Shown here: one piece after another, positions 1 to 64,000 of the stretch
How the letters are laid out: every line of letters starts with the position of its first letter
Position numbering within the stretch: the stretch's first letter is position 1
NCBI GenBank assembly: GCA_947561395.2
Contig: OX387186.1
Location: forward strand, 9,289,888-9,353,887
DNA: 64,000 nt
Source of the DNA: Buxus sempervirens
Taxonomy: Eukaryota; Streptophyta; Magnoliopsida; Buxales; Buxaceae
Direction: 5' to 3'
Made by a program: the position numbers and the translations under genes
The notes under the pieces: model-generated
Told to the model about the DNA's origin: nothing
The model's database searches: none
What the model saw: only the letters and a program-made list of their open reading frames with translations

Positions 1-701
1 AGCCTGAAAGTAAATTCTAGGGTTTCATGATGTGGTTTTTGAGTCCTTTTTCATGTTTGAGAGAAGACCCTACGGTCTAAGTTCTCCCCTTTTGATGTTT
101 TTCATCAACGTGGGTATTTTTGGTTTTGATTTTTTGATTTAATGTGAAATTTGGGCTATATTTATGTCCTGGACTATTCAGGTTCAATTCTGCAATATTT
201 TATAAAAATCATATTTTTCTAGATTTCTAGAATTTGACTTGAAACCAGATTTTTGGATTTTTCACTTTATTTGGTTTTATTTGATTTTATCTCAATTTTA
301 TTTTAATCATGAAACCCTAGGAATGTTATGATCATATTTGAAAGTTCTGGAACAATCAGGCTATTCATATGAAAAAACCATACATTTTTGTCTTTTTTAT
401 GATTTTTCATGATTTTGTAGCAAGCTTTTTTCCTTTATTTTAACATGAACAATACCTGGCAACCACCTTGTGTGGATGAATAGGGGTGCCTAACACCTTC
501 CCCTGTTCATAACCTAATCCCCTTACCCATCTCTGGTTGTTTTTTTTATAGGGTTATTTTTACCCTAAATTTGCCTTTTTGTGCTTATTTGATATTTTGG
601 TGTCCATTCACACCTAAAAAGAATGGTGGCGACTCTTTGTTTTAATAAATCCCGCGTGATGATGAGGAAGTCATTAAATTGATTTTTTCCCATGTCTCAC
701 A
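1..701 (+). mobile_element. 3' part of a Tat-type LTR (LTR A)
   Basis: The sequence matches, block for block, the last 700 bp of the complete LTRs at 22716-24529 and 41754-43561: the GGTTTCATGATGTGG block, the CATGAACAATACCTGGCAACC block, the PBS-like TGGCGACTC at 627-635 and the terminal CATGTCTCACA. The 5' end lies outside the window. At 702 the sequence continues inside another LTR of the same family, so this copy appears to have inserted into LTR B. No coding capacity. Confidence 0.8.
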
Positions 702-1528
702 CTTTCTAAAATTTGGATTTTTCACATCTTTGCACCTACAGCACTGTTTTCTTAATTTTGGTGATATTTGGCTAGGATTCTGGATCTATCATGATCAATA
801 TGGTAGATCTAAGACCAAAAGCCTGAAAGTAACCTATAGAGTTTCATGATATGATTTTAAAATTTTTTTTTTATCTTGGAGAAAAGATCCTATGGTCTAA
901 ACTCTTCCTTTTGATGTTTTTTCATCAACATGGGTTGAGTGGGGGTTATATATCTCCACTATTGAGAGATCCGGATCAAATTTGTACTCCAAGTAACTTT
1001 GTTTTTCAATGATTTAATCAAGGGATTTCAATCTAGTTTTTCAACCTTTTAATGGTTTAGCATAAAAGTAGTTTTTCAGGTTTCTCTTTAGATTGGTTTT
1101 ATCTGATTTTTATTTCAATTTTATTTTAATCATGAAACCCTTAGGATGGTATGATCATATTGAAGATTCTGAATTAATCTAGATATTCATATGAAAAACC
1201 ATACACTTTTGTTGTTTTTATGTTTTTTTCCTTTTTTAAACAAGCCTTCTTTATTTAAAACATGAACAATACCTGGTAACCACCTTGTGTGGATGAATAT
1301 GAGTGCCTAACACTTTCCCATGTTCATAATCTAATCCCCTTACCCATCTCTGGTTGTTTGGTTTTGTTTTTATTTTAGAGTTATTTTTACTCTAATTTTT
1401 GTCTTTTTTTATTTTGATTTATGATTTTGGTGTTCATTCACACCTAAAAAGAATGGTAGCGACTCCTTATTCTAATGAAACCCATATGATGATTAGGAAG
1501 TCATTGAATTGATTTTCCATGTCTAACA
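702..1528 (+). mobile_element. 3' part of a second Tat-type LTR (LTR B), host of LTR A
   Basis: It begins in mid-LTR (TTTGCACCTACAGCACTG, equivalent to about 23745 in the intact 5' LTR) and runs to GTCTAACA at 1528. It repeats the LTR A blocks with more divergence, for example TAGCGACTCC instead of TGGCGACTC. The simplest reading is an older LTR interrupted by LTR A, with its 5' portion outside the window. It is inserted in the minus-strand TGTAAGATCC element. Confidence 0.7.
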
Positions 1529-4136
1529 GACCTAAAATAAAGTTTACTAAGTTTTATACACACGGTCTCTCTCTCTCTCTCTCTCTCTATCTATATACAC
1601 AATTTATACAAGATCTAAAAATAAACAACTACAAAAAGTGTTGTCCAACCCTATCCGGGATAGTAATAATCCTCAGGGTGGTAATCATCATCAGATTCGT
1701 TATTTCTTCCTACCCCAGTTTGTGCTCGACCTCTAGATCTATTTGAAAACAAAACCATTAAAACAAAACGCGTGAGACTAACGTCCCAGTAAGCGGAACA
1801 ATGCATGATAAGAACATTTTATGCAATTTCAAATATTAAAGTAGCTTGCTAATATACTATACAATCAATCTCTGGCAAAAACCAGCTAAAAGGCATTTCA
1901 TTTTCAGGTAAACAATACTGGAACTTTACGAAATCATAAATTATAAACAGATAAACTCAAATTAATCCAAATTGCGATATCAGTAAATCTCAGTAACAAC
2001 CTCATGTAATAACAATGATTTAATTCACTTGTCAAATTCGCCACCTCACGACTTACAATGGAAAGATCTAGCTAGGATCGCTCTTCCAAAGCGGAGCACT
2101 CAAGCATGAGACATGCATAAGCTGGCAAGTACAACCCAGTCCAACCATAGCAAGTTAGTGATCTCTTTCAGACCATCAAGTTAGTGATCTCTATTAGACC
2201 ATTGAATTAGTGATCTCAATGAGACCATCTAGTTGACTTTACGGGTTGATGTGGCACATTCTGAGGAGGATGCAAGTTCACAACCCCCGGCCCCTCATGA
2301 GCTAGGGTGAACGGCAATCCACTACCCCCAAATATAATAATATAATATCATTGTTATTTAAATGCCATAGGCCAACTGCCTTACTTAAGTATGCCTTATG
2401 TTACACACTTTAACAATGAAACCAATTTTGACTTAACCAACATATGAGAAGCCACTTCTTGACACAAGTTAGAATTAACCAATTTCGTACTTTAAAAAAA
2501 AAAACCAACACAAATTATCCAGACTTTGTTTGCAATTGCTGCTGATTATGTAAATCTGATTTTAAATAGATAATTGAATACTAAACCTGATCCAATCTAT
2601 AAGGAATTGGTATGTGTATCATATATCGTTGGAAAGCTCTACAAGTCTAGTTTCCAACGGTTCGTAATTCTGAGTTTCCTACAGGAAGTTATGGCCATTT
2701 TACTACAGGTGGTTACAAACAACTGCGAAAATCCAACCCGCTGATGGCTTCACTTCGGTGATTTTTAATTTCCAGATTTGGGGTCCAAGTCACCTACCAT
2801 CACTTATTTTCAACTACAAACACCTTAAACTAAATTTTAGACTACTAACATGAATTTTTACACAAAGATTTCAAGTCCTCGCAATCCACCGAAATCTTCA
2901 TGATTTTAAGACAGCCTAACAGGGTGACTTCCATAGGTTATCTTTCAATCGTTGGTTTTCTGTTTTCCTTGACTAATTTGTTCTTCCTCGTATAGTTTCT
3001 TTGTCTAATAGTAACATATTAGAACTGTCTTTCGTGTTCTCTTGCAAATTATACTCCAATAAATTGTTAAACCAACAAAGCTAGTTTAATTCTAGATATC
3101 ATGCCAATCTAATTATGCCTGGTGATAAAGTCTATATCATGATTGCATACACTCCATGAACATTGGAAATCTTGGATTAAAGAACCATTACCATCAACAA
3201 CACTGATTCAATATCATGATTCTCCGCACAAGTTATAATATCACACTACTACAACTTACTCAACATTTTCATAATATTAGGTGTCTCCACTAAACATTCA
3301 CCAATTCTATACTCCAATAAACAAGTTCATTGATTGGACATTTACTTGCTTCGTATTCTTCTTATTTTCTCATTTCCCCAAGAGTCATACAACACTCATT
3401 CAAAGGTAGAGTATAGCCGGAAAGGCTCTCCATTAAATTTGAAACCCAACAGTAACCCATTCAACAGTAATCGAAACCATTCAACAGTAACCCAATAGTA
3501 ACCCGTTCAACAGTAATCGATCAAAACATAAATCCATCGAAACCCAACAGAAACCAAAAATTAGAAATCAGAAATCGAAATCCAACAGAAACCAAAGATC
3601 AGAAATCAGAAATCAAAACCAAACAGAAACTTTTCCAACAAAATCGCCCAACTTTTCCAACAGAAATCAGAAATCAGAAAAACAAACAAAAATCAGAAAA
3701 ACAAACGAGAATCGATCGAATTGAAGAAAACTATGCTACTTACCAAATTTCGTAAAAATCCACGACCAACCCCTCGTTTTCTCTTCTTCCCCTCTTCTTC
3801 TTCTCTTTCGCGTTCTCTTATTCTCACTAACGACCACCTCTCTTCTTCTTCTTCTTCTTTCATCTTTCTCCTCTGCGGCTAACCCTCACGAACACCCCCT
3901 TCTCTTCTTCCTCTTCTTCTTTCCTTTTCTCCTTTCTTCTTCTTCTTCTTTCCTTTTCTCCTTTCTTCTTCTTCTTCTTCCTCCATGATTTCTCCTTCCC
4001 TTTCTACTTCTAACCCTAACAACCCAAACACATAACCCCCAAATGGAAGAATGTAAATTGCTTTTGTTTTTTTTTTTTAACCATTGAACCGGTTCAATAA
4101 ACTGAACCAACCCATTATACCACTAACCTAACCAAC
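1529..4136 (-). mobile_element. Minus-strand LTR-like sequence, TGTAAGATCC family (main part)
   Basis: Read on the minus strand this continues from the terminus at 9476 (TGTAAGATCC), interrupted by the LTR at 4137-9363. It has features usual for a long plant Gypsy LTR: a purine-rich stretch (3780-4010, GAAGAAGAAG type), a splice-donor-like TTTGGTAAGT near 3745, a triple repeat of the AGTTAGTGATCTC type at about 2154-2230, and a GTTATGGCCATTTT segment near 2690. A (CT)n microsatellite lies at 1565-1588. The far end of the LTR is not identified. Short ORFs here have no recognisable domains. The family is unassigned; a Del/Tekay-like LTR is only a guess. Confidence 0.5.
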
Positions 4137-6106
4137 TGTGAGACACGGGAAAAAATCACCGGAGTGATCACCCCTCCGTCAACACACGGGCTCAACACAA
4201 AAATGGGAGAGTCACCACCATTCATTATTTTGGGGTGAGAATGGACACTAAAAAGTTCAAAAGTAAGCAAAATTAGCTAAAAAGCAAATTCTAGGGTAAA
4301 AATAACCCTACTTGAAAATCAAATCCAGAGATGGGTAAGGGGATTAGATTATGAACGGGGGAAGGTGTTAGGCACCCCCATTCACCCACACAAGGTGGTT
4401 GCCAAGTGTTTGTTCATGCTAAAAGAAAATAGGAAGCTTGCTAAAAAAACATGAAAAGCCTTGAAAAAGGAACAAGTGTATGATATGTTCACATGAAGAT
4501 CCAAATGGATTTTAGATCTTCTCTTATGTCAATATCCTTTCTAAAATGTCATAAAAGATGGAAATCAAAACACAAGTTGCTCAAAACCAAGTTGAATCAA
4601 ATCCGGAAAATTTGGTGAAAGTAATGTCATTTGTCTTGAAATCATTCAAATCCAATTTTAAATCAAATCAAACCAAATCCATTTGAAAGACTATGGTAAA
4701 TAATAGTCTCATGCAAAATTTCAAGTAATTCCGGGTGAAATCCTAGGAGTTATGCTCCTTGAAAGTTGCTGTTGGGGATATTTAAAAGTGATAAGTAGGC
4801 AACTTTGGAAAATCACCTAGAAATATCCACTCCATAAAAACCCACGAAATTTGGTTTGATTGAAGTCTGTATGGCCATCTTTCAAACGAAACTAGCTTCA
4901 TACAAAAACTCATTCGGATGTGCCTTGGGTGGTCTCCCGAACAGGCCCCGAAGATCACAGATTTACCCAGAAAAGTACTAATGAGCAGCTCTGAGTAAAT
5001 CTGTTACCAATAATACAAATGGAGTCCAAAAATTATGAAACTAACTGGATTTAAAAATAGACTCATAAAGGAGTGCTCAGAAACAAAAATCACTCGAATC
5101 GGATTTAAAACGAACACATGGCGCTCCGTCGAAGTGACAAGTTCTGTATTTGAACCTGAACTATCCAATCAACTTCGACAGAGAGGTGTCAAAAATCCGC
5201 TTGATAGAAATTAATGAAATTTGGTGGACATAAACTAGACAGCCTCAACTTTCCCATGGTTCTGGAATCACTCCAAAATTCATCCGGACGATGAAGTTAT
5301 GAGCGTCCGAAGTAAGGGTACAGGTGCTGTCCAGTTAGGCCCTTTTTGAGTAAAACCAATGCAAAAATGTGACAAAGTGTGTGCAATTCGTGCAAGATGA
5401 ACACAAAACCTTTAAAAATCATCCAAAGACATTTCAGAATTGATTGAGACCATTTATTTCAGATTTATCACAATAAATGCAATAAACTCAAAATATGAGC
5501 CTATCCAGCCAAAATAATGATATGTATGTGCAAGTGTAAAAAACCAAACAAGATTAATAGCATGCATACATATTCATCAAAATAAGGTTCTAAGAACAGC
5601 CTAGGGTTCCTTTCCATTATCGTTTCCCTCTGTTCTCTCTCCCCGTTAAACACGGTTCTTCAAGATAATCAAGGGTACTTTGAATATGAAACGGTTTACA
5701 ATCAATCAAAAGGCTTTATTCTACATAGGTTCTAGCACTAGGGTCAATCCCCAGTCTCGTTTCTCCTAGATCCCGCCTTCACGTTTTACGACTAGGGGGA
5801 GTCTCGAGATACTTTGAGCCGGGGAAGGGTTTTCACACACAAAGAAGGCCTTATTCTACAGAAAGGTAGAAGAAGAGATCTAGATCTAGGAATGTAAAGA
5901 CAGAAAATAAAAGAAAAGTTTGAGGCTTACCTGGGTTCTGGAAGCGATCCCGCAGCGGTTTTCTTCTTCTCTTGGAGTTCTTCTTAGCGAGAATTCAAAA
6001 CAAGAGTTAATGGCCATTTGCTTAAGGAGAAGCCTCCTATTTATAGGCAAAGGCTAGGGTTAGGGTTGGTGAGAATGGTAGACACAACATAATGTCTATA
6101 GCCCAC

Positions 6107-8540
6107 TGTAGACACCTGATTTTTGCACCCCCAAAATAAAGAAAAACGAAAAATCAAACTAAAAGTCAAACCCTAAGGGGGTCAAAAATTGACTTTTGGA
6201 TTCAAGAAAATTTGGCCATCAAACTTCATCTCATTGAAAAGAGCATTTCGACACGATTCCAACGCAACTGAATTTGCTGAAATCGGTGTCCAGATGAGAA
6301 AGATATGAGTTGGTCAAACTTTTGGGGGCGAAAAGTTGACTTTTTGCTCAACCCCAATTCAACTGTCAAACTTGATCCTAATGGATAGGTGGTTCCGAGC
6401 CGGTTCCAACGACACTAAGTTTGCTGAAATCGGACACCGGATGAAGAAATTATGAGCAGTTGAAGTTTCAAAGAAAGCTGCCCATGTGGCAAAACAGTAG
6501 CAAAAAGCAGAATAGATGAATTAAATAAATAAAAATAATCATATCTTTATTTTTAATATTATTTTAATAAGAGAATCTCGTTTTATAATAAAATAATCAA
6601 AAAATCGGATAAAAATCTTTAAATAAACCAAATTGAATAAAGGTTTGAAATCCAAACATTTTAAAAACGTGCTGGACCGTATTTCAATTACGGGTAGGGC
6701 ATGCCCATATTTGAAATACGGGCAAGCTTCTGGAAGAAGACACGCGTCACTGTACGGCGGGACACGCGTCCCGTACGGCCGATTTCGCGAGATTTGGAAA
6801 TGTGCGTTTTTCGCCCGTATTTGAATTACGGGCAAGGCACGCCCGTACTTGAAGTACGGGCAAGGCATGCCCGTACTTCAAATACGGGCACGAAAATTTT
6901 GCCTATAAATAGAAAGGCCACCCCCCTCATTTCAACAAGCCGACTCCCAGGGCATCCACCCCCTTTCTTCCTTGCTGTTACCAAGCCCAACCTCTGTCCA
7001 AGTGATGCCACCCCAAATCCCAAATACCAAATACCAATTTTACCCCTGAAATGCTGCCAAACCTTCCCACTTCACCCTGCAAGCATAAATAACCCATCGA
7101 ACCTCTTTCAAATTCAATCCAAGGAATCCGACAGGACGCGGAAGCGCTGCCCAAATTCTCGGAGCACCATCACATATCACCAAGAACAAGGTAATAGCAA
7201 AGAAAGATTTCTGGTAATGTATTATTCATCATACATTGAATTTGATGCTTCCTAAATATGTCCTAACTACTTTCATCTTGTTATTGGTCTCTCACCTGTT
7301 TTTTCTCTTATTTTAGCATGGTTATGAGTTCCACACATTCCCCATAATAAGAAGGAAATTCCATTTGAAGGGAGGAGGATAAATTTGAGTACAAAATGAG
7401 AAGAAAGGATCTTTAAACTAACTTCAATGGACTTATTTTGATTATAAGGGACTTGTCTCCCATAATCTGTTGTAAATCATGCTTCCCCCCTCTCCTATCC
7501 TTCTTGACAAAGGATCATAAGTGGTCCAAGGAAAGGTTTGCCTCATTGACACCTGCAAAAAGAGAAGAAAAGTGGTTCCTTAAGCCAAATGAAGCAAAAC
7601 GGAGCAAAATGTCTTATTGTGAAGACACTGGAATCACCACAGAGGTCGCCGGAGTACTCAAGGAACACGTCGGAATGATCCTAGCCAGAATCGGAACATA
7701 AAAATGCAAAACTGAATTTGACCGTATTCTCAGAGCGGGCTGGGTGTGCCCGTATTTACTACATGGGCAAGCCTGACCCGTATTGCACTCACGGGCAAGG
7801 CCAGTCCATATGACAAATACGGGCAGTTGTAAATATAACTTAAAAAACATAATTTTCCGGCCCGGTTGAACCTGAACTGGCCTGAACCAATCCCTTAAGC
7901 AATTTGGGCTATCTTAAGCCCATCATTGGACCGTGGGCCCAAATGGGCCCACCAAGGCACCTTGGGCCCATTTGTGGGGCCCACTTTTGACTGGCCCATA
8001 CCAGGCCTGTTTTCAATAAACAGGCCCGGGCCCCTTTGACCTTTGACTAATGGGCCAAATCCAAGCCCATCAAGCCCAAACAAAAATGTAAATAAATAAC
8101 CAAATGGGTTACCCAATAACCCAACTGGGCCCAAGGCCCAACCATGGCAGCCCGGGTCTTCCAACGGGACCCGGGTCCGACCCATTTCACTTAGATAAAT
8201 AAAAAAGATAAAATCAAAATAAAAGGGACCCACACCTTCAGAGGGTCCCACCAGACCAAATAAAGCAGCATGCTGGCCTAGGAAGGGTGAACTTGACTCA
8301 AAAACCAGGGAGACCCGAGGGACCCGTCAAACCGACGGGGCGGGCCGGGGTGTCTTAAGGCTTCCCGGACGTAACCGAGGACTTAGCTAGAACTCTGAAA
8401 AAGCCGCAGACCAGACTTAGACCCGGATAGGGCAAAACCGTGTCTGCCTGCACTCTCAGGCAGTGGCGACTCCGAATGTCCCGAGGCACGCACTGAAGGT
8501 GCGCCCGATGTGCGATCTAGATCGATTTTAGGTGCGCACA
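6107..8540 (+). mobile_element. Nested solo LTR, TSD CCCAC (2434 bp)
   Basis: It starts TGTAGACACCTG and ends GGTGCGCACA, flanked by CCCAC at 6102-6106 and 8541-8545. The broken host LTR can be rejoined by eye across this insert (TCTATAGCCCAC to CAACCTTAACCC). A 28-bp-spaced palindrome array ends at 6889, just before TATAAATA at 6904-6911. A second, more diverged array of three units lies at 7748-7824. A PBS-like TGGCGACTCC is at 464-473 of the 8 kb block (8464-8473). The 3' half is GGGCCC-rich. ORFs crossing the array are palindrome read-through. Confidence 0.9.
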
Positions 8541-8652
8541 CCCACCAACCTTAACCCTAAGGCTATTTCCGAGATTTCCCCTCATTTAATGAGGGATATG
8601 ATGGTAAAAGTGAAAAGCTCTCGGAAAACCCTAATTTTTGAGCAAAACTTAT

Positions 8653-8794
8653 GTATCCGGCATATCAGGCCGGATACACAAGGGTCTTAATGTATCCGGT
8701 ATATAATACCGGATATACTAAGGAGTGCTTGTATCCGGTATCTTTCACCGGATACAAAGAAGAACACTTGTATCCGGCCTGAGTTGCCGGATAC
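8653..8794 (-). repeat. 39-bp-spaced palindrome array (GTATCCGG theme), four units
   Basis: Units start at 8653, 8692, 8731 and 8770. Each is a 25-bp imperfect palindrome with arms GTATCCGG and CCGGATAC around 9 variable bases, followed by a 14-bp spacer; the spacing is exactly 39 bp three times. It belongs to the reverse solo LTR and lies upstream of that LTR's TATA box. Arms are conserved while inner bases vary. Confidence 0.9.
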
Positions 8795-8834
8795 AAGGAA
8801 AAAAGCCTTTTCTCGAATTTTAACACAGGCAATA

Positions 8835-8916
8835 CTTATTTACATGTAATATCGTTTAAGTAAATGTCCTCGTATTTTTTAATCTCCATTTACTTAAGAT
8901 ATTACATGTAAATAAG
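8835..8916. repeat. 82-bp long stem-loop inside the LTR
   Basis: Left arm CTTATTTACATGTAATATC... (8835-8866) pairs with right arm ...GATATTACATGTAAATAAG (8887-8916), a stem of about 30 bp with a two-base bulge and a loop of about 20 nt. The same structure recurs at 54057-54138 and 57690-57771 in related LTRs, so it is an inherited LTR component or a small fixed MITE. Confidence 0.85.
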
Positions 8917-9363
8917 CAAACACCCCCCATTTGAATCCATTAAAAATAGTTCCAGACCCAAATTCCAAGTGAATAAAAAGTCAACTTTCCAGTTCTAGGC
9001 AAAATTTTGATTTTTCAGGTCTGGAAAAAAGGTTCAATATGTTAAAACCAAGGTATTCGCCAAGATTTAAAATCTCAAAAAATTCTTTTATGCAATAACA
9101 TGGCTAAAAACCTGATTACTGGGAAAAATTATCTTGAAATCTGGCTTTAAAAAATATTTCATTTTCTGGGGTCAAAAGTCAACAAAATTCAACCGGAAAA
9201 AGTTTGACTTTGCACAAAAGATTGAATTTGGGCCTTTTCCTTTTCCGTTTTGGATTCAAATAGGTTAAGTATCTCAAACCCAATGCAAAGAACTGAAAAT
9301 TCCAATAAAATATTTCTCTCCTTCAAGATTTATCAAAAATCGTGCAATTTTGGGGTGTCTACA

Positions 9364-9476
9364 CCAACCCATCAAACCAACTAACTTAACTAAATTTTTA
9401 ATCTTCTATTTATTTTATTCTTACTTAATATATTTAATCTTAATTATAATTTTTCTCAAAATTCCAGGATCTTACA
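9364..9476 (-). mobile_element. 5' terminus of the minus-strand TGTAAGATCC LTR
   Basis: Rejoins the sequence left of 4137 across the CCAAC duplication and ends in ...GGATCTTACA at 9476 (TGTAAGATCC on the minus strand). The next base begins satellite sequence (GTAGGGATAGGGTATTTT). A related start, TGTAAGACCCTAG, appears on the plus strand at 63655. Confidence 0.7.
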
Positions 9477-12400
9477 GTAGGGATAGGGTATTTTGGATTA
9501 GGAAAGTCCTTTTACATTTGAAGGAAAAAAATAAAAACTTTGCAACCATAAGATGTGGCAGCATTATCACTTGCACTGCGTTTGGTATTGCTTTTTGTGT
9601 GTGTGTATATATAATTTACTAGATAATACTATAAAATAAAGCATTCAGTCAATAATTCAAATCAATTGTCAAAGATGAAATAGGGAGCTTTCACAATTTT
9701 ATTTTTATATTATCTTAGGTATAGGTATCATAAAAAAATACTAACAATAATATTGATATGGGACATAGATTGAGACAAGTTTACAATAATTCTTGTTTTG
9801 ATTTGTAACTTATTGTTATTATTTTGACAAGCTCGGGGTGGGTTTCATTTGTAACTCTACAATTTTTTTTTTTTTGGTTGGTATCAACATAACGTTTAGA
9901 TATCTAGAAATAAACAACTGAGCAAGAAACGTGATCGTAAGGGTGACCCCCTTTCTTGGCTTTTTCTTTTTCTTTTTTTTTTTCATTCTCTCTCTCTCCT
10001 CTCATCTCTCTTCTTTTTTTTTTCTTTTTTTTGATAACAAAAGTGATGTGCCCTACGAAGTTTTTTGCAATCCAAGTAACTATAATATACATACCTCAAT
10101 TCTCCGTGGGTGAGCGGTTTTGACGGGAACAAAATGCTCTGCTGCCGAAGATGCAGATTAACTGCTATGGAGCATCGTAGGGATAGGGTAGTTTTGATTA
10201 GGAAAATCCTTTTACATTTGAAGGAAAAAATAAAAACTTTGCAACCATTAGATGTGGCAAAATCATCACTTACACTGCGTTTGGTATTGCTTTTTATGTG
10301 TGTGTATATATATATATATAATTTAATAGATAATACTATAAAATAAAGCATTCAGTCAATAATTCAAAGTTTGTGCCTATCGATTGTGAAAGAAGAAATA
10401 GGGAGCTTTCACAATTTCATTTTTATATTACGTTCGGCATATATTACGTTCGGCATAGATAATATAAAAAAATACTAATAATAAAATAGATATGGGACAT
10501 GGATTGAGACAAGTTTACAATAATTCATCTCTTGATTTCTAACTTATTGTTATTATTTTTACAGGCCCGGGCTGGGTTTCATTTGGAAACTCCACTCATT
10601 TTTTTTTGGTTGGTATCAACATAATGTTTTGATATCTGGAAATTAACTACTGTGCAAGAAACGTGATCGTAAGGGTGACCCCCTTTCTTGGCTTTTCCTT
10701 TTTTTTTCATTCTCTCTCTCTCCTCTCTTTTCTCTTCTTTTCTTTTTTTTCTTTTTTCGATAAGAAAAAGTGATGTACCATATGAAGTTTTTTGCAATCC
10801 AAGTAATTGTAATATACATTCCTAAATTCTCCATGGGTGAGCAGTTTTGATGGGAACAAAATGATCTGCTGCCGACCATGCTGCTTAACTACTATGGAGC
10901 ATTGCAGGGATAGGGTATTTTCGATTGGGAAAATCCTTTTCAATTTGAAGGAAAAAATAAAAAATTTGCAACAATGAGATGTGGCAGCGTCATCACTAAC
11001 ACTGTGTTTGGTATTGCTTTTGGTATATATATAATTTAAAAGATAATACTATAAATAAAGTGTTCAGTCAATAATTCAACCCTTGTACTTATCAATTGTC
11101 AAAGAAGAAATAGGGAGCTTTCATAATTTCATTTTTATATGATGTTAGGTATAGATAATATAAAAAAATACTAATAATAATATAGATATGGGACATATGT
11201 AGATGGAGACAAGTTTGCAATAATTCATGTCTTGATTTGCAGCTTATTGTTATATATTATTTTGATTGGCCCGGGCGACTATAAAATAAAGCATTCAGTC
11301 AATAATTTAAAGCTTGTGCCTATCAATTGTCAAAGAAGAAATAGGGAGCTTTCACAATTTCATTTTTATTTTATGTTAGGTATAGATAATATAAAAAAAA
11401 TACAAATAATAATATAGATATGGAACATAAATTGAGAAAAGTTTACAATAATTCATGTCTTGATTTGTAACTTATTGTTATTATTTTGACAGGCCGGGGG
11501 ACTATAAAATAAAGCATTCAGTCAATAATTTAATGCTTGTGCCTATCAATTGTCAAAGAAGAAATAGGGAGCTTTCACAATTTCATTTTTATATTACGTT
11601 AGGTATAGATAATATAAATAAATACATATAATAATATAGATATGGGACATAGATTGAGACATGTTTACAATATATAATTCATGACTTGATTTGTAACTTA
11701 TTGTTATTATTTTGACAGTCCCGTGCTAGCTATCATTTTGTAACTCTAGTCTTTTTTTTTTGGTTGGTATCAACATAATGTTTAGAGATCTAGAAATTAA
11801 CTACTGAGCAAGAAACGTGATTGAAAGGGTGACCCCCTTTCTTGGCTTTTCTTTTTTTTCATTCTCTCCCTCTCTCCTCTCCTCTCTCTTCTCTTCCCTT
11901 TTTTATTTTGATAAGAAAAAGTGATGTTCCCTACGAAGTTTTTTGCAATCCAAGTAACTGTAACATACATTCCTAAATTCACCGTGGGTGAGCGGTTTTG
12001 ATGTCAACAAAATGCTCTACTACAGACCATGCAGCTTTACTGCTATGGAGCATTGCAAGGAAAGGGTATTTTCAGTTAGAAAAATCCTTTTACATTTGAA
12101 GGAAAAAATTAAAACTTTGCAACCATGAGATTTTGCAGCATCATCAATAACACTGCATTTGGTATTGCTTTTTGTATATATATATAATTTAATCGATAAT
12201 ACTATAAAATAAAGCATTCAATCAATAATTCAAAGCTTGTGCCTATCAATCGTCAAAGAAGAAATTGGGAGATTTAACAATTTCATTTTTATATTATGTT
12301 AGGTATGGATAGTATGAAAAAATACTAATAATAATATAGATATGGGACATAGTTTTAGACAAGTTTACAATAATTCGTGTCTTGATATGTAACTTATTGT

Positions 12401-12664
12401 TATTATTTTGATAGGCCTGAGCTGGGTTTCATTTGGTAACTCTACTCTTTGTTTTTTTGGGTGGTATCAACATAATAATTATATGTCTAGAAATTAACTA
12501 CTGAGCAAGAAACGTGACAGTAACAGTGACCCCCTTTCTTGGCTTTTCCTTTTTTCATTTTCTCTCTCTCCTCTCTTCTCTCTTCTCTCTTCTGTCTTCG
12601 TTTCTTCTTTTTTTTTTTTGATAAGAAAACGTTATGTGCCCTACGAAGTTTTTTGCAATCCAAG
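9477..12664 (+). repeat. Satellite-like tandem array, block 1
   Basis: About four monomers of roughly 0.72 kb can be phased on the GGGATAGGGTATTTT block (near 9479, 10179, 10908 and 12059). A monomer runs through a TGGTTGGTATCAACATAA block, a CTTTCTTGGCTTTTCC block and pyrimidine tract, a TTTTTTGCAATCCAAG block, a (TA)n tract and a GTTATTATTTTGACAGG block. Between 11277 and about 11722 there are two extra truncated units of about 225 bp, each joined at GGCCGGG/ACTATAAAATAAAGC. Recurrent minus-strand ORFs of 60-120 codons reflect the repeat and differ between copies, so I do not call genes. Confidence 0.9.
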
Positions 12665-14963
12665 TGTAGACACCCCAAATTGCATAGAAAAAGGATAAAA
12701 ATCACCATTTCCTTTGAAACCAGCACAAAATTTGAAAAAATGAGTTTTTCCTTGTATCCGACAACTCAGGTGGGATACAAGCATATCTCTTCGTATCCGA
12801 TGGAAAATGCCGGATACAAGTAGACCTTAATGTATCCGGCAACATATGCCGGATACATATAGGCGCTTGTGTATCCGACCTGATATATCGGATACATGAT
12901 TTTTGCTCAAAATTAGGGTTTTCCGAGAGTTTTCACTTTTTACCATCATATCCTTCATTAAAGGAGTGGAAATCTCGGAAATAGCCTTAGGGTTAGGGTT
13001 GGTGGACTCTAGACATCATTTTGTGTCTACTATCATGCAAACCCTAACCCTAACCTTTGCCTATAAATAGGAGGCTCCTCCTTAAGCAAATGGCCATAAG
13101 TTAGAGATTGAAGAGCTCCGAGTGAAGAAGGGAACCGCTGCCGGACTGCTTCCAAAACCCAGGTAAGCCTCAAACCTCTCTTTAATTTTCTATTTTTACA
13201 TTCTAGGTCTAGCTCTTTTCTTTTACCTTTCTGTAGAATAAGGCCTAATATGTGTGTGTGAAAACCCTTCCTCTACTCAAAGTATCTCAAGACTCCCCCT
13301 AGCCGTAAAACGTGAAGGCGGGATCTAGGAGCAACGAGACTGAGGATTGACCTTAGAGTTAGAACCTCTTGTTGAATAAGCCTCTGATTCTGTGAAAACC
13401 GTTTCATATTCAAAGTACCCCAAGATTATCTCGAAGAACCATGTTTAACGGGGAGAGAGAACTAAGGGAAACGATAATGGAACGGAACCCTAGGTTGTTT
13501 TTAGAACCCTATTTTGATTGATATGAATGCATGCTATCTTTTCTATGTTGTTGGAATGATTTTTACACTTACACATACATAGCACGTGATTTTGGCGGGA
13601 TAGGCTCATATTTCGGATTTATTGCATTCGTTGTGATAAATCTAAAATAAATAGCCTCAAGCAATTCTGGGATGTTTTTAAATGATTTTCAAAGGATTTT
13701 GATTCATCTTGCACGGATTACACACACTTTATCACTATTTTGAGTTAGTTTTCTTGAAAAAAGGCTTAACTTGACAGCAACTGTACCCCAACTTCGGACA
13801 CTCATAACTTCATCGTCCGGATGAATTTTGGAGTGATTTCAAAATCATGGAAAAGGTGAGGCTGTCTAGTTTGTGCCTACCAAATTTCATCAATTTTTAT
13901 AAAGCAAATTTTTGACACCATTCTGTCGAAGCTGATAGGTCAGTTCAGGTCAAACTGTTAAACCTATCACTTCGAATGGGCGCCATCTGCTTATTTTAAA
14001 TTCGATTCGAGTGATTTTTGTTTTTGGGCACTCCTTATGAGTCTATTTTCAAATCCAGTTGGTTTCATAATTTTTTGATTTAATTTGTGTCGTGGGTAGC
14101 AGATTTACTCAAAACTGCTCAACAATACTTTTCTGGGTTAATCTGTGATCCTCGGGGCCTGTTCGGGAAGTCACCCAAGGCACATCCGAATGAATTTTTA
14201 TATGAGGCTGGTTTCGTTTGAAAGTTGGCCATACACACTTCATTCACACCAAATTTATTGATTTATATGGAGCCAATTTTTCTAGATGATTTTCCAAACT
14301 TGTCTACTTGTCACTTTTAACTATCTCCAACAGCAATTTTAAAAGAGGCATAACTCCTAGAATTTCAACCGGATTTAATTGAAATTTTGCATGAGTCTCT
14401 TATTTATCATAATCTTTCAAATGGATTTAGTTTGATTCAATTTAAAATTGGATTTGAATGATTTCAAGACAAATGGCATTATCTTTTACCGAATTTTCCG
14501 GATTTGATTCAACTTGGCTTTGTGCAATCTTTGCTTTGATTTCCATTTATTGTTGATATTCCAGAAGTGATATTGACATAAAAGAGGATCTGGAATCCAT
14601 TTGGATTTCTCATGTGAAGATATCACACATTTGTGTAATTCTTTTTCAATGTTTTTAATGATTTTAGCAAGCTTTCTTACTTTTTTTGCATGAACAACAA
14701 TTGGCAACCACCTTGTGTGGGTGAATGGGGGTGCCTAACACCTTCCCCCGTTCATAATCTAATCCCCTTACCCATCTCTGGATTTGATTTTCAAGTAGGG
14801 TTATTTTTACTCTAGTATTTGCCTTTTAGCTCTTTTTGCTTATTTTCAATCCTTTGGTGTCCATTCACACCCTAACCTTGAATGGTGGCAACTCCCACGT
14901 TTTATGTTGAGCCCGTGTGTTGACGGAGGGGGATCACCTCGGTGATTTTTTCCATGTCTCACA
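12665..14963 (+). mobile_element. Solo LTR, Tat type, TSD CCAAG (2299 bp)
   Basis: It starts TGTAGACACCCCAAATTGCA and ends CATGTCTCACA, flanked by CCAAG at 12660-12664 and 14964-14968. It is inserted in the TTTTTTGCAATCCAAG block of a satellite monomer. Contents in order: a 39-bp-spaced palindrome array (12754-12895), TATAAATA at 13062-13069, a splice-donor-like CCCAG|GTAAG at 13158-13167, and a PBS-like TGGCAACTCC at 14886-14895. No internal domain, so it is the product of LTR-LTR recombination. Confidence 0.93.
12754..12895 (+). repeat. 39-bp-spaced palindrome array (GTATCCGG theme), four units
   Basis: Units start at 12754, 12793, 12832 and 12871, exactly 39 bp apart. Arms are GTATCCGG/GTATCCGA and CCGGATAC-like, with variable inner bases. 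The array sits between the LTR 5' end and the TATA box, as in the LTR at 4137-9363. Confidence 0.9.
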
Positions 14964-15577
14964 CCAAGTAACTGTAATATACATTCCTAATTAAATTCTC
15001 CGTGGGTGAGCGGTTTTGATGGGAACAAAATGCTCTGCTGCCGACCATGCACCTTAACTGCTATGGATCATTGTAGGAATAGGGTATTTTCGATTAGGAA
15101 AATCCTTTTACATTTGAAGGGAAAAATAAAAACATTGCAACCATGAGATGTGGCAGCATCATCACTTACATTGCGTTCGGTATTGCTTTTTGTGTGTGTG
15201 TGTGTATATATATATAATTTCATAGATAATACTATAAAATAAAGCATTCAGTCAATAATTCAAAGCTTGTGCCTATCAATTGTAAAAGAAGAAATAGGGA
15301 GCTTTCACAATTTCATTTTGATATTATGTTAAGTATAGATAATATGATAAAATACTTAGATTAGTATAGATATGGAACATGGATTGAGATAAGTCTAGAG
15401 TAATTCATGTCTTGATATGTAACTTATAGTTATTATTTTGACAGGGGCGGGCTAGGTTTTATTTGGTCACTCCATTCTTTTTCTTTTTTTTTTTGTTTCA
15501 CCATAATGTTTAGATATCTGGAAATTAACTATTGAGCAAGAAACGTGATCGTAAGGGTGACCCCCTCTCTTGGCTTT
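14964..15577 (+). repeat. Satellite-like array, block 2
   Basis: Continues the monomer broken by the solo LTR (CCAAGTAACTGTAATATACA onward) and runs into the next monomer up to CTTGGCTTT, which is the 9-bp target duplicated by the MULE at 15578. No gene content. Confidence 0.9.
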
Positions 15578-16184
15578 CAGTCGTTTTCCTCTACGCGAAT
15601 TTCCTCTTGCGATTCCTCTTGGGAGCGCTTGGGGACGACACGCGTCCCAGGGGTCCCACACCTCATCAGCCTTCTTCAACTCGGCTGGCTCCGGTTTTTT
15701 TGCACCAGCGCCGATCGGAGCCGTTTTGCAGGTCATTTAATGATCACCGGTTATAAATGGGTCAGATTCGGCCCATTCCTCAACAAGTCTTTTACTTATC
15801 TCCTTAATTTATGTTCTTGTACATGAGCTAAAGATCATGTTTGTGTAGTAGCCCTTATTAAATATGCCCTATTGATTGGTTACTGAATCCTATCTATTCA
15901 GGTTTTTTATGATTGTGGGGTGACATCCATGCTACCTCTTTCATTGACAGGGCAAGCATGGCCCAGCCCTACTAATTTAAAAAAACTTTGATCATCCATG
16001 ACTGAAAATTTCCTATTCATTGGCTCTAATCAACATTAAGGTCAAATTCTGTTTGTCATTGAAGTTGTGATTTATGTGGAGATTCACTCTTCTTGTATAA
16101 CAAATAACGTTGTAAAACGAAAGATTCTCAAGTTCTACCATTAAGTTATATTGTATATTTTCTGATTTATTTCCTTCCCTTCAG

Positions 16185-16428
16185 GTGGAAATAAGGGCTT
16201 TGACAAGGTGGTATGGGGTGTGGCTGAACATACAGATGGTCATAACCAATCAATTACCTTTAAATATCACAGTCATGATGGGGAGGAAGGTATGTTTCTT
16301 TTTTCTTTTCAATTCCATAGTGCATTTCTTGCTGATTTTACTTTCTTCTTGAAACCAGGTTACCCCAGAGATGTTACTGTAAGTGCAACTTATACTCTTA
16401 CTTCAAGCACGACAATGAGGCTGGACAT
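16185..16428 (+). pseudogene. Captured aldose 1-epimerase gene fragment (left arm)
   Basis: Two exon pieces keep splice borders: CCCTTCAG|GTGG before 16185, GAAG|GTATG at 16289/16290, and ACCAG|GTTACC at 16358/16359, leaving a 69-bp intron. The conceptual product contains GFDKVVW, HSHDGEEG and VTVSATYTL, motifs of galactose mutarotase (aldose 1-epimerase), the cytosolic enzyme that interconverts alpha and beta anomers of hexoses. Only a stretch of about 58 residues is present, and the frame departs from the family after RLDM at about 16428, so the fragment cannot encode an enzyme. Keeping an intron means it was captured as DNA, as in Pack-MULEs. An inverted copy lies at 19960-20200. Confidence 0.8.
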
Positions 16429-16905
16429 GCATCATATTGTTGGGCATTAGATAACAGAGATGGATGGGTTCTATTGAGGTTTGCTGTTAAGGAAAAGAAC
16501 CCAGACAACAGAGCATCCCATTGCTCTGTTTGCTGGTTTACTTGGGATCAGCAACCTGTTCTCAAGTTAGTGATCTGATTAAGTACATGAACTAGTGCTC
16601 TGGACCTGCTGATTCTTTTGAGTTTTCTGAATTGAAAGAATGATAGCACATCTACTTTACTTCTGATCTCTCTTTATTTATTTATTTTTTTGAATTGCAG
16701 GTGAGCTTCATGATCTCATAGAGCTGCTGAAGTCATCTTAGATGGATATTCCTTGGAGGATTAGAGTTGTGTTTGGTCAATTTAAATCTTTGTGTAATCG
16801 GCTTAATGTGGGTGAATTATGGGGGAGGGGGGGTAATCAGATTGCAGATTACCTTGCTAATTTTGCTCTGGACAAGTACCATTGTTTATGGGTCAATGTT
16901 TAACC
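16429..16905 (+). pseudogene. Further captured fragments (left arm): unidentified exon and RNase H-like tail
   Basis: From about 16446 a second open stretch (ALDNRDGWVLLRF...) is not recognised. After an intron-like T-rich segment ending in TTGCAG at about 16700, the region 16741-16905 contains IPWRIRVVFGQ and GGNQIADYLANFALD. This resembles the C-terminal end of plant RNase H-like (RVT_3) proteins, where an EGNxVAD motif is usual. The pieces are in different frames with stops between them, so the element seems to have joined fragments of at least two or three genes. The mirror copy is at about 19443-19960. Confidence 0.5.
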
Positions 16906-17264
16906 CTTTAATGACTCTGTTAGGCTTAATTTAACAGTAAAATTTAGTAAAATATAATAAATTACATCACCCATAATGGCATATTATTTATTTATTTTTT
17001 CATAATATTTTTAGGTAAAACCATTGATTAGTTGGTCTCATCAATTGCTCAACAATGCTATTAGTTTTATGTGATACTCTATTAAAATAATTAAGAAAAA
17101 AGTGAAGAGTTTTTAAGTAACTAAAAATTACTGATATTTTTAAAATCTATTTAAAAAGCCGAATAATTATTTAGGCTATACCAAACCCGGTCCTAAACTC
17201 CAAAGGATCATTAGTGGGGCGAGTTCAGGGTGCCTCAAATATGTTATATTTAAAAAAGTTTAAT

Positions 17265-17989
17265 ATAAGTCCTCACAACCCCTGTTACAAGTCCTCTCAA
17301 CCCCAGTTACAAGTCCTCACAACCCCAGTTACAAGTCCTCACAACCCCAGTTACAAGTCCTCACAAGCCCTGTTACAAGTCCTCACAACCCCAGTTACAA
17401 GTCCTCACAACCCCTGTTACAAGTCCTCACAAGCCCTGTTACAAGTCCTCTCAACCCCAGTTACAAGTCCTCACAACCCCAGTTACAAGTCCTCAAAAGC
17501 CCAGTTACAAGTCCTCACAACCCCTGTTACAAGTCCTCACAACCCCAGTTACAAGTCCTCACAACCCCTGTTACAAGTCTTCACAACCCTAGTTACAAGT
17601 CCTCTCAACCCCAGTTACAAGTCCTCAAAAGCCCAGTTACAAGTCCTCACAACCCCTGTTACAAGTACTCACAACCCCTGTTACAAGTCCTCACAAGCCA
17701 AGTTACAAGTCCTCACAAGCCTTGTTACAAGTCCTCACAACCCCTGTTACAAGTCCTCACAAGCCAAGTTACAAGTCCTCACAAGCCTTGTTACAAGTCC
17801 TCACAACCCCTGTTACAAGTCCTCACAACCCCAGTTACAAGTCCTCACAACCCCAGTTACAAGTCCTCAAAAGCCCAGTTACAAGTCCTCACAACCCCTG
17901 TTACAAGTCCTCTCAACCCCAGTTACAAGTCCTCACAACCCCTGTTATAAGTCCTCACAACCCCAGTTACAAGTCCTCTCAACCCCTTG
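17265..17989 (+). repeat. 22-bp tandem repeat, left arm
   Basis: About 33 copies of GTTACAAGTCCTCACAACCC with variants (CTCTCAACCC, CTCACAAGCC). Because 22 is not a multiple of 3, the repeat stays open for 258 codons in one frame; this is a period effect, not a protein gene. Confidence 0.95.
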
Positions 17990-18346
17990 ACGCTCGAGCG
18001 AGCGCAAATCGGCCCCAAACCGCCACTCGCGGGTTTTCTAAGATTGTAGTCTTAAGCCTTCACGCTCGAGCGACCGCAAATCGGCCCAAAACCGCCACTC
18101 TCAGCTTTTCTGAGTATTGATTACCTAACCTTCACGCTCGAGCGAGCGCAAATCGCCCCCAAACCGCCACTCTCGGGTTTTCTCAGATTGTAGTCTTGAG
18201 CATTGACGCTCGAGCGAGCGTAAATCGTACCCAAACCGCCACCCTGGGCTTTTCTGTGGTAGTATTATTAAACCCTTGACGCTCGAGCGAGCGGAATTCG
18301 TTCAAAAAAACGTCGTACTTAATTTTTCCAAAATCCTTACACATGC
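17988..18346. repeat. Five 71-bp units forming the loop between the arms
   Basis: Units start near 17988, 18059, 18131, 18203 and 18274 with TTGACGCTCGAGCGAGCG or TTCACGCTCGAGCG. GCTCGAGC is itself palindromic. The first four units share a GCAAATCG...CCAAACCGCCAC core; the last is cut short. This is the only substantial part of the element not present in both arms. Confidence 0.85.
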
Positions 18347-19112
18347 GAGGACTTGTAACTGGGGTTGAGAGGACTTGTAACTGGGGTTGTGAGGACTTGT
18401 AACAGGGGTTGTGGGCTTCGGAGGACTTGTAACAGGGTTTGTGAGGACTTGTAACTGGGCTTGTGAGGACTTGTAACTGGGGTTGAGAGGACTTGTAACT
18501 GGGCTTGTGAGGACTTGTAACTGGGGTTGAGAGGACTTGTAACTGGGGTTGTGAGGACTTGTAACTGGGCTTTTGAGGACTTGTAACTGGGGTTGAGAGG
18601 ACTTGTAACAGGGGTTGTGAGGAATTGTAACTAGGCTTTTGAGGACTTGTAACTGGGGTTGTGAGGACTTGTAACTGGGCTTTTGAGGACTTGTAACTGG
18701 GGTTGTGAGGACTTGTAACTGGGGTTGAGAGGACTTGTAACTGGGGTTGTGAGGACTTGTAACAAGGCTTGTGAGGACTTGTAACTGGGGTTGTGAGTAC
18801 TTGTAACAGGGGTTGTGAGGACTTGTAACTGGGCTTTTGAGGACTTGTAACTGGGGTTGAGAGGACTTGTAACTAGGGTTGTGAAGACTTGTAACAGGGG
18901 TTGTGAGGACTTGTAACTGGGGTTGAGAGGACTTGTAACAGGGCTTGTGAGGACTTGTAACAGGGGTTGTGAGGACTTGTAACTGGGGTTGTGAGGACTT
19001 GTAACAGGGCTTGTGAGGACTTGTAACTGGGGTTGTGAGGACTTGTAACTGGGGTTGTGAGGACTTGTAACTGGGGTTGAGAGGACTTGTAACAGGGGTT
19101 GTGAGGACTTAT
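18347..19112 (-). repeat. 22-bp tandem repeat, right arm (inverted copy)
   Basis: About 35 copies of the complementary unit (GGACTTGTAACTGGGGTTGT). Copy order and variants differ from the left array, so tandem turnover continued after the inverted duplication formed. Confidence 0.93.
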
Positions 19113-19442
19113 ATTAAACTTTTTTAAATATAACATATTTGAGGCACCCTGAACTCGCCCCACTAATGATCCTTTGGAGTTTAGGACCGGGTTTGGTATA
19201 GCCTAAATAATTATTCGGCTTTTTAAATAGATTTTAAAAATATCAGTAATTTTTAGTTACTTAAAAACTCTTCACTTTTTTCTTAATTATTTTAATAGAG
19301 TATCACATAAAACTAATAGCATTGTTGAGCAATTGATGAGACCAACTAATCAATGGTTTTACCTAAAAATATTATGAAAAAATAAATAAATAATATGCCA
19401 TTATGGGTGATGTAATTTATTATATTTTACTAAATTTTACTG

Positions 19443-20200
19443 TTAAATTAAGCCTAACAGAGTCATTAAAGGGTTAAACATTGACCCATAAACAATGGTA
19501 CTTGTCCAGAGCAAAATTAGCAAGGTAATCTGCAATCTGATTACCCCCCCCCCCCCCCTCCCCCATAATTCACCCACATTAAGCCGATTACACAAAGATT
19601 TAAATTGACCAAACACAACTCTAATCCTCCAAGGAATATCCATCTAAGATGACTTCAGCAGCTCTATGAGATCATGAAGCTCACCTGCAATTCAAAAAAA
19701 TAAATAAATAAAGAGAGATCAGAAGTAAAGTAGATGTGCTATCATTCTTTCAATTCAGAAAACTCAAAAGAATCAGCAGGTCCAGAGCACTAGTTCATGT
19801 ACTTAATCAGATCACTAACTTGAGAACAGGTTGCTGATCCCAAGTAAACCAGCAAACAGAGCAATGGGATGCTCTGTTGTCTGGGTTCTTTTCCTTAACA
19901 GCAAACCTCAATAGAACCCATCCATCTCTGTTATCTAATGCCCAACAATATGATGCATGTCCAGCCTCATTGTCGTGCTTGAAGTAAGAGTATAAGTTGC
20001 ACTTACAGTAACATCTCTGGGGTAACCTGGTTTCAAGAAGAAAGTAAAATCAGCAAGAAATGCACTATGGAATTGAAAAGAAAAAAGAAACATACCTTCC
20101 TCCCCATCATGACTGTGATATTTAAAGGTAATTGATTGGTTATGACCATCTGTATGTTCAGCCACACCCCATACCACCTTGTCAAAGCCCTTATTTCCAC
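19443..20200 (-). pseudogene. Captured gene fragments (right arm, inverted copy)
   Basis: Mirror of 16185-16905. The aldose 1-epimerase exon-intron-exon piece lies at about 20200-19960, and its 80-codon open stretch (20177-19935) is identical in conceptual translation to the left copy. The RNase H-like tail is at about 19643-19443; its G run is longer here (C run at 19546-19558 on the plus strand). Confidence 0.8.
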
Positions 20201-20816
20201 CTGAAGGGAAGGAAATAAATCAGAAAATATACAATATAACTTAATGGTAGAACTTGAGAATCTTTCGTTTTACAACGTTATTTGTTATACAAGAAGAGTG
20301 AATCTCCACATAAATCACAACTTCAATGACAAACAGAATTTGACCTTAATGTTGATTAGAGCCAATGAATAGGAAATTTTCAGTCATGGATGATCAAAGT
20401 TTTTTTAAATTAGTAGGGCTGGGCCATGCTTGCCCTGTCAATGAAAGAGGTAGCATGGATGTCACCCCACAATCATAAAAAACCTGAATAGATAGGATTC
20501 AGTAACCAATCAATAGGGCATATTTAATAAGGGCTACTACACAAACATGATCTTTAGCTCATGTACAAGAACATAAATTAAGGAGATAAGTAAAAGACTT
20601 GTTGAGGAATGGGCCGAATCTGACCCATTTATAACCGGTGATCATTAAATGACCTGCAAAACGGCTCCGATCGGCGCTGGTGCAAAAAAACCGGAGCCAG
20701 CCGAGTTGAAGAAGGCTGATGAGGTGTGGGACCCCTGGGACGCGTGTCGTCCCCAAGCGCTCCCAAGAGGAATCGCAAGAGGAAATTCGCGTAGAGGAAA
20801 ACGACTGCTTGGCTTT

Positions 20817-22611
20817 ACCTTTTTTTTTCATTCTCTCCCTATCCTCGCTTCTTTTCTTTTCCTTTTTTTTTTGATAAAAAAAAGTGATGTGCTTTACAAT
20901 GTTTTTTGCAATCCAAGTATCTATAATATACATTCCTAAATTCTCCGTGGGTGAGCGGTTTTGATGGGAACAAAATGCTCTGCTACCAACCATGCACCTT
21001 AACTGCTATCGAGAATTGCAGGGATAAGGTATTTTCGATTAAGAAAATCCTTTTACATTTGATTGAAAAAATAAAAACTTCGCAACCATGAGATGTGGCA
21101 GCATCATCACTTACACTGTGTTTGGTTTTGCTTTTTGTATATATATATATATAATTTCATAGATAATACTATAAAATAAAGCATTCGGTCAATATTTCAA
21201 AGCTTGTGCCTATCAATTGTCAAAGAAGAAATGGGGAGCTTTCACAATTTCATTTTTATTTTCTGTTAGGTATAGATAATATAAAAAAACACTAATAAGA
21301 ATATAGGTATGAGACATAGATTGAGACAAGTTTACAATAATTCATGTCTTGATTTGTAACTTATTGTTATTATTTTGACAGGCCGAGCTGGGTTTCATTC
21401 GGTAACTCTACTCTTTTTTTTTTTTTTTTTGGTTGGCATCAACATAATTTTTAGATATCTACAGAATAACTACCGAGCAAGAAACGTGATTGAAAGGGTG
21501 ACCCCCTTTCTTGGCTTTTCCTTTTTTTCAATCTCTCTATATCTCCTCTATTCTCTGTTCTTTTGTCTTTTTTTTTTTTTTTTATTAGATAAACTGATGT
21601 GCCCTACAAAGTTTTTTGCAATCCAAGTAACTGTAATATACATTCCTAAATTCTCAGTGGGTGAGGGTTTTGATGCGAACAAAATGCTCTGCTGCCGACC
21701 GTGCAGCTTAACTGTTTTGGAGCATTGCAAGGATAGGGTATTTTCGATTAGGAAAATCCTTGTACATTCGAAGGAAAAAATAAAAACTTTGCAACCATGA
21801 GATGTGGCAACATCATCACTTACACTGGTACTGCTTTTTGTATATATATAATTTAATATGTAATAATATAAAATAAAGCATTTAGTCAATAATTGAAAGC
21901 TTGTGCCTATCAATTGTCAAAGAAGAAATACAGAGGTTTCACAATTTCATTTTTATATTATGTTACGTATAGATAATCTAAAAAAATACTAATAATAATA
22001 TAGATATGGGACAAGTTTACAATAATTCTTGTCTTGATTTTAACTTATTGTTATTATGTTGACAGGCCAGGGGGACTATAAAATAAAGCATTCAGTCAAT
22101 AATTCAAAGCTTGTGGCTATCAATTGTCAAAGAAGAAATAGGGAGCTTCCATAATTTCATTTTTATATTATGTTAGGTATAGATAATATAAAAAAATACT
22201 AATAATAATATAGATATGGGACAAACATCGAGACTAGTTTACATTATTGTTATTATTTTGGCAGGCCCGGGCTGGGTTTCATTTAGTAACTCTACTATTT
22301 TTATTTTTTTTTGGTTGGTATTAACATAATGTTTTGATATCTAGAAATTAACTACTGAGCAAGAAATGTGATCATAAGGGTGACCCCCTTTCTTGGGTGT
22401 CCCTTTTTTTCATTCTCTCCCTCTCTCCTCTCTTCTCTCTTCTTTTCCCTTTTTTTTTTTTGATAAGAAAAAGTGATCTTCCCCACGAAGTCTTTTGCAA
22501 TCCAAGTAATTGTAATATACATTCCAAAATTCACCGTGGGTGAGCGGTTTTGATGGGAACAAAATGCTCTGCTGCCGATCATGTAGCATGATTGCTATGG
22601 AGCATTGCAGG
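20817..22611 (+). repeat. Satellite-like array, block 3
   Basis: Resumes directly after the MULE TSD. Monomer phase marks lie near 21022 and 21733. A truncated unit joins at 22073 with the same GGCCAGGGGG/ACTATAAAAT junction as in block 1. The block stops within GGAGCATTGCAGG at 22611, where a reverse LTR fragment begins. Confidence 0.9.
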
Positions 22612-22715
22612 TGTGTGCACGTCGTGAGAACGCAACGCGATGGTGCACGCAATGATAGGTGCGAGGGAACAGGGGTGTAAAGAGTCGCCACTACCTGATG
22701 AGGTGCAGGCAAAAC
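22612..22715 (-). mobile_element. Reverse LTR fragment, part 1 (end of a CGCACAC-type LTR)
   Basis: On the minus strand this reads like the end of the LTRs at 6107-8540 and 58643-62628: a GCCTGCAC...CAGGTAGTGGCGACTC block (PBS-like core at 22682-22690) followed by a GTGCACACA terminus. It is split from its continuation at 43562 by the 20.8 kb Tat element. Confidence 0.75.
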
Positions 22716-22818
22716 TGTAGACACCCCAAATTGCACTACAAAATGAGAAAGTAATAAAAACATGTAATTAGAACTTAAAACAGGTCAAAAAAGCATAAAA
22801 ATTGAATAAACAGGCTTT

Positions 22819-22922
22819 GCCCATATTTCCTTCACGGGCCCATCGCGCCCGAAAATTATCTACGGACAGGCGCGCCCGTAGTAACAATACGGTCTCCGTT
22901 GGACCGTAAATCATTTACGGGC
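22819..22922 (+). repeat. 28-bp-spaced palindrome array in the 5' LTR (GCCCGTA theme), four units
   Basis: Units start at 22819, 22847, 22874 and 22902. Each is 21 bp: a left arm like GCCCGTA/GACCGTA, 7 variable bases and a right arm like TACGGGC/TACGGTC; spacers are about 7 bp. Arms are conserved and centres are not. The array lies about 200 bp upstream of the TATA box. Confidence 0.92.
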
Positions 22923-23123
22923 ATTAAAGACACGTGCGAGTTTTGTCCTTCTCTCGATTTCCGAGCTTTATTTGAAGTCCAATATATCTTTAAACGAGCG
23001 AATTAAGTATTTTATTCGCTGAAGCCACCTTGGTTGGCTATGGATAGGCATTATCTCTGTATTTCACTCTATCTTAAAGACCAGGCTATATCCTTCTGGA
23101 CCAACCATGCCCCTGGGTGTGTC

Positions 23124-23131
23124 TATAAATA
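23124..23131 (+). promoter_or_regulatory. TATA box of the 5' LTR
   Basis: TATAAATA in the context GTGTCTATAAATAGAGGC. The same box, followed by GAGGCTC/GGAGGC, appears in the Tat-type LTRs at 13062, 42162 and 58114 and on the minus strand near 48563 and 6040. It is the likely RNA polymerase II promoter for genomic RNA. Confidence 0.8.
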
Positions 23132-24531
23132 GAGGCTCTTTCCTCTAGCTAAGGGCCACGAAATTTTGAGTCCAAGGAATTCTAAGAAGCTTCAAGAGAA
23201 GAGAAAGAACTCCTGCTGCCTGCCTGCTCAATCCAGGTAAGTCCCCTATCCCTTTTTATTTTCTGTCTTCAAATCTAGAAGTAATAGGATCATCTCTATT
23301 GCTGTAGAATAAGGCCATATCTGTTTTTGTATTCCTAAACTTGTCTCTAAGTACCTCAAGAGTCTCTCTAGCCGTAAAACGTGAAGAGAGAACTAGGGGA
23401 AAGGGGAACAGGTGGATCCCTAGAATAGAACCCCATATCTGTTGTTCTCTTTTTTTTAGAATAAGGCCTGTGATTGTGTTTGTGTAACCAAACCTATCTC
23501 TAAGTACCTCAAGAGTCTCTCTAACCGTAAAACGTGAAGAGAGAACTAGGGGAAAGGGGAACAGGTGGATCCGTAGGGTAGACCCCCATGTGCTCTAATT
23601 TGTGAGATGTGGCTATTTTGAATATCCTGATCATGTTTTAATGCTTTTTATGATATATCTGAATGAATCACATGAATCTATGATGTTTATAGCATGAGAT
23701 CCCCACTTTTTGATAAAAATTGGATTTTTGCCACTTTTACACTTACAGCATTGTTTTCGTGATTTTTGTGAGTTTAGGCTAGGATCTTGGATTTATCATG
23801 ATCAATATGGTAGATCTGAATCCAGAAGCCTGAAAGTAAATTCTAGGGTTTCATGATGTGGTTTTTGAGTCCTTTTTCCTTTTTTGAGATAAGACCCTAC
23901 GGTCTAAATTCTCCCCTTTTGGTGTTCTTCATCAACGTGGGTATTTTTGGTTTTTATTTTCTGATTTAATGTGAACTTTGAGCTTTATCTATGTCCTGGA
24001 CTATTCAAGTTCAATTTTGAAATATTTTATAAAAATCATATTTTCTCGATTTCTAGAATTTGACTTGAAGCCAGATTTTTGGATTTTTCACTTTAAATTG
24101 ATTTTATTTGATTTTATCTCAATTTTATTTTGATCATGAAACCCTAGGAATGGTATGATCATATTTGAAAGTTCTGGATCAATCAGACTATTCATATGAA
24201 AAAACCATACAATTTTTGTCTTTTTGTAATTTTTCCTGAATTTTATAGCAAGCCTTTTATCTTTGAAAAACATGAACAATGCCTGGCAATCACCTTGTGT
24301 GGATGAATAGGGGTGCCTAACACCTTCCCCTGTTCATAACCTAATCCCCTTACCCATCTCTGGTTTTTTTTTTAGGAGGGATATTTTTGCCCTAAATTTG
24401 CCTTTTGTGCTTATTTAATATTTTGGTGTCCATTCACACCTAAATTGAATGGTGGCGACTCTTTGTTCTATTTAATCCCGTGTGATGATTGAGGAAATCA
24501 TTAAATTGATTTTTTTCCCATGTCTCACAAT

Positions 24532-24550
24532 TGGCGACTCTGCTGGGGAC
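24532..24550 (+). promoter_or_regulatory. Primer binding site, tRNA-Arg
   Basis: TGGCGACTCTGCTGGGGAC begins three bases after the 5' LTR end. It complements the 3' end of plant tRNA-Arg(ACG) (…CCCCAGCGGAGTCG plus CCA) with one mismatch as I recall that tRNA. tRNA-Arg priming is known for Ogre/Tat-type elements. Confidence 0.8.
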
Positions 24551-25757
24551 TTGTGGATTTTAGCCTTTTGGTGTTTTAGTTCATGTTTTTGATATTTTTT
24601 TTATTTGCTTGCTATTTTGTGTTCTTGAGCATGTTGGGTATGTTTTAAATCTGAATTATTGCTTAAGAATTCATGGGGGTAGAAACATGCTTAATTTTGA
24701 TTTATAGGATTGTTTCTACAAACATGCGTAGGGGAGGTCCGTTTTGATGAACTATGCTTATTTCTTGCTATATTTTTAGGATGGCATGTTTTAATTTTCA
24801 GCATTATCTCCATGATGATTTTGGGTGTATAACATGATCATATGTTTGCATGATAGATGATTTTTTTTTTATGAGCATGTTTTGGGTGCTATAGGATTGC
24901 TTTATTTACTTGTTTATTTTAAATATGCTTTCCTATTATGCCTTGGTTTGTTTATGCATGGCTGCGAAAAGAGTGGCAAGGGTTTGGGACGTTGTGAATG
25001 CACCCTATTTTTACAATGCATTGTGCACCTTTTATTTTTACACAGCCTACCCTTAACCTATAGGAAGTTGAACCCGAATGTGTGTAGCTTGGCGCAACGA
25101 GGTCGATACTTCGGAAAGCGAAAGTGAAAACATTCACCTTAGAACTTTGAGCTAATAATGTGATGATAACGTGGATCTGGGATTCTGGTCATCACTAGGC
25201 TTGAGTGCTAAGTTGCCATTAAGCCAAAACCCAAAACCCCTACGCTTGAAGGTGGAGTTACACGTTTTTGGCTAAAGTACACAATTACGTGGGGATATGG
25301 GTTTGTATGATTGTGGAAGGCCGTGTGCATGGCTTACAAACCAGGGCATAATGCGGATGCCATATTGAAGGTAAACAAGGTAACAAGGTAATCCTATTGT
25401 TTTGCATTATTTTCATGTCATAGGGGTGTCATGGTGCCCATTGGTTCGGGATAAAATTGGTCCCAAAATATGCATATTTTCTAAAATTGGTGCAGCCCAT
25501 AGGAAGAGTTTCTAACTCTGTTTAGAATCAATCCTACCCAATGTTCATACAAGAGGCAACACAAGGGTACCAAATTCTAGAATATGGAGTCAATTTGGAG
25601 GGTACATGTGCCTTCCTAAACACGTGTTTTAGCAAAAAGGCCAAGGTCCACTTTGGGACAGTTTAGAAGCTCTGCAATGGGTGAACCGTACGTTTGGATG
25701 AACAATGAAAGTGATCAAACCATGTAAAAACTGGAAAAATATAACAAGGTTCCGTAA

Positions 25758-25890
25758 AACCGCATTTAGTACACGGGCTGGGCTTGCCCGTATTAGTTAT
25801 ACGGGCTAGGCTCGCCCATGTTTTCCATACGGTCACGGCTTGCTCGTAATTTGAATACGGGCAGGGCTGGACCATACTGTGTATACGGTT
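25758..25890 (+). repeat. 28-bp-spaced palindrome array in the leader (GCCCGTA theme), five units
   Basis: Units start at 25758, 25786, 25814, 25842 and 25870, exactly 28 bp apart. Arms are GCCCGTA/GCTCGTA/GACCATA and TACGGGC/TACGGTT. The motif and spacing match the LTR array, but the inner 7-mers differ, so it is not a simple recent copy of the LTR block. Confidence 0.93.
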
Positions 25891-26040
25891 TTCTCGGAAT
25901 ATTCAACTTGAATTAGTTTTTCCCACTAAAATCTTCCTTTAACCTTTAAATAATGATAAAGGGAAACAAGTTTGAATAAAATGCTTCAAATAATAATAAT
26001 AATAATAATAATTGAAAAAAACATGTGAGAGAAAGGTTCC

Positions 26041-26720
26041 TTGGACTTCAGAAACCCCTTTGAATTTCAGACTTTTCAAAAAACTCTTGGGCCTCTGAAA
26101 GCCTTTGAATTTCAGATTTTTCAAAAAATCCTCGGGCCTCTGAAAGCCTTTGAATTTCAGACTTTTCAAAAAAAAAAAAAAACTCTTGGGCCTCTGAAAG
26201 CCTTTGAATTTCAGATTTTTCAAAAATCCTGGGCCTCTGAAAGCCTTTGAATTTCAGAATCTTTCGGCCTCTGAAAGCCCTTGAATTTCAGAACTCTTGG
26301 GCCTCTGAAAGCCTTTGAATTTCAGACCTTTTTCTTTTGAGCCTCTGAAAGCCTTTGAATTTCAGAACTTTTGGGCCTCTGAAAGCCTTTGAATTTCAGA
26401 CCTTTTTTTTTTGGGCCTCTGAAAGCCTTTGAATTTCAGACCTTTTTCTTTTGGGCCTCTGAAAGCCTTTGAATTTCAGATCTTTGAGCCTCTGAAAGCC
26501 TTTGAATTTCAGACTTCTTTTTTCAAAATATCCCTGGGCCTCTGAAAGCCTTTGAATTTCAGACTTTCATCAAAAATCCTTGGGCCTCTGAAAGCCTTTG
26601 AATTTCAGACCTTTTCCAAAAATATCCCTGGGCTTCTGAAACCCTTTGAATTTTAGACCTTTTTCAAAAAACCTTCTGGGCCTCTGAAAGCCTTTGAATT
26701 TCAGATCTTTCTCTCTTTTG
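26041..26720 (+). repeat. Tandem array of small hairpin-forming units before gag
   Basis: About 15 units of 30-52 bp share GGGCCTCTGAAAGCCTTTGA followed by ATTTCAGA. Each can fold CTGAAA against TTTCAG around a 9-nt loop. Units are separated by variable T-rich linkers (CCTTTTTCTTTTG and similar). Short ORFs on both strands are read-through of the repeat. Confidence 0.92.
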
Positions 26721-26934
26721 TGGGACCTGTTGGAAACCCTAGAATATTCCAACAATCCAATTCAAAAAAAAAAAAAAGCAAATAAAGAAAGAAACAAATC
26801 CAAACTCGTGTTCACCCAGCTTGCACATAGGCATGTGAATGAGATTAAATTGGCACTGATATTTTCTCTTTATTTTTCCAGGTACCAATACACTTGCAAT
26901 CATAGCTCCTGTAACCAGATCAAGAGCTCGCGCC

Positions 26935-29900
26935 ATGAATCCCATTGAAGATGAAGTTGATGCTCCTCATCCAGATGTTGTTCTACTCCAAGAACAAGTG
27001 GCAGGACTAGCCCGAATGCTAGAGAACATACTGTCAGTACAGGCCCAACAAGTGCAGGCCCAACAAATGCAGGCATCCACATCCAACCCTGCACCTCCAC
27101 CCCCAGTCAATATTCCACCTCCAGTGCAACCAACTCCTGAACCCGTTTATGAACCCACCCCTGAACCTATACTGACCAGGGATGAGACAGCTGAGTCAAA
27201 CAAGGCTAAGGAAATGGAAAGGATAAGGGAAGAGGTTGAAAGAAAGTTCATGCATAAGCTAGAAATGATCCAAGATGAACTAAGGGAAGTCAAAGGGGTA
27301 AACAACTTTGGAGGCACCAATTTTGAAGACCTGTGCCTATACCCCAATGTTAACCTGCCGGCTAAGTTTAAGTGCCCAGACTTGGACAAGTATGATGGCA
27401 CTGGTTGCCCCATGAGCCACCTAAAGTTGTATTGCGGTGCCCTATGCCAGTTCGGGCAGGATGAGGGTATCTTGATCCAACTTTTCCAAAGGAGCCTGAC
27501 TGGAACCGCATTAAGATGGTTCGCCACTCTGGACCATGGAAAGATCAAAAGATGGAAGGACCTAGCCGATGCCTTCCTGGCTCAATACCGGTTCAATTCA
27601 GAGATCATGCCAGATAGGTACGACGTCATGAGAATGAGCAAAGGAAGGGATGAAACTGTAAGGCAATATGCCAAGAGGTGGAGGGAGACGGCCTCCCAGG
27701 TCAGGCCACCCATGCTAGAACAGGAGATGATTTCTACTTTCATAAGCACTTTGGGTCAACCATTCTACAGCCACTTGGTGGGTCAGACCACCACTAATTT
27801 TGCAGCTTTGGTTCAAGTGGCCGACCGAATAGAAGACGGGATCAAGTCAGGTAAGATAATTGACCACTCTACCATGGTTAGTCAGCAAGACCCTAATCAG
27901 AAGAAAGGAAGCGGGATAAAAAAGAATGGGAACAAGAAGGAGGGTGAGGTAAACATGGTACAGCCACCATCTGGCCCTAACAAGCCCATACAAATCAACA
28001 TACCTGCTCATTTTCCTACTCCATCTCCATCTACCCAGGCCCCTATGAGGGTTAATGTTCCAGCAGCACCTTCAGACCAAAAAAGGGTTTTTACCAAAGA
28101 GGAAAAGGATGCCTATTTTGCAGCAAGGAGAAATAGGGTTTTCACCCCTATTCCAATGACTCCCTCTCAATTGCTGCCCACTTTATTGCAAGGAGGGTAT
28201 ATCACCTTAAGAGAACCTAATCCGAATGCATCTAAGGGGAGAAATTTTGACCCCTCCACCACTTGTGATTACCATATGGGTGCACCTGGGCACCCTACTG
28301 ACAAGTGCTGGCCTTTGAAACATGCCATTCAGGATTTACTGGACCAGAATACCCTGTCTTTCAATACAGGGGCTCCCAATCCTCCAATAACCGATATTGG
28401 ACAAAACCCACTGCCCCAGCATCACGGGGCAGGTCCATCTAATGTCATAGGAGTCATCTCTTCTGACAAAATAACCTTTGACCCATCTCAATTAATTGCT
28501 CCCATAGGGACAACGGTCAAAGTATATTTTGACAGGAGAAGTGAAGGCAAAGAAATAAATATGATTTCAAAGGGGAATGATAGTGCTGCAAAGAACATTA
28601 GCTCATCTTTGGACCGGGTCGCATCCCTCATGGCCCAGATGAACATCACCAAGCCACCTTTGGTCATTAATTACAATCCATCCACTTTTACTCCGCCCAT
28701 TCAGTCTAAGCCACCATTGGTCATAAATTGTGACCCCCTTAGTGCATCAGTCACTTCTGCAAACCCCCAACCAAAACAACTTCCTCCATTGGTTGTTAAT
28801 GTTCCTATTACTCAGACTTCCATCGCCAAGTCCAAACTTCCCCCATTGGTGGTGAATGTCCCTAAGCCTTCCTACATTGAATCGGCTGTACCATGGAACT
28901 ACAGTGAAGCATTTACCACTACATGCCCTGCAGTTGAAAGCAAGGAAGAAGTAAACCTCATGATGAGGTCAGGAAAATGTGTAGGGGTGGAAGAAAAACA
29001 GAAAGAAACAGAGAAGGAGAAAGAAGAAGAAAAAAATAAAGGCAAGGCCAAGGAAGGGGAAGAGGCCCCTCAGGTAACTAACAGTGAGGCTGCTGACCTC
29101 ATGAAGATAATAAAAAAGAGTGAGTTCAATGTCATCGAGCAGTTGAACAAAGTCCCTGCCCAGATCTCGATTCTGGGACTATTGTTAAATTCTGAAAAAC
29201 ATAGGGACTCCTTGTTAAGGATACTCCAGGGGGCCCATGTGCCTAAAAATATTGAACCAGACCAACTAGGCCGGATGGTTGGTCAAATTTTATCCCACAA
29301 TGTGATAACTTTTTCTGAGACTGAAATCAGTCCAGCAGGGTACCATCATGGGTCGGCTCTCAATGTCTGCCCATTGATAACCTTTGTTAAGCTCAATCTG
29401 GAGCGAAAAAAAATAAAACAAAATGGAAGAATTATAAGAGCATTTGACAGCTCTAAAACACACTCCCTTGGAGAGGTTGAACTGCCGGTCACAATTGGAC
29501 CGTATATTTTTAACATCACATTTGAAGTGATGGATATACCTGCGGCTTTCAACCTACTCCTAGGAAGGCCGTGGATTCATACGGCTAGGGCCATACCATC
29601 TACCCTCCATCAAAGAGTCAAATATATTAGAGGGCAAAAGGTGATTACCGTCCTGGCCGAAATTTTGGTTCCCCCCATGTGGTCCCCTGATGTACCCTGT
29701 ATAGACATGGAAATGACTGCTGAGAAGATGACATTTCACTCTTTCCAATTTGAAACTGTTAATTTCATACCTGGGGGGTATCAGGAAAAAGAAGGAAAGT
29801 TGACCTGTGCTGAGAGAATGGTCAAAAATGTGCTAGAAAAGTACCATTTTCACCCTGGAAAAGGTCTGGGGGTTAACTTACAAGGAAGAATAGAACCGGT

Positions 29901-32900
29901 ACAGATCAAGAAGATGGTTCACAGAGCAGGATTGGGGTCCAAACCAAGGAAATGGAGAAGACAGGGGCAGATAGAAACTATGAAATTCCCTCATATCAGG
30001 GAAACTTTTCCAAAGCTTTCTCACATGATTCAACTGTCTCCTCCTGAGGATCAGTCCAAACCTCCATACTACAATGTCAACCCATTCCAGAAACCTAAAC
30101 CCTCCACAATAGAACCATATGTTCCACCTCCACCTCCACAAGCATCTGGTGGGCCTGGGCCACAGGCAGAACAGGAGCAGGACTTTTCTGAGGACGTAGG
30201 GGCATTCTTTGCCATGACAGAAGACAACCAAGAAAAAGTAGCAGAGGAGCTACCTTTTATTGATTGGGCTGCAGTAGAAGTTCCATCTGGAACTGGCCCT
30301 ACAGAAGAAACAGGCGATGCAACTCACCCAATACTGGTGATCTCTGATGCAGACCCTGAGCTTGAGGAGCAGGCTTGTATCCCTGCCCCAGATTCTGTTA
30401 TTCTGAATAATTTGGAGGAAATTCCTCTTACTTTTGAAGCCGCGTTTGTTTGGCAAATAGACATGGCTTCCAAAAAAAAAACTCCATTAGTGGAATGCCC
30501 TTTTCCTGAAGGTTTTAATGAGCCTTCGTCTTCAAGGAAAGATTTTGTAGAAGGCTCTCAAATAACACAAAAAGATTTTTCAGTTTTTTCTAGAAAAGAT
30601 AAAGTTTTCAAAAAGGTCCAAACCATTTATGAACCATATAAGCAAACGGAATTGGATCAGGATGAGTATGACTTCGACCTTGAGCTCGACTTTGACCTTG
30701 AGCTCGACTTTGACCTAATGGGGGTTGAAGAAGAGACCGAGGACGAAGAAGACGACGTTCCAAAGGAAATCACATATCAATTAGAGCGTCATGAAAAGGG
30801 GGTCCAACCCAATATTGAAGAGACCATATCAATAAACCTAGGGACCGAAGATGACCCAAAAATAGTGAAGATTGGGGTATGTCTATCTGAGGTACAGCGG
30901 GAAGAAATGATACGGTTCTTAGCCGACTATGAAGATGTATTTGCATGGTCGTATCGGGATATGCCAGGGTTAGACACAGACATGGTTGTGCATAGGCTAC
31001 CTATTCTACCAGATGCTAAGCCAGTTAAACAGAAACTGAGAAGGTTAAAACCTGAATGGACATTGAAGGTCAAAGATGAAGTGGTTAAACAATTCCAAGC
31101 CGGATTCTTAGCAGTCTCCACGTACCCTGAATGGCTTGCAAATATAGTGCCAGTACCAAAGAAGGATGGAAATGTCAGAATGTGCGTAGATTACAGAGAC
31201 TTGAATAAGGTAAGTCCAAAGGATGACTTTCCACTTCCACACATAGACATCTTGGTGGATAACACCGCTGTACATAGTCTATTCTCATTCATGGACGGCT
31301 TTTCTGGTTATAATCAGATCAAGATGGCTAAGGAAGACCAAGAGAAGACAGCCTTTATCACCCCTTGGGGTACCTTCCACTACACTGTCATGCCATTTGG
31401 ACTTAAGAACGCTGGGGCAACCTACCAGAGGGCCATGACAGCCTTATTCCATGATATGATCCATAAGGAGATGGAGGTCTATGTGGATGATATGATAGCC
31501 AAATCATGTGAAGAAGAAGACCACTTGATCAACTTGAAGAAGGTATTTGACCGGCTTAGGAAATACAATCTAAGGCTTAACCCTGCGAAGTGTGTCTTTG
31601 GGGCTACATCAGGAAAATTGTTGGGCTTTATAGTAAACAGAAGGGGAATTGAGATTGACCCAGCTAAAGCTAAAGCAATCATCGAAATGCCATCACCTAG
31701 AACGGAGAGGGAGGTTCGTGGTTTTCTTAGAAGGATTCAGTATATAAGCCGGTTCATAGCACAGCTCACCGCTATCTGTGAACCAATTTTCAAACTTCTA
31801 AGAAAGAATAACCCGACAGTCTGGAATAATGATTGCCAAGAAGCCTTTGACACAATAAAGGAGTATTTATTGAACCCACCTGTGTTAGTACCACCCACTC
31901 CAGGAAGACCATTGATTTTATACTTGTCAGTTTTGGAGACATCAATGGGGTGTGTCTTAGGACAGCATGACGATACAGGCAGAAAGGAGAGGGCGATTTA
32001 CTACCTGAGTAAGAAATTTACAGAATATGAAGCAAAGTACTCCCCATTAGAAAAGACTTGTTGTGCCTTAGTGTGGGCAACTCAAAGACTGAGGCACTAT
32101 TTCCTTAGTCATTCCACCTTATTGATATCCCGAATGGACTCTTTGAAGTATCTATTTGAGAAACTGGCTTTAACTGGCGGAACAGCAAAGTGGCAGTTGT
32201 TACTCTCTGAATTTGACCTCACCTATATCACACAGAAGGCCATTAAGGGACAAGCCATTGCAGATCACTTAGCTGCACACCCTTTACCAGAATACCAACC
32301 CTTAAAGACCAACTTCCCTGATGAGGCAATCCTGTTTGCTGAAGAGGAAGAAGGCGAAAGCTCATGGCAAATGTTTTTTGATGGGGCCGCCAATATGAAT
32401 GGAAATGGAATAGGGGCTGTGTTGATCAAGCCAGATGGGGCACATATCCCAATCGCAGTAAAGCTAAGGTTTCAATGCACGAACAATATAGCAGAGTATG
32501 AAGCATGCATAATTGGGTTGCAAGCTGCCTTAAACCATGAAGTAGAGGAACTTGACGTATATGGGGATTCGAGTCTTATCATCTTCCAAACAACTGGTGA
32601 AGGGAAAACCAAGGATCACAAATTGATCCCCTATCACCAGTATTTGGAAGAAATAAGCAATAAATTTACTCGAATTTCCTTCAATTATATGCCAAGGGCC
32701 AAAAATCAGTTTGCGGATGCTCTAGCAACATTGGCTTCAATGGTCAGTATGCCAGAAGGTGTTGATATTAGACCATTGGAAATTGAAGTCAGGGATGAAC
32801 CAGCTTACTGCCTTGTTCTAGAAGAAACCCCAGAAGAAGAAGTACCATGGTTTCAAGACATTAAGAATTTCCTAAATGATCGAAGTTTACCAGAAAATGT

Positions 32901-34095
32901 CACCTCTACAGAGAAAAGAACAATACAGAGGCTGGCAGGACAGTTCTTACTAAGTGGTGGGCAGTTGTACAAAAGATCACACAATGATATACTACTTAGA
33001 TGTGTTGCAAAGACTGAGTCAGAAAGGATAGTTGAAACGGTACATGGAGGAGTGTGTGGACCCCATATGAATGGGCATATGCTTGCCAAGAAGATTCTGC
33101 GATTGGGATATTACTGGTCGACTATGGAGCATGATTGCTATATACACGTCAAAAGATGTCATTTATGCCAAGTGTACGCAGATAACAAGAATGCACCCCC
33201 AAGTGAATTACACAATATGACATCTCCGTGGCCTTTTTCTATGTGGGGTATAGATGTCATTGGAATGATCTCTCCAAAGGCATCAAATGGACATAGATTT
33301 ATACTCGTAGCAATTGATTACTTCACCAAGTAGGTAGAGGCAGCTTCATATGCAAACATTACGAGTAGCCATGTTCTTAAGTTTTTGAAGCACAACATCA
33401 TTTGTCGCTATGGTTTGCCAAGTGCCATAGTGACAGACAATGCTTCAAACCTTAAGAACAAAGACATGAGGAAGATGTGTGAACAATTTCAGATTACCCA
33501 CCACAAGTGAGCGCCTTACAGACCAAAGATGAATGGGGCAGTGGAAGCAGCGAATAAGAATATAAAGAAGATTATTCAAAAAATGGTGGTGAGTTTTAAA
33601 GATTGGCATGAAATGCTGCCACTTGCTCTACACGCTTACAGAACCTCAATCCGGACTTCTACAGGGGCAACCCCATATTTCTTAGTATATGGAATGGAAG
33701 CAGTTTTACCAGTGGAAGTGGAAATACCTTCATTAAGAGTGCTAATGGAAGCTGAATTAGAAGAAGCTGAATGGATACAGTCTAGGCATGATCAACTCAA
33801 TTTAATAGAAGAAAAACATTTGAAGGCACTTAGTCATGGCCAATTATATCGGAAGAGGATGGCCAGGGCTTACAATAAAAAGGTGAAGCCCAGAACTTTC
33901 CAAGAAGGAAATTTGGTATTAAAGAAGATTTTACCCTTTTTGGAAGATCCTCGTGGAAAGTTTAAACCAAATTGGGAAGGGCCTTATATAGTCAAGAAAG
34001 TCCTATCAGGGGGTGCTCTCATCTTAACAGAAATGGATGGGAAGGATTTTCCTGAGCCAATTAACTCTGATGCAGTAAAGAGATATTTTCCATGA
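26935..34095 (+). pseudogene. gag-pol: gag-pol polyprotein of the Tat retrotransposon, two in-frame stops in integrase
   Basis: One frame of about 2387 codons, open for 2132 codons to TAG at 33331-33333, then TGA at 33508-33510, then open to 34093-34095. In order: gag domain (about aa 135-310, with RWFATL and QYRFNSEIMPDRYD); a zinc-knuckle-like C-x2-H-x5-H-x4-C (about aa 443-457); repeated PPLVVN segments; a protease-like region ending LLGRPWIH; a G-patch (about aa 955-1005); an acidic DFDLEL linker; reverse transcriptase with YVDD (about aa 1515); RNase H; a second archaeal-type RNase H (about aa 1810-1940, DGAAN, AEYEA, YGDSS, FADALA); integrase with HHCC zinc finger and D,D,E core. Both stops fall inside the integrase core. 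The protease lacks a visible D-x-G motif. The element would need helper proteins to move. Confidence 0.93.
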
Positions 34096-35052
34096 ATGAA
34101 TATTACTAGGAAATGATCTGAGGCCATTGTTCTTTATATCCCAAAATTTGAATCCCTAGTCAAACCAATTTGAGCCTGTTCGTCTTTTTTTTGTTAAACC
34201 TAAACTGGACTTACAGCCTTATACTGGGGCAAAGCCAATAAGGGCAAGGCCAATAGGGGCAAAAAGAAAAAAAAAATTTTGAGAAAAAAAGAGAGAAAAA
34301 AAAAATAGGGGCAAATAAAAGCCAAATACAAAAGAAAGGGAATGGGATTGAATTCACCATGACTGTAAGTCCAGTTGACCCATTTTCACACTTAGAAAAT
34401 TTTGAGCCTTTAATACCTTTTATTTCATAAACCGAACCTAGCCTTTGTTTCGTCCTATTATTAAGACCTCGGTGATTTTAGTATATTCATTCAACTTTCA
34501 GAGTAAGATTGGTGATGACGGAATGCAGAGGCCAACCCTAGTGAAAACCGTAATTGGCACTAGGGGCAAGAAGGGCAAAAAGAAAAAAAAAGAAGAAAAA
34601 AAAAAGGAGAGAAAAAAATCAAAGGTTGAGTTGATCATGTTGTCTAAATTTAATCAGCATGAGCACTGGAAACTAAGCAGATTAGCAAGGCCAATCATGA
34701 AGGAAAAACCATTAGGGGATGATTCTAAAGGTCACGGGGTAGACAGATTTGGTCTCTCCCTATTGCTTGGACTACCCTTTTCATTATTCAACCTGATTTT
34801 AATTCCTTTAATTATATGTGATTATGTGTTTTGGATCAGCTTTCAAAAAAAATAAATAAATAAATAAATAAAAAACTATACTTTGGCCAGTGATGAGAAA
34901 TCAAATACTTTTTCATAAAACTTTTGTTTTTACAAGCATCTGAGAATTCTGAGGCCAATAATATAAAACCTATTTTTGAATTAAATCTATTATCTTTCCA
35001 CTAATGGAGTTTGCTTTTGTATAAAAGTATGAAAAAAAGAAGATAAAAGAAT
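34096..35052 (+). other. Sequence after pol, between convergent sense and antisense genes
   Basis: Contains a GGGGCAAAGCCAATAAGGGC repeat-like segment (34225-34265), purine-rich A/G tracts (34264-34310, 34575-34620) and an (AAAT)n run at 34850-34873. A 136-codon ORF here is dominated by lysine runs and is not supported as a gene. Related sequence occurs at 55090-55300 in the defective element, which confirms it as conserved 3' noncoding retrotransposon sequence. Confidence 0.6.
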
Positions 35053-36749
35053 CTAACCCCTACTCCCTAACTGCTCCTCAAGCTCCCTAATCCTAGCTGC
35101 CTGAGTTGCAATGATTCCAGAAGCACCCTCTGCATCAGGATCACTCAAAAAGGAGATGACCTCATCTGAAAAAGAATGCTTGATCTTCAATGCCCTAAGG
35201 TCGGCCAAGGAATCCTGATACTTCTTCCGCATCACTCGGACTTCAAAGCGACGAGCTTGCCTTTGTTCTTCAAGTTTCTTCTCCATGGCAATACGGCCAG
35301 ACTTCTGCTCCTCAAGTTTCCTCTCCAGAACAAGGACTTTTATCCTAAGTTCTTGAGCCTCCCGTACCCATATTTGTTGAAGCCACTTATGGGTTGCCCT
35401 TTCTGACTCCAGAATGTCCTCATAAGTAGGAGGAAGAACCACAGGAGGATCTTCTGGTACTGGGGCATGACTCTACACCTGCTCTTTGATCCAGAATTGA
35501 TAATCCTTCACATGGGACTCTGAAAAGACAGGACCCCGCAGAAAACGGACGTAGGACCACTCTTTCATTAATTGAGCAGTTAGCCCCATGGAGGCTGGTA
35601 TAAGTGGCCCTAAAAGCTTCTCATATCCAGTAGGGATCATAATTCCCTGGGTCGCTCCAAACTGCCGAAGAACCCTCAAAGGAAGATAGAGAACAGCAGA
35701 TTTCAAGCCTGCTAGGACCAGAAAGTTTTTATCTCTAAAGCTGATCACTGTCTCTGGAGTGGGCTGATAAGTGCCAGGCCATCTCACTTGATCATCCTGG
35801 AGAGTACCCAAGAAAGTAAACCAGCCTTGCTTGCCACCTTGGATGTTAGGACATCCCCTATTGCTCATCAAAACAGGAACTTTCAATCTTGGAAAGAAGC
35901 GGCGAGTTATTTCTTCAACCTAGCTAAGATGGTCAAGCAACCAAAGCTGCAGAAAAAGGGAGTATTTCAATTTATTTCCAAAAAGAAAAAAAAAGAAGAA
36001 AAAGAAAAAATAAAGAGAGAAAAGAAAAAAAATATATGCATATTTTTTACCTGTAGGATAGGGGCGCAGGCAAGGAAACGCTTCTTCTTCCTGAAATAAC
36101 AGTCAGTAAGGGCCTGGTATATCTCTGCTAAGATCATAGGGGCTAATCTCTCATGTTCCCTAACCTGGCAGATAACTGAGATAAGAGCCAAATCAACCTG
36201 GTCATCACCCCGTGGAAAAAACATCTGATTGACCACTACTAGGGTCAATGCATTAAACCTAGCGTCCTTGTCATTACTCCTCAGAAGTTTTTCAGTCAAA
36301 AAGGTCTTGGACAAGGTTAATAGTGCATCAGAATTTCCTAGGTCCTTCTTCCCTATACCCAAGAAAGTGGAAGCCTCTTTTTTATAACTAAGCTTTAGGG
36401 GTAGGTTCACAACTTTTTCAGAAAATCTTAGGCCAAGGATGGTTTCAATTTCTTCTATGGTGGGAGTCATCTCTTTATCATCAAAACGGAAGAGATTCAG
36501 CTCAGGTACCCAGTGGCCAATCAAAGCTTCAATGATTTCCCACTTAAAGGGAATTTTAGGGAGGTGTAGGATGTGCCCTAAGTGGATGGAATCCCAACGA
36601 ATCTCCTCATCAAGGGTCATGGAGTTAACCCATCTATCATAAAAAGAATCCAAAATATTGTACCTGGTAAGATTAGGAGGTTTTGATCTAACAGGTTGTC
36701 TTGCAGGAGGAGATTCAACGGCAGGAGAAAGCGGCGTAGGGGAAGCCAT
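35053..36749 (-). pseudogene. Antisense gene 1: DUF7745/plant-mobile-domain-like protein with coiled coil
   Basis: Minus-strand gene with two exons. Exon 1 (36749-36051, 233 codons from ATG, MASPTPLS) contains IIEALIGHWVPELNLF and FNALTLVVVNQMFFPRG...CAPILQLWLLDHL, the pattern of plant DUF7745/PMD (aminotransferase-like) proteins. The intron (36050-35947, 104 bp, GT..AG, phase 0) leads into exon 2 (35946-35053), which finishes the domain (VLYLPLRVLRQFGA) and adds a charged heptad-like coiled coil (EERKLEEQ-type, about 100 aa). Two in-frame stops break exon 2: TAG at 35922-35920 and TAG at 35475-35473. PMD proteins such as MAIN/MAIL1 act in transposon silencing in Arabidopsis; antisense ORFs of this kind are known from Tat/Ogre elements. 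A TATA box and palindrome array lie directly upstream. Confidence 0.75.
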
Positions 36750-36840
36750 GGAAGCGCCAAAGAAGCCAAGGAAAGCGAGAAAAGACGTGCTCAGGGAGTT
36801 TTTCAATTAATAAAAGTGTCACAATGACGTTCCCTATGAG

Positions 36841-36848
36841 TTTATATA
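36841..36848 (-). promoter_or_regulatory. TATA box of antisense gene 1
   Basis: TATATAAA on the minus strand (TTTATATA on plus), 92 bp upstream of the ATG at 36749. A start about 30 bp downstream would give a leader of about 60 nt. It is 23 bp from the nearest unit of the palindrome array at 36871-37002, the same order as in the LTR promoters. Confidence 0.6.
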
Positions 36849-36870
36849 GAAAAAATCGTAAGGCAGTAAA

Positions 36871-37002
36871 TTCCGTAATTATACTATGGGCAAAGCTCGC
36901 CCGTATAGGAACTACGGACACCCTTGACCGTGAAAACTTCACGGGCAGAGTGCGCCCGTAGTACCTTTACGGGCATGGCTTGCTCGTAGAGTAAATACGG
37001 TT
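36871..37002 (-). repeat. 28-bp-spaced palindrome array at the antisense gene 1 promoter, five units
   Basis: Units start at 36871, 36899, 36926, 36954 and 36982. Arms match GCCCGTA/GACCGTG/GCTCGTA and TACGGGC/CACGGGC with variable 7-bp centres. It lies between the end of antisense gene 2 (37221) and the TATA box of gene 1. Confidence 0.93.
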
Positions 37003-37220
37003 TCTTCGAAAAAATGCAAAAAAAATGGAAATTTTAATTTCCTTGGTTTCCCTAAGCTTCACTTGTCCCTGTTTTAACATTCATCAGGTAATAAATACTG
37101 AAAATAAAGAAGAAAAGAACACAAATGGAAATAAATCAAACTTATTTTATATATATATGAATGTTTACATCACTGTTGCCAAAAAATACAAATGTACATG
37201 GAAGAATCCTAATCTAATGT

Positions 37221-40080
37221 CTATGCAGGTCCGCCCCTACGGCCACGGCCTCGTCCTCTGCCTCGACCACGGCCTGAAGATCGCTTGCGCTCAAAGACAT
37301 GCCGCACAATATTGCGGACTGTGCTACGCGTCATCCTGCTCAAAACAGACTGAATATCATGCCACATATATAAAGGAACAAGGCCAGCAGTGGGATGATC
37401 AGGAGGGACGTACCCTGAAGTATCTACATCAGAATCAGTACGGGAAGACTCCGCTGACGTATCAACAGCAGCATGCGTCACCTCAGCATCCTCCATAGCA
37501 GGACTAGCAGGAGCAGAGGTCCCAGGTACATCAGCATCAACCCCAGGCTCTACAGGATCAGCTGTAGCCTCCTCTATCACCGCAGTCTCCACGATAGGCT
37601 CTACCACAGCGGCGTCCATAACCGACTCCATATCTACATCCGCAGATGCCACAGGAGCAGTCTCAGCTACTGGGGCAGACTCTGGCACATCCTCAGCAGC
37701 AGGTACAATATCAGGCTCGACCTCGGGCTCTGCTGCAGGAACCTCTACGGGACTGGGAGACGTCACGAACTCCACCCGTGCCACAGAAAATACCTCATCC
37801 CGAAAATGCATGGGCACGGGTGAAGCAGATGAAGAAGGGTCGGCTGTGTCCTCCTGAAACTATAAGAAAAATTCAGTCAAAACAAGACAAACAAATACAA
37901 GAGCAGGAATGGAAATAAAAGAAGAAATTAACCTGAGTATAAGATGGACCCGCTTGGTCCTGTGCATCAGATGGACCTTCCTGGCCCTGTGCTCTGGCTA
38001 GCTGCCCCCGGAGGTCTGAAATGGTGATATAGAGGGCATCCCGCTCGGCAATCGCAGCATCTCGCTGGCGCTCTAGATCAGCATAGCGAGACCGGATCTC
38101 TGCCAACTGGGCCTCCTGAAATAGAAAAAAAAAAGAGTCAGAAAAATGCTAAGTGCAGATGAAATGAAAATAGAAAGGTGAAAAGGAAGAAGGCATACCG
38201 TAGTGTCGTAGGCCCTAATCACTACTCCTCCTATCTCCGCGACTCCACCACGGACAGGCATGGGTGGCATGAGGCACCCAACAGAAGCTCGCCTGAACCA
38301 GGCATCATAGTCACCCTCCTCCAATAATGTCTCTACCTCAGTCCAATCAAGGAACTGGGCAGGATCAACAGGCATAGGAGGATAGGAAGGAGTAGTATCT
38401 GGCAGGATGGCAGGAATCCGCGGCTCTCCCACATGCTAAAAGAAGAAGCGCTCGCCGCAGTACCAGATGCTACCCAGCTGACCAATAAAGAACTGGTATC
38501 TCTGTCGTCTCTGGTCAGGGACAAATGCATCATCTCTGGCTGCCTGCAGGGCCAGCACCTCATGAATGTCCTCCATCCTGGGGACAAATAGCTGAAAAAC
38601 AGAACAGGACATCAGATATGTGATTCAGAAAGAAAAGAAAAGAAGAAAAAGAGGAATTGAAGTAGATTACCTCAGACCGATACAACCTGTCCAAGTGGGC
38701 CCGGGCGGACCTGGGACGACTCTTTTCAGAGTCGTGCTCTACATGACACCATCTACGTGCCATGGGATACGTCTCCTCAGGCATCGTAGAGGTAGGGCGG
38801 AAATAGGGTATATAAACCCTAGCAAAAAACTGCAAGAAAGAAGAAAATAGTCAGAAGAATAGAAAAGGAGAGATAAAAAGAAAGAGATAAAGAAAAAGAA
38901 GGGAAATAAGATTCACCTGCAAGAAGGGCCAGAAGAACCTGCACCCAACTCCAGCCCCTCTGGAAGTAGAGAGGCCGCTCACTGATCGGCGTAGGCCGGC
39001 CAGAATAGTACCAAAACTAAGCGGTCCCCATGCATACCTCCTCGCCCGCTGCAGATCTCCCAGAAGACTCAGAAAATAAGGACTAACTGAAGTCGTGTCC
39101 TCTGGGAAGAAGCAGGAACCCATCATGTACAAGAAGATAAATCTGAAGGCAAAAGGAAAAACATGGTCACCGGCAGCAAGCTGGCCAAACTGCCTCCTCC
39201 TGAAAGTCTCTCTCAACCATGTCAGAGACAATCTCGCTCTCCCCCGATCCCAGGCCTCTGGAGGCAGTACAATATATCCAAGATAACCAGCAATCTCATC
39301 AGCCTCTGGCATCGCCATCTCAGGAATAACATCACCGATCATCCTAATCCCGGTGATGAGCGTGAAATCAGAAGGCCGGATCCCAATCTCAATATCTGGG
39401 AAGTGGAAGCTCAATGTCTCCGGGAAAAACCTCTCCAGCAAGGCAGCAATGAGGGCTCGATCCAAGCGAACGTCCGGGATGGTGATAAACATGCCAAATC
39501 CATATAAGCCTAACTCCCGACGATAGGCCGAACTGCAAGCTCCCAAAAATCTAGTGAAGCTGGCCCAACTCCCTCTATAGTGGGACATCGGATACTCCAA
39601 AGGGATATCCACCCTAACGCACGCTGAGGGATGAGTCCTCAAGCCATGCAAAAGATCGGTATCCCTAATCTGGGCAGCCACCTCCTCAGGGATCTCAACC
39701 CTGGTCCTGGCCTCATCTCTGCCACGGCCCCCTCTGCGGCCTCCTCTACGGCCCTCATCATGGCCCACATCTCTGCCTCCAGCTCGACGCCTACTATGGC
39801 TCCTATCTCTGCCCGAAGCCTCAACTGCCGGCTAAGGAAATAATTGGAGAGAAGAAAGAATCAAGAAGATGTATTTTGGGAAAGGATATGAAATTTCAGA
39901 AAGGTTAGAATATACCTCTGGGGTCGCCTCACGCGAATCCCCAGAAGGAAGATCCGGGACATCAGAATCTGAATCCCTCTCAGCCCTCGAAGACGAGGCC
40001 ACATCAGCAGGATCTCGCCTAACCCTCGAGGAGGAAGGCTCATCTGCAGGATCCTGGGAAGCTGATCGAAGACGGGCCAT
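37221..40080 (-). pseudogene. Antisense gene 2: six-exon plant mobile domain (PF10536-like) protein with RG-rich ends
   Basis: Exons on the minus strand: 40080-39916 (ATG, MARLRS), 39831-38917, 38829-38671, 38591-38199, 38115-37933, 37853-37221. All five introns are 79-87 bp, have GT..AG ends and are phase 0; the joined frame is 816 codons. Exon 2 carries the PMD: ALIAALLERFFPET, DFTLITGIRM, FIFLYMMGSCFFPED, YFLSLLGDLQRARRYAWG. Exon 3 has YPMARRW. Exon 5 is coiled coil (ADLERQRDAAIAERDAL). Exon 6 is long, acidic and Pro/Ala/Val-rich and ends in RGRGRGRGRGRRGG; exon 2 starts with another RGG-like stretch (RRGGRRGGRGR). One in-frame TAG (38438-38436, exon 4) breaks it. A possible noncoding first exon ends at a GTATGT donor near 40940 with an acceptor just before the ATG. 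Confidence 0.75.
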
Positions 40081-41298
40081 CTACGGTTCAAACCAGGGAG
40101 TTGGTTAATTATTCTTGTTAAAATTTTTAATTGCTTAATCTTTATTTTAACCAAGTTTAATTGATTAGCAGGAAAGAAGGCACTTCAGAAACTCCAAATC
40201 AAATCAGAAGTCAACTGAAGGAGTTTAATTTTTTATTTGGAGAAATTTTATTGTGATATTTACTTATCTTTAAAATGAAAAAATTGGGAGTTAAGGATTT
40301 ATTCTAATATATCTTGTATTTTGGTTTCAGGACAGTCAAGGCATGTTCAAATTGATGTGAAGTTGTGAACAAGAGTTTAAGTCTATTACAGTCTGGGTTT
40401 ATTCAGAAGAAAATTCAGAAATGTATCATGATGTTCTAACATCCCATGGATCAAGAATTGGTTCATATCAAACCCACAAGTGGTCAACTCAAGCTAAGGT
40501 TTTCAAAGCAAAATTCAGGCATTAGTTTACAATCAGAACACTGAAATGAAAGCATGAACAGATGTACACAACATGCTAAATAAAGATGAGCCAATGACAG
40601 TGACAAATTGCTTCATGATGATCAATGTCAAAAGGGAATACAAATTTCAATTGAAAGCATACTGCCAATAAGGCAGAAATTCAGTTCCAAACAGAAAAGT
40701 TGCAAACATCAGCAGAGAGCAAACTTAAAAATTCAGGAATCTGTTCACTCAAAAGCCAAAACTGTTAGCCCAAGAGCAGAAAATCATCCGGTCGAATATG
40801 AGATTTATTCATGAAGATCATACAAGTATTTTTCGATGCAACATTGGCATAAAAATCAGATGGTGAACAAATTGGAATCAAGGACAGAAAATGGAATAGC
40901 TCATGGACGAATTGCTTATAAAATCTGAGAAAAGACATACCTGTTTATCTGAATTTCGAAAAGGAAAATGTGAGCTTGGTCTCACCAAAGCAAGGAGGTG
41001 CTCAATCACAGGAGCCATCCACGGTCGGTTATTGTTTCGAAGGATCACCCAAGGGAGCAAGCAAAATTCGGATGGTTGCAGAAGAAAGGAACAGTCGTCC
41101 AAGGAAGAAAGCAAGGACTCGCCGGAAATAGGAGAGTCGCCGGAGAAGGAGAGAGTCGTCGGAGAACAACAGGAGTCGTCGGAGATTTGAAGGAGAAGAA
41201 GAAGGGCCGGAGAAGAGAGTGCGGGCGCAGAGAAATTAGGGCAGAAGTGTGAGCAGAGAAGGAAAAATTCACGTTCGCGGTCTTAAGAAGAGAGTAAA
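40081..41298 (-). other. Upstream region of antisense gene 2 (leader and possible 5' intron)
   Basis: No protein gene supported. On the minus strand, 41272-41045 has the pyrimidine- and CTCC-rich composition of a plant 5' leader. CAGATAAACAG|GTATGT at about 40950-40936 is a good donor, and GAACCGTAG precedes the ATG at 40080, so a leader intron of about 860 bp is plausible. The 40150-40900 part is AT-rich and otherwise unremarkable. Confidence 0.4.
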
Positions 41299-41402
41299 AT
41301 CCGCAAACTCAGTACGGGCTTCAGACGCCCGTGAAATCAATACGGTCCCGGTCGCCCGTGAACCCTCTACGGGCAGGACCAGCCCGTAAGCCAAATACGG
41401 GC
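41299..41402 (-). repeat. 28-bp-spaced palindrome array upstream of antisense gene 2, four units
   Basis: Units start at 41299, 41327, 41354 and 41382. Arms are GCCCGTG/GCCCGTA and TACGGGC/TACGGTC with variable centres. It lies immediately upstream (minus strand) of the leader-like sequence starting near 41272. The spacing and motif equal those of the LTR and gene 1 arrays. Confidence 0.93.
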
Positions 41403-41739
41403 GAAGCCAAAAATTGCGTATTTTATCATTTTCTCCACATTTTGAAGAGATTAATGTACATATTAGTTGTAAGTTGCAAGGATTGTCACCTTACCCACTT
41501 TTGTTTAAAAATTTTGTCTCAAATCTCACTTCATAGCCCACAAGTGCTCAGTGAGAGGAGAGAGGAGGATTTGGCCCTTAAGCTGAGGGATTTCTTAGCA
41601 AATCTTCCACAATCAATTCTTTTTTTTCAAAAATCATCCCTTTAATCCTTGCAAAGTGCAATTGATTATACAAAAATCTCAGAAAGTGCAATTGGTGGGT
41701 CTTTTTGCTCTCTGCTTGTAATTGGTTCCAATTACCAGC
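41403..41739 (+). other. Sequence between the last array and the polypurine tract
   Basis: No gene recognised. Contains AGTGAGAGGAGAGAGGAGG (about 41550-41568), a purine run, and a repeated CTCAGAAAGTGCAATTGG-like segment near 41640-41692. It includes the end of the element's internal region. Confidence 0.5.
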
Positions 41740-41753
41740 AAAGATGGGGCAGC
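41740..41753 (+). promoter_or_regulatory. Polypurine tract
   Basis: AAAGATGGGGCAGC directly precedes the 3' LTR at 41754. The defective relative has GCAAAGAGGGGCAGT at the same place (57227-57242). It is the expected start of plus-strand DNA synthesis; the pyrimidines make it imperfect but family-typical. Confidence 0.7.
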
Positions 41754-43561
41754 TGTAGACACCCCAAATTGCACTACAAAATGAGAAAGTAATAAAAACA
41801 TGTAATTAGAACTTAAAACAAGTCAAAAAAGCATAAAAATTGAATAAACAGGCTTTGCCCATATTTCCTTCACGGGCCCATCGCGCCCGAAAATTATCTA
41901 CGGACAGGCGCGCCCGTAGTAACAATACGGTCTCCGTTGGACCGTAAATCATTTACGGGCATTAAAGACACGTGCGAGTTTTGTCCTTCTCTCGATTTCC
42001 GAGCTTTATTTGAAGTCCAATATATCTTTAAACGAGCGAATTAAGTATTTTATTCGCTGAAGCCACCTTGGTTGGCTATGGATAGGCATTATCTCTGTAT
42101 TTCACTCTATCTTAAAGACCAGGCTATATCCTTCTGGACCAACCATGCCCCTGGGTGTGTCTATAAATAGAGGCTCTTTCCTCTAGCTAAGGGCCACGAA
42201 ATTTTGAGTCCAAGGAATTCTAAGAAGCTTCAAGAGAAGAGAAAGAACTCCTGCTGCCTGCCTGCTCAATCCAGGTAAGTCCCCTATCCCTTTTTATTTT
42301 CTGTCTTCAATTCTAGAAGTAATAGGATCATCTCTATTGCTGTAGAATAAGGCCATCTCTGTTTTTGTATTCCTAAACTTGTCTCTAAGTACCTCAAGAG
42401 TCTCTCTAGCCGTAAAACGTGAAGAGAGAACTAGGGGAAAGGGGAACAGGTGGATCCCTAGAATAGAACCCCATATCTGTTGTTCTCTTTTTTTTAGAAT
42501 AAGGCCTGTGATTGTGTTTATGTAACCAAACCTATCTCTAAGTACCTCAAGAGTCTCTCTAACCGTAAAACGTGAAGAGAGAACTAGGGGAACAGGTGGA
42601 TCCGTAGGGTAGACCCCCATGTGCTCTAATTTGTGAGATGTGGCTATTTTGAATATCCTGATCATGTTTTAATGCTTTTTATGATATATCTGAATGAATC
42701 ACATGAATCTATGATGTTTATAGCATGAGATCCCCACTTTTTGATAAAAATTGGATTTTTGCCACTTTTACACTTACAGCACTGTTTTCGTGATTTTTGT
42801 GAGTTTAGGCTAGGATCTTGGATTTATCATGATCAATATGGTAGATCTGAATCCAAAAGCCTGAAAGTAAATTCTAGGGTTTCATGATGTGGTTTTTGAG
42901 TCCTTTTTCCTTTTTTGAGATAAGACCCTACGGTCTAAATTCTCCCCTTTTGGTGTTCTTCATCAACGTGGGTATTTTTGGTTTTTATTTTCTGATTTAA
43001 TGTGAACTTTGAGCTTTATCTATGTCCTGGACTATTCAAGTTCAATTTTGAAATATTTTATAACAATCATATTTTCTCGATTTCTAGAATTTTACTTGAA
43101 GCCAGATTTTTGGAATTTTCACTTTAAATTGATTTTATTTGATTTTATCTCAATTTTATTTTGATCATGAAACCCTAGGAATGGTATGATCATATTTGAA
43201 AGTTCTGGATCAATCAGACTATTCATATGAAAAAACCATACAATTTTTGTCTTTTTGTAATTTTTCCTGAATTTTATAGCAAGCCTTTTATCTTTGAAAA
43301 ACATGAACAATGCCTGGCAATCACCTTGTGTGAATGGATAGGGGTGCCTAACACCTTCCCCTGTTCATAACCTAATCCCCTTACCCATCTCTGGTTGTTT
43401 TTGTTAGGAAGGATATTTTTGCCCTAAATTTGCCTTTTGTGCTTATTTAATATTTTGGTGTCCATTCACACCTAAATTGAATGGTGGCGACTCTTTGTTC
43501 TATTTAATCCCGTGTGATGATTGAGGAAATCATTAAATTGATTTTTTTCCCATGTCTCACA
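41754..43561 (+). repeat. 3' LTR (1808 bp) of the Tat element
   Basis: Almost identical to the 5' LTR, including its palindrome array (about 41857-41960) and TATAAATA at 42162-42169. Visible differences include an 8-bp deletion in the second AACTAGGGGAAAGG copy (about 42585), GTGTGAATGG for GTGTGGATGA near 43329, and changes in the T run near 43397. Flanked on the right by AGAAC. Confidence 0.95.
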
Positions 43562-43858
43562 AGAACCTGGGTGCCCTAAGGATGTCTACTTTAGTCTGGG
43601 GCTTGAGATTCCGAATAAGGTCTCAATTACGATCTGGAGAAGTCCGTAGACATCCCGGTCCGCGTCGTCGGTTGACGGGTCCCATGTGTTTCCCTGGTTC
43701 TAGTCAATTTTGGTTCAACTCACCCTTATGTCCTAAACCAACATGCTCACTTATTAAGTTTGACTGGGACCTTCAAAGGTGTGGGTCCCTTTTATTTTAA
43801 TTGATTTTTATCTTTTTTATCCAGGTGATGTTGGTCTGATGTGGGCCCCGTTGGAAGG
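43562..43858 (-). mobile_element. Reverse LTR fragment, part 2
   Basis: Continues the fragment at 22612-22715 across the Tat insertion. On the minus strand it contains GGGACCCGTCAACCGACG, close to the matching blocks at 8318-8340 and 62437-62455. It is cut at 43858 by the 917-bp solo LTR. Confidence 0.75.
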
Positions 43859-44775
43859 TGTTAACACAAATTTTCGTGTCTAAAACAAAAGACAAGAAAA
43901 ATGTAACAAATAACAATTTGTATTAAAATGAAGAAATGGGTTACAATCTTCGTAATTTCTCCTCTGATTCGATCTCCTTAATGGGTCTTGATCCAAGGGC
44001 TACACGAGCTTGATCTTGAATGAAACTTCAATATTCAATTCGAGGGCTGAAAGAGCTTGATCTCGAACCAAATGTAGTTGTAGAATGATCTTCTTTTTTT
44101 GTGGTTTTGATTTGTCTTCTCTTTTCTCAAAATATGGGTAAGAGAAAGAGAAAACAATATGGATTTGATGTAGACTTGAATGAATTTCTTCAAGCCTTTG
44201 AATTTCTGTAGAGTTTTCCCAAGCTTTAGGCAAGTCTTCTAGAGCTTGTTCCAATCTCCCCTTTTCTTCCCATTGAGGTCCTCTATTTATAGGCAAACGT
44301 TATGAGCACTTGCCTTAATATGAGGATCTCTTTTGATTGAAAATTTCCTTATGAGGGTGCGTCTCATTTGGCAACAATTTGAATTTGATTGAGCATACCA
44401 TACTGAGAAATCTCTTTGTTTTGATTTTGGCATTTATTTGAATATTGAATTATTTCTTAATATTCTATGCCATTTGTGGGGTTGTGACTTTCCTTCTTTG
44501 GATCATCACAACTTTGTTACCAAAAGACATCGATTTTGTTTTAGTAACAAATATAACCTATATCTTGCTTTGTGGAGCCCATTTGAAGTTAATGGGTTGA
44601 ATGTGTAGGATGTTTGCTTTGACCCTCATAATTTAAGAGTCGAACCATCATTTTGTTTAACCCGGCTTATTTGTTTAGTTAAGCCCTGGCCTTGGATTTG
44701 ATTTCATTTGCCAAAGTCAATTATTTGACTTGGTCAACTTTTTGACTTGATAACACAAAATTTTCAGTGTCTACA
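43859..44775 (-). mobile_element. Small reverse solo LTR, TSD GAAGG (917 bp)
   Basis: Ends are TGTTAACACAAATTTTCGTG and TTTTCAGTGTCTACA, i.e. TGTAGACACTGAAAA...TGTTAACA on the minus strand. Flanks GAAGG at 43854-43858 and 44776-44780 are identical. CTATTTATAGGC at about 44282-44293 is the minus-strand TATA box. A terminal inverted CACAAATTTTCGTGTCT / AACACAAAATTTTCAGTGTCT similarity lies at both ends. No palindrome array was seen; the 98-codon minus-strand ORF inside is unsupported. Confidence 0.88.
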
Positions 44776-44780
44776 GAAGG

Positions 44781-44947
44781 CCCATTGGATACTAAATAGG
44801 GCTTAGGTCAAGCCCAATTCCCATTCGGGGTTATGTCGGATAACCCCGTTTATTGGATTTGGTTATTTGATTTGAGAGTTGCTTATTTACACAAAATTGA
44901 TGGGTTTACTGGACTTAACCGCAGAACAAGTGCGATTTGGCTCGAAC
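44781..44947 (-). mobile_element. Reverse LTR fragment, part 3 (truncated end)
   Basis: Residual GGCCCA-rich LTR sequence continuing from 43858. No TGTAGACACC terminus or matching TSD is seen before satellite sequence resumes in the pyrimidine tract near 44948, so the 5' end of this LTR is lost. Confidence 0.55.
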
Positions 44948-46323
44948 AGCTCTCTTCTTTCTTTCTTTTTTGATAAGAAAAAGTCATGGGCACTACAAAG
45001 TTTTTTGCAATCCAAGTAATTGTAATATGCATTCCTAAATTCTCCGTGGGTGAGCCGTTTTGATGGGAACAAAATGCTCTGCTGCCGACCATGCAGCTTA
45101 ACTGCTATGGAGCATCGTAGGGATAGGGTATTTTCAATTAGGAAAATCCTTTAACATTTGAAGGAAAAATTAAAACTTTGCAACCATGAGAGGTGGCTGC
45201 ATCATCACTTACACTGCGTTTGGTATTGCTTTTTGTATATATATATATATATATAATTTAGTAGATAATATTATAAAATAAAGCATTCAATCTGTAATTC
45301 AAAGCTTGTGCCTATCAATTGTCAAAGAAGAAATAGGGAGACTTTCACAATTTCATTTGTATATTATGTTGGTATAGATAATATAAAAAAAATAGTAATA
45401 ATATAGATATGGGACGTAGATTGAGATAAGTTTACAGTAATTCATGTCTTGATTTGTAACATATTACTATTATTTTGACAAGCCTAGCTGGGTTTCATTT
45501 TGCAACTCTACTGATTTTTTTTTTCTTTTGTTGGTGTCGACATAACGTTTAGATATTTCGAAATTAACTACTGAGTAAGAAATGTGATCGTAAGGGTTAA
45601 CCCCTTTCTTGGGTGTTTCTTTTTTTCATTATCTCTCTCCTCTCTCCTCTCATCTTTTCTCTTTTTTTTTTTTTTTTTTTTTGATGAGAAAAAGTTATGT
45701 GCCCTACGAAATTTTTTGAAATCCAAGTAACCGTAATATACATTCCTAAATTCCCCGTGGATGAGCTGTTTTGATGGGAACAAAATGCTCTGCTGCCGAC
45801 CATGCAGCTTAACTGCTATGGAGCATCATAGGGATAGGGTATTTTCGATTAGGAAAATCCAAACTTTGCAACCATGAGATGTGGCAGCATCATCACTTAC
45901 ACTGCGTTTGGTATTGCTTTTTGTGTGTGTGTATATATATATATATAATTTAATAGATAATACTATAAAATAAAGCATTAAGTCAATAATTCAAAGCTTG
46001 TGCCTATCAATTATCAAACAAAAAATAGGGAGACTTTCACAATTTCATTTTTATATTATGTTAGGTATAGATAATATAAAAAAATACTAATAATAATATA
46101 GATATGGGACATAGATTAAGACAAGTTTACAGTAATTCATATCTTGATTTGTAACTTATTGTTATAATTTTGACAAGACCGACTGGGTTTCATTTGGTAA
46201 ATCTGCTCTTTTTTTTTTTTTTTGGTTGGTATCAACATAACGTTTCAATATCTAGAAATTAACTACTGAGCAACAAATGTGATCATAAGGGTGACCCCCT
46301 TCTTGGGTGTTTCTTTTTTACAT

Positions 46324-46359
<36 letters not shown>

Positions 46360-47000
46360 CCCCCCCCCCCTCTTCTCTCTTCTTTTCTTTTCTCTCTCTT
46401 TTTTTTTTTTTTTTTGATAAGAAAAAGTGATGTGCGCTACGAACTTTTTTGGAATCCAAGTAACTATAATATACATTCCTAAATTCTCCAAGGATGAGGG
46501 GTTTTGATGGGAACAAAATGTTTTGCTACCGACCATGCAGCTTAACCGCAATAGATCATTGTAGGGATCGGGTATTTTCGATTAGGAAAATCCTTTTACA
46601 TTTGAAAGAAAAAATAAGAACTTTGCAACCATGAGAGGTGTCAGCATCATCACTTACACTGCGTTTGGTATTGTTTTCTGTGTGTGTGGTATATATATAT
46701 ATATATCTAATTTAATAGATAATACTGTAAAATAAAGCATTTAGTCAAAAATTCAAAGGTTGTGCCTATCAATTGTTAAAGAAGAAATAGGGTGCTTTCA
46801 CAATTTCATCTTTATATTATGGTAAGTATAGATAATATAAAAAAATACTAATAATAATATAGATTTGGGACATATATTGAGACAAGTTTACAATAATTCA
46901 TCTCTTGATTTGTAACTTATTGTTATTATTTTAACAGGCGCGGGCTGGGTTTCATTTGGTAACTCTACTCCTTTTTTTTTTGTTGGTATCAACATAATGT
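44948..47000 (+). repeat. Satellite-like array, block 4
   Basis: Phase marks near 45119, 45833 and 46562 give monomers of about 714 and 729 bp. The (TA)n tracts vary in length between copies, and a TC/C microsatellite lies at 46324-46372. It ends in CAACATAATGT, the target of the next solo LTR. Confidence 0.9.
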
Positions 47001-48988
47001 TGTGAGACATAGAAAATTAATTTAATGACTTCCTAATCATCACATGGGATTCATTAAAACAAGGAGTCACCACCATTCTGTTTAGGTGTGAATGGACACC
47101 AAAACCATCAAATCAAATAAAAGACAGAAATTAGAGTAAAAATAACTCTATTTTAAAATAATAATAAAACAACCAGAGATGGGTAAGGGGATTAGGTTAT
47201 GAACAGGGGAAGGTGTTAGGCACCCCTATTCATCCACACAAAGTGGTTGCCAGGTATTGTTCATGTTAAAAATAAGAAGGCTTGCTTAATAAAGGAAAAA
47301 AACATAAAAGTGACAAAAGTGTATGGTTATTCATATGAATAGCCCGATTAATTCAGAACCATCATTATGATCATACCATTCATAAGGTTTCATGATTGAA
47401 ATAAAATTGAGATAAAATCAAAGAAAACCAATTTGAAGTATAATCTGAAAAACTAGCTTTAGGCTAAACCGTTAAAAGGTTGAAAAACTAGATTGAAATC
47501 TCTTGATGAAAACATTGAAGAATAAAGTTCCGTAGGGTACAAATCTTATCCAGATCTTTCATTAATTGAGAAACAAAAATCCAATCAACCCGTATTGCTG
47601 AAAAAGCATCAAAAGGGGGAGTTCAGACCATAGGATCCTTACCCAAAATTGAAAATAAACCAAAAATCACTTTGGGAAATAAAAGAATAAATCTAAATCA
47701 TCTAGGGTACAGATCTTGGTCCAGGTTTCTCATTAATTAAGAGATCTGAGCCAAATTCACCCATATTGACCAAAAAACATCAAAAGGGGAAAGTTTAGAC
47801 CATAGGATCCTCTCTCCCAGATTAAAACAATTTCAAAAATCATCTCATGAAACCCCAGAGACTATTTTTAGGCTTCTGATTTCAGATCAATCATATAAAT
47901 CATGATAGATTCAAGATCTTAGCCTAATATCACCAAAATCAAGAAAACAGTGCTGTAGGTACAAAAATGGTGAAAAATTCCAACTGTAGGAGAAAAAGAG
48001 GATTTCATGCTATAAACAGCATGGATCCATAGGATTCCTCCAGATTCAAAATAAAACAATTAAAACATGAACAGAGTAGTTAAAGAAACCACATATCACA
48101 GATTACAGCACATAGGGGTCTATCCTACGGATCCACATGTTCTCTTTTCCCCTAGCTCTCTCTTCACGTTTTACGGCTAGAAGGGAGTCTTGAGGTACTT
48201 GGAGGTAGGTTTAGGGACACAAGCACAAACAAGAGGCCTTATTCTACAAAAAAGAGAAAAGAACAGATTATAGGGTTCTATTCTAAGGATCCACTTGTTC
48301 CCCTTTCCCCTAGCTCTCTTTTCACGTTTTACGGCTAGAAAGGAATCTTGAGGTACTTGGAGGTAGGTTTGGGGATACAAATATAAAAAGGCCTTATTCT
48401 ACAAAAATGGAGAAGATTAGACTATTTCTGGAATTAAAAAGAGAAAATAAAAGAGAAAAGAGACTTACCTGGATTGAGGAAGCAGAGGAGCAGGGGTTCC
48501 CTTATTCACTTGGAGCTCTTCAAGCTTCAGATTATTTGCCATTTGCTTGAGGAGAGGCCCTCTATTTATAGGCAAACCCAGGGGCATGGTTGGTCCAAAG
48601 GGATATGCCAAAATCTTCCAGATTAAGTTAAAAAGGATTTAATGTCAATCCATTAAACCACAAAGGATAAACAAGAGGATTCGAATGGATAAACAAGAGA
48701 ATTTGAATCTCCCAGAGAGATATTTGAGTGCAGTAAGGCTCAGAAATCAAAAAAGGATAAATTCGTGCAAAAAACCCGTGCCCGTATATATACTACGGTC
48801 GCGCCCTGCCCGTATTATTAATACGGGCATGCCCAGACCGTATATCAACTGCGGGCATGACCAGACCGTAAATAAAATACGAGCATTACATGTTTGACCA
48901 AATTTTACACTTTATTGACCTGTTTCAAATCCCAATTACATATTTTCAATTATTTTCTCATTTTGTAGTGCAATTTGGGGTGTCTACA
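47001..48988 (-). mobile_element. Reverse solo LTR, Tat type, TSD AATGT (1988 bp)
   Basis: Ends TGTGAGACATAG and GGGGTGTCTACA; flanks AATGT at 46996-47000 and 48989-48993 are identical. On the minus strand it has a 28-bp palindrome array (48780-48884), TATAAATA at about 48570-48563, a CCAG|GTAAG donor near 48470 and a PBS-like TGGTGACTCC at 47072-47063. Two AACGTGAAAAGAG-type repeats (48163 and 48319 regions) match those in the 22716 LTR, so it is a relative of the 20.8 kb element's LTR. Confidence 0.93.
48780..48884 (-). repeat. 28-bp-spaced palindrome array (GCCCGTA theme), four units
   Basis: Units start at 48780, 48808, 48836 and 48864, exactly 28 bp apart. The second unit is a perfect GCCCGTATTATTAATACGGGC-type palindrome, visible at 48808-48828. 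Same position relative to the TATA box as in the 22716 LTR. Confidence 0.93.
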
Positions 48989-50054
48989 AATGTTTAGATA
49001 TTTAGAAATTAACTATTGAGCATGAAACGTGATCGTAAGGGTGACCCCCGTTCTTGGCTTTTCCTTTTTTATCATTCTCTCTCTCCTCTCTTCTCTCTTC
49101 TTTATTTTTTTATAAGAAAAAGTGATGTGCCCTACGAAGTTTTTTGCAATCCAAGTAATTGTATTATACGTTCCTAAATTCTCCGTGGGTGAGCGGTTTT
49201 GATGGGAAAAAAATGCTCTGCTGCCGACCATGCAGCTTAACTGCTACGGAGCATTGTAGGGATAGGGTATTTTTTATTAGGAAAATCCTTTTACATTTGA
49301 AGGAAAAAATAAAAACTTTGCAACCTTGAGATGTGGCAGCATCATCACTTACACTGCGTTTGGTATTGCTTTTTGTATATATATATATATATATATAATT
49401 TAATAGATAATACTATAAAATAAAGCATTCAGTCAATAATTCAAAGCTTGTGCCTATCAATTGTCAAAGAAGAAATAGGGAGACTTTCACATTTTGATTT
49501 TTATATTATGTTAGGCATAGATAATATAAAAAGAAATACTAATAATAATATAGATATGGGACATAGATTGTGACAAGTTTATAGTAATTCTTGTCTTGAT
49601 TTGTAACTTATTGTTATTATTTTGACAGGCCCGACTGGGTTTCATTTGGTAACTCTGCTCTCTCTTTTTTTGGTTGGTATCAACATACTGTTTCGATATC
49701 TAGAAATTAACTACTGAGCAAGAAATGTGAACATAAGGGTGACCCCCTTTCTTGGGTGTTCCTTTTTTTCATTCTCTCTCGCTATCTCTCTCCTCTCTTC
49801 TCTCTTCTTTTCTCCCTTTTTTTTTTATAAGAAAAAGTGATGTGCGCTACAAAGTTTTTTGGAATCCTAGTAACTGTAATATACATTCCTAAATTCTTCG
49901 TAGGTGAGCGGTTTTGATGGGAACAAAATGCTCTGCTGCTGACCATGCAGCTTAACTGTTATGGAGCATTGCATGGATAGGGTATTTTCGCTTAGGAAAA
50001 TCCTTCTACATTTGAAAGAAAAAATAAAACTTTGCAACCATGAGATGTGTCAGC
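48989..50054 (+). repeat. Satellite-like array, block 5
   Basis: Resumes with AATGTTTAGATATTTAG and holds phase marks at about 49259 and 49974. It ends in GTGTCAGC (50047-50054), the 8-bp target of the MITE at 50055. Confidence 0.9.
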
Positions 50055-50771
50055 TAGGGCTGGCAATGGGTCGGATATATATCCGAATTCGATCCGAATC
50101 CGATCCGAAATTGGTGAATCCGATCCGAAATCTAAGATCCGTGGTTCGAATACAGATCTGAAATCTAAGATCCGAAAAAATTCGGATTCAAATACGGATA
50201 TACATATATCCGATCCGAATAGGATCCGACCGAAATCATATATATCCTATACATAAACCCAGAGCAGACATTAGTTAGATTGTAGACCATTTATAAACTA
50301 CAGTTGAACCATTATAACTAAAACCAAAAACCTTTAGAGAACGATTTGTCCTAAATCTAAACTTTCTCTTCTCTTTGTCGCTGCCACCCTTCAGTGACTG
50401 GTACCTGCAAACCCACTTAAAGAACCAATTCCAAGCCCCCTATTTTGCTCTGAAATTCCATTGTCCAGAACAGGCCAGTCGTTTAAAGTTCTGGGGTACT
50501 ATTTTTTTTGCCAGTCACTCAATATCCACTGTTGCGTGGTCCTTCAAATTTGAAATTCAAACCCATTTCTCATTTAAATCCCTCTCTGAGTAGGGTTGGC
50601 AATGAATGGGATATATATCCGAATTCGATCCGAAACCGAAATTGGCGAATTCGAATATAGGATTTAGATCCGTGGTTCGAATACGGATCTAAAATCTAAG
50701 ATCCGAAAAAATTCGGATTCAAATACGAATATACATATATCCGATCCGTATTCGACCGATTGCCACCCCTA
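50055..50771. mobile_element. hAT-type MITE, 8-bp TSD GTGTCAGC (717 bp)
   Basis: Starts TAGGGCTGGCAATGGG and ends GATTGCCACCCCTA, imperfect inverted ends. GTGTCAGC at 50047-50054 and 50772-50779 is a perfect 8-bp TSD, as for hAT elements. Both flanks of the interior are arrays of ATCCGAATTCGATCCGAA-type words. A second end-like TAGGGTTGGCAATGAATGGG occurs at 50593, so the element may be a fusion of two copies. No transposase; interior 50270-50590 is unrecognised. Confidence 0.88.
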
Positions 50772-52248
50772 GTGTCAGCATCATCACTTACACTACGTTT
50801 GGTATTGCTTTTTGTATATATATATAATTTAATAGATAATACTGTAAAATAAAGCATTCAGTCAATAATTCAAAGGTTGTGCCTATCAATTGTCAAAGAA
50901 GAAATAGGGTGCTTTCACAATTTCATTTTTATAGTATGTTAGGTATAGATAATATAAAAAAATACTAATAATAATATAGATATGGGACATAGATTGAGAC
51001 AAGTTTACAATAATTCATGTCTTGATTTGTAACTTAATGTTATTATTTTTACAGGCGCGGGCTGGGTTTCATTTGGTAACTCTACTCTCTCTTTTTTGTT
51101 GGTATCAACATAATGTTTAGATGTCTAGAAATTAACTACTGAGCACGAAACGTGATCTTAAAGGTGAGCCCCTTTCTTGGCTTTTCCTATTTTTTCCATT
51201 CTCTCTCTCTCCTCTCCTCTCTCTTCTTTCTTTTTTTTTCTTTTTGATAAGAAAAGGTCATGGGCGCTACGAAGTTTTTTGCAATCCAAGTAATTGTAAT
51301 ATACATTCCTAAATTCTCCGTGGCTGAGCCATTTTGATGGGAACAAAATGCTCTGCTGCCGACCATGCAGCTTAACTGCTATGGAGCATCGTAGGGATAG
51401 GGTATTTTCGATTAGGAAAATCCTTTTACATTTGAAGGAAAAATAAAAACGTTGCAAGCATGAGATGTGGCAGCATCATCACTTACACTGCGTTTGGTAT
51501 TGTTTTTGTGTACATATATATATGTATATAATTTAATAGATAATACTATAAAATAAAGCATTCAGTCAATAATTCAAAGCTTGTGCCTATCAATTGTCAA
51601 AGAATAAATAGGGAGACTTTCACAATTTCATTTTTATATTATGTTAGGTATAGATAATATAAAAAAAATACTAATAATAATATAGATATGGGACATAGAT
51701 TGAGACAAGTTTACAATAATTCATGTCATGATTTGTAACTTATTGTTATTATTTTGACAGGCGCGGGCTGGTTTTCATTTGGTAACTCTACTCTCTTTTT
51801 TTGGTTGGTATCAACATAATGTTTAGATATCTAGAAATTAACTACTGAGCACAAAACGTGATCGTAAGGGTGACCCCTTTCTCGGCTTTTCCTTTTTTTC
51901 ATTCTCTCTCTCCTCTCATCTCTTTTCTCTCTTCTTTTCTTTCTTTCTTTTATTTATTTATTTTTTTTTTTGATAAGAAAAAGTGATGTGCCCTACGAAG
52001 TTTTTTGCAATCCAAGTAATTGTAATATACATTCCTAAATTTTCCGTGGGTGAGCGGTTTTGATGGGAACAAAATGCTCTGCTGCCAACCATGCAGCTTA
52101 ACGGCTATGGAGCATTGCAGGGATAGGGTATTTTCGATTAGGAAAATCCTTTTACATTTGAAGGAAAAATAAAAACTTTGCAACTGTGAGATGTGGCAAC
52201 ATCATCACTAACACTGTGTTTGTTATTGCTTTTTGGATATATATATAT
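50772..52248 (+). repeat. Satellite-like array, block 6
   Basis: Two monomers phased near 51392 and 52121. It ends in a (TA)n tract at 52239-52248 that serves as target for the next MITE. Confidence 0.9.
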
Positions 52249-53016
52249 TAGGGCTGAAACTCAGTGCGGTTTGGTTTGAGTTGGCCTCAACCCAAGACCA
52301 AACCAAGGTTACTGATGGTCGGCCCAAACCCGAACTGAACCGACCTCGGAACCGAATTACCCAAATTGAAAACCATACCGATTTTTTAAATAGAACCCAT
52401 AACCCAATCCAAACCGATCCGAATTGCAAAATTCGCGTTCGGTTCAGTTTGGTTTGGGTCATTTTTCCATACTTAAAACCTGTTATCAAGAGAAAGATTC
52501 TCACTTTTTCCCAAAAAAAAATTTTAAAAGAATACACAACAATTTTAAAAGATCATCACTTACATGCGATCTAATCCCTTAAGTAGTTCACATGTATACG
52601 TAAGATGGAGCAAAGAGTTTAGAATCCCAAATCATATGTTAATTGTTTTGGATCGTATTTTCAAGCTAATGAATCAATTTAATAATTAACTACAAATATT
52701 TATAAAACTTATTCATTATTTTATAGCTTATAATTTATAAGTTATATTTCATTATTTCAACTTTCTCTATTATATATTATATATATATTATTATTTCGGT
52801 TCGGTTCGGTTTAGTTTTACACTTAGGAAATTCGGTTTGGTTTTAGGTTCAGTTCGGTTAATCCGAGTCTTCAACCCAGAACCGAACCAAACAAATTTGG
52901 TTCTCTATTTTTAGAGCCAAAACCTACCCAAAAACTATATAACCGAAACCAAACCGACCCAAAGTCGGGTTGGTCCAGTTCAGTTTTGGTTTTAACAAAC
53001 CCAAGTTGCCGCCCTA
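52249..53016. mobile_element. hAT-type MITE in a (TA)n tract, TSD ATATATAT (768 bp)
   Basis: Starts TAGGGCTGAAACTCAG and ends AACTTGGG-complement (CCCAAGTTGCCGCCCTA). Flanked by ATATATAT at 52241-52248 and 53017-53024; the low-complexity target makes this TSD weak. Subterminal regions are rich in AACCGAACC/GGTTCGGTT words on both strands, and the centre (52560-52790) is AT-rich. Short ORFs crossing the repeats are not genes. Confidence 0.75.
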
Positions 53017-53609
53017 ATATATATATATATAATTTAATAGATAATACTATAAAATAAAGCACTTAGTCAAGAATTCAAAGCTTGTGCTTATCAATTGTCA
53101 AAGAAGAAATAGGGAGCTTTCACAATTTTATTTTTATATTATGTTAGGTATAGATAATATATACAAAATACTAATAATAATATAGATATGGGACATAGAT
53201 TGAGACAAGTTTACAATAATTCATGTCTTGATTTGTAACTTAATGTTATTATTTTGACAGGACTGGGGGACTATAAAATAAATCATTCAGTCAGTAATTT
53301 AAAGCTTGTGCCTATCAATTGTCAAAGAAGAAATAGGGAGCTTTCCCAATTTCATTTTTGTATTATGTTAGGTATAGATAATATAAAAAAAATACTAATA
53401 ATAATATAGATATGGGACATAGATTGAGACAAGTTTACAATAATTCATGTCTTGATTTGTAACTTATTGTTATTATTTTTACAGGCCCAGGCTAGGTTTC
53501 ATTTGGTAACTCTAGTCTTTTTTTTTTTTTTTTGGTTGGTTTCAACATAATGTTTAGATATCTAGAAATTGACTACTAAGCAAGAAACGTGATCATAAGG
53601 GTGACCCCC
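53017..53609 (+). repeat. Satellite-like array, block 7
   Basis: Resumes in the (TA)n tract and includes another truncated unit joined at about 53269 (GGACTGGGGG/ACTATAAAAT), the junction seen in blocks 1 and 3. It ends at GGGTGACCCCC, the target of the following element. Confidence 0.88.
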
Positions 53610-54278
53610 TGTAGACACCCCAAAATTGCATGATTTTTGATAAATCTGAAGGAGAGAAATATTTTATTTGAATTTTCAATTCTTAGCATTGGGTTTGAGA
53701 TCCTTAACCCATTTGAATCGAAAACCACAAAGGAAAAGGCCCAAATTCAATCTTTTGTGCAAAGTCAAACTTTTTCGGTTGAATTTTGTTGACTTTTGAC
53801 CCCAAAAATGAAATATTTTTTAAGGCAAGATTTCAAGATAATTTTTCCCGGTAATTAGGTTTTTAGCAATGTTATTGCATAAATGAATTTTTTGAGCCTT
53901 TAAATCTTGACAAATACCTTGGTATTAACATGTTGAATCTTTTTACTGAATCTGAAAAACCAGAATTTAGCCTTGAACTAGAAAGTTGACTTTTTTTTTT
54001 ACTTGGAATTTGGGTTTGAAACTATTTTTCATGGATTCAAATGGGGAGGGTGTTTGCTTATTTACATGTAATATCTTAAGTAAATGGAGATTAAAAAATA
54101 CGAGGACATTTACTTAAATGATATTACATGTAAATAAGTATTGCAATTGTGCTAATGTTATTAACATGTGCTGGCTGCATTTTATATGTGGTTTGTGCGT
54201 GACCCCATAGAGTATGTGGTCAAGGCATGACCGCAATATATATGCAATTAAGGCATGACTGCAATATATATGCGGTCA
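53610..54278 (+). repeat. Truncated 5' LTR (669 bp) of the defective element
   Basis: Collinear with 57243-57911, with scattered substitutions. It includes the long stem-loop (54057-54138) and 28-bp palindrome units starting at 54213, 54241 and 54269. The match stops exactly after TGCGGTCA at 54278, and no TATA box or U5 follows. Confidence 0.88.
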
Positions 54279-56318
54279 GCTTTTGCCTTTGAGAACAAGG
54301 GCAGTTTTCGAACTCCCGCGTTCTTTGAAAAGAAACCCCCATAAAAAGAATGCACATTTCCTGAGGATCTTAAGGAGCCTTGTTCTCAAGAAGTGATTTC
54401 AATAAAGGCTCTTTAAAAAGTAAAGAAAAAAAAAAGAGATTTTCCCCTTGAATATTTTTCTAGAAAAAGAAAAAGAAAAAGAAAAAGTTTTCAACAAGGT
54501 CCTTTTTATTTATGAGTCATATCTCCTATTGAATTTCATTAAGTTGAATATGACTTCGAAATTGGGCTCAATTTTGAGACCAAAATCGAAGAAAAAGACA
54601 TTTTATATGAAAATTCAAATCTTTCTAAGTGTCATGAGAAGAATATTCTACAAAATTATGAAATGACCAATTTTATGGCCTTTGAAACCAAAGATGACCC
54701 ACAGTCTTCAACAGAAAATATGGAAGAAGATTTGAAATTTCTTCATTAGAATACATAAAGGATCGCATCACTTGTTGATTCGTTTAAAGCGAAGTTGATA
54801 ATATTATTTGAAGAAATTTTGGGGTTTTGCACTTGAAAATATGGGAGAAGATTTGACCTTGTCATTGGAAATCAAATTGGGCATCATTTGATGGAAAGCA
54901 TCCAAATCCATAAGATTGATCAAAAGGTGAAGAACTTTTTCATAACAGAGGTTCTATTTGAAGAGGCTTTCATCTTAATAGAAGGTGATTTAAAAAAAAA
55001 GAAAAAAAAAAGAAGGAAAAATCCTGAGCCAGTCATGTGGTTCAACTTTACCGACTCTGAAAATTCAAATTTCTCTTAAAATGATAAGAGGCCTTTCTTT
55101 CTTATATCCCCAAAATTTTGAAATCCCTTGTTAGACCCTTTGAGCTTGATAAATTTTTCCAAGTAACATAAACTGAGAATTGTAACCCCACACTGAGGCA
55201 AATTTATTAAGGCAAAAAAAAAAATGAAGGGACAATTATAAGAAAAAAAAGGGGGCATTATTGAAGTTCAAAAGAGATTTTGAAGATGTTTTCAGAAAAG
55301 GGGGCAAAGAAATGAAAAAAGGAAAAAAAAATAAAAAGGAAAAATAAAAAGGAAGAAAGAAGAAAAAGAGATCATCAAATGCTATGGGATATTTGTCTTT
55401 AAAATTGAAGAGAAGAATGGAAAAAGAAGTTCAATACTAGAGAATAAGTTTCAAATGAAGAAATCAAAGTGGGGGAAGAACTTCATTACTGGGAGCAATT
55501 TTGTATTCTAAGGGAAGAAATGCCCTAAAAATTGTAATTTCAGTTAACCCATTTGATCATATGGTATTTGAGCCTTTTATTCCTTTTCTTGCTAAACAAA
55601 CACCAAGCCTTCGTTTCGTCCCATTCATAAGTCCTCTTTTATTAAGAAATTTTGAATTAAGGTAGTTTGGACTACATAGTTGCTGGTGATGAAGGATTAA
55701 AAAAAAAAGGAAAAAAAGAAAAAATGGAGAACATGTTGTGAAAACCCGAAAGGGCATTACATGGCAAATAATCAGCTATCTACAAGAAGGAAATCGTCAG
55801 AGAGGAAAGTCCAGAATTGGCATAGATCTAGGTGAAGTCCTCATGTTAGTGGTTATTTTGAGATACAGTCATTCTTCAAGTGATTGAGGAAAATCTTCTT
55901 TTTAAGACTGAAGCAACATAATCAGAATTATGATATGAAGCATCTATGAACAAATTGATGGCCATCAAAATTGCCATTAGGAAATTGTTGCTGAAGTTTA
56001 AAATGGTCATGGGAATGATTCTAAAGGTTCCGAAGGCTTATTTTGGTCTTTCTTCCTTTTCTAAAATAATCTTCTCATTATTCAACTTGATTTGAATTCT
56101 TTTGGACTATATGCTAATAAGTGATTGGATAATTTTTCAAAAAAATATAAAAACACAAAAAAAAATCAAAAACTATATTTTTGGCCTATGATGAGCATCT
56201 GTCTTTTCATAAAACATTGGTTTTGCAAGCATTATAGAATTCTGAGGCCACTAGTATAAAACATATTTTCTTATTTTTTTCATTTTCATTCTTTTATTAG
56301 GGTTTCTTTTTGGCAAAG

Positions 56319-56368
<50 letters not shown>

Positions 56369-57242
56369 TGTGAGAGAGAGAGAAAGAAGAAAAAAAGAGA
56401 AAAAAAGGATCATCTCTGCTGAGGGGCAAATACTTCTTCAAGCAATCAAAACCGGGGCATGCTCAGTGGTTTTCCCTTTGGGTTTTCATTGAAATAAATT
56501 ACAACATCTGGAAGAAGCAATCAAGCCTTAGTCTTCAGATTTGAAAAAAAAGAAAAAAAAAAGAGAATCTTCGAAGCAATTACATGTTTCCAATTCTTCA
56601 ATCATGAAGAAGGATTTTACTGGGGCAATAAGAAGGCATGAAGAAGAGATCATGGGTAGTAAGGGCATGAGGTTAGATCATCAGATTATGATTCTCAAAT
56701 CCATCAATCAAAAAGAGGGCATTCACTTAAGCAGTTGAAAAGCATGAAGGCAGGTTATGGGCAGCAACGGCACATACATCATTATTGAGAGAGCAAGAAG
56801 ATGAAGAAGCAAAAGCAAGTTGCAGAGTATTCAAGCACAGGTTTGAGCATCACATGGCACCTAGGTATGTCAAATAAAAAAATCAATCAAGAAAATTCAA
56901 TAAAATATTTCCTTCCTTATTGTTGAGCTGTAAAGTGAAAAACATCAAAAGCAATTGAGTTTGCAGAGGTCAATTTTAAATCCATTTTCTTTTCCAAATT
57001 TGCTTATCTAAGATTTCTTTTCATAGCCACGAGAGTTCCAAGAAATCTGAGATAAGGTAAAGATACCACCCCGTCAGATTTCAAGCAAGGGTTTCATTGG
57101 TATCTTCAAATCCATGTTTTTTATCACTCCTTTGTTTGACCAAAGCAAGTTCAATTAATGAGATGTCTTTCAAATGTGCAATTTTGAGTCGTGTTTGTTC
57201 TTTGCTGTTCTTTGTGCTACAACTCCAGCAAAGAGGGGCAGT
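54279..57242 (+). pseudogene. Residual interior of the defective element (linker and 3' region only)
   Basis: From about 54340 to 54780 the sequence parallels the acidic linker of gag-pol (compare TTTTTCTAGAAAAG at 54459 with 30582-30600), but with frameshifts and stops. From about 55090 it parallels the noncoding sequence after pol at 34130. RT, RNase H and integrase are missing between these points. The rest is A/G-rich, with an (AG)n microsatellite at 56318-56364. ORFs of 60-93 codons are lysine-rich or unsupported. A GCAAAGAGGGGCAGT polypurine tract closes it at 57227-57242. Confidence 0.7.
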
Positions 57243-58642
57243 TGTAGATACCCCAAAATTGCACGATTTTTTATAAATCTTGAAAGAAAAAAATATTTTA
57301 TTGGAATTTTCAATTCTTAGCATTGGGTTTGAGATCCTTAACCCATTTGAATCCAAAACCATAAAGGAAAAGGCTCAAATTCAATCTTTTGCGCAAAGTC
57401 AAACTTTTCTGATTGAATTTTGTTGACTTTTGACCCCAAAAAATGAAATATTTTTTAAGGCAAGATTTCAAGATAATTTTTCCTGATAATTAGGTTTTTA
57501 GCAATGCTATTGCATAAATGAATTTTTTGAGCCTTTAAATCTTAACGAATACCTTAGTATTAACATGTTGAATCTTTTTATCAGACCTGAAAAACCGAAA
57601 TTTAGCCTTGAACTGGAAAGTTGACTTTTTATGTACTTGGAATTTGGGTCTGGAACTATTTTTAATGGATTCAAATGGGGAAGTGTTTGCTTATTTACAT
57701 ATAATATCTTAAGTAAATGGAGATTAAAAAATACAATGACATTTACTTAAATGATATTACATGTAAATAAGTATTGCAACTGTGCTAATGTTATTAACAT
57801 GTGCTAGCCGCATTTTATATGTGGTTTGTTCATGACCGCATAGAGTATGCAATCAAGGCATGACCGCAATATATATGCAATCAAGGCATGACCGCAATAT
57901 ATATGCGGTCACAGGCAATTTTGAGCAAATTTGCAAATACTCGATTTCTGAGCCTTATTTACACTCTTAACTCTCTCTAGGAGATTTGAATTGCTCTTTT
58001 TACCCTCCGTGGTTTATTAGATTTACTCTAACTCATGTTTTAAAACTAAGTTGGAACATTCTAGAACCCTATTTTGGCATACCCTTGGGACCAACCATGC
58101 CCCTGGGTTTGCCTATAAATAGAGGGTCTCTCCTCAATTAAAAAGCCAGAAATTGGAGATTGAAGAGCTCCAAGTGAAGAAGGAACCCCTACCTTTCTGC
58201 TTTCAGAAATCTAGGTAAGCCTCTCTCCCCTTTTCTTTTCTGTTTTTAAATTCTAGGGTTAGTCTTTTCTTCTTCCTTTCTTTAGATTAAAGGCCTGATG
58301 TGATTGAAACCCCAAACCTATCTCCAAGTACCTCAAGTTTTTCTCTAGCCGTAAAACATGAAGAGAGTGCTAGGGGAAAAAAGATCAGGAATGGATCCTT
58401 AGGTTAGAACCCTATTGTTTAATTATGTCTTATATCTCTTTTAATATTCTGTTGTGGTGATGTTATTATGATTTTATTCTGGACTATGGAGGACTACCAT
58501 GGATCTATGCTATTCATAGCATTAGATCTCATTTTCCTCCTAGAGTTTTGATTTTTCACACAACTACACCCACTACATCGTTTTCTTTCTTTTGGTTATT
58601 ATTAAGCTAGGATTTTGGATCTACCATGATTAATATGGTAGA
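57243..58642 (+). repeat. 3' LTR of the defective element, part 1
   Basis: TGTAGATACCCC start; long stem-loop 57690-57771; palindrome units starting at 57846, 57874 and 57902 (TGCGGTCA-AGGCA-TGACCGCA theme, 28-bp spacing); TATAAATA at 58114-58121; CTAG|GTAAGC donor at 58215. Interrupted after GTAGA (58638-58642). Confidence 0.9.
57846..57911 (+). repeat. 28-bp-spaced palindrome array (TGCGGTCA theme)
   Basis: Units start at 57846, 57874 and 57902; the first two are complete and the third is a half unit. Arms TGCGGTCA and TGACCGCA enclose AGGCA (21 bp), with a 7-bp ATATATA spacer. The same array is present at 54213-54278 in the 5' copy. Confidence 0.88.
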
Positions 58643-61600
58643 TGTAAGCACCTCATTTTTTGCGCTCCCGGAAAAGCCGGAAATGAAAAACCCAGCTAAA
58701 AAGTCAAACCCTAAGGGGCGAAAAATTGACTTTTTGATCCAGTGATAATTGGCCACCTTGCTTTATCTCAATGGATAGAGAATCCCGACACGAGTCCAAC
58801 GCAACTGAGTTTGCTAGAATCGGAGTCCGGATGAAGGTTCTGCAGGCCGGTCAAACTTAAAGGGGAGCCGAAAGTTGACTTTTTCTCGAACCCCGTGCCA
58901 AGTGCTTAGCCCTATGTCATTGGATAGAGGGTTCTGATACGAGTCTAATGCAATTGAGTTTACTCAAATCGGAGTTCGGATGAAGGAGATATGAGCTGTC
59001 GAAGTTTCCGAGCAGCGAAACTGGAAACTGCACACGTGGCGCAGGAACTGCACACGTGGCAGCCAACGCAGCAAAATATCTCAGGGACTAAATCTTAAAT
59101 ATCCAAAAGTTACTAAAAATCTCAGGGACTAAACCAAAATTCGCAGGGACCAATCCGTAATTGCTCAAAAGTGTCGAATCGGTCAAGTCGAGGGGCAAAT
59201 CTGTAATTTTTTGATTTGTATTCTACCAAATATGCCGGATACACATACCCCAGTGTATAACCGACACTCTTCACCGGATACAAAGAGATTTTCCAGCGAG
59301 ATTCGCGCCAATTCCCCGACAAATTCGCGGCGGCATTAAATTTCGGAATAATTGTGTTTTGTATCCGGCATTTAATGCCGGATACAAAGAGGGGTGTGTA
59401 TAGCCGGCCATGAAGGCCGGCTATGAATGATTAATAGTGTATCCTGCATATAATGCCAGATACATTAAGTTTCTTATAAAAGGGGGCAGCAACCCCCTTT
59501 CTCGGGGTTGGCTTGCTTTTAGCTCTTTCTCTCCTTTCCTTCTTCATCCGAACCCCTCCCTTTTGAGCACTTTTGCCTCCACCACCTTCCCACTCCACCC
59601 CAAGGTGGCTCCAACCTCCTCTTCCCTCCTTCCTCTTCATCTTGTGGCCATTTGGAGGAGGTGTACCTGCTGGAGAAGCAGCTTCTAGTTGCTGTCCAGC
59701 TCCAAGGAAGTGCCTCCACATTGCTTAGGAGATCAAGGACCACCAGGTGAGGCTCCTAATGGCTTTGTATCACACATATATTAAAATAGGAATTCTCTAA
59801 AATAATTTCCAAGTTTGTCTTCATCCTTTGCATAAGTCCATTGCTATAGTGTTTTAACCATGCACTTACCATTTTTCATGGCATGAATGCCACCACAAGT
59901 AAGGAGTCCACGTAGGTTTCTCAAGGAAGCATGGAAGTCTCTTTTTACCACTTTTTTTTAGCATGTTTTAGCTGCTGTTTTGGATTTCTGTGGGTTGTTT
60001 TAAGGAGGAGCTTGTTCCTCCACAATTTTATCCAATGTACCCCCTCTAAATCCCCCCCTCCTTCACCTTTCTTTTTCGTTTACTTTTCTGTTAACTTAGT
60101 AAGCATGTGGGTCATCCTTGGGCTTGCTGTTGGTGGCAGCAGTATCATGTCCTCTTCTTGGCAATTTCAACTCACATGCCATGTTTTTCTTTCCCTTTAT
60201 TTGGTTTTTTAGCATGGATGCATGTCCCCTTCTCCCCAAGCTTGCTGCCCCATTGTTTTCTACAGCATGCTGTGTTTTCCGTCTTTGTGTGTAAATATGC
60301 ATGTCATGCTATTCTTGTTTATTTGATTGCATGTGCATGTGTTCGGCTTCCTCATTCATACACCGTAGTCACAAAGGCCTCCCATTCTCAGTGGGTAGGA
60401 AGCCCATTTTTGTGGATAACCTCCAGCACCATGAAGGAGAAATCCCATTGCTATGCTCCCCCACCCCACCTTCCACTATACCTAACCATCCCCTTAGTGC
60501 TTTTGCTTGGAAATGTTAACCAAGTGAGGATGCATGTATCAACTTCACATCTCCTATGTATGTCAAATTATTTGCTTGTACTCCTAATTTTCTGCACCTA
60601 TGTTGCTGCCCAGGGCTGTGATTTCAGCATGATCCCATCACCCCTTTTAACCCGCTGTCGTGGCCCACATAAGCTGCTGCCAGAGGCAGCAGAAGCATCC
60701 CCTTGGCCTACCCCAATGAGGCCAAGTAGCTTACCATGCTTCAACTTGTGTATCATGAACAAGAAGCCCTCCTTGTCATGTTCCCCCCACCATAGTCCAG
60801 GGTGAGGATTCCAGGAAGAGCTGCTGGAGACAGCAGCAAGATTTCCTCCCCTTTCTCACCATCTAACCCCACCACCCACCCTTCAAGCACGTGTGAACCC
60901 CCCTACTGGTGCCGTCACAGCAAATTGAGAAACCCAAGACCATGTTCAACCTCAATAGCATGTTCAGATGTTTCCTTTTGGTTGCTGCCCTGAGTCACTA
61001 CAGCATGTAATTCTTTGGCTCTTGGATGTAACTTGCTTGCCATCATGACCATTGAGTGCATTCATGGACTTTCCCACCACCCTAGTAGCATGCCAGGTCA
61101 TTCTCAACCCAGCCATCCATCCTATTTTGCTTAAATTGGGAGTTTAATCCTTGCTGCCCCTGTATGGTGTATGAGAGCATGCTCATGGATTTCATAATAT
61201 AGAGCATGCTTCAGGCTTCTTTGTTTTCTGATTTCCATTAAGAGTCATGCTTGCTACTTGTGGGGTCCTAGAAACCAAGTAGGGGCACCTTGGTCCCTAC
61301 TATATCAAGGAACATGATCCAAAGTGGAAGGAACAGCCCCATGATCCTTACCACCTGCTTGCCTTAATCATGAAATCCCAAAAAGGAAACCAAGGGGATG
61401 CCTTCCCAAATCTGAACCAATGTGGGCCTACCTAAGGGTCCACATGCCTTGTAAAAACCCCTAGGAACCCCTTTGAAACAACCCCAATGGCCTAACCCCG
61501 AAAAAAGGCATTTTTAAGGTGATCCGGCAACTCAGGCCGGATTACCTATGGCTTGTGTGTACCCGGCAACTAAGGCCGGATACATGATAAAAAATGCAAT

Positions 61601-62628
61601 TTCCATGATTTTGTGTTCTTGGCCGAATTTTGTGATGATTTGAACCAAACCAAGTGAACCAATAGGGTTTCCGGGTCACCCGGAAACCCAACATAGGACT
61701 TGGACCACGGTCCAATTTGGAAACATTAGTGGGCCTTCCAACGGGGCCCACCAAGCCCGATAAACCCAAAAGCATGCAAAATACTCAAGTTGAGTAAAAT
61801 GAACCGATTGAACTGGGCGGGCCAAACCCGATACAGCCCACCCGAATCTTGTCTTGAGGAATGAGGTTTGAATTGTATGGTTTGGCCGAGACCAAGGGCA
61901 AGGGCCTATCGGGCCCGCCAAAGCCCACTAATCAACCCAAGTTAGGGTGCAAGCCCTACACTTCTAGAACTTGGGCTTTCAAGCCTAAAATCAGACTATG
62001 GGCCCCAAGCCAGATGACCAATCCCCCTTGACAAATTTAAGTAAGGTAAAATTCGAAGACACTTTGGCAACCATCATGGGGGCCCGCCAAGGGCCCGCAA
62101 GCCGAGGCCGACCCACTTTTGCATGAAAGTTACTTAATCCTGAAATTAAACCTTAAAATAAAACCAATTCACTAAAACCAAACCCAAAGGGCCTCCTAGG
62201 ACTAGACAGAGGCCCACCAAGGGATTTGCGGGCTTATCCAAGCCCACCAGGGACACCGTAGGCCTCCCAATGGGGCCCACCCCATCAGACTCAGTACATT
62301 TAAATAAACAAGATAAAATCAACTAAAGGGACCCACACCAACTCAAGTGGTCCCGCCAGACTTAACCAAGTTACATATCGGATTAGGAATCGGGTGAGAA
62401 ACCTAAGCAAGCTGACTCAAACCAGGGAACCCACGGGACCCGTCATCCGACGGGGTGGACTGGGGTGTTTACGAACTTCCCCAGACCGCAACCGAGAATC
62501 GACTTAGAATCTCAAGCCGCAAACCAAGGCCCAAAAAAGACAAGATTAGTCACCCAGGTGTCCGCCTGCATCCTATCAGGCGGTGGCGACTCCAAACTTT
62601 CCCGTGCCGCGTTTCCGACGCGCGCACA
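58643..62628 (+). mobile_element. Nested solo LTR, TSD GTAGA (3986 bp)
   Basis: Starts TGTAAGCACCTC and ends GCGCGCACA, flanked by GTAGA at 58638-58642 and 62629-62633; the host LTR rejoins cleanly. A 39-bp palindrome array (59361-59463) lies just before TATAAAA at 59475-59481, and a CACCAG|GTGAGG donor follows near 59742. A second two-unit array is at 61521-61583 and a PBS-like TGGCGACTCC at 62584-62593. The end resembles the LTR at 6107-8540. TTGCTGCC recurs at about 60243, 60603, 60982 and 61151. The 232-codon ORF at 60107-60805 has no recognisable domain and I do not call it. Confidence 0.9.
59361..59463 (+). repeat. 39-bp-spaced palindrome array (GTATCCGG theme) at the TATA box, three units
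   Basis: Units at 59361, about 59400 and 59439, 39 bp apart; the middle one has diverged to TAGCCGGCC...GGCCGGCTA but keeps its symmetry, so both arms changed together. More degenerate units are visible upstream at about 59230-59282. The array ends 12 bp before TATAAAA. Confidence 0.85.
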
Positions 62629-62633
62629 GTAGA

Positions 62634-63359
62634 TATGAAATCAGAAGCCTTAAAGTAACCTCTAGGGTTTCATGAGGTGATTTTCAAGTTATTTTAATCT
62701 TTCAGAGAAGATCCTATGGTTTAAACTCTCCTTTTTGATGTTTTTCATCAACATGGGTGTATCTGGTTTAAATCTCTCAACTAATGAGAGATCTGGACCA
62801 AATCTATACCCTAGATTATTCAGGTTTAATTCCTCAATATTTTATTAAAAGATTTTTAACTTTTATTATATAGTTCCAAGATTTCAAGGATTTAACTTAA
62901 AGCTAGTTTTTCAAGTTTTTTACTTTAGGTTTGTTTTCTTTATCTTGATTTTACTCAATCATGAAACCCTAGAAATGGTAGAATCATTGAAAGGATCCAG
63001 AATTAATTGGATCATTCATATGAAAAAACCATACATCTTTTTTTTGTTCTTTTTCATATTTTTGATTTGATTTTCGTTAGCAAGCTTTCTTTCTAGTGTG
63101 AACAACACTTGGCAACCACCTTGTGTGGATGGATAGGGGTGCCTAATACCTTCCGCTAGTCATAACCTAATCTCCTTACCCGTCTCTAGTTTTTTTTAAT
63201 TTTAAAGTAGAGTTATTTTTTACTCTAATTTTGCCTTTTGTGTTTTATTTGATTATTTTGGTGTCCATTCACACCTAAAAGGAATGGTGACGACTCCTTG
63301 ATTTTTTCTAATCCTGTGTGATGATAAGAAGTCATTGAATTGATTTTCCATGTCTTACA
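62634..63359 (+). repeat. 3' LTR of the defective element, part 2
   Basis: Rejoins part 1 after the solo LTR and runs through the usual blocks (GGGTTTCATGAGG, GGCAACCACCTTGTGTGG, GAATGGTGACGACTCC) to CATGTCTTACA. No gene content. Confidence 0.88.
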
Positions 63360-63654
63360 ACCCCTTTCTTGGCTTTTCCTTTTTTCATTCTCTTCTCTCC
63401 TTTCTTCTTTTCTTTTTTCTTTTTTTTTTTTTTTTTTTGATAAGAAAAAATGATGTGCCCTACGAAGTTTTTTGCAATCCAAGTAACTGTAATATACATT
63501 CCTAAATTCTTCGTGGGTGAGCGGTTTTGATGGGAACAAAATGCTCTGCTGCTGACCATGCAGCTTAACTGCTATGGAGCATTGCAGGGATAGGGTATTT
63601 TCAATTAGGAAAATCCTTTTACATTTGAAAGAAAAAATATAAACTTTGCGACCA
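63360..63654 (+). repeat. Satellite-like array, block 8
   Basis: Continues the monomer interrupted at 53609 (CCCCTTTCTTGGCTTTTCC) to AACTTTGCGACCA at 63654, where another LTR begins. The minus-strand ORFs are repeat read-through. Confidence 0.9.
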
Positions 63655-64000
63655 TGTAAGACCCTAGATATTTAAGTAATTTTAATTAAGAGAAAGTAGA
63701 GATTAAAGGATTTAATTAGAGTAATTAACTCCAATTGGTTGACTTGGTTGGGTTGGTTTATTGGGTTTGGTTTACTTTAAGTGAATAGGTTAAAATAACT
63801 GGGGTTTGATTTAATTGGGTTTGGGTCATTCAATTGGTTTAGCCGGTTTAATAAGGGGTAGTATAAGTTAATTGATAAAAGAACCCAAACCAAGGGTTCT
63901 TATTTTGTTCGACAATAGGCGAGAAGGATAAAACGCAGAGGGGAAGAGAGGAAGAAGGAGAGGAAGAGAAGAAGAAGGAGAAGGCTTCTAGCTTGGGTTC
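63655..64000 (+). mobile_element. Start of a TGTAAGACCC-family LTR (truncated by the window)
   Basis: TGTAAGACCCTAGATATT begins abruptly in a satellite monomer. It resembles the minus-strand terminus at 9476 (TGTAAGATCC), has similar AT-rich sequence with a TTGGTTGGGTTGG word, and ends in a GAAGAAGGAGAAGG purine stretch like 3780-4010. The other end and TSD lie outside the window. Confidence 0.6.

Follow-up and report, generated by a model that had tools for sequence, protein, structure and literature searches.

VANDAL elements are DNA transposons of the MULE type. Their VANC proteins bind short motifs that are tandemly repeated in the family's own non-coding DNA, the motif differs from one related protein to the next, and co-evolution of protein and target has been proposed (PMC5735166, PMC10398659). 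The VANDAL motifs YAGTATTAY and AGTTGTCC are not termed palindromes in the available text of PMC5735166, whereas the sites described here are palindromic, of fixed geometry and repeated at each promoter. Similar in form are the RM boxes of Sireviruses (Ty1/copia), multiple palindromic CGG-CCG boxes (e.g., CACCGGACTGTCCGGTG) that, like the arrays reported here, lie in the LTRs just upstream of TATA, and in some Sireviruses also ahead of ENV, an internal gene; these boxes were suggested to be regulatory, with host stress factors as the proposed binders (PMC2829016). In the available text of that paper the boxes have no fixed N11, and a class switch tied to an element protein is not described.

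Antisense ORFs between pol and the 3' LTR are found in Tat/Ogre/Retand elements, where a PMD occurs in 57% of Ogre elements and a DNA-binding regulatory role has been suggested for Retand TRP28 (PMC6317226, PMC11963269). An antisense TRP28 (PF04195) ORF is present in 97% of Retand clusters (PMC11963269), and Ogre has a putative intron between gag and pol (PMC9289625). Promoter arrays and motif classes are not described for this group in the available portions of PMC6317226 and PMC11963269. The same PMD domain is carried by MAIN and MAIL1, host proteins that have roles in both silencing and gene expression and show a correlation with a promoter motif; it has been speculated that MULE-captured PMDs serve anti-silencing, and Gypsy PMDs form the separate clades A1/A2 (PMC5418596, PMC7156037, PMC9899485). 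The host-PMD motif CATGCAGTTT, reported at MORC1 (PMC9899485), is unlike the half-sites found here. DNA-binding activity of the PMD is so far only putative.

The 64-kb window (the whole stretch of DNA that was analysed) contains an LTR retrotransposon, E1, which like Tat/Ogre/Retand elements has antisense ORFs between pol and its 3' LTR, and in which rows of the palindromic site GCCCGTA-N7-TACGGGC (class A) accompany the LTRs, the leader and the promoters of both antisense genes. Its features are as follows:

22716..24529, plus strand: 5' LTR of E1 (TG...CA), 98.8% identical to the 3' LTR
22819..22922, no strand: class-A array in U3 of the 5' LTR, 4 units; TATA at 23124
24532..24549, plus strand: primer binding site TGGCGACTCTGCTGGGGA
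25758..25890, no strand: class-A array in the leader upstream of gag, 5 units
26860..33333, plus strand: 2157-aa open frame covering gag, RT, RH, aRH and the start of integrase
36054..36749, minus strand: antisense gene 1, PMD1 exon (DUF7745/PMD); minus-strand TATA at 36848
36871..37002, no strand: class-A array of the gene 1 promoter, 5 units, 122-253 bp 5' of the gene 1 ATG
38920..39831, minus strand: antisense gene 2, PMD2 exon (PMD), preferred candidate for the specificity protein
41299..41402, no strand: class-A array of the gene 2 promoter, 4 units
41754..43561, plus strand: 3' LTR of E1
41857..41960, no strand: class-A array in the 3' LTR, 4 units, copy of the 5' LTR array

E1 is flanked by AAAAC and AGAAC, which agree at four of five bases, and has a primer binding site at 24532 (TGGCGACTCTGCTGGGGA) that may be of the tRNA-Arg type, the type used by Ogre. 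The integrase is interrupted, its sequence resuming in a second frame at 33511-34095. Using hmmscan, RVT_3 (residues 1840-1958) was located between RT_RNaseH (1681-1785) and Integrase_H2C2 (2051-2106), the last with a match of 21.3 bits that is under the cut-off of 25.5. An aRH between RNase H and integrase defines the Tat clade (Ogre/Retand type), and the order RT, RNase H, aRH, integrase in the polyprotein is that of Ty3/gypsy Tat-type elements, which separates E1 from the Sireviruses. With its LTRs, RT and RNase H, and with antisense ORFs of the PMD/DUF7745 type, it does not belong to VANDAL either. The separation of gag and pol by a putative intron, an Ogre trait, is not seen in E1, where the single 2157-aa frame spans gag, RT, RNase H and aRH. 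The PF10536 scores of the antisense PMDs (46.3 and 61.1 bits) are above the cut-off of 34.9, and an hmmscan of the three antisense ORFs (PMD/DUF7745; PMD; nothing) returned no match to PF04195 (TRP28) at E <= 0.01. Further exons of the PMD2 gene extend to about 37220, and one contains an in-frame stop (borders judged by eye).

A preliminary description had reported five class-A arrays in E1, and all five stand where it placed them, with 4, 5, 5, 4 and 4 units. Their spacing, given there as 27-28 bp, is 28 bp with a single 27-bp step in every array except that of the leader. The arms were said to be conserved and the centres variable, and across 31 units (the 3' LTR copy was left out) the information content is indeed 0.76-2.0 bits in the arms and 0.05-0.79 bits in the centres; in some units, 3-4 of the 14 arm bases deviate. 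The assignment of the arrays to promoters was accurate for U3, where the array lies about 200 bp ahead of the TATA, and for gene 1, where it is 22 bp from the minus-strand TATA. The leader array is located as described, with no TATA within 210 bp downstream, and the gene 2 array lies in the promoter region, with no TATA found in the E1 copy.

Allowing up to two mismatches, there are 27 class-A sites in the window and none in 100 shuffles. When 64 trinucleotides were scanned over 38 spacings, CCG-N11-CGG was the top pair in the window, with 42 observed against 1.9 expected (200 local shuffles: mean 2.4, maximum 7). Class A also occurs beyond the five arrays, at 48780-48884 (minus-strand LTR) and within 6675-7824 (inserted LTR), and the window holds two more motif classes of equal geometry, designated C and D:

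48780..48884, no strand: class-A array within an LTR on the minus strand that runs from 48988 to about 47013 and shares 74% identity with the E1 LTR
6107..8540, plus strand: F, inserted LTR, TSD CCCAC, second backbone; TATA at 6904
6675-6723, 6813-6889 and 7720-7824: class-A arrays of F
58643..62628, plus strand: G, inserted LTR, TSD GTAGA, backbone homologous to F; TATA at 59474
59218-59281, 59361-59463 and 61520-61583: class-D units of G, with as many as 6 mismatches in the 18 arm bases
12754..12895, no strand: class-D array, 4 units, 39-bp spacing, in an LTR from 12665; TATA at 13062
8653..8794, no strand: class-D array, 4 units, 39-bp spacing, in a minus-strand LTR split by F
57805..57911, no strand: class-C array TGACCGCA-N7-TGCGGTCA, 28-bp spacing, partly degenerate, in an LTR from 57245
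54200-54278: class-C array, older copy

The distance from the end of the array to the TATA is 10-22 bp in F, G and gene 1.

The stronger conservation of arms was also checked on two diverged LTRs, the E1-E2 pair, in which identical bases number 49/56 in the arms, 15/28 in the centres and 6/20 in the spacers (Fisher test: arms vs centres, p 0.001; arms vs centres plus spacers, 2.5e-6). The segment 5' of the array, with 85/103 identical, almost matches the arms.

Exact class-A sites number 11,266 in the 676.5-Mb host genome, and the reversed control gave 0; for class D there are 20,444 (control 0). The question raised earlier, whether such sites are randomly scattered, was addressed for their letters and spacing, both of which are far from random. 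Across four motif classes the CCG-N11-CGG core is common, the flanks are class-specific, and spacing is mostly 27/28 or 39 bp. A second family, with an RT 94% identical to that of the class-A family, has equal anatomy in a composite of several copies, with class D at the LTR, the leader and genes 1 and 2: class D occupies both antisense promoters in two loci (L047 and L048) and the leader of another (L055), adjoining a class-D LTR, and further class-D arrays are found in LTRs. The third of three class-D regions fetched (L046) has no PMD and only class-A units, which probably belong to a nested LTR. Gene 1 arrays are present in 30/30 close loci fetched (E1 included), with five units in 28 and four in 2. 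The fourth class (E), AACCG-N11-CGGTT, occurs in L059 at the promoter of the orthologous gene 1; this locus was chosen by DUF7745 alone, without use of the motif, and the other four of the five DUF7745 loci read (L056, L057, L058 and L060) had no arrays and other ORFs.

Class C was rejected as an autonomous class, there being no PMD, arrays or RT within 7 kb upstream of 3/3 class-C LTRs; gag was present in 2/3 of these regions. Two gag-only elements bear class-A arrays in their LTRs, and this parallels AT9TSD1, a TE unrelated to VANDAL that has VANC6 motifs (PMC5735166, PMC10398659). F is of this gag-only kind.

Between the A and D families, amino acid identity is 94% for RT, 92% for RH, 90% for INT, 75-79% for PMD1 and about 49-50% for PMD2, with dN values of 0.03, 0.04, 0.05, 0.13-0.15 and 0.49-0.50, respectively. 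Constraint on PMD2 persists (dN/dS 0.14 within D and 0.21-0.23 for A-D, where dS is near saturation). Between A and E, identity is 68% for PMD2 and 74% for PMD1, so this comparison does not single out PMD2, which is hardly more diverged than PMD1 even though the classes differ. From these sequences PMD2 appears more likely than PMD1 to be the specificity protein by the A-D comparison, without clear favour from A-E. Motifs differ among the related elements (A, D, E), and over these three families co-divergence of PMD2 is clear for A-D and weak for A-E. A proposed rule that PMD2 likeness tracks half-site likeness was dropped: the base after AACCG varies in class E (C in 5, T in 5 and G in 2 of 12 half-sites), which means that CCGT is not simply common to A and E.

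E1 and the class-D family have in common with VANC/VANDAL a family-specific short motif, in tandem in their own non-coding DNA. We tentatively read the arrays as candidate operators of an element-encoded, VANC/VANDAL-like regulator, more likely PMD2 than PMD1, and rate this slightly below an even chance. A sequence-specific protein made by the element would bind the rows of palindromic sites, probably as a dimer on the CCG-N11-CGG half-sites 14 bp apart, and the likeliest binder would be the fast-changing antisense PMD2, perhaps together with PMD1. The same factor would serve the LTR, the leader and the two antisense promoters alike, thereby coordinating all transcription units, and most likely would keep promoters active or free of silencing, in the way that VANC helps VANDAL. 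The flank letters would be family-specific and switched at the promoters along with the protein, and gag-only relatives without polymerase or PMD, by retaining the operator class, could respond to the factor of the autonomous family. Protein binding, the identity of the binder, its dimer state and the direction of the effect are what we infer. Such a factor, with its VANC analogy, had been suggested in the preliminary description; it is indirectly supported by the joint change of class-D arrays at four positions and by the strong A-D divergence of PMD2, but class E does not clearly point to PMD2 and a host factor is still a rival. Also weighing against this reading are the class-C LTRs, whose arrays come with no PMD in the 7 kb upstream, the four of five DUF7745 loci that lack arrays, the nearly arm-like conservation of the segment 5' of the array in the E1-E2 pair, and the unlike host-PMD motif.

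That main rival, which we consider less likely than not but a serious contender, is a host transcription factor family dimerising on CCG/CGG half-sites and driving the promoters, with adaptation to different paralogues producing the classes. The core shared by every class fits this, as do the activator-like ends of the arrays close to TATA in F, G and gene 1. Sireviruses, though of a different superfamily, have independently acquired palindromic CGG-CCG boxes ahead of TATA and ENV, with host stress factors as the proposed explanation (PMC2829016). It must nevertheless account for the joint change at four positions despite a nearly constant polyprotein, and offers no cause for the large A-D divergence of PMD2. 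An element protein might instead repress its own and gag-pol transcription and so limit copy number; arrays at the antisense promoters that make the protein would be expected of such an autoregulatory loop, and the site and protein evidence is equal to that for the preferred regulator, but the abundance of A and D and the presence of arrays in gag-only elements would better fit a benefit from binding, and we regard autorepression as unlikely. Very improbable is the spread of functionless tandem repeats by slippage and copying with the elements. Tandem repeats are common in Retand elements (PMC11963269), but here, when two diverged LTRs are compared, the arms have outlasted both centres and spacers, and one geometry returns with new letters at separate element positions. 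Hairpins, as transcript structures or cruciforms, would suit palindromic units with variable centres and a leader array that is transcribed if the start lies in the LTR. They are disfavoured because arm changes are independent and not compensatory (both arms changed alike in 2 cases vs 3.2 in shuffles), and the loop is fixed at 7, since class-A arms at the longer spacings N8-N30 combined give 67 genome sites (control 28), making this explanation scarcely credible.

Extended to plant Tat retrotransposons generally, the element-encoded regulator would amount to a private operator-regulator code, in which the PMD (PMD2 first) is a dimeric, sequence-specific DNA-binder. Its preference for certain flanks, with CCG-N11-CGG constant, would set families apart as mutually insulated groups, and gag-only elements would persist by taking over the operator class of an autonomous family; this is possible, with the balance somewhat against it. 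If true, the Gypsy PMD would be a domain that binds DNA and works in anti-silencing or as an activator, and an origin for MAIN/MAIL1 would be suggested. The comparisons bear on what antisense PMD genes do for plant Gypsy elements, on the DNA target of the PMD, if any, and on how silenced LTR elements continue amplifying, and they yield exact candidate target sequences plus several specificity classes with matched proteins. They suggest that the DNA-binding switch may be private to a family and made by it, and borrowed by stripped-down relatives, which offers an account of partner choice by non-autonomous elements.

Viral contigs gave 0 matches to two perfect tandem units and 0 relatives of PMD2. 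A PDB profile search found weak T-cell receptor matches only, judged to be due to chance, and the AlphaFold model (mean pLDDT 41) was too poor for use. Against the protein collection, PMD2 had a single distant MAIN-like match, and the PMD2 region alone gave 0. Both PMDs could be aligned with MAIN-like relatives (18 of the 120 listed).

E1, the element at 22716-43561, is a Tat-type Ty3/gypsy retrotransposon whose 5' and 3' LTRs are 98.8% identical. A frame of 2157 aa spans gag to the start of integrase, aRH included, and integrase continues in a second frame. Two antisense genes encode the PMD-domain proteins PMD1 and PMD2:

36749-36054, antisense strand: PMD1 exon of gene 1
39831-38920, antisense strand: PMD2 exon of gene 2

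Both genes have additional exons (borders read by eye); in E1, in-frame stops of these genes lie outside the PMD1 and PMD2 exons. The E1 leader also contains, 3' of its class-A array, 14 copies of a second palindrome, CTGAAA-N9-TTTCAG (within GGGCCTCTGAAAGCCTTTGAATTTCAGA; 26095-26710), spaced 33-96 bp apart.

The five class-A arrays (GCCCGTA-N7-TACGGGC, spacing 27/28 bp) reported in the preliminary description are present in the window and exceed chance. Its claim that arms are kept while centres vary also held, with 49/56 arm positions and 15/28 centre positions identical between two class-A LTRs. In this same pair, which shares 74% identity, 6/20 spacer, 85/103 upstream and 132/204 downstream positions are identical. 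A genome search for the N7 site gave 11,266 exact matches (control 0), while spacings N8-N30 of the same arms summed to 67 sites (control 28), several of which, among the matches listed, resemble altered arrays. Across 31 units, accepted at up to 4 mismatches and with the 3' LTR copy omitted, the half-site is G[C/A]CCGT[A/G], with an invariant C at the fourth base (62/62); paired arm changes are non-compensatory.

Two further classes occur in the window: class C, GACCGCA-N7-TGCGGTC, spaced at 28 bp and partly degenerate, and class D, gtATCCGGY-N7-RCCGGATac, spaced at 39 bp and found at 20,444 exact genome sites (control 0). CCG-N11-CGG is common to all three. The two spacings differ by 11 bp, about one helical turn, and rotational phase may therefore be kept between them. 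Motif class is not tied to the LTR backbone, since the inserted LTRs F (6107-8540) and G (58643-62628) are homologues, matching at 73% across 332 bp and 68% across 320, yet F bears class A and G class D; LTRs sharing E1-like stretches bear class A, C or D. Both F and G are long insertions that have 5-bp duplications. Each sits inside an LTR that it split and whose array class differs from its own.

A composite of several copies shows class D in the LTR, in the leader and at both antisense genes. Three regions (L046, L047, L048) were retrieved from upstream of paired class-D LTRs. L047 and L048 encode PMD1 and PMD2 in the antisense order of E1, and both promoters carry class-D units (four and three, respectively, at gene 1 and three each at gene 2; at most 3 mismatches of 14), and in L047 the arrays lie 7-12 bp from minus-strand TATA boxes; PMD was sought in L046 and not found. 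The leader and LTR come from L055, where four class-D units, one of them with 4 mismatches, form an array between gag and an LTR bearing class-D sites, so that all four positions are accounted for. Among the class-D matches listed, five site sets on one contig are spaced, judging by distances alone, like the two LTRs and the internal array of a 20-kb element.

The PMD1 exon is stop-free in 146 of the 150 best-scoring genome copies (5737 first-look candidates) and the PMD2 exon in 119 of 130 (3520 candidates). For PMD1, pN/pS was 0.036 within a set of 29 fetched copies and 0.097 for E1 against that set, with pN biased low because these copies were chosen by protein score; dN/dS between classes A and D, with loci chosen by LTR, was 0.08-0.10. 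Identity between A and D is 94% for RT, 92% for RH-aRH, 90% for INT, 80% for gag (L055), 75-79% for PMD1 and about 49% for PMD2; within class D it is 94% for PMD1 and 87% for PMD2. A foreign origin of PMD2 is unnecessary to explain this, since A-D dN rises from 0.03 (RT) to 0.50 (PMD2) while dS is high throughout (0.84-2.35; gag saturated).

Loci were also chosen blind to the motif, by DUF7745 profile, and the best 5 of 118 scored were fetched. One, L059, encodes an orthologous PMD1 (74% identity to A, 69% to D) and revealed a fourth class, E, AACCG-N11-CGGTT, in three units at steps of 69 and 28 bp, located about 133-246 bp 5' of the ATG (read by eye), matching the place of the E1 array. CCG-N11-CGG occurs 7 times in L059, against a mean of 0.22 and a maximum of 2 in 1000 shuffles. 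A second group (L059:3393-3512; units 28 and 39 bp apart) lies about 2 kb 3' of the gene 1 start, where no E1 equivalent was seen. PMD2 of the same fourth-class element (L061) shares 68% identity with A and 51% with D; PMD2 is thus singled out by the A-D pair and not by the A-E pair, given 68% against 74% for PMD1. Arrays were absent at the other four blind loci (L056, L057, L058, L060; about 4 kb each), whose ORFs differ. Their DUF7745 frames are 295-457 aa, and many other DUF7745 places among the matches listed have 498-aa open frames; all of these may belong to the host or to other elements.

F-type LTRs bearing class-A arrays also mark two elements (L053, L054), as judged from matched arrays that lie 9.9 and 12.1 kb from each other. 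They contain gag (52-54% to E1 gag) and a PBS and PPT similar to those of E1; RT, RH, INT and PMD were sought in their internal regions and none was found at E <= 0.01. These gag-only elements measure about 10-14 kb and are apparently non-autonomous. The occurrence of arrays in elements without the candidate protein suggests a trans-acting factor, the element's or the host's. The arrays are plausibly sites of an element-encoded factor, as first proposed, and the feature extends beyond one element, forming a putative specificity code across families.

Antisense ORFs of the PMD or TRP28 type are already known, as are tandem repeats and a proposed regulatory role. Sireviruses carry palindromic CGG-CCG boxes before TATA and ENV (PMC2829016), so palindrome rows at internal as well as LTR promoters have a precedent. 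VANC/VANDAL serves as the working analogue, and unpublished VANC-target co-evolution is mentioned in a meeting report (PMC12859917). As far as searches of titles and the starts of abstracts reach, the fixed N11 geometry, the element-wide class switch and the association with PMD genes and gag-only elements are new.

Elsewhere in the window, a large inverted repeat at 15578-20807 is a foldback-like element, with arms of 1256 bp that are 100% complementary, further complementarity inside and a 22-bp tandem repeat present about 32 times per arm. At 9477-12665, 20812-22709, 44911-53623 and 63378-64000, repeat units, broken up by LTR elements, often recur at intervals of about 700-760 bp and are possibly satellite DNA with many nested retrotransposons.
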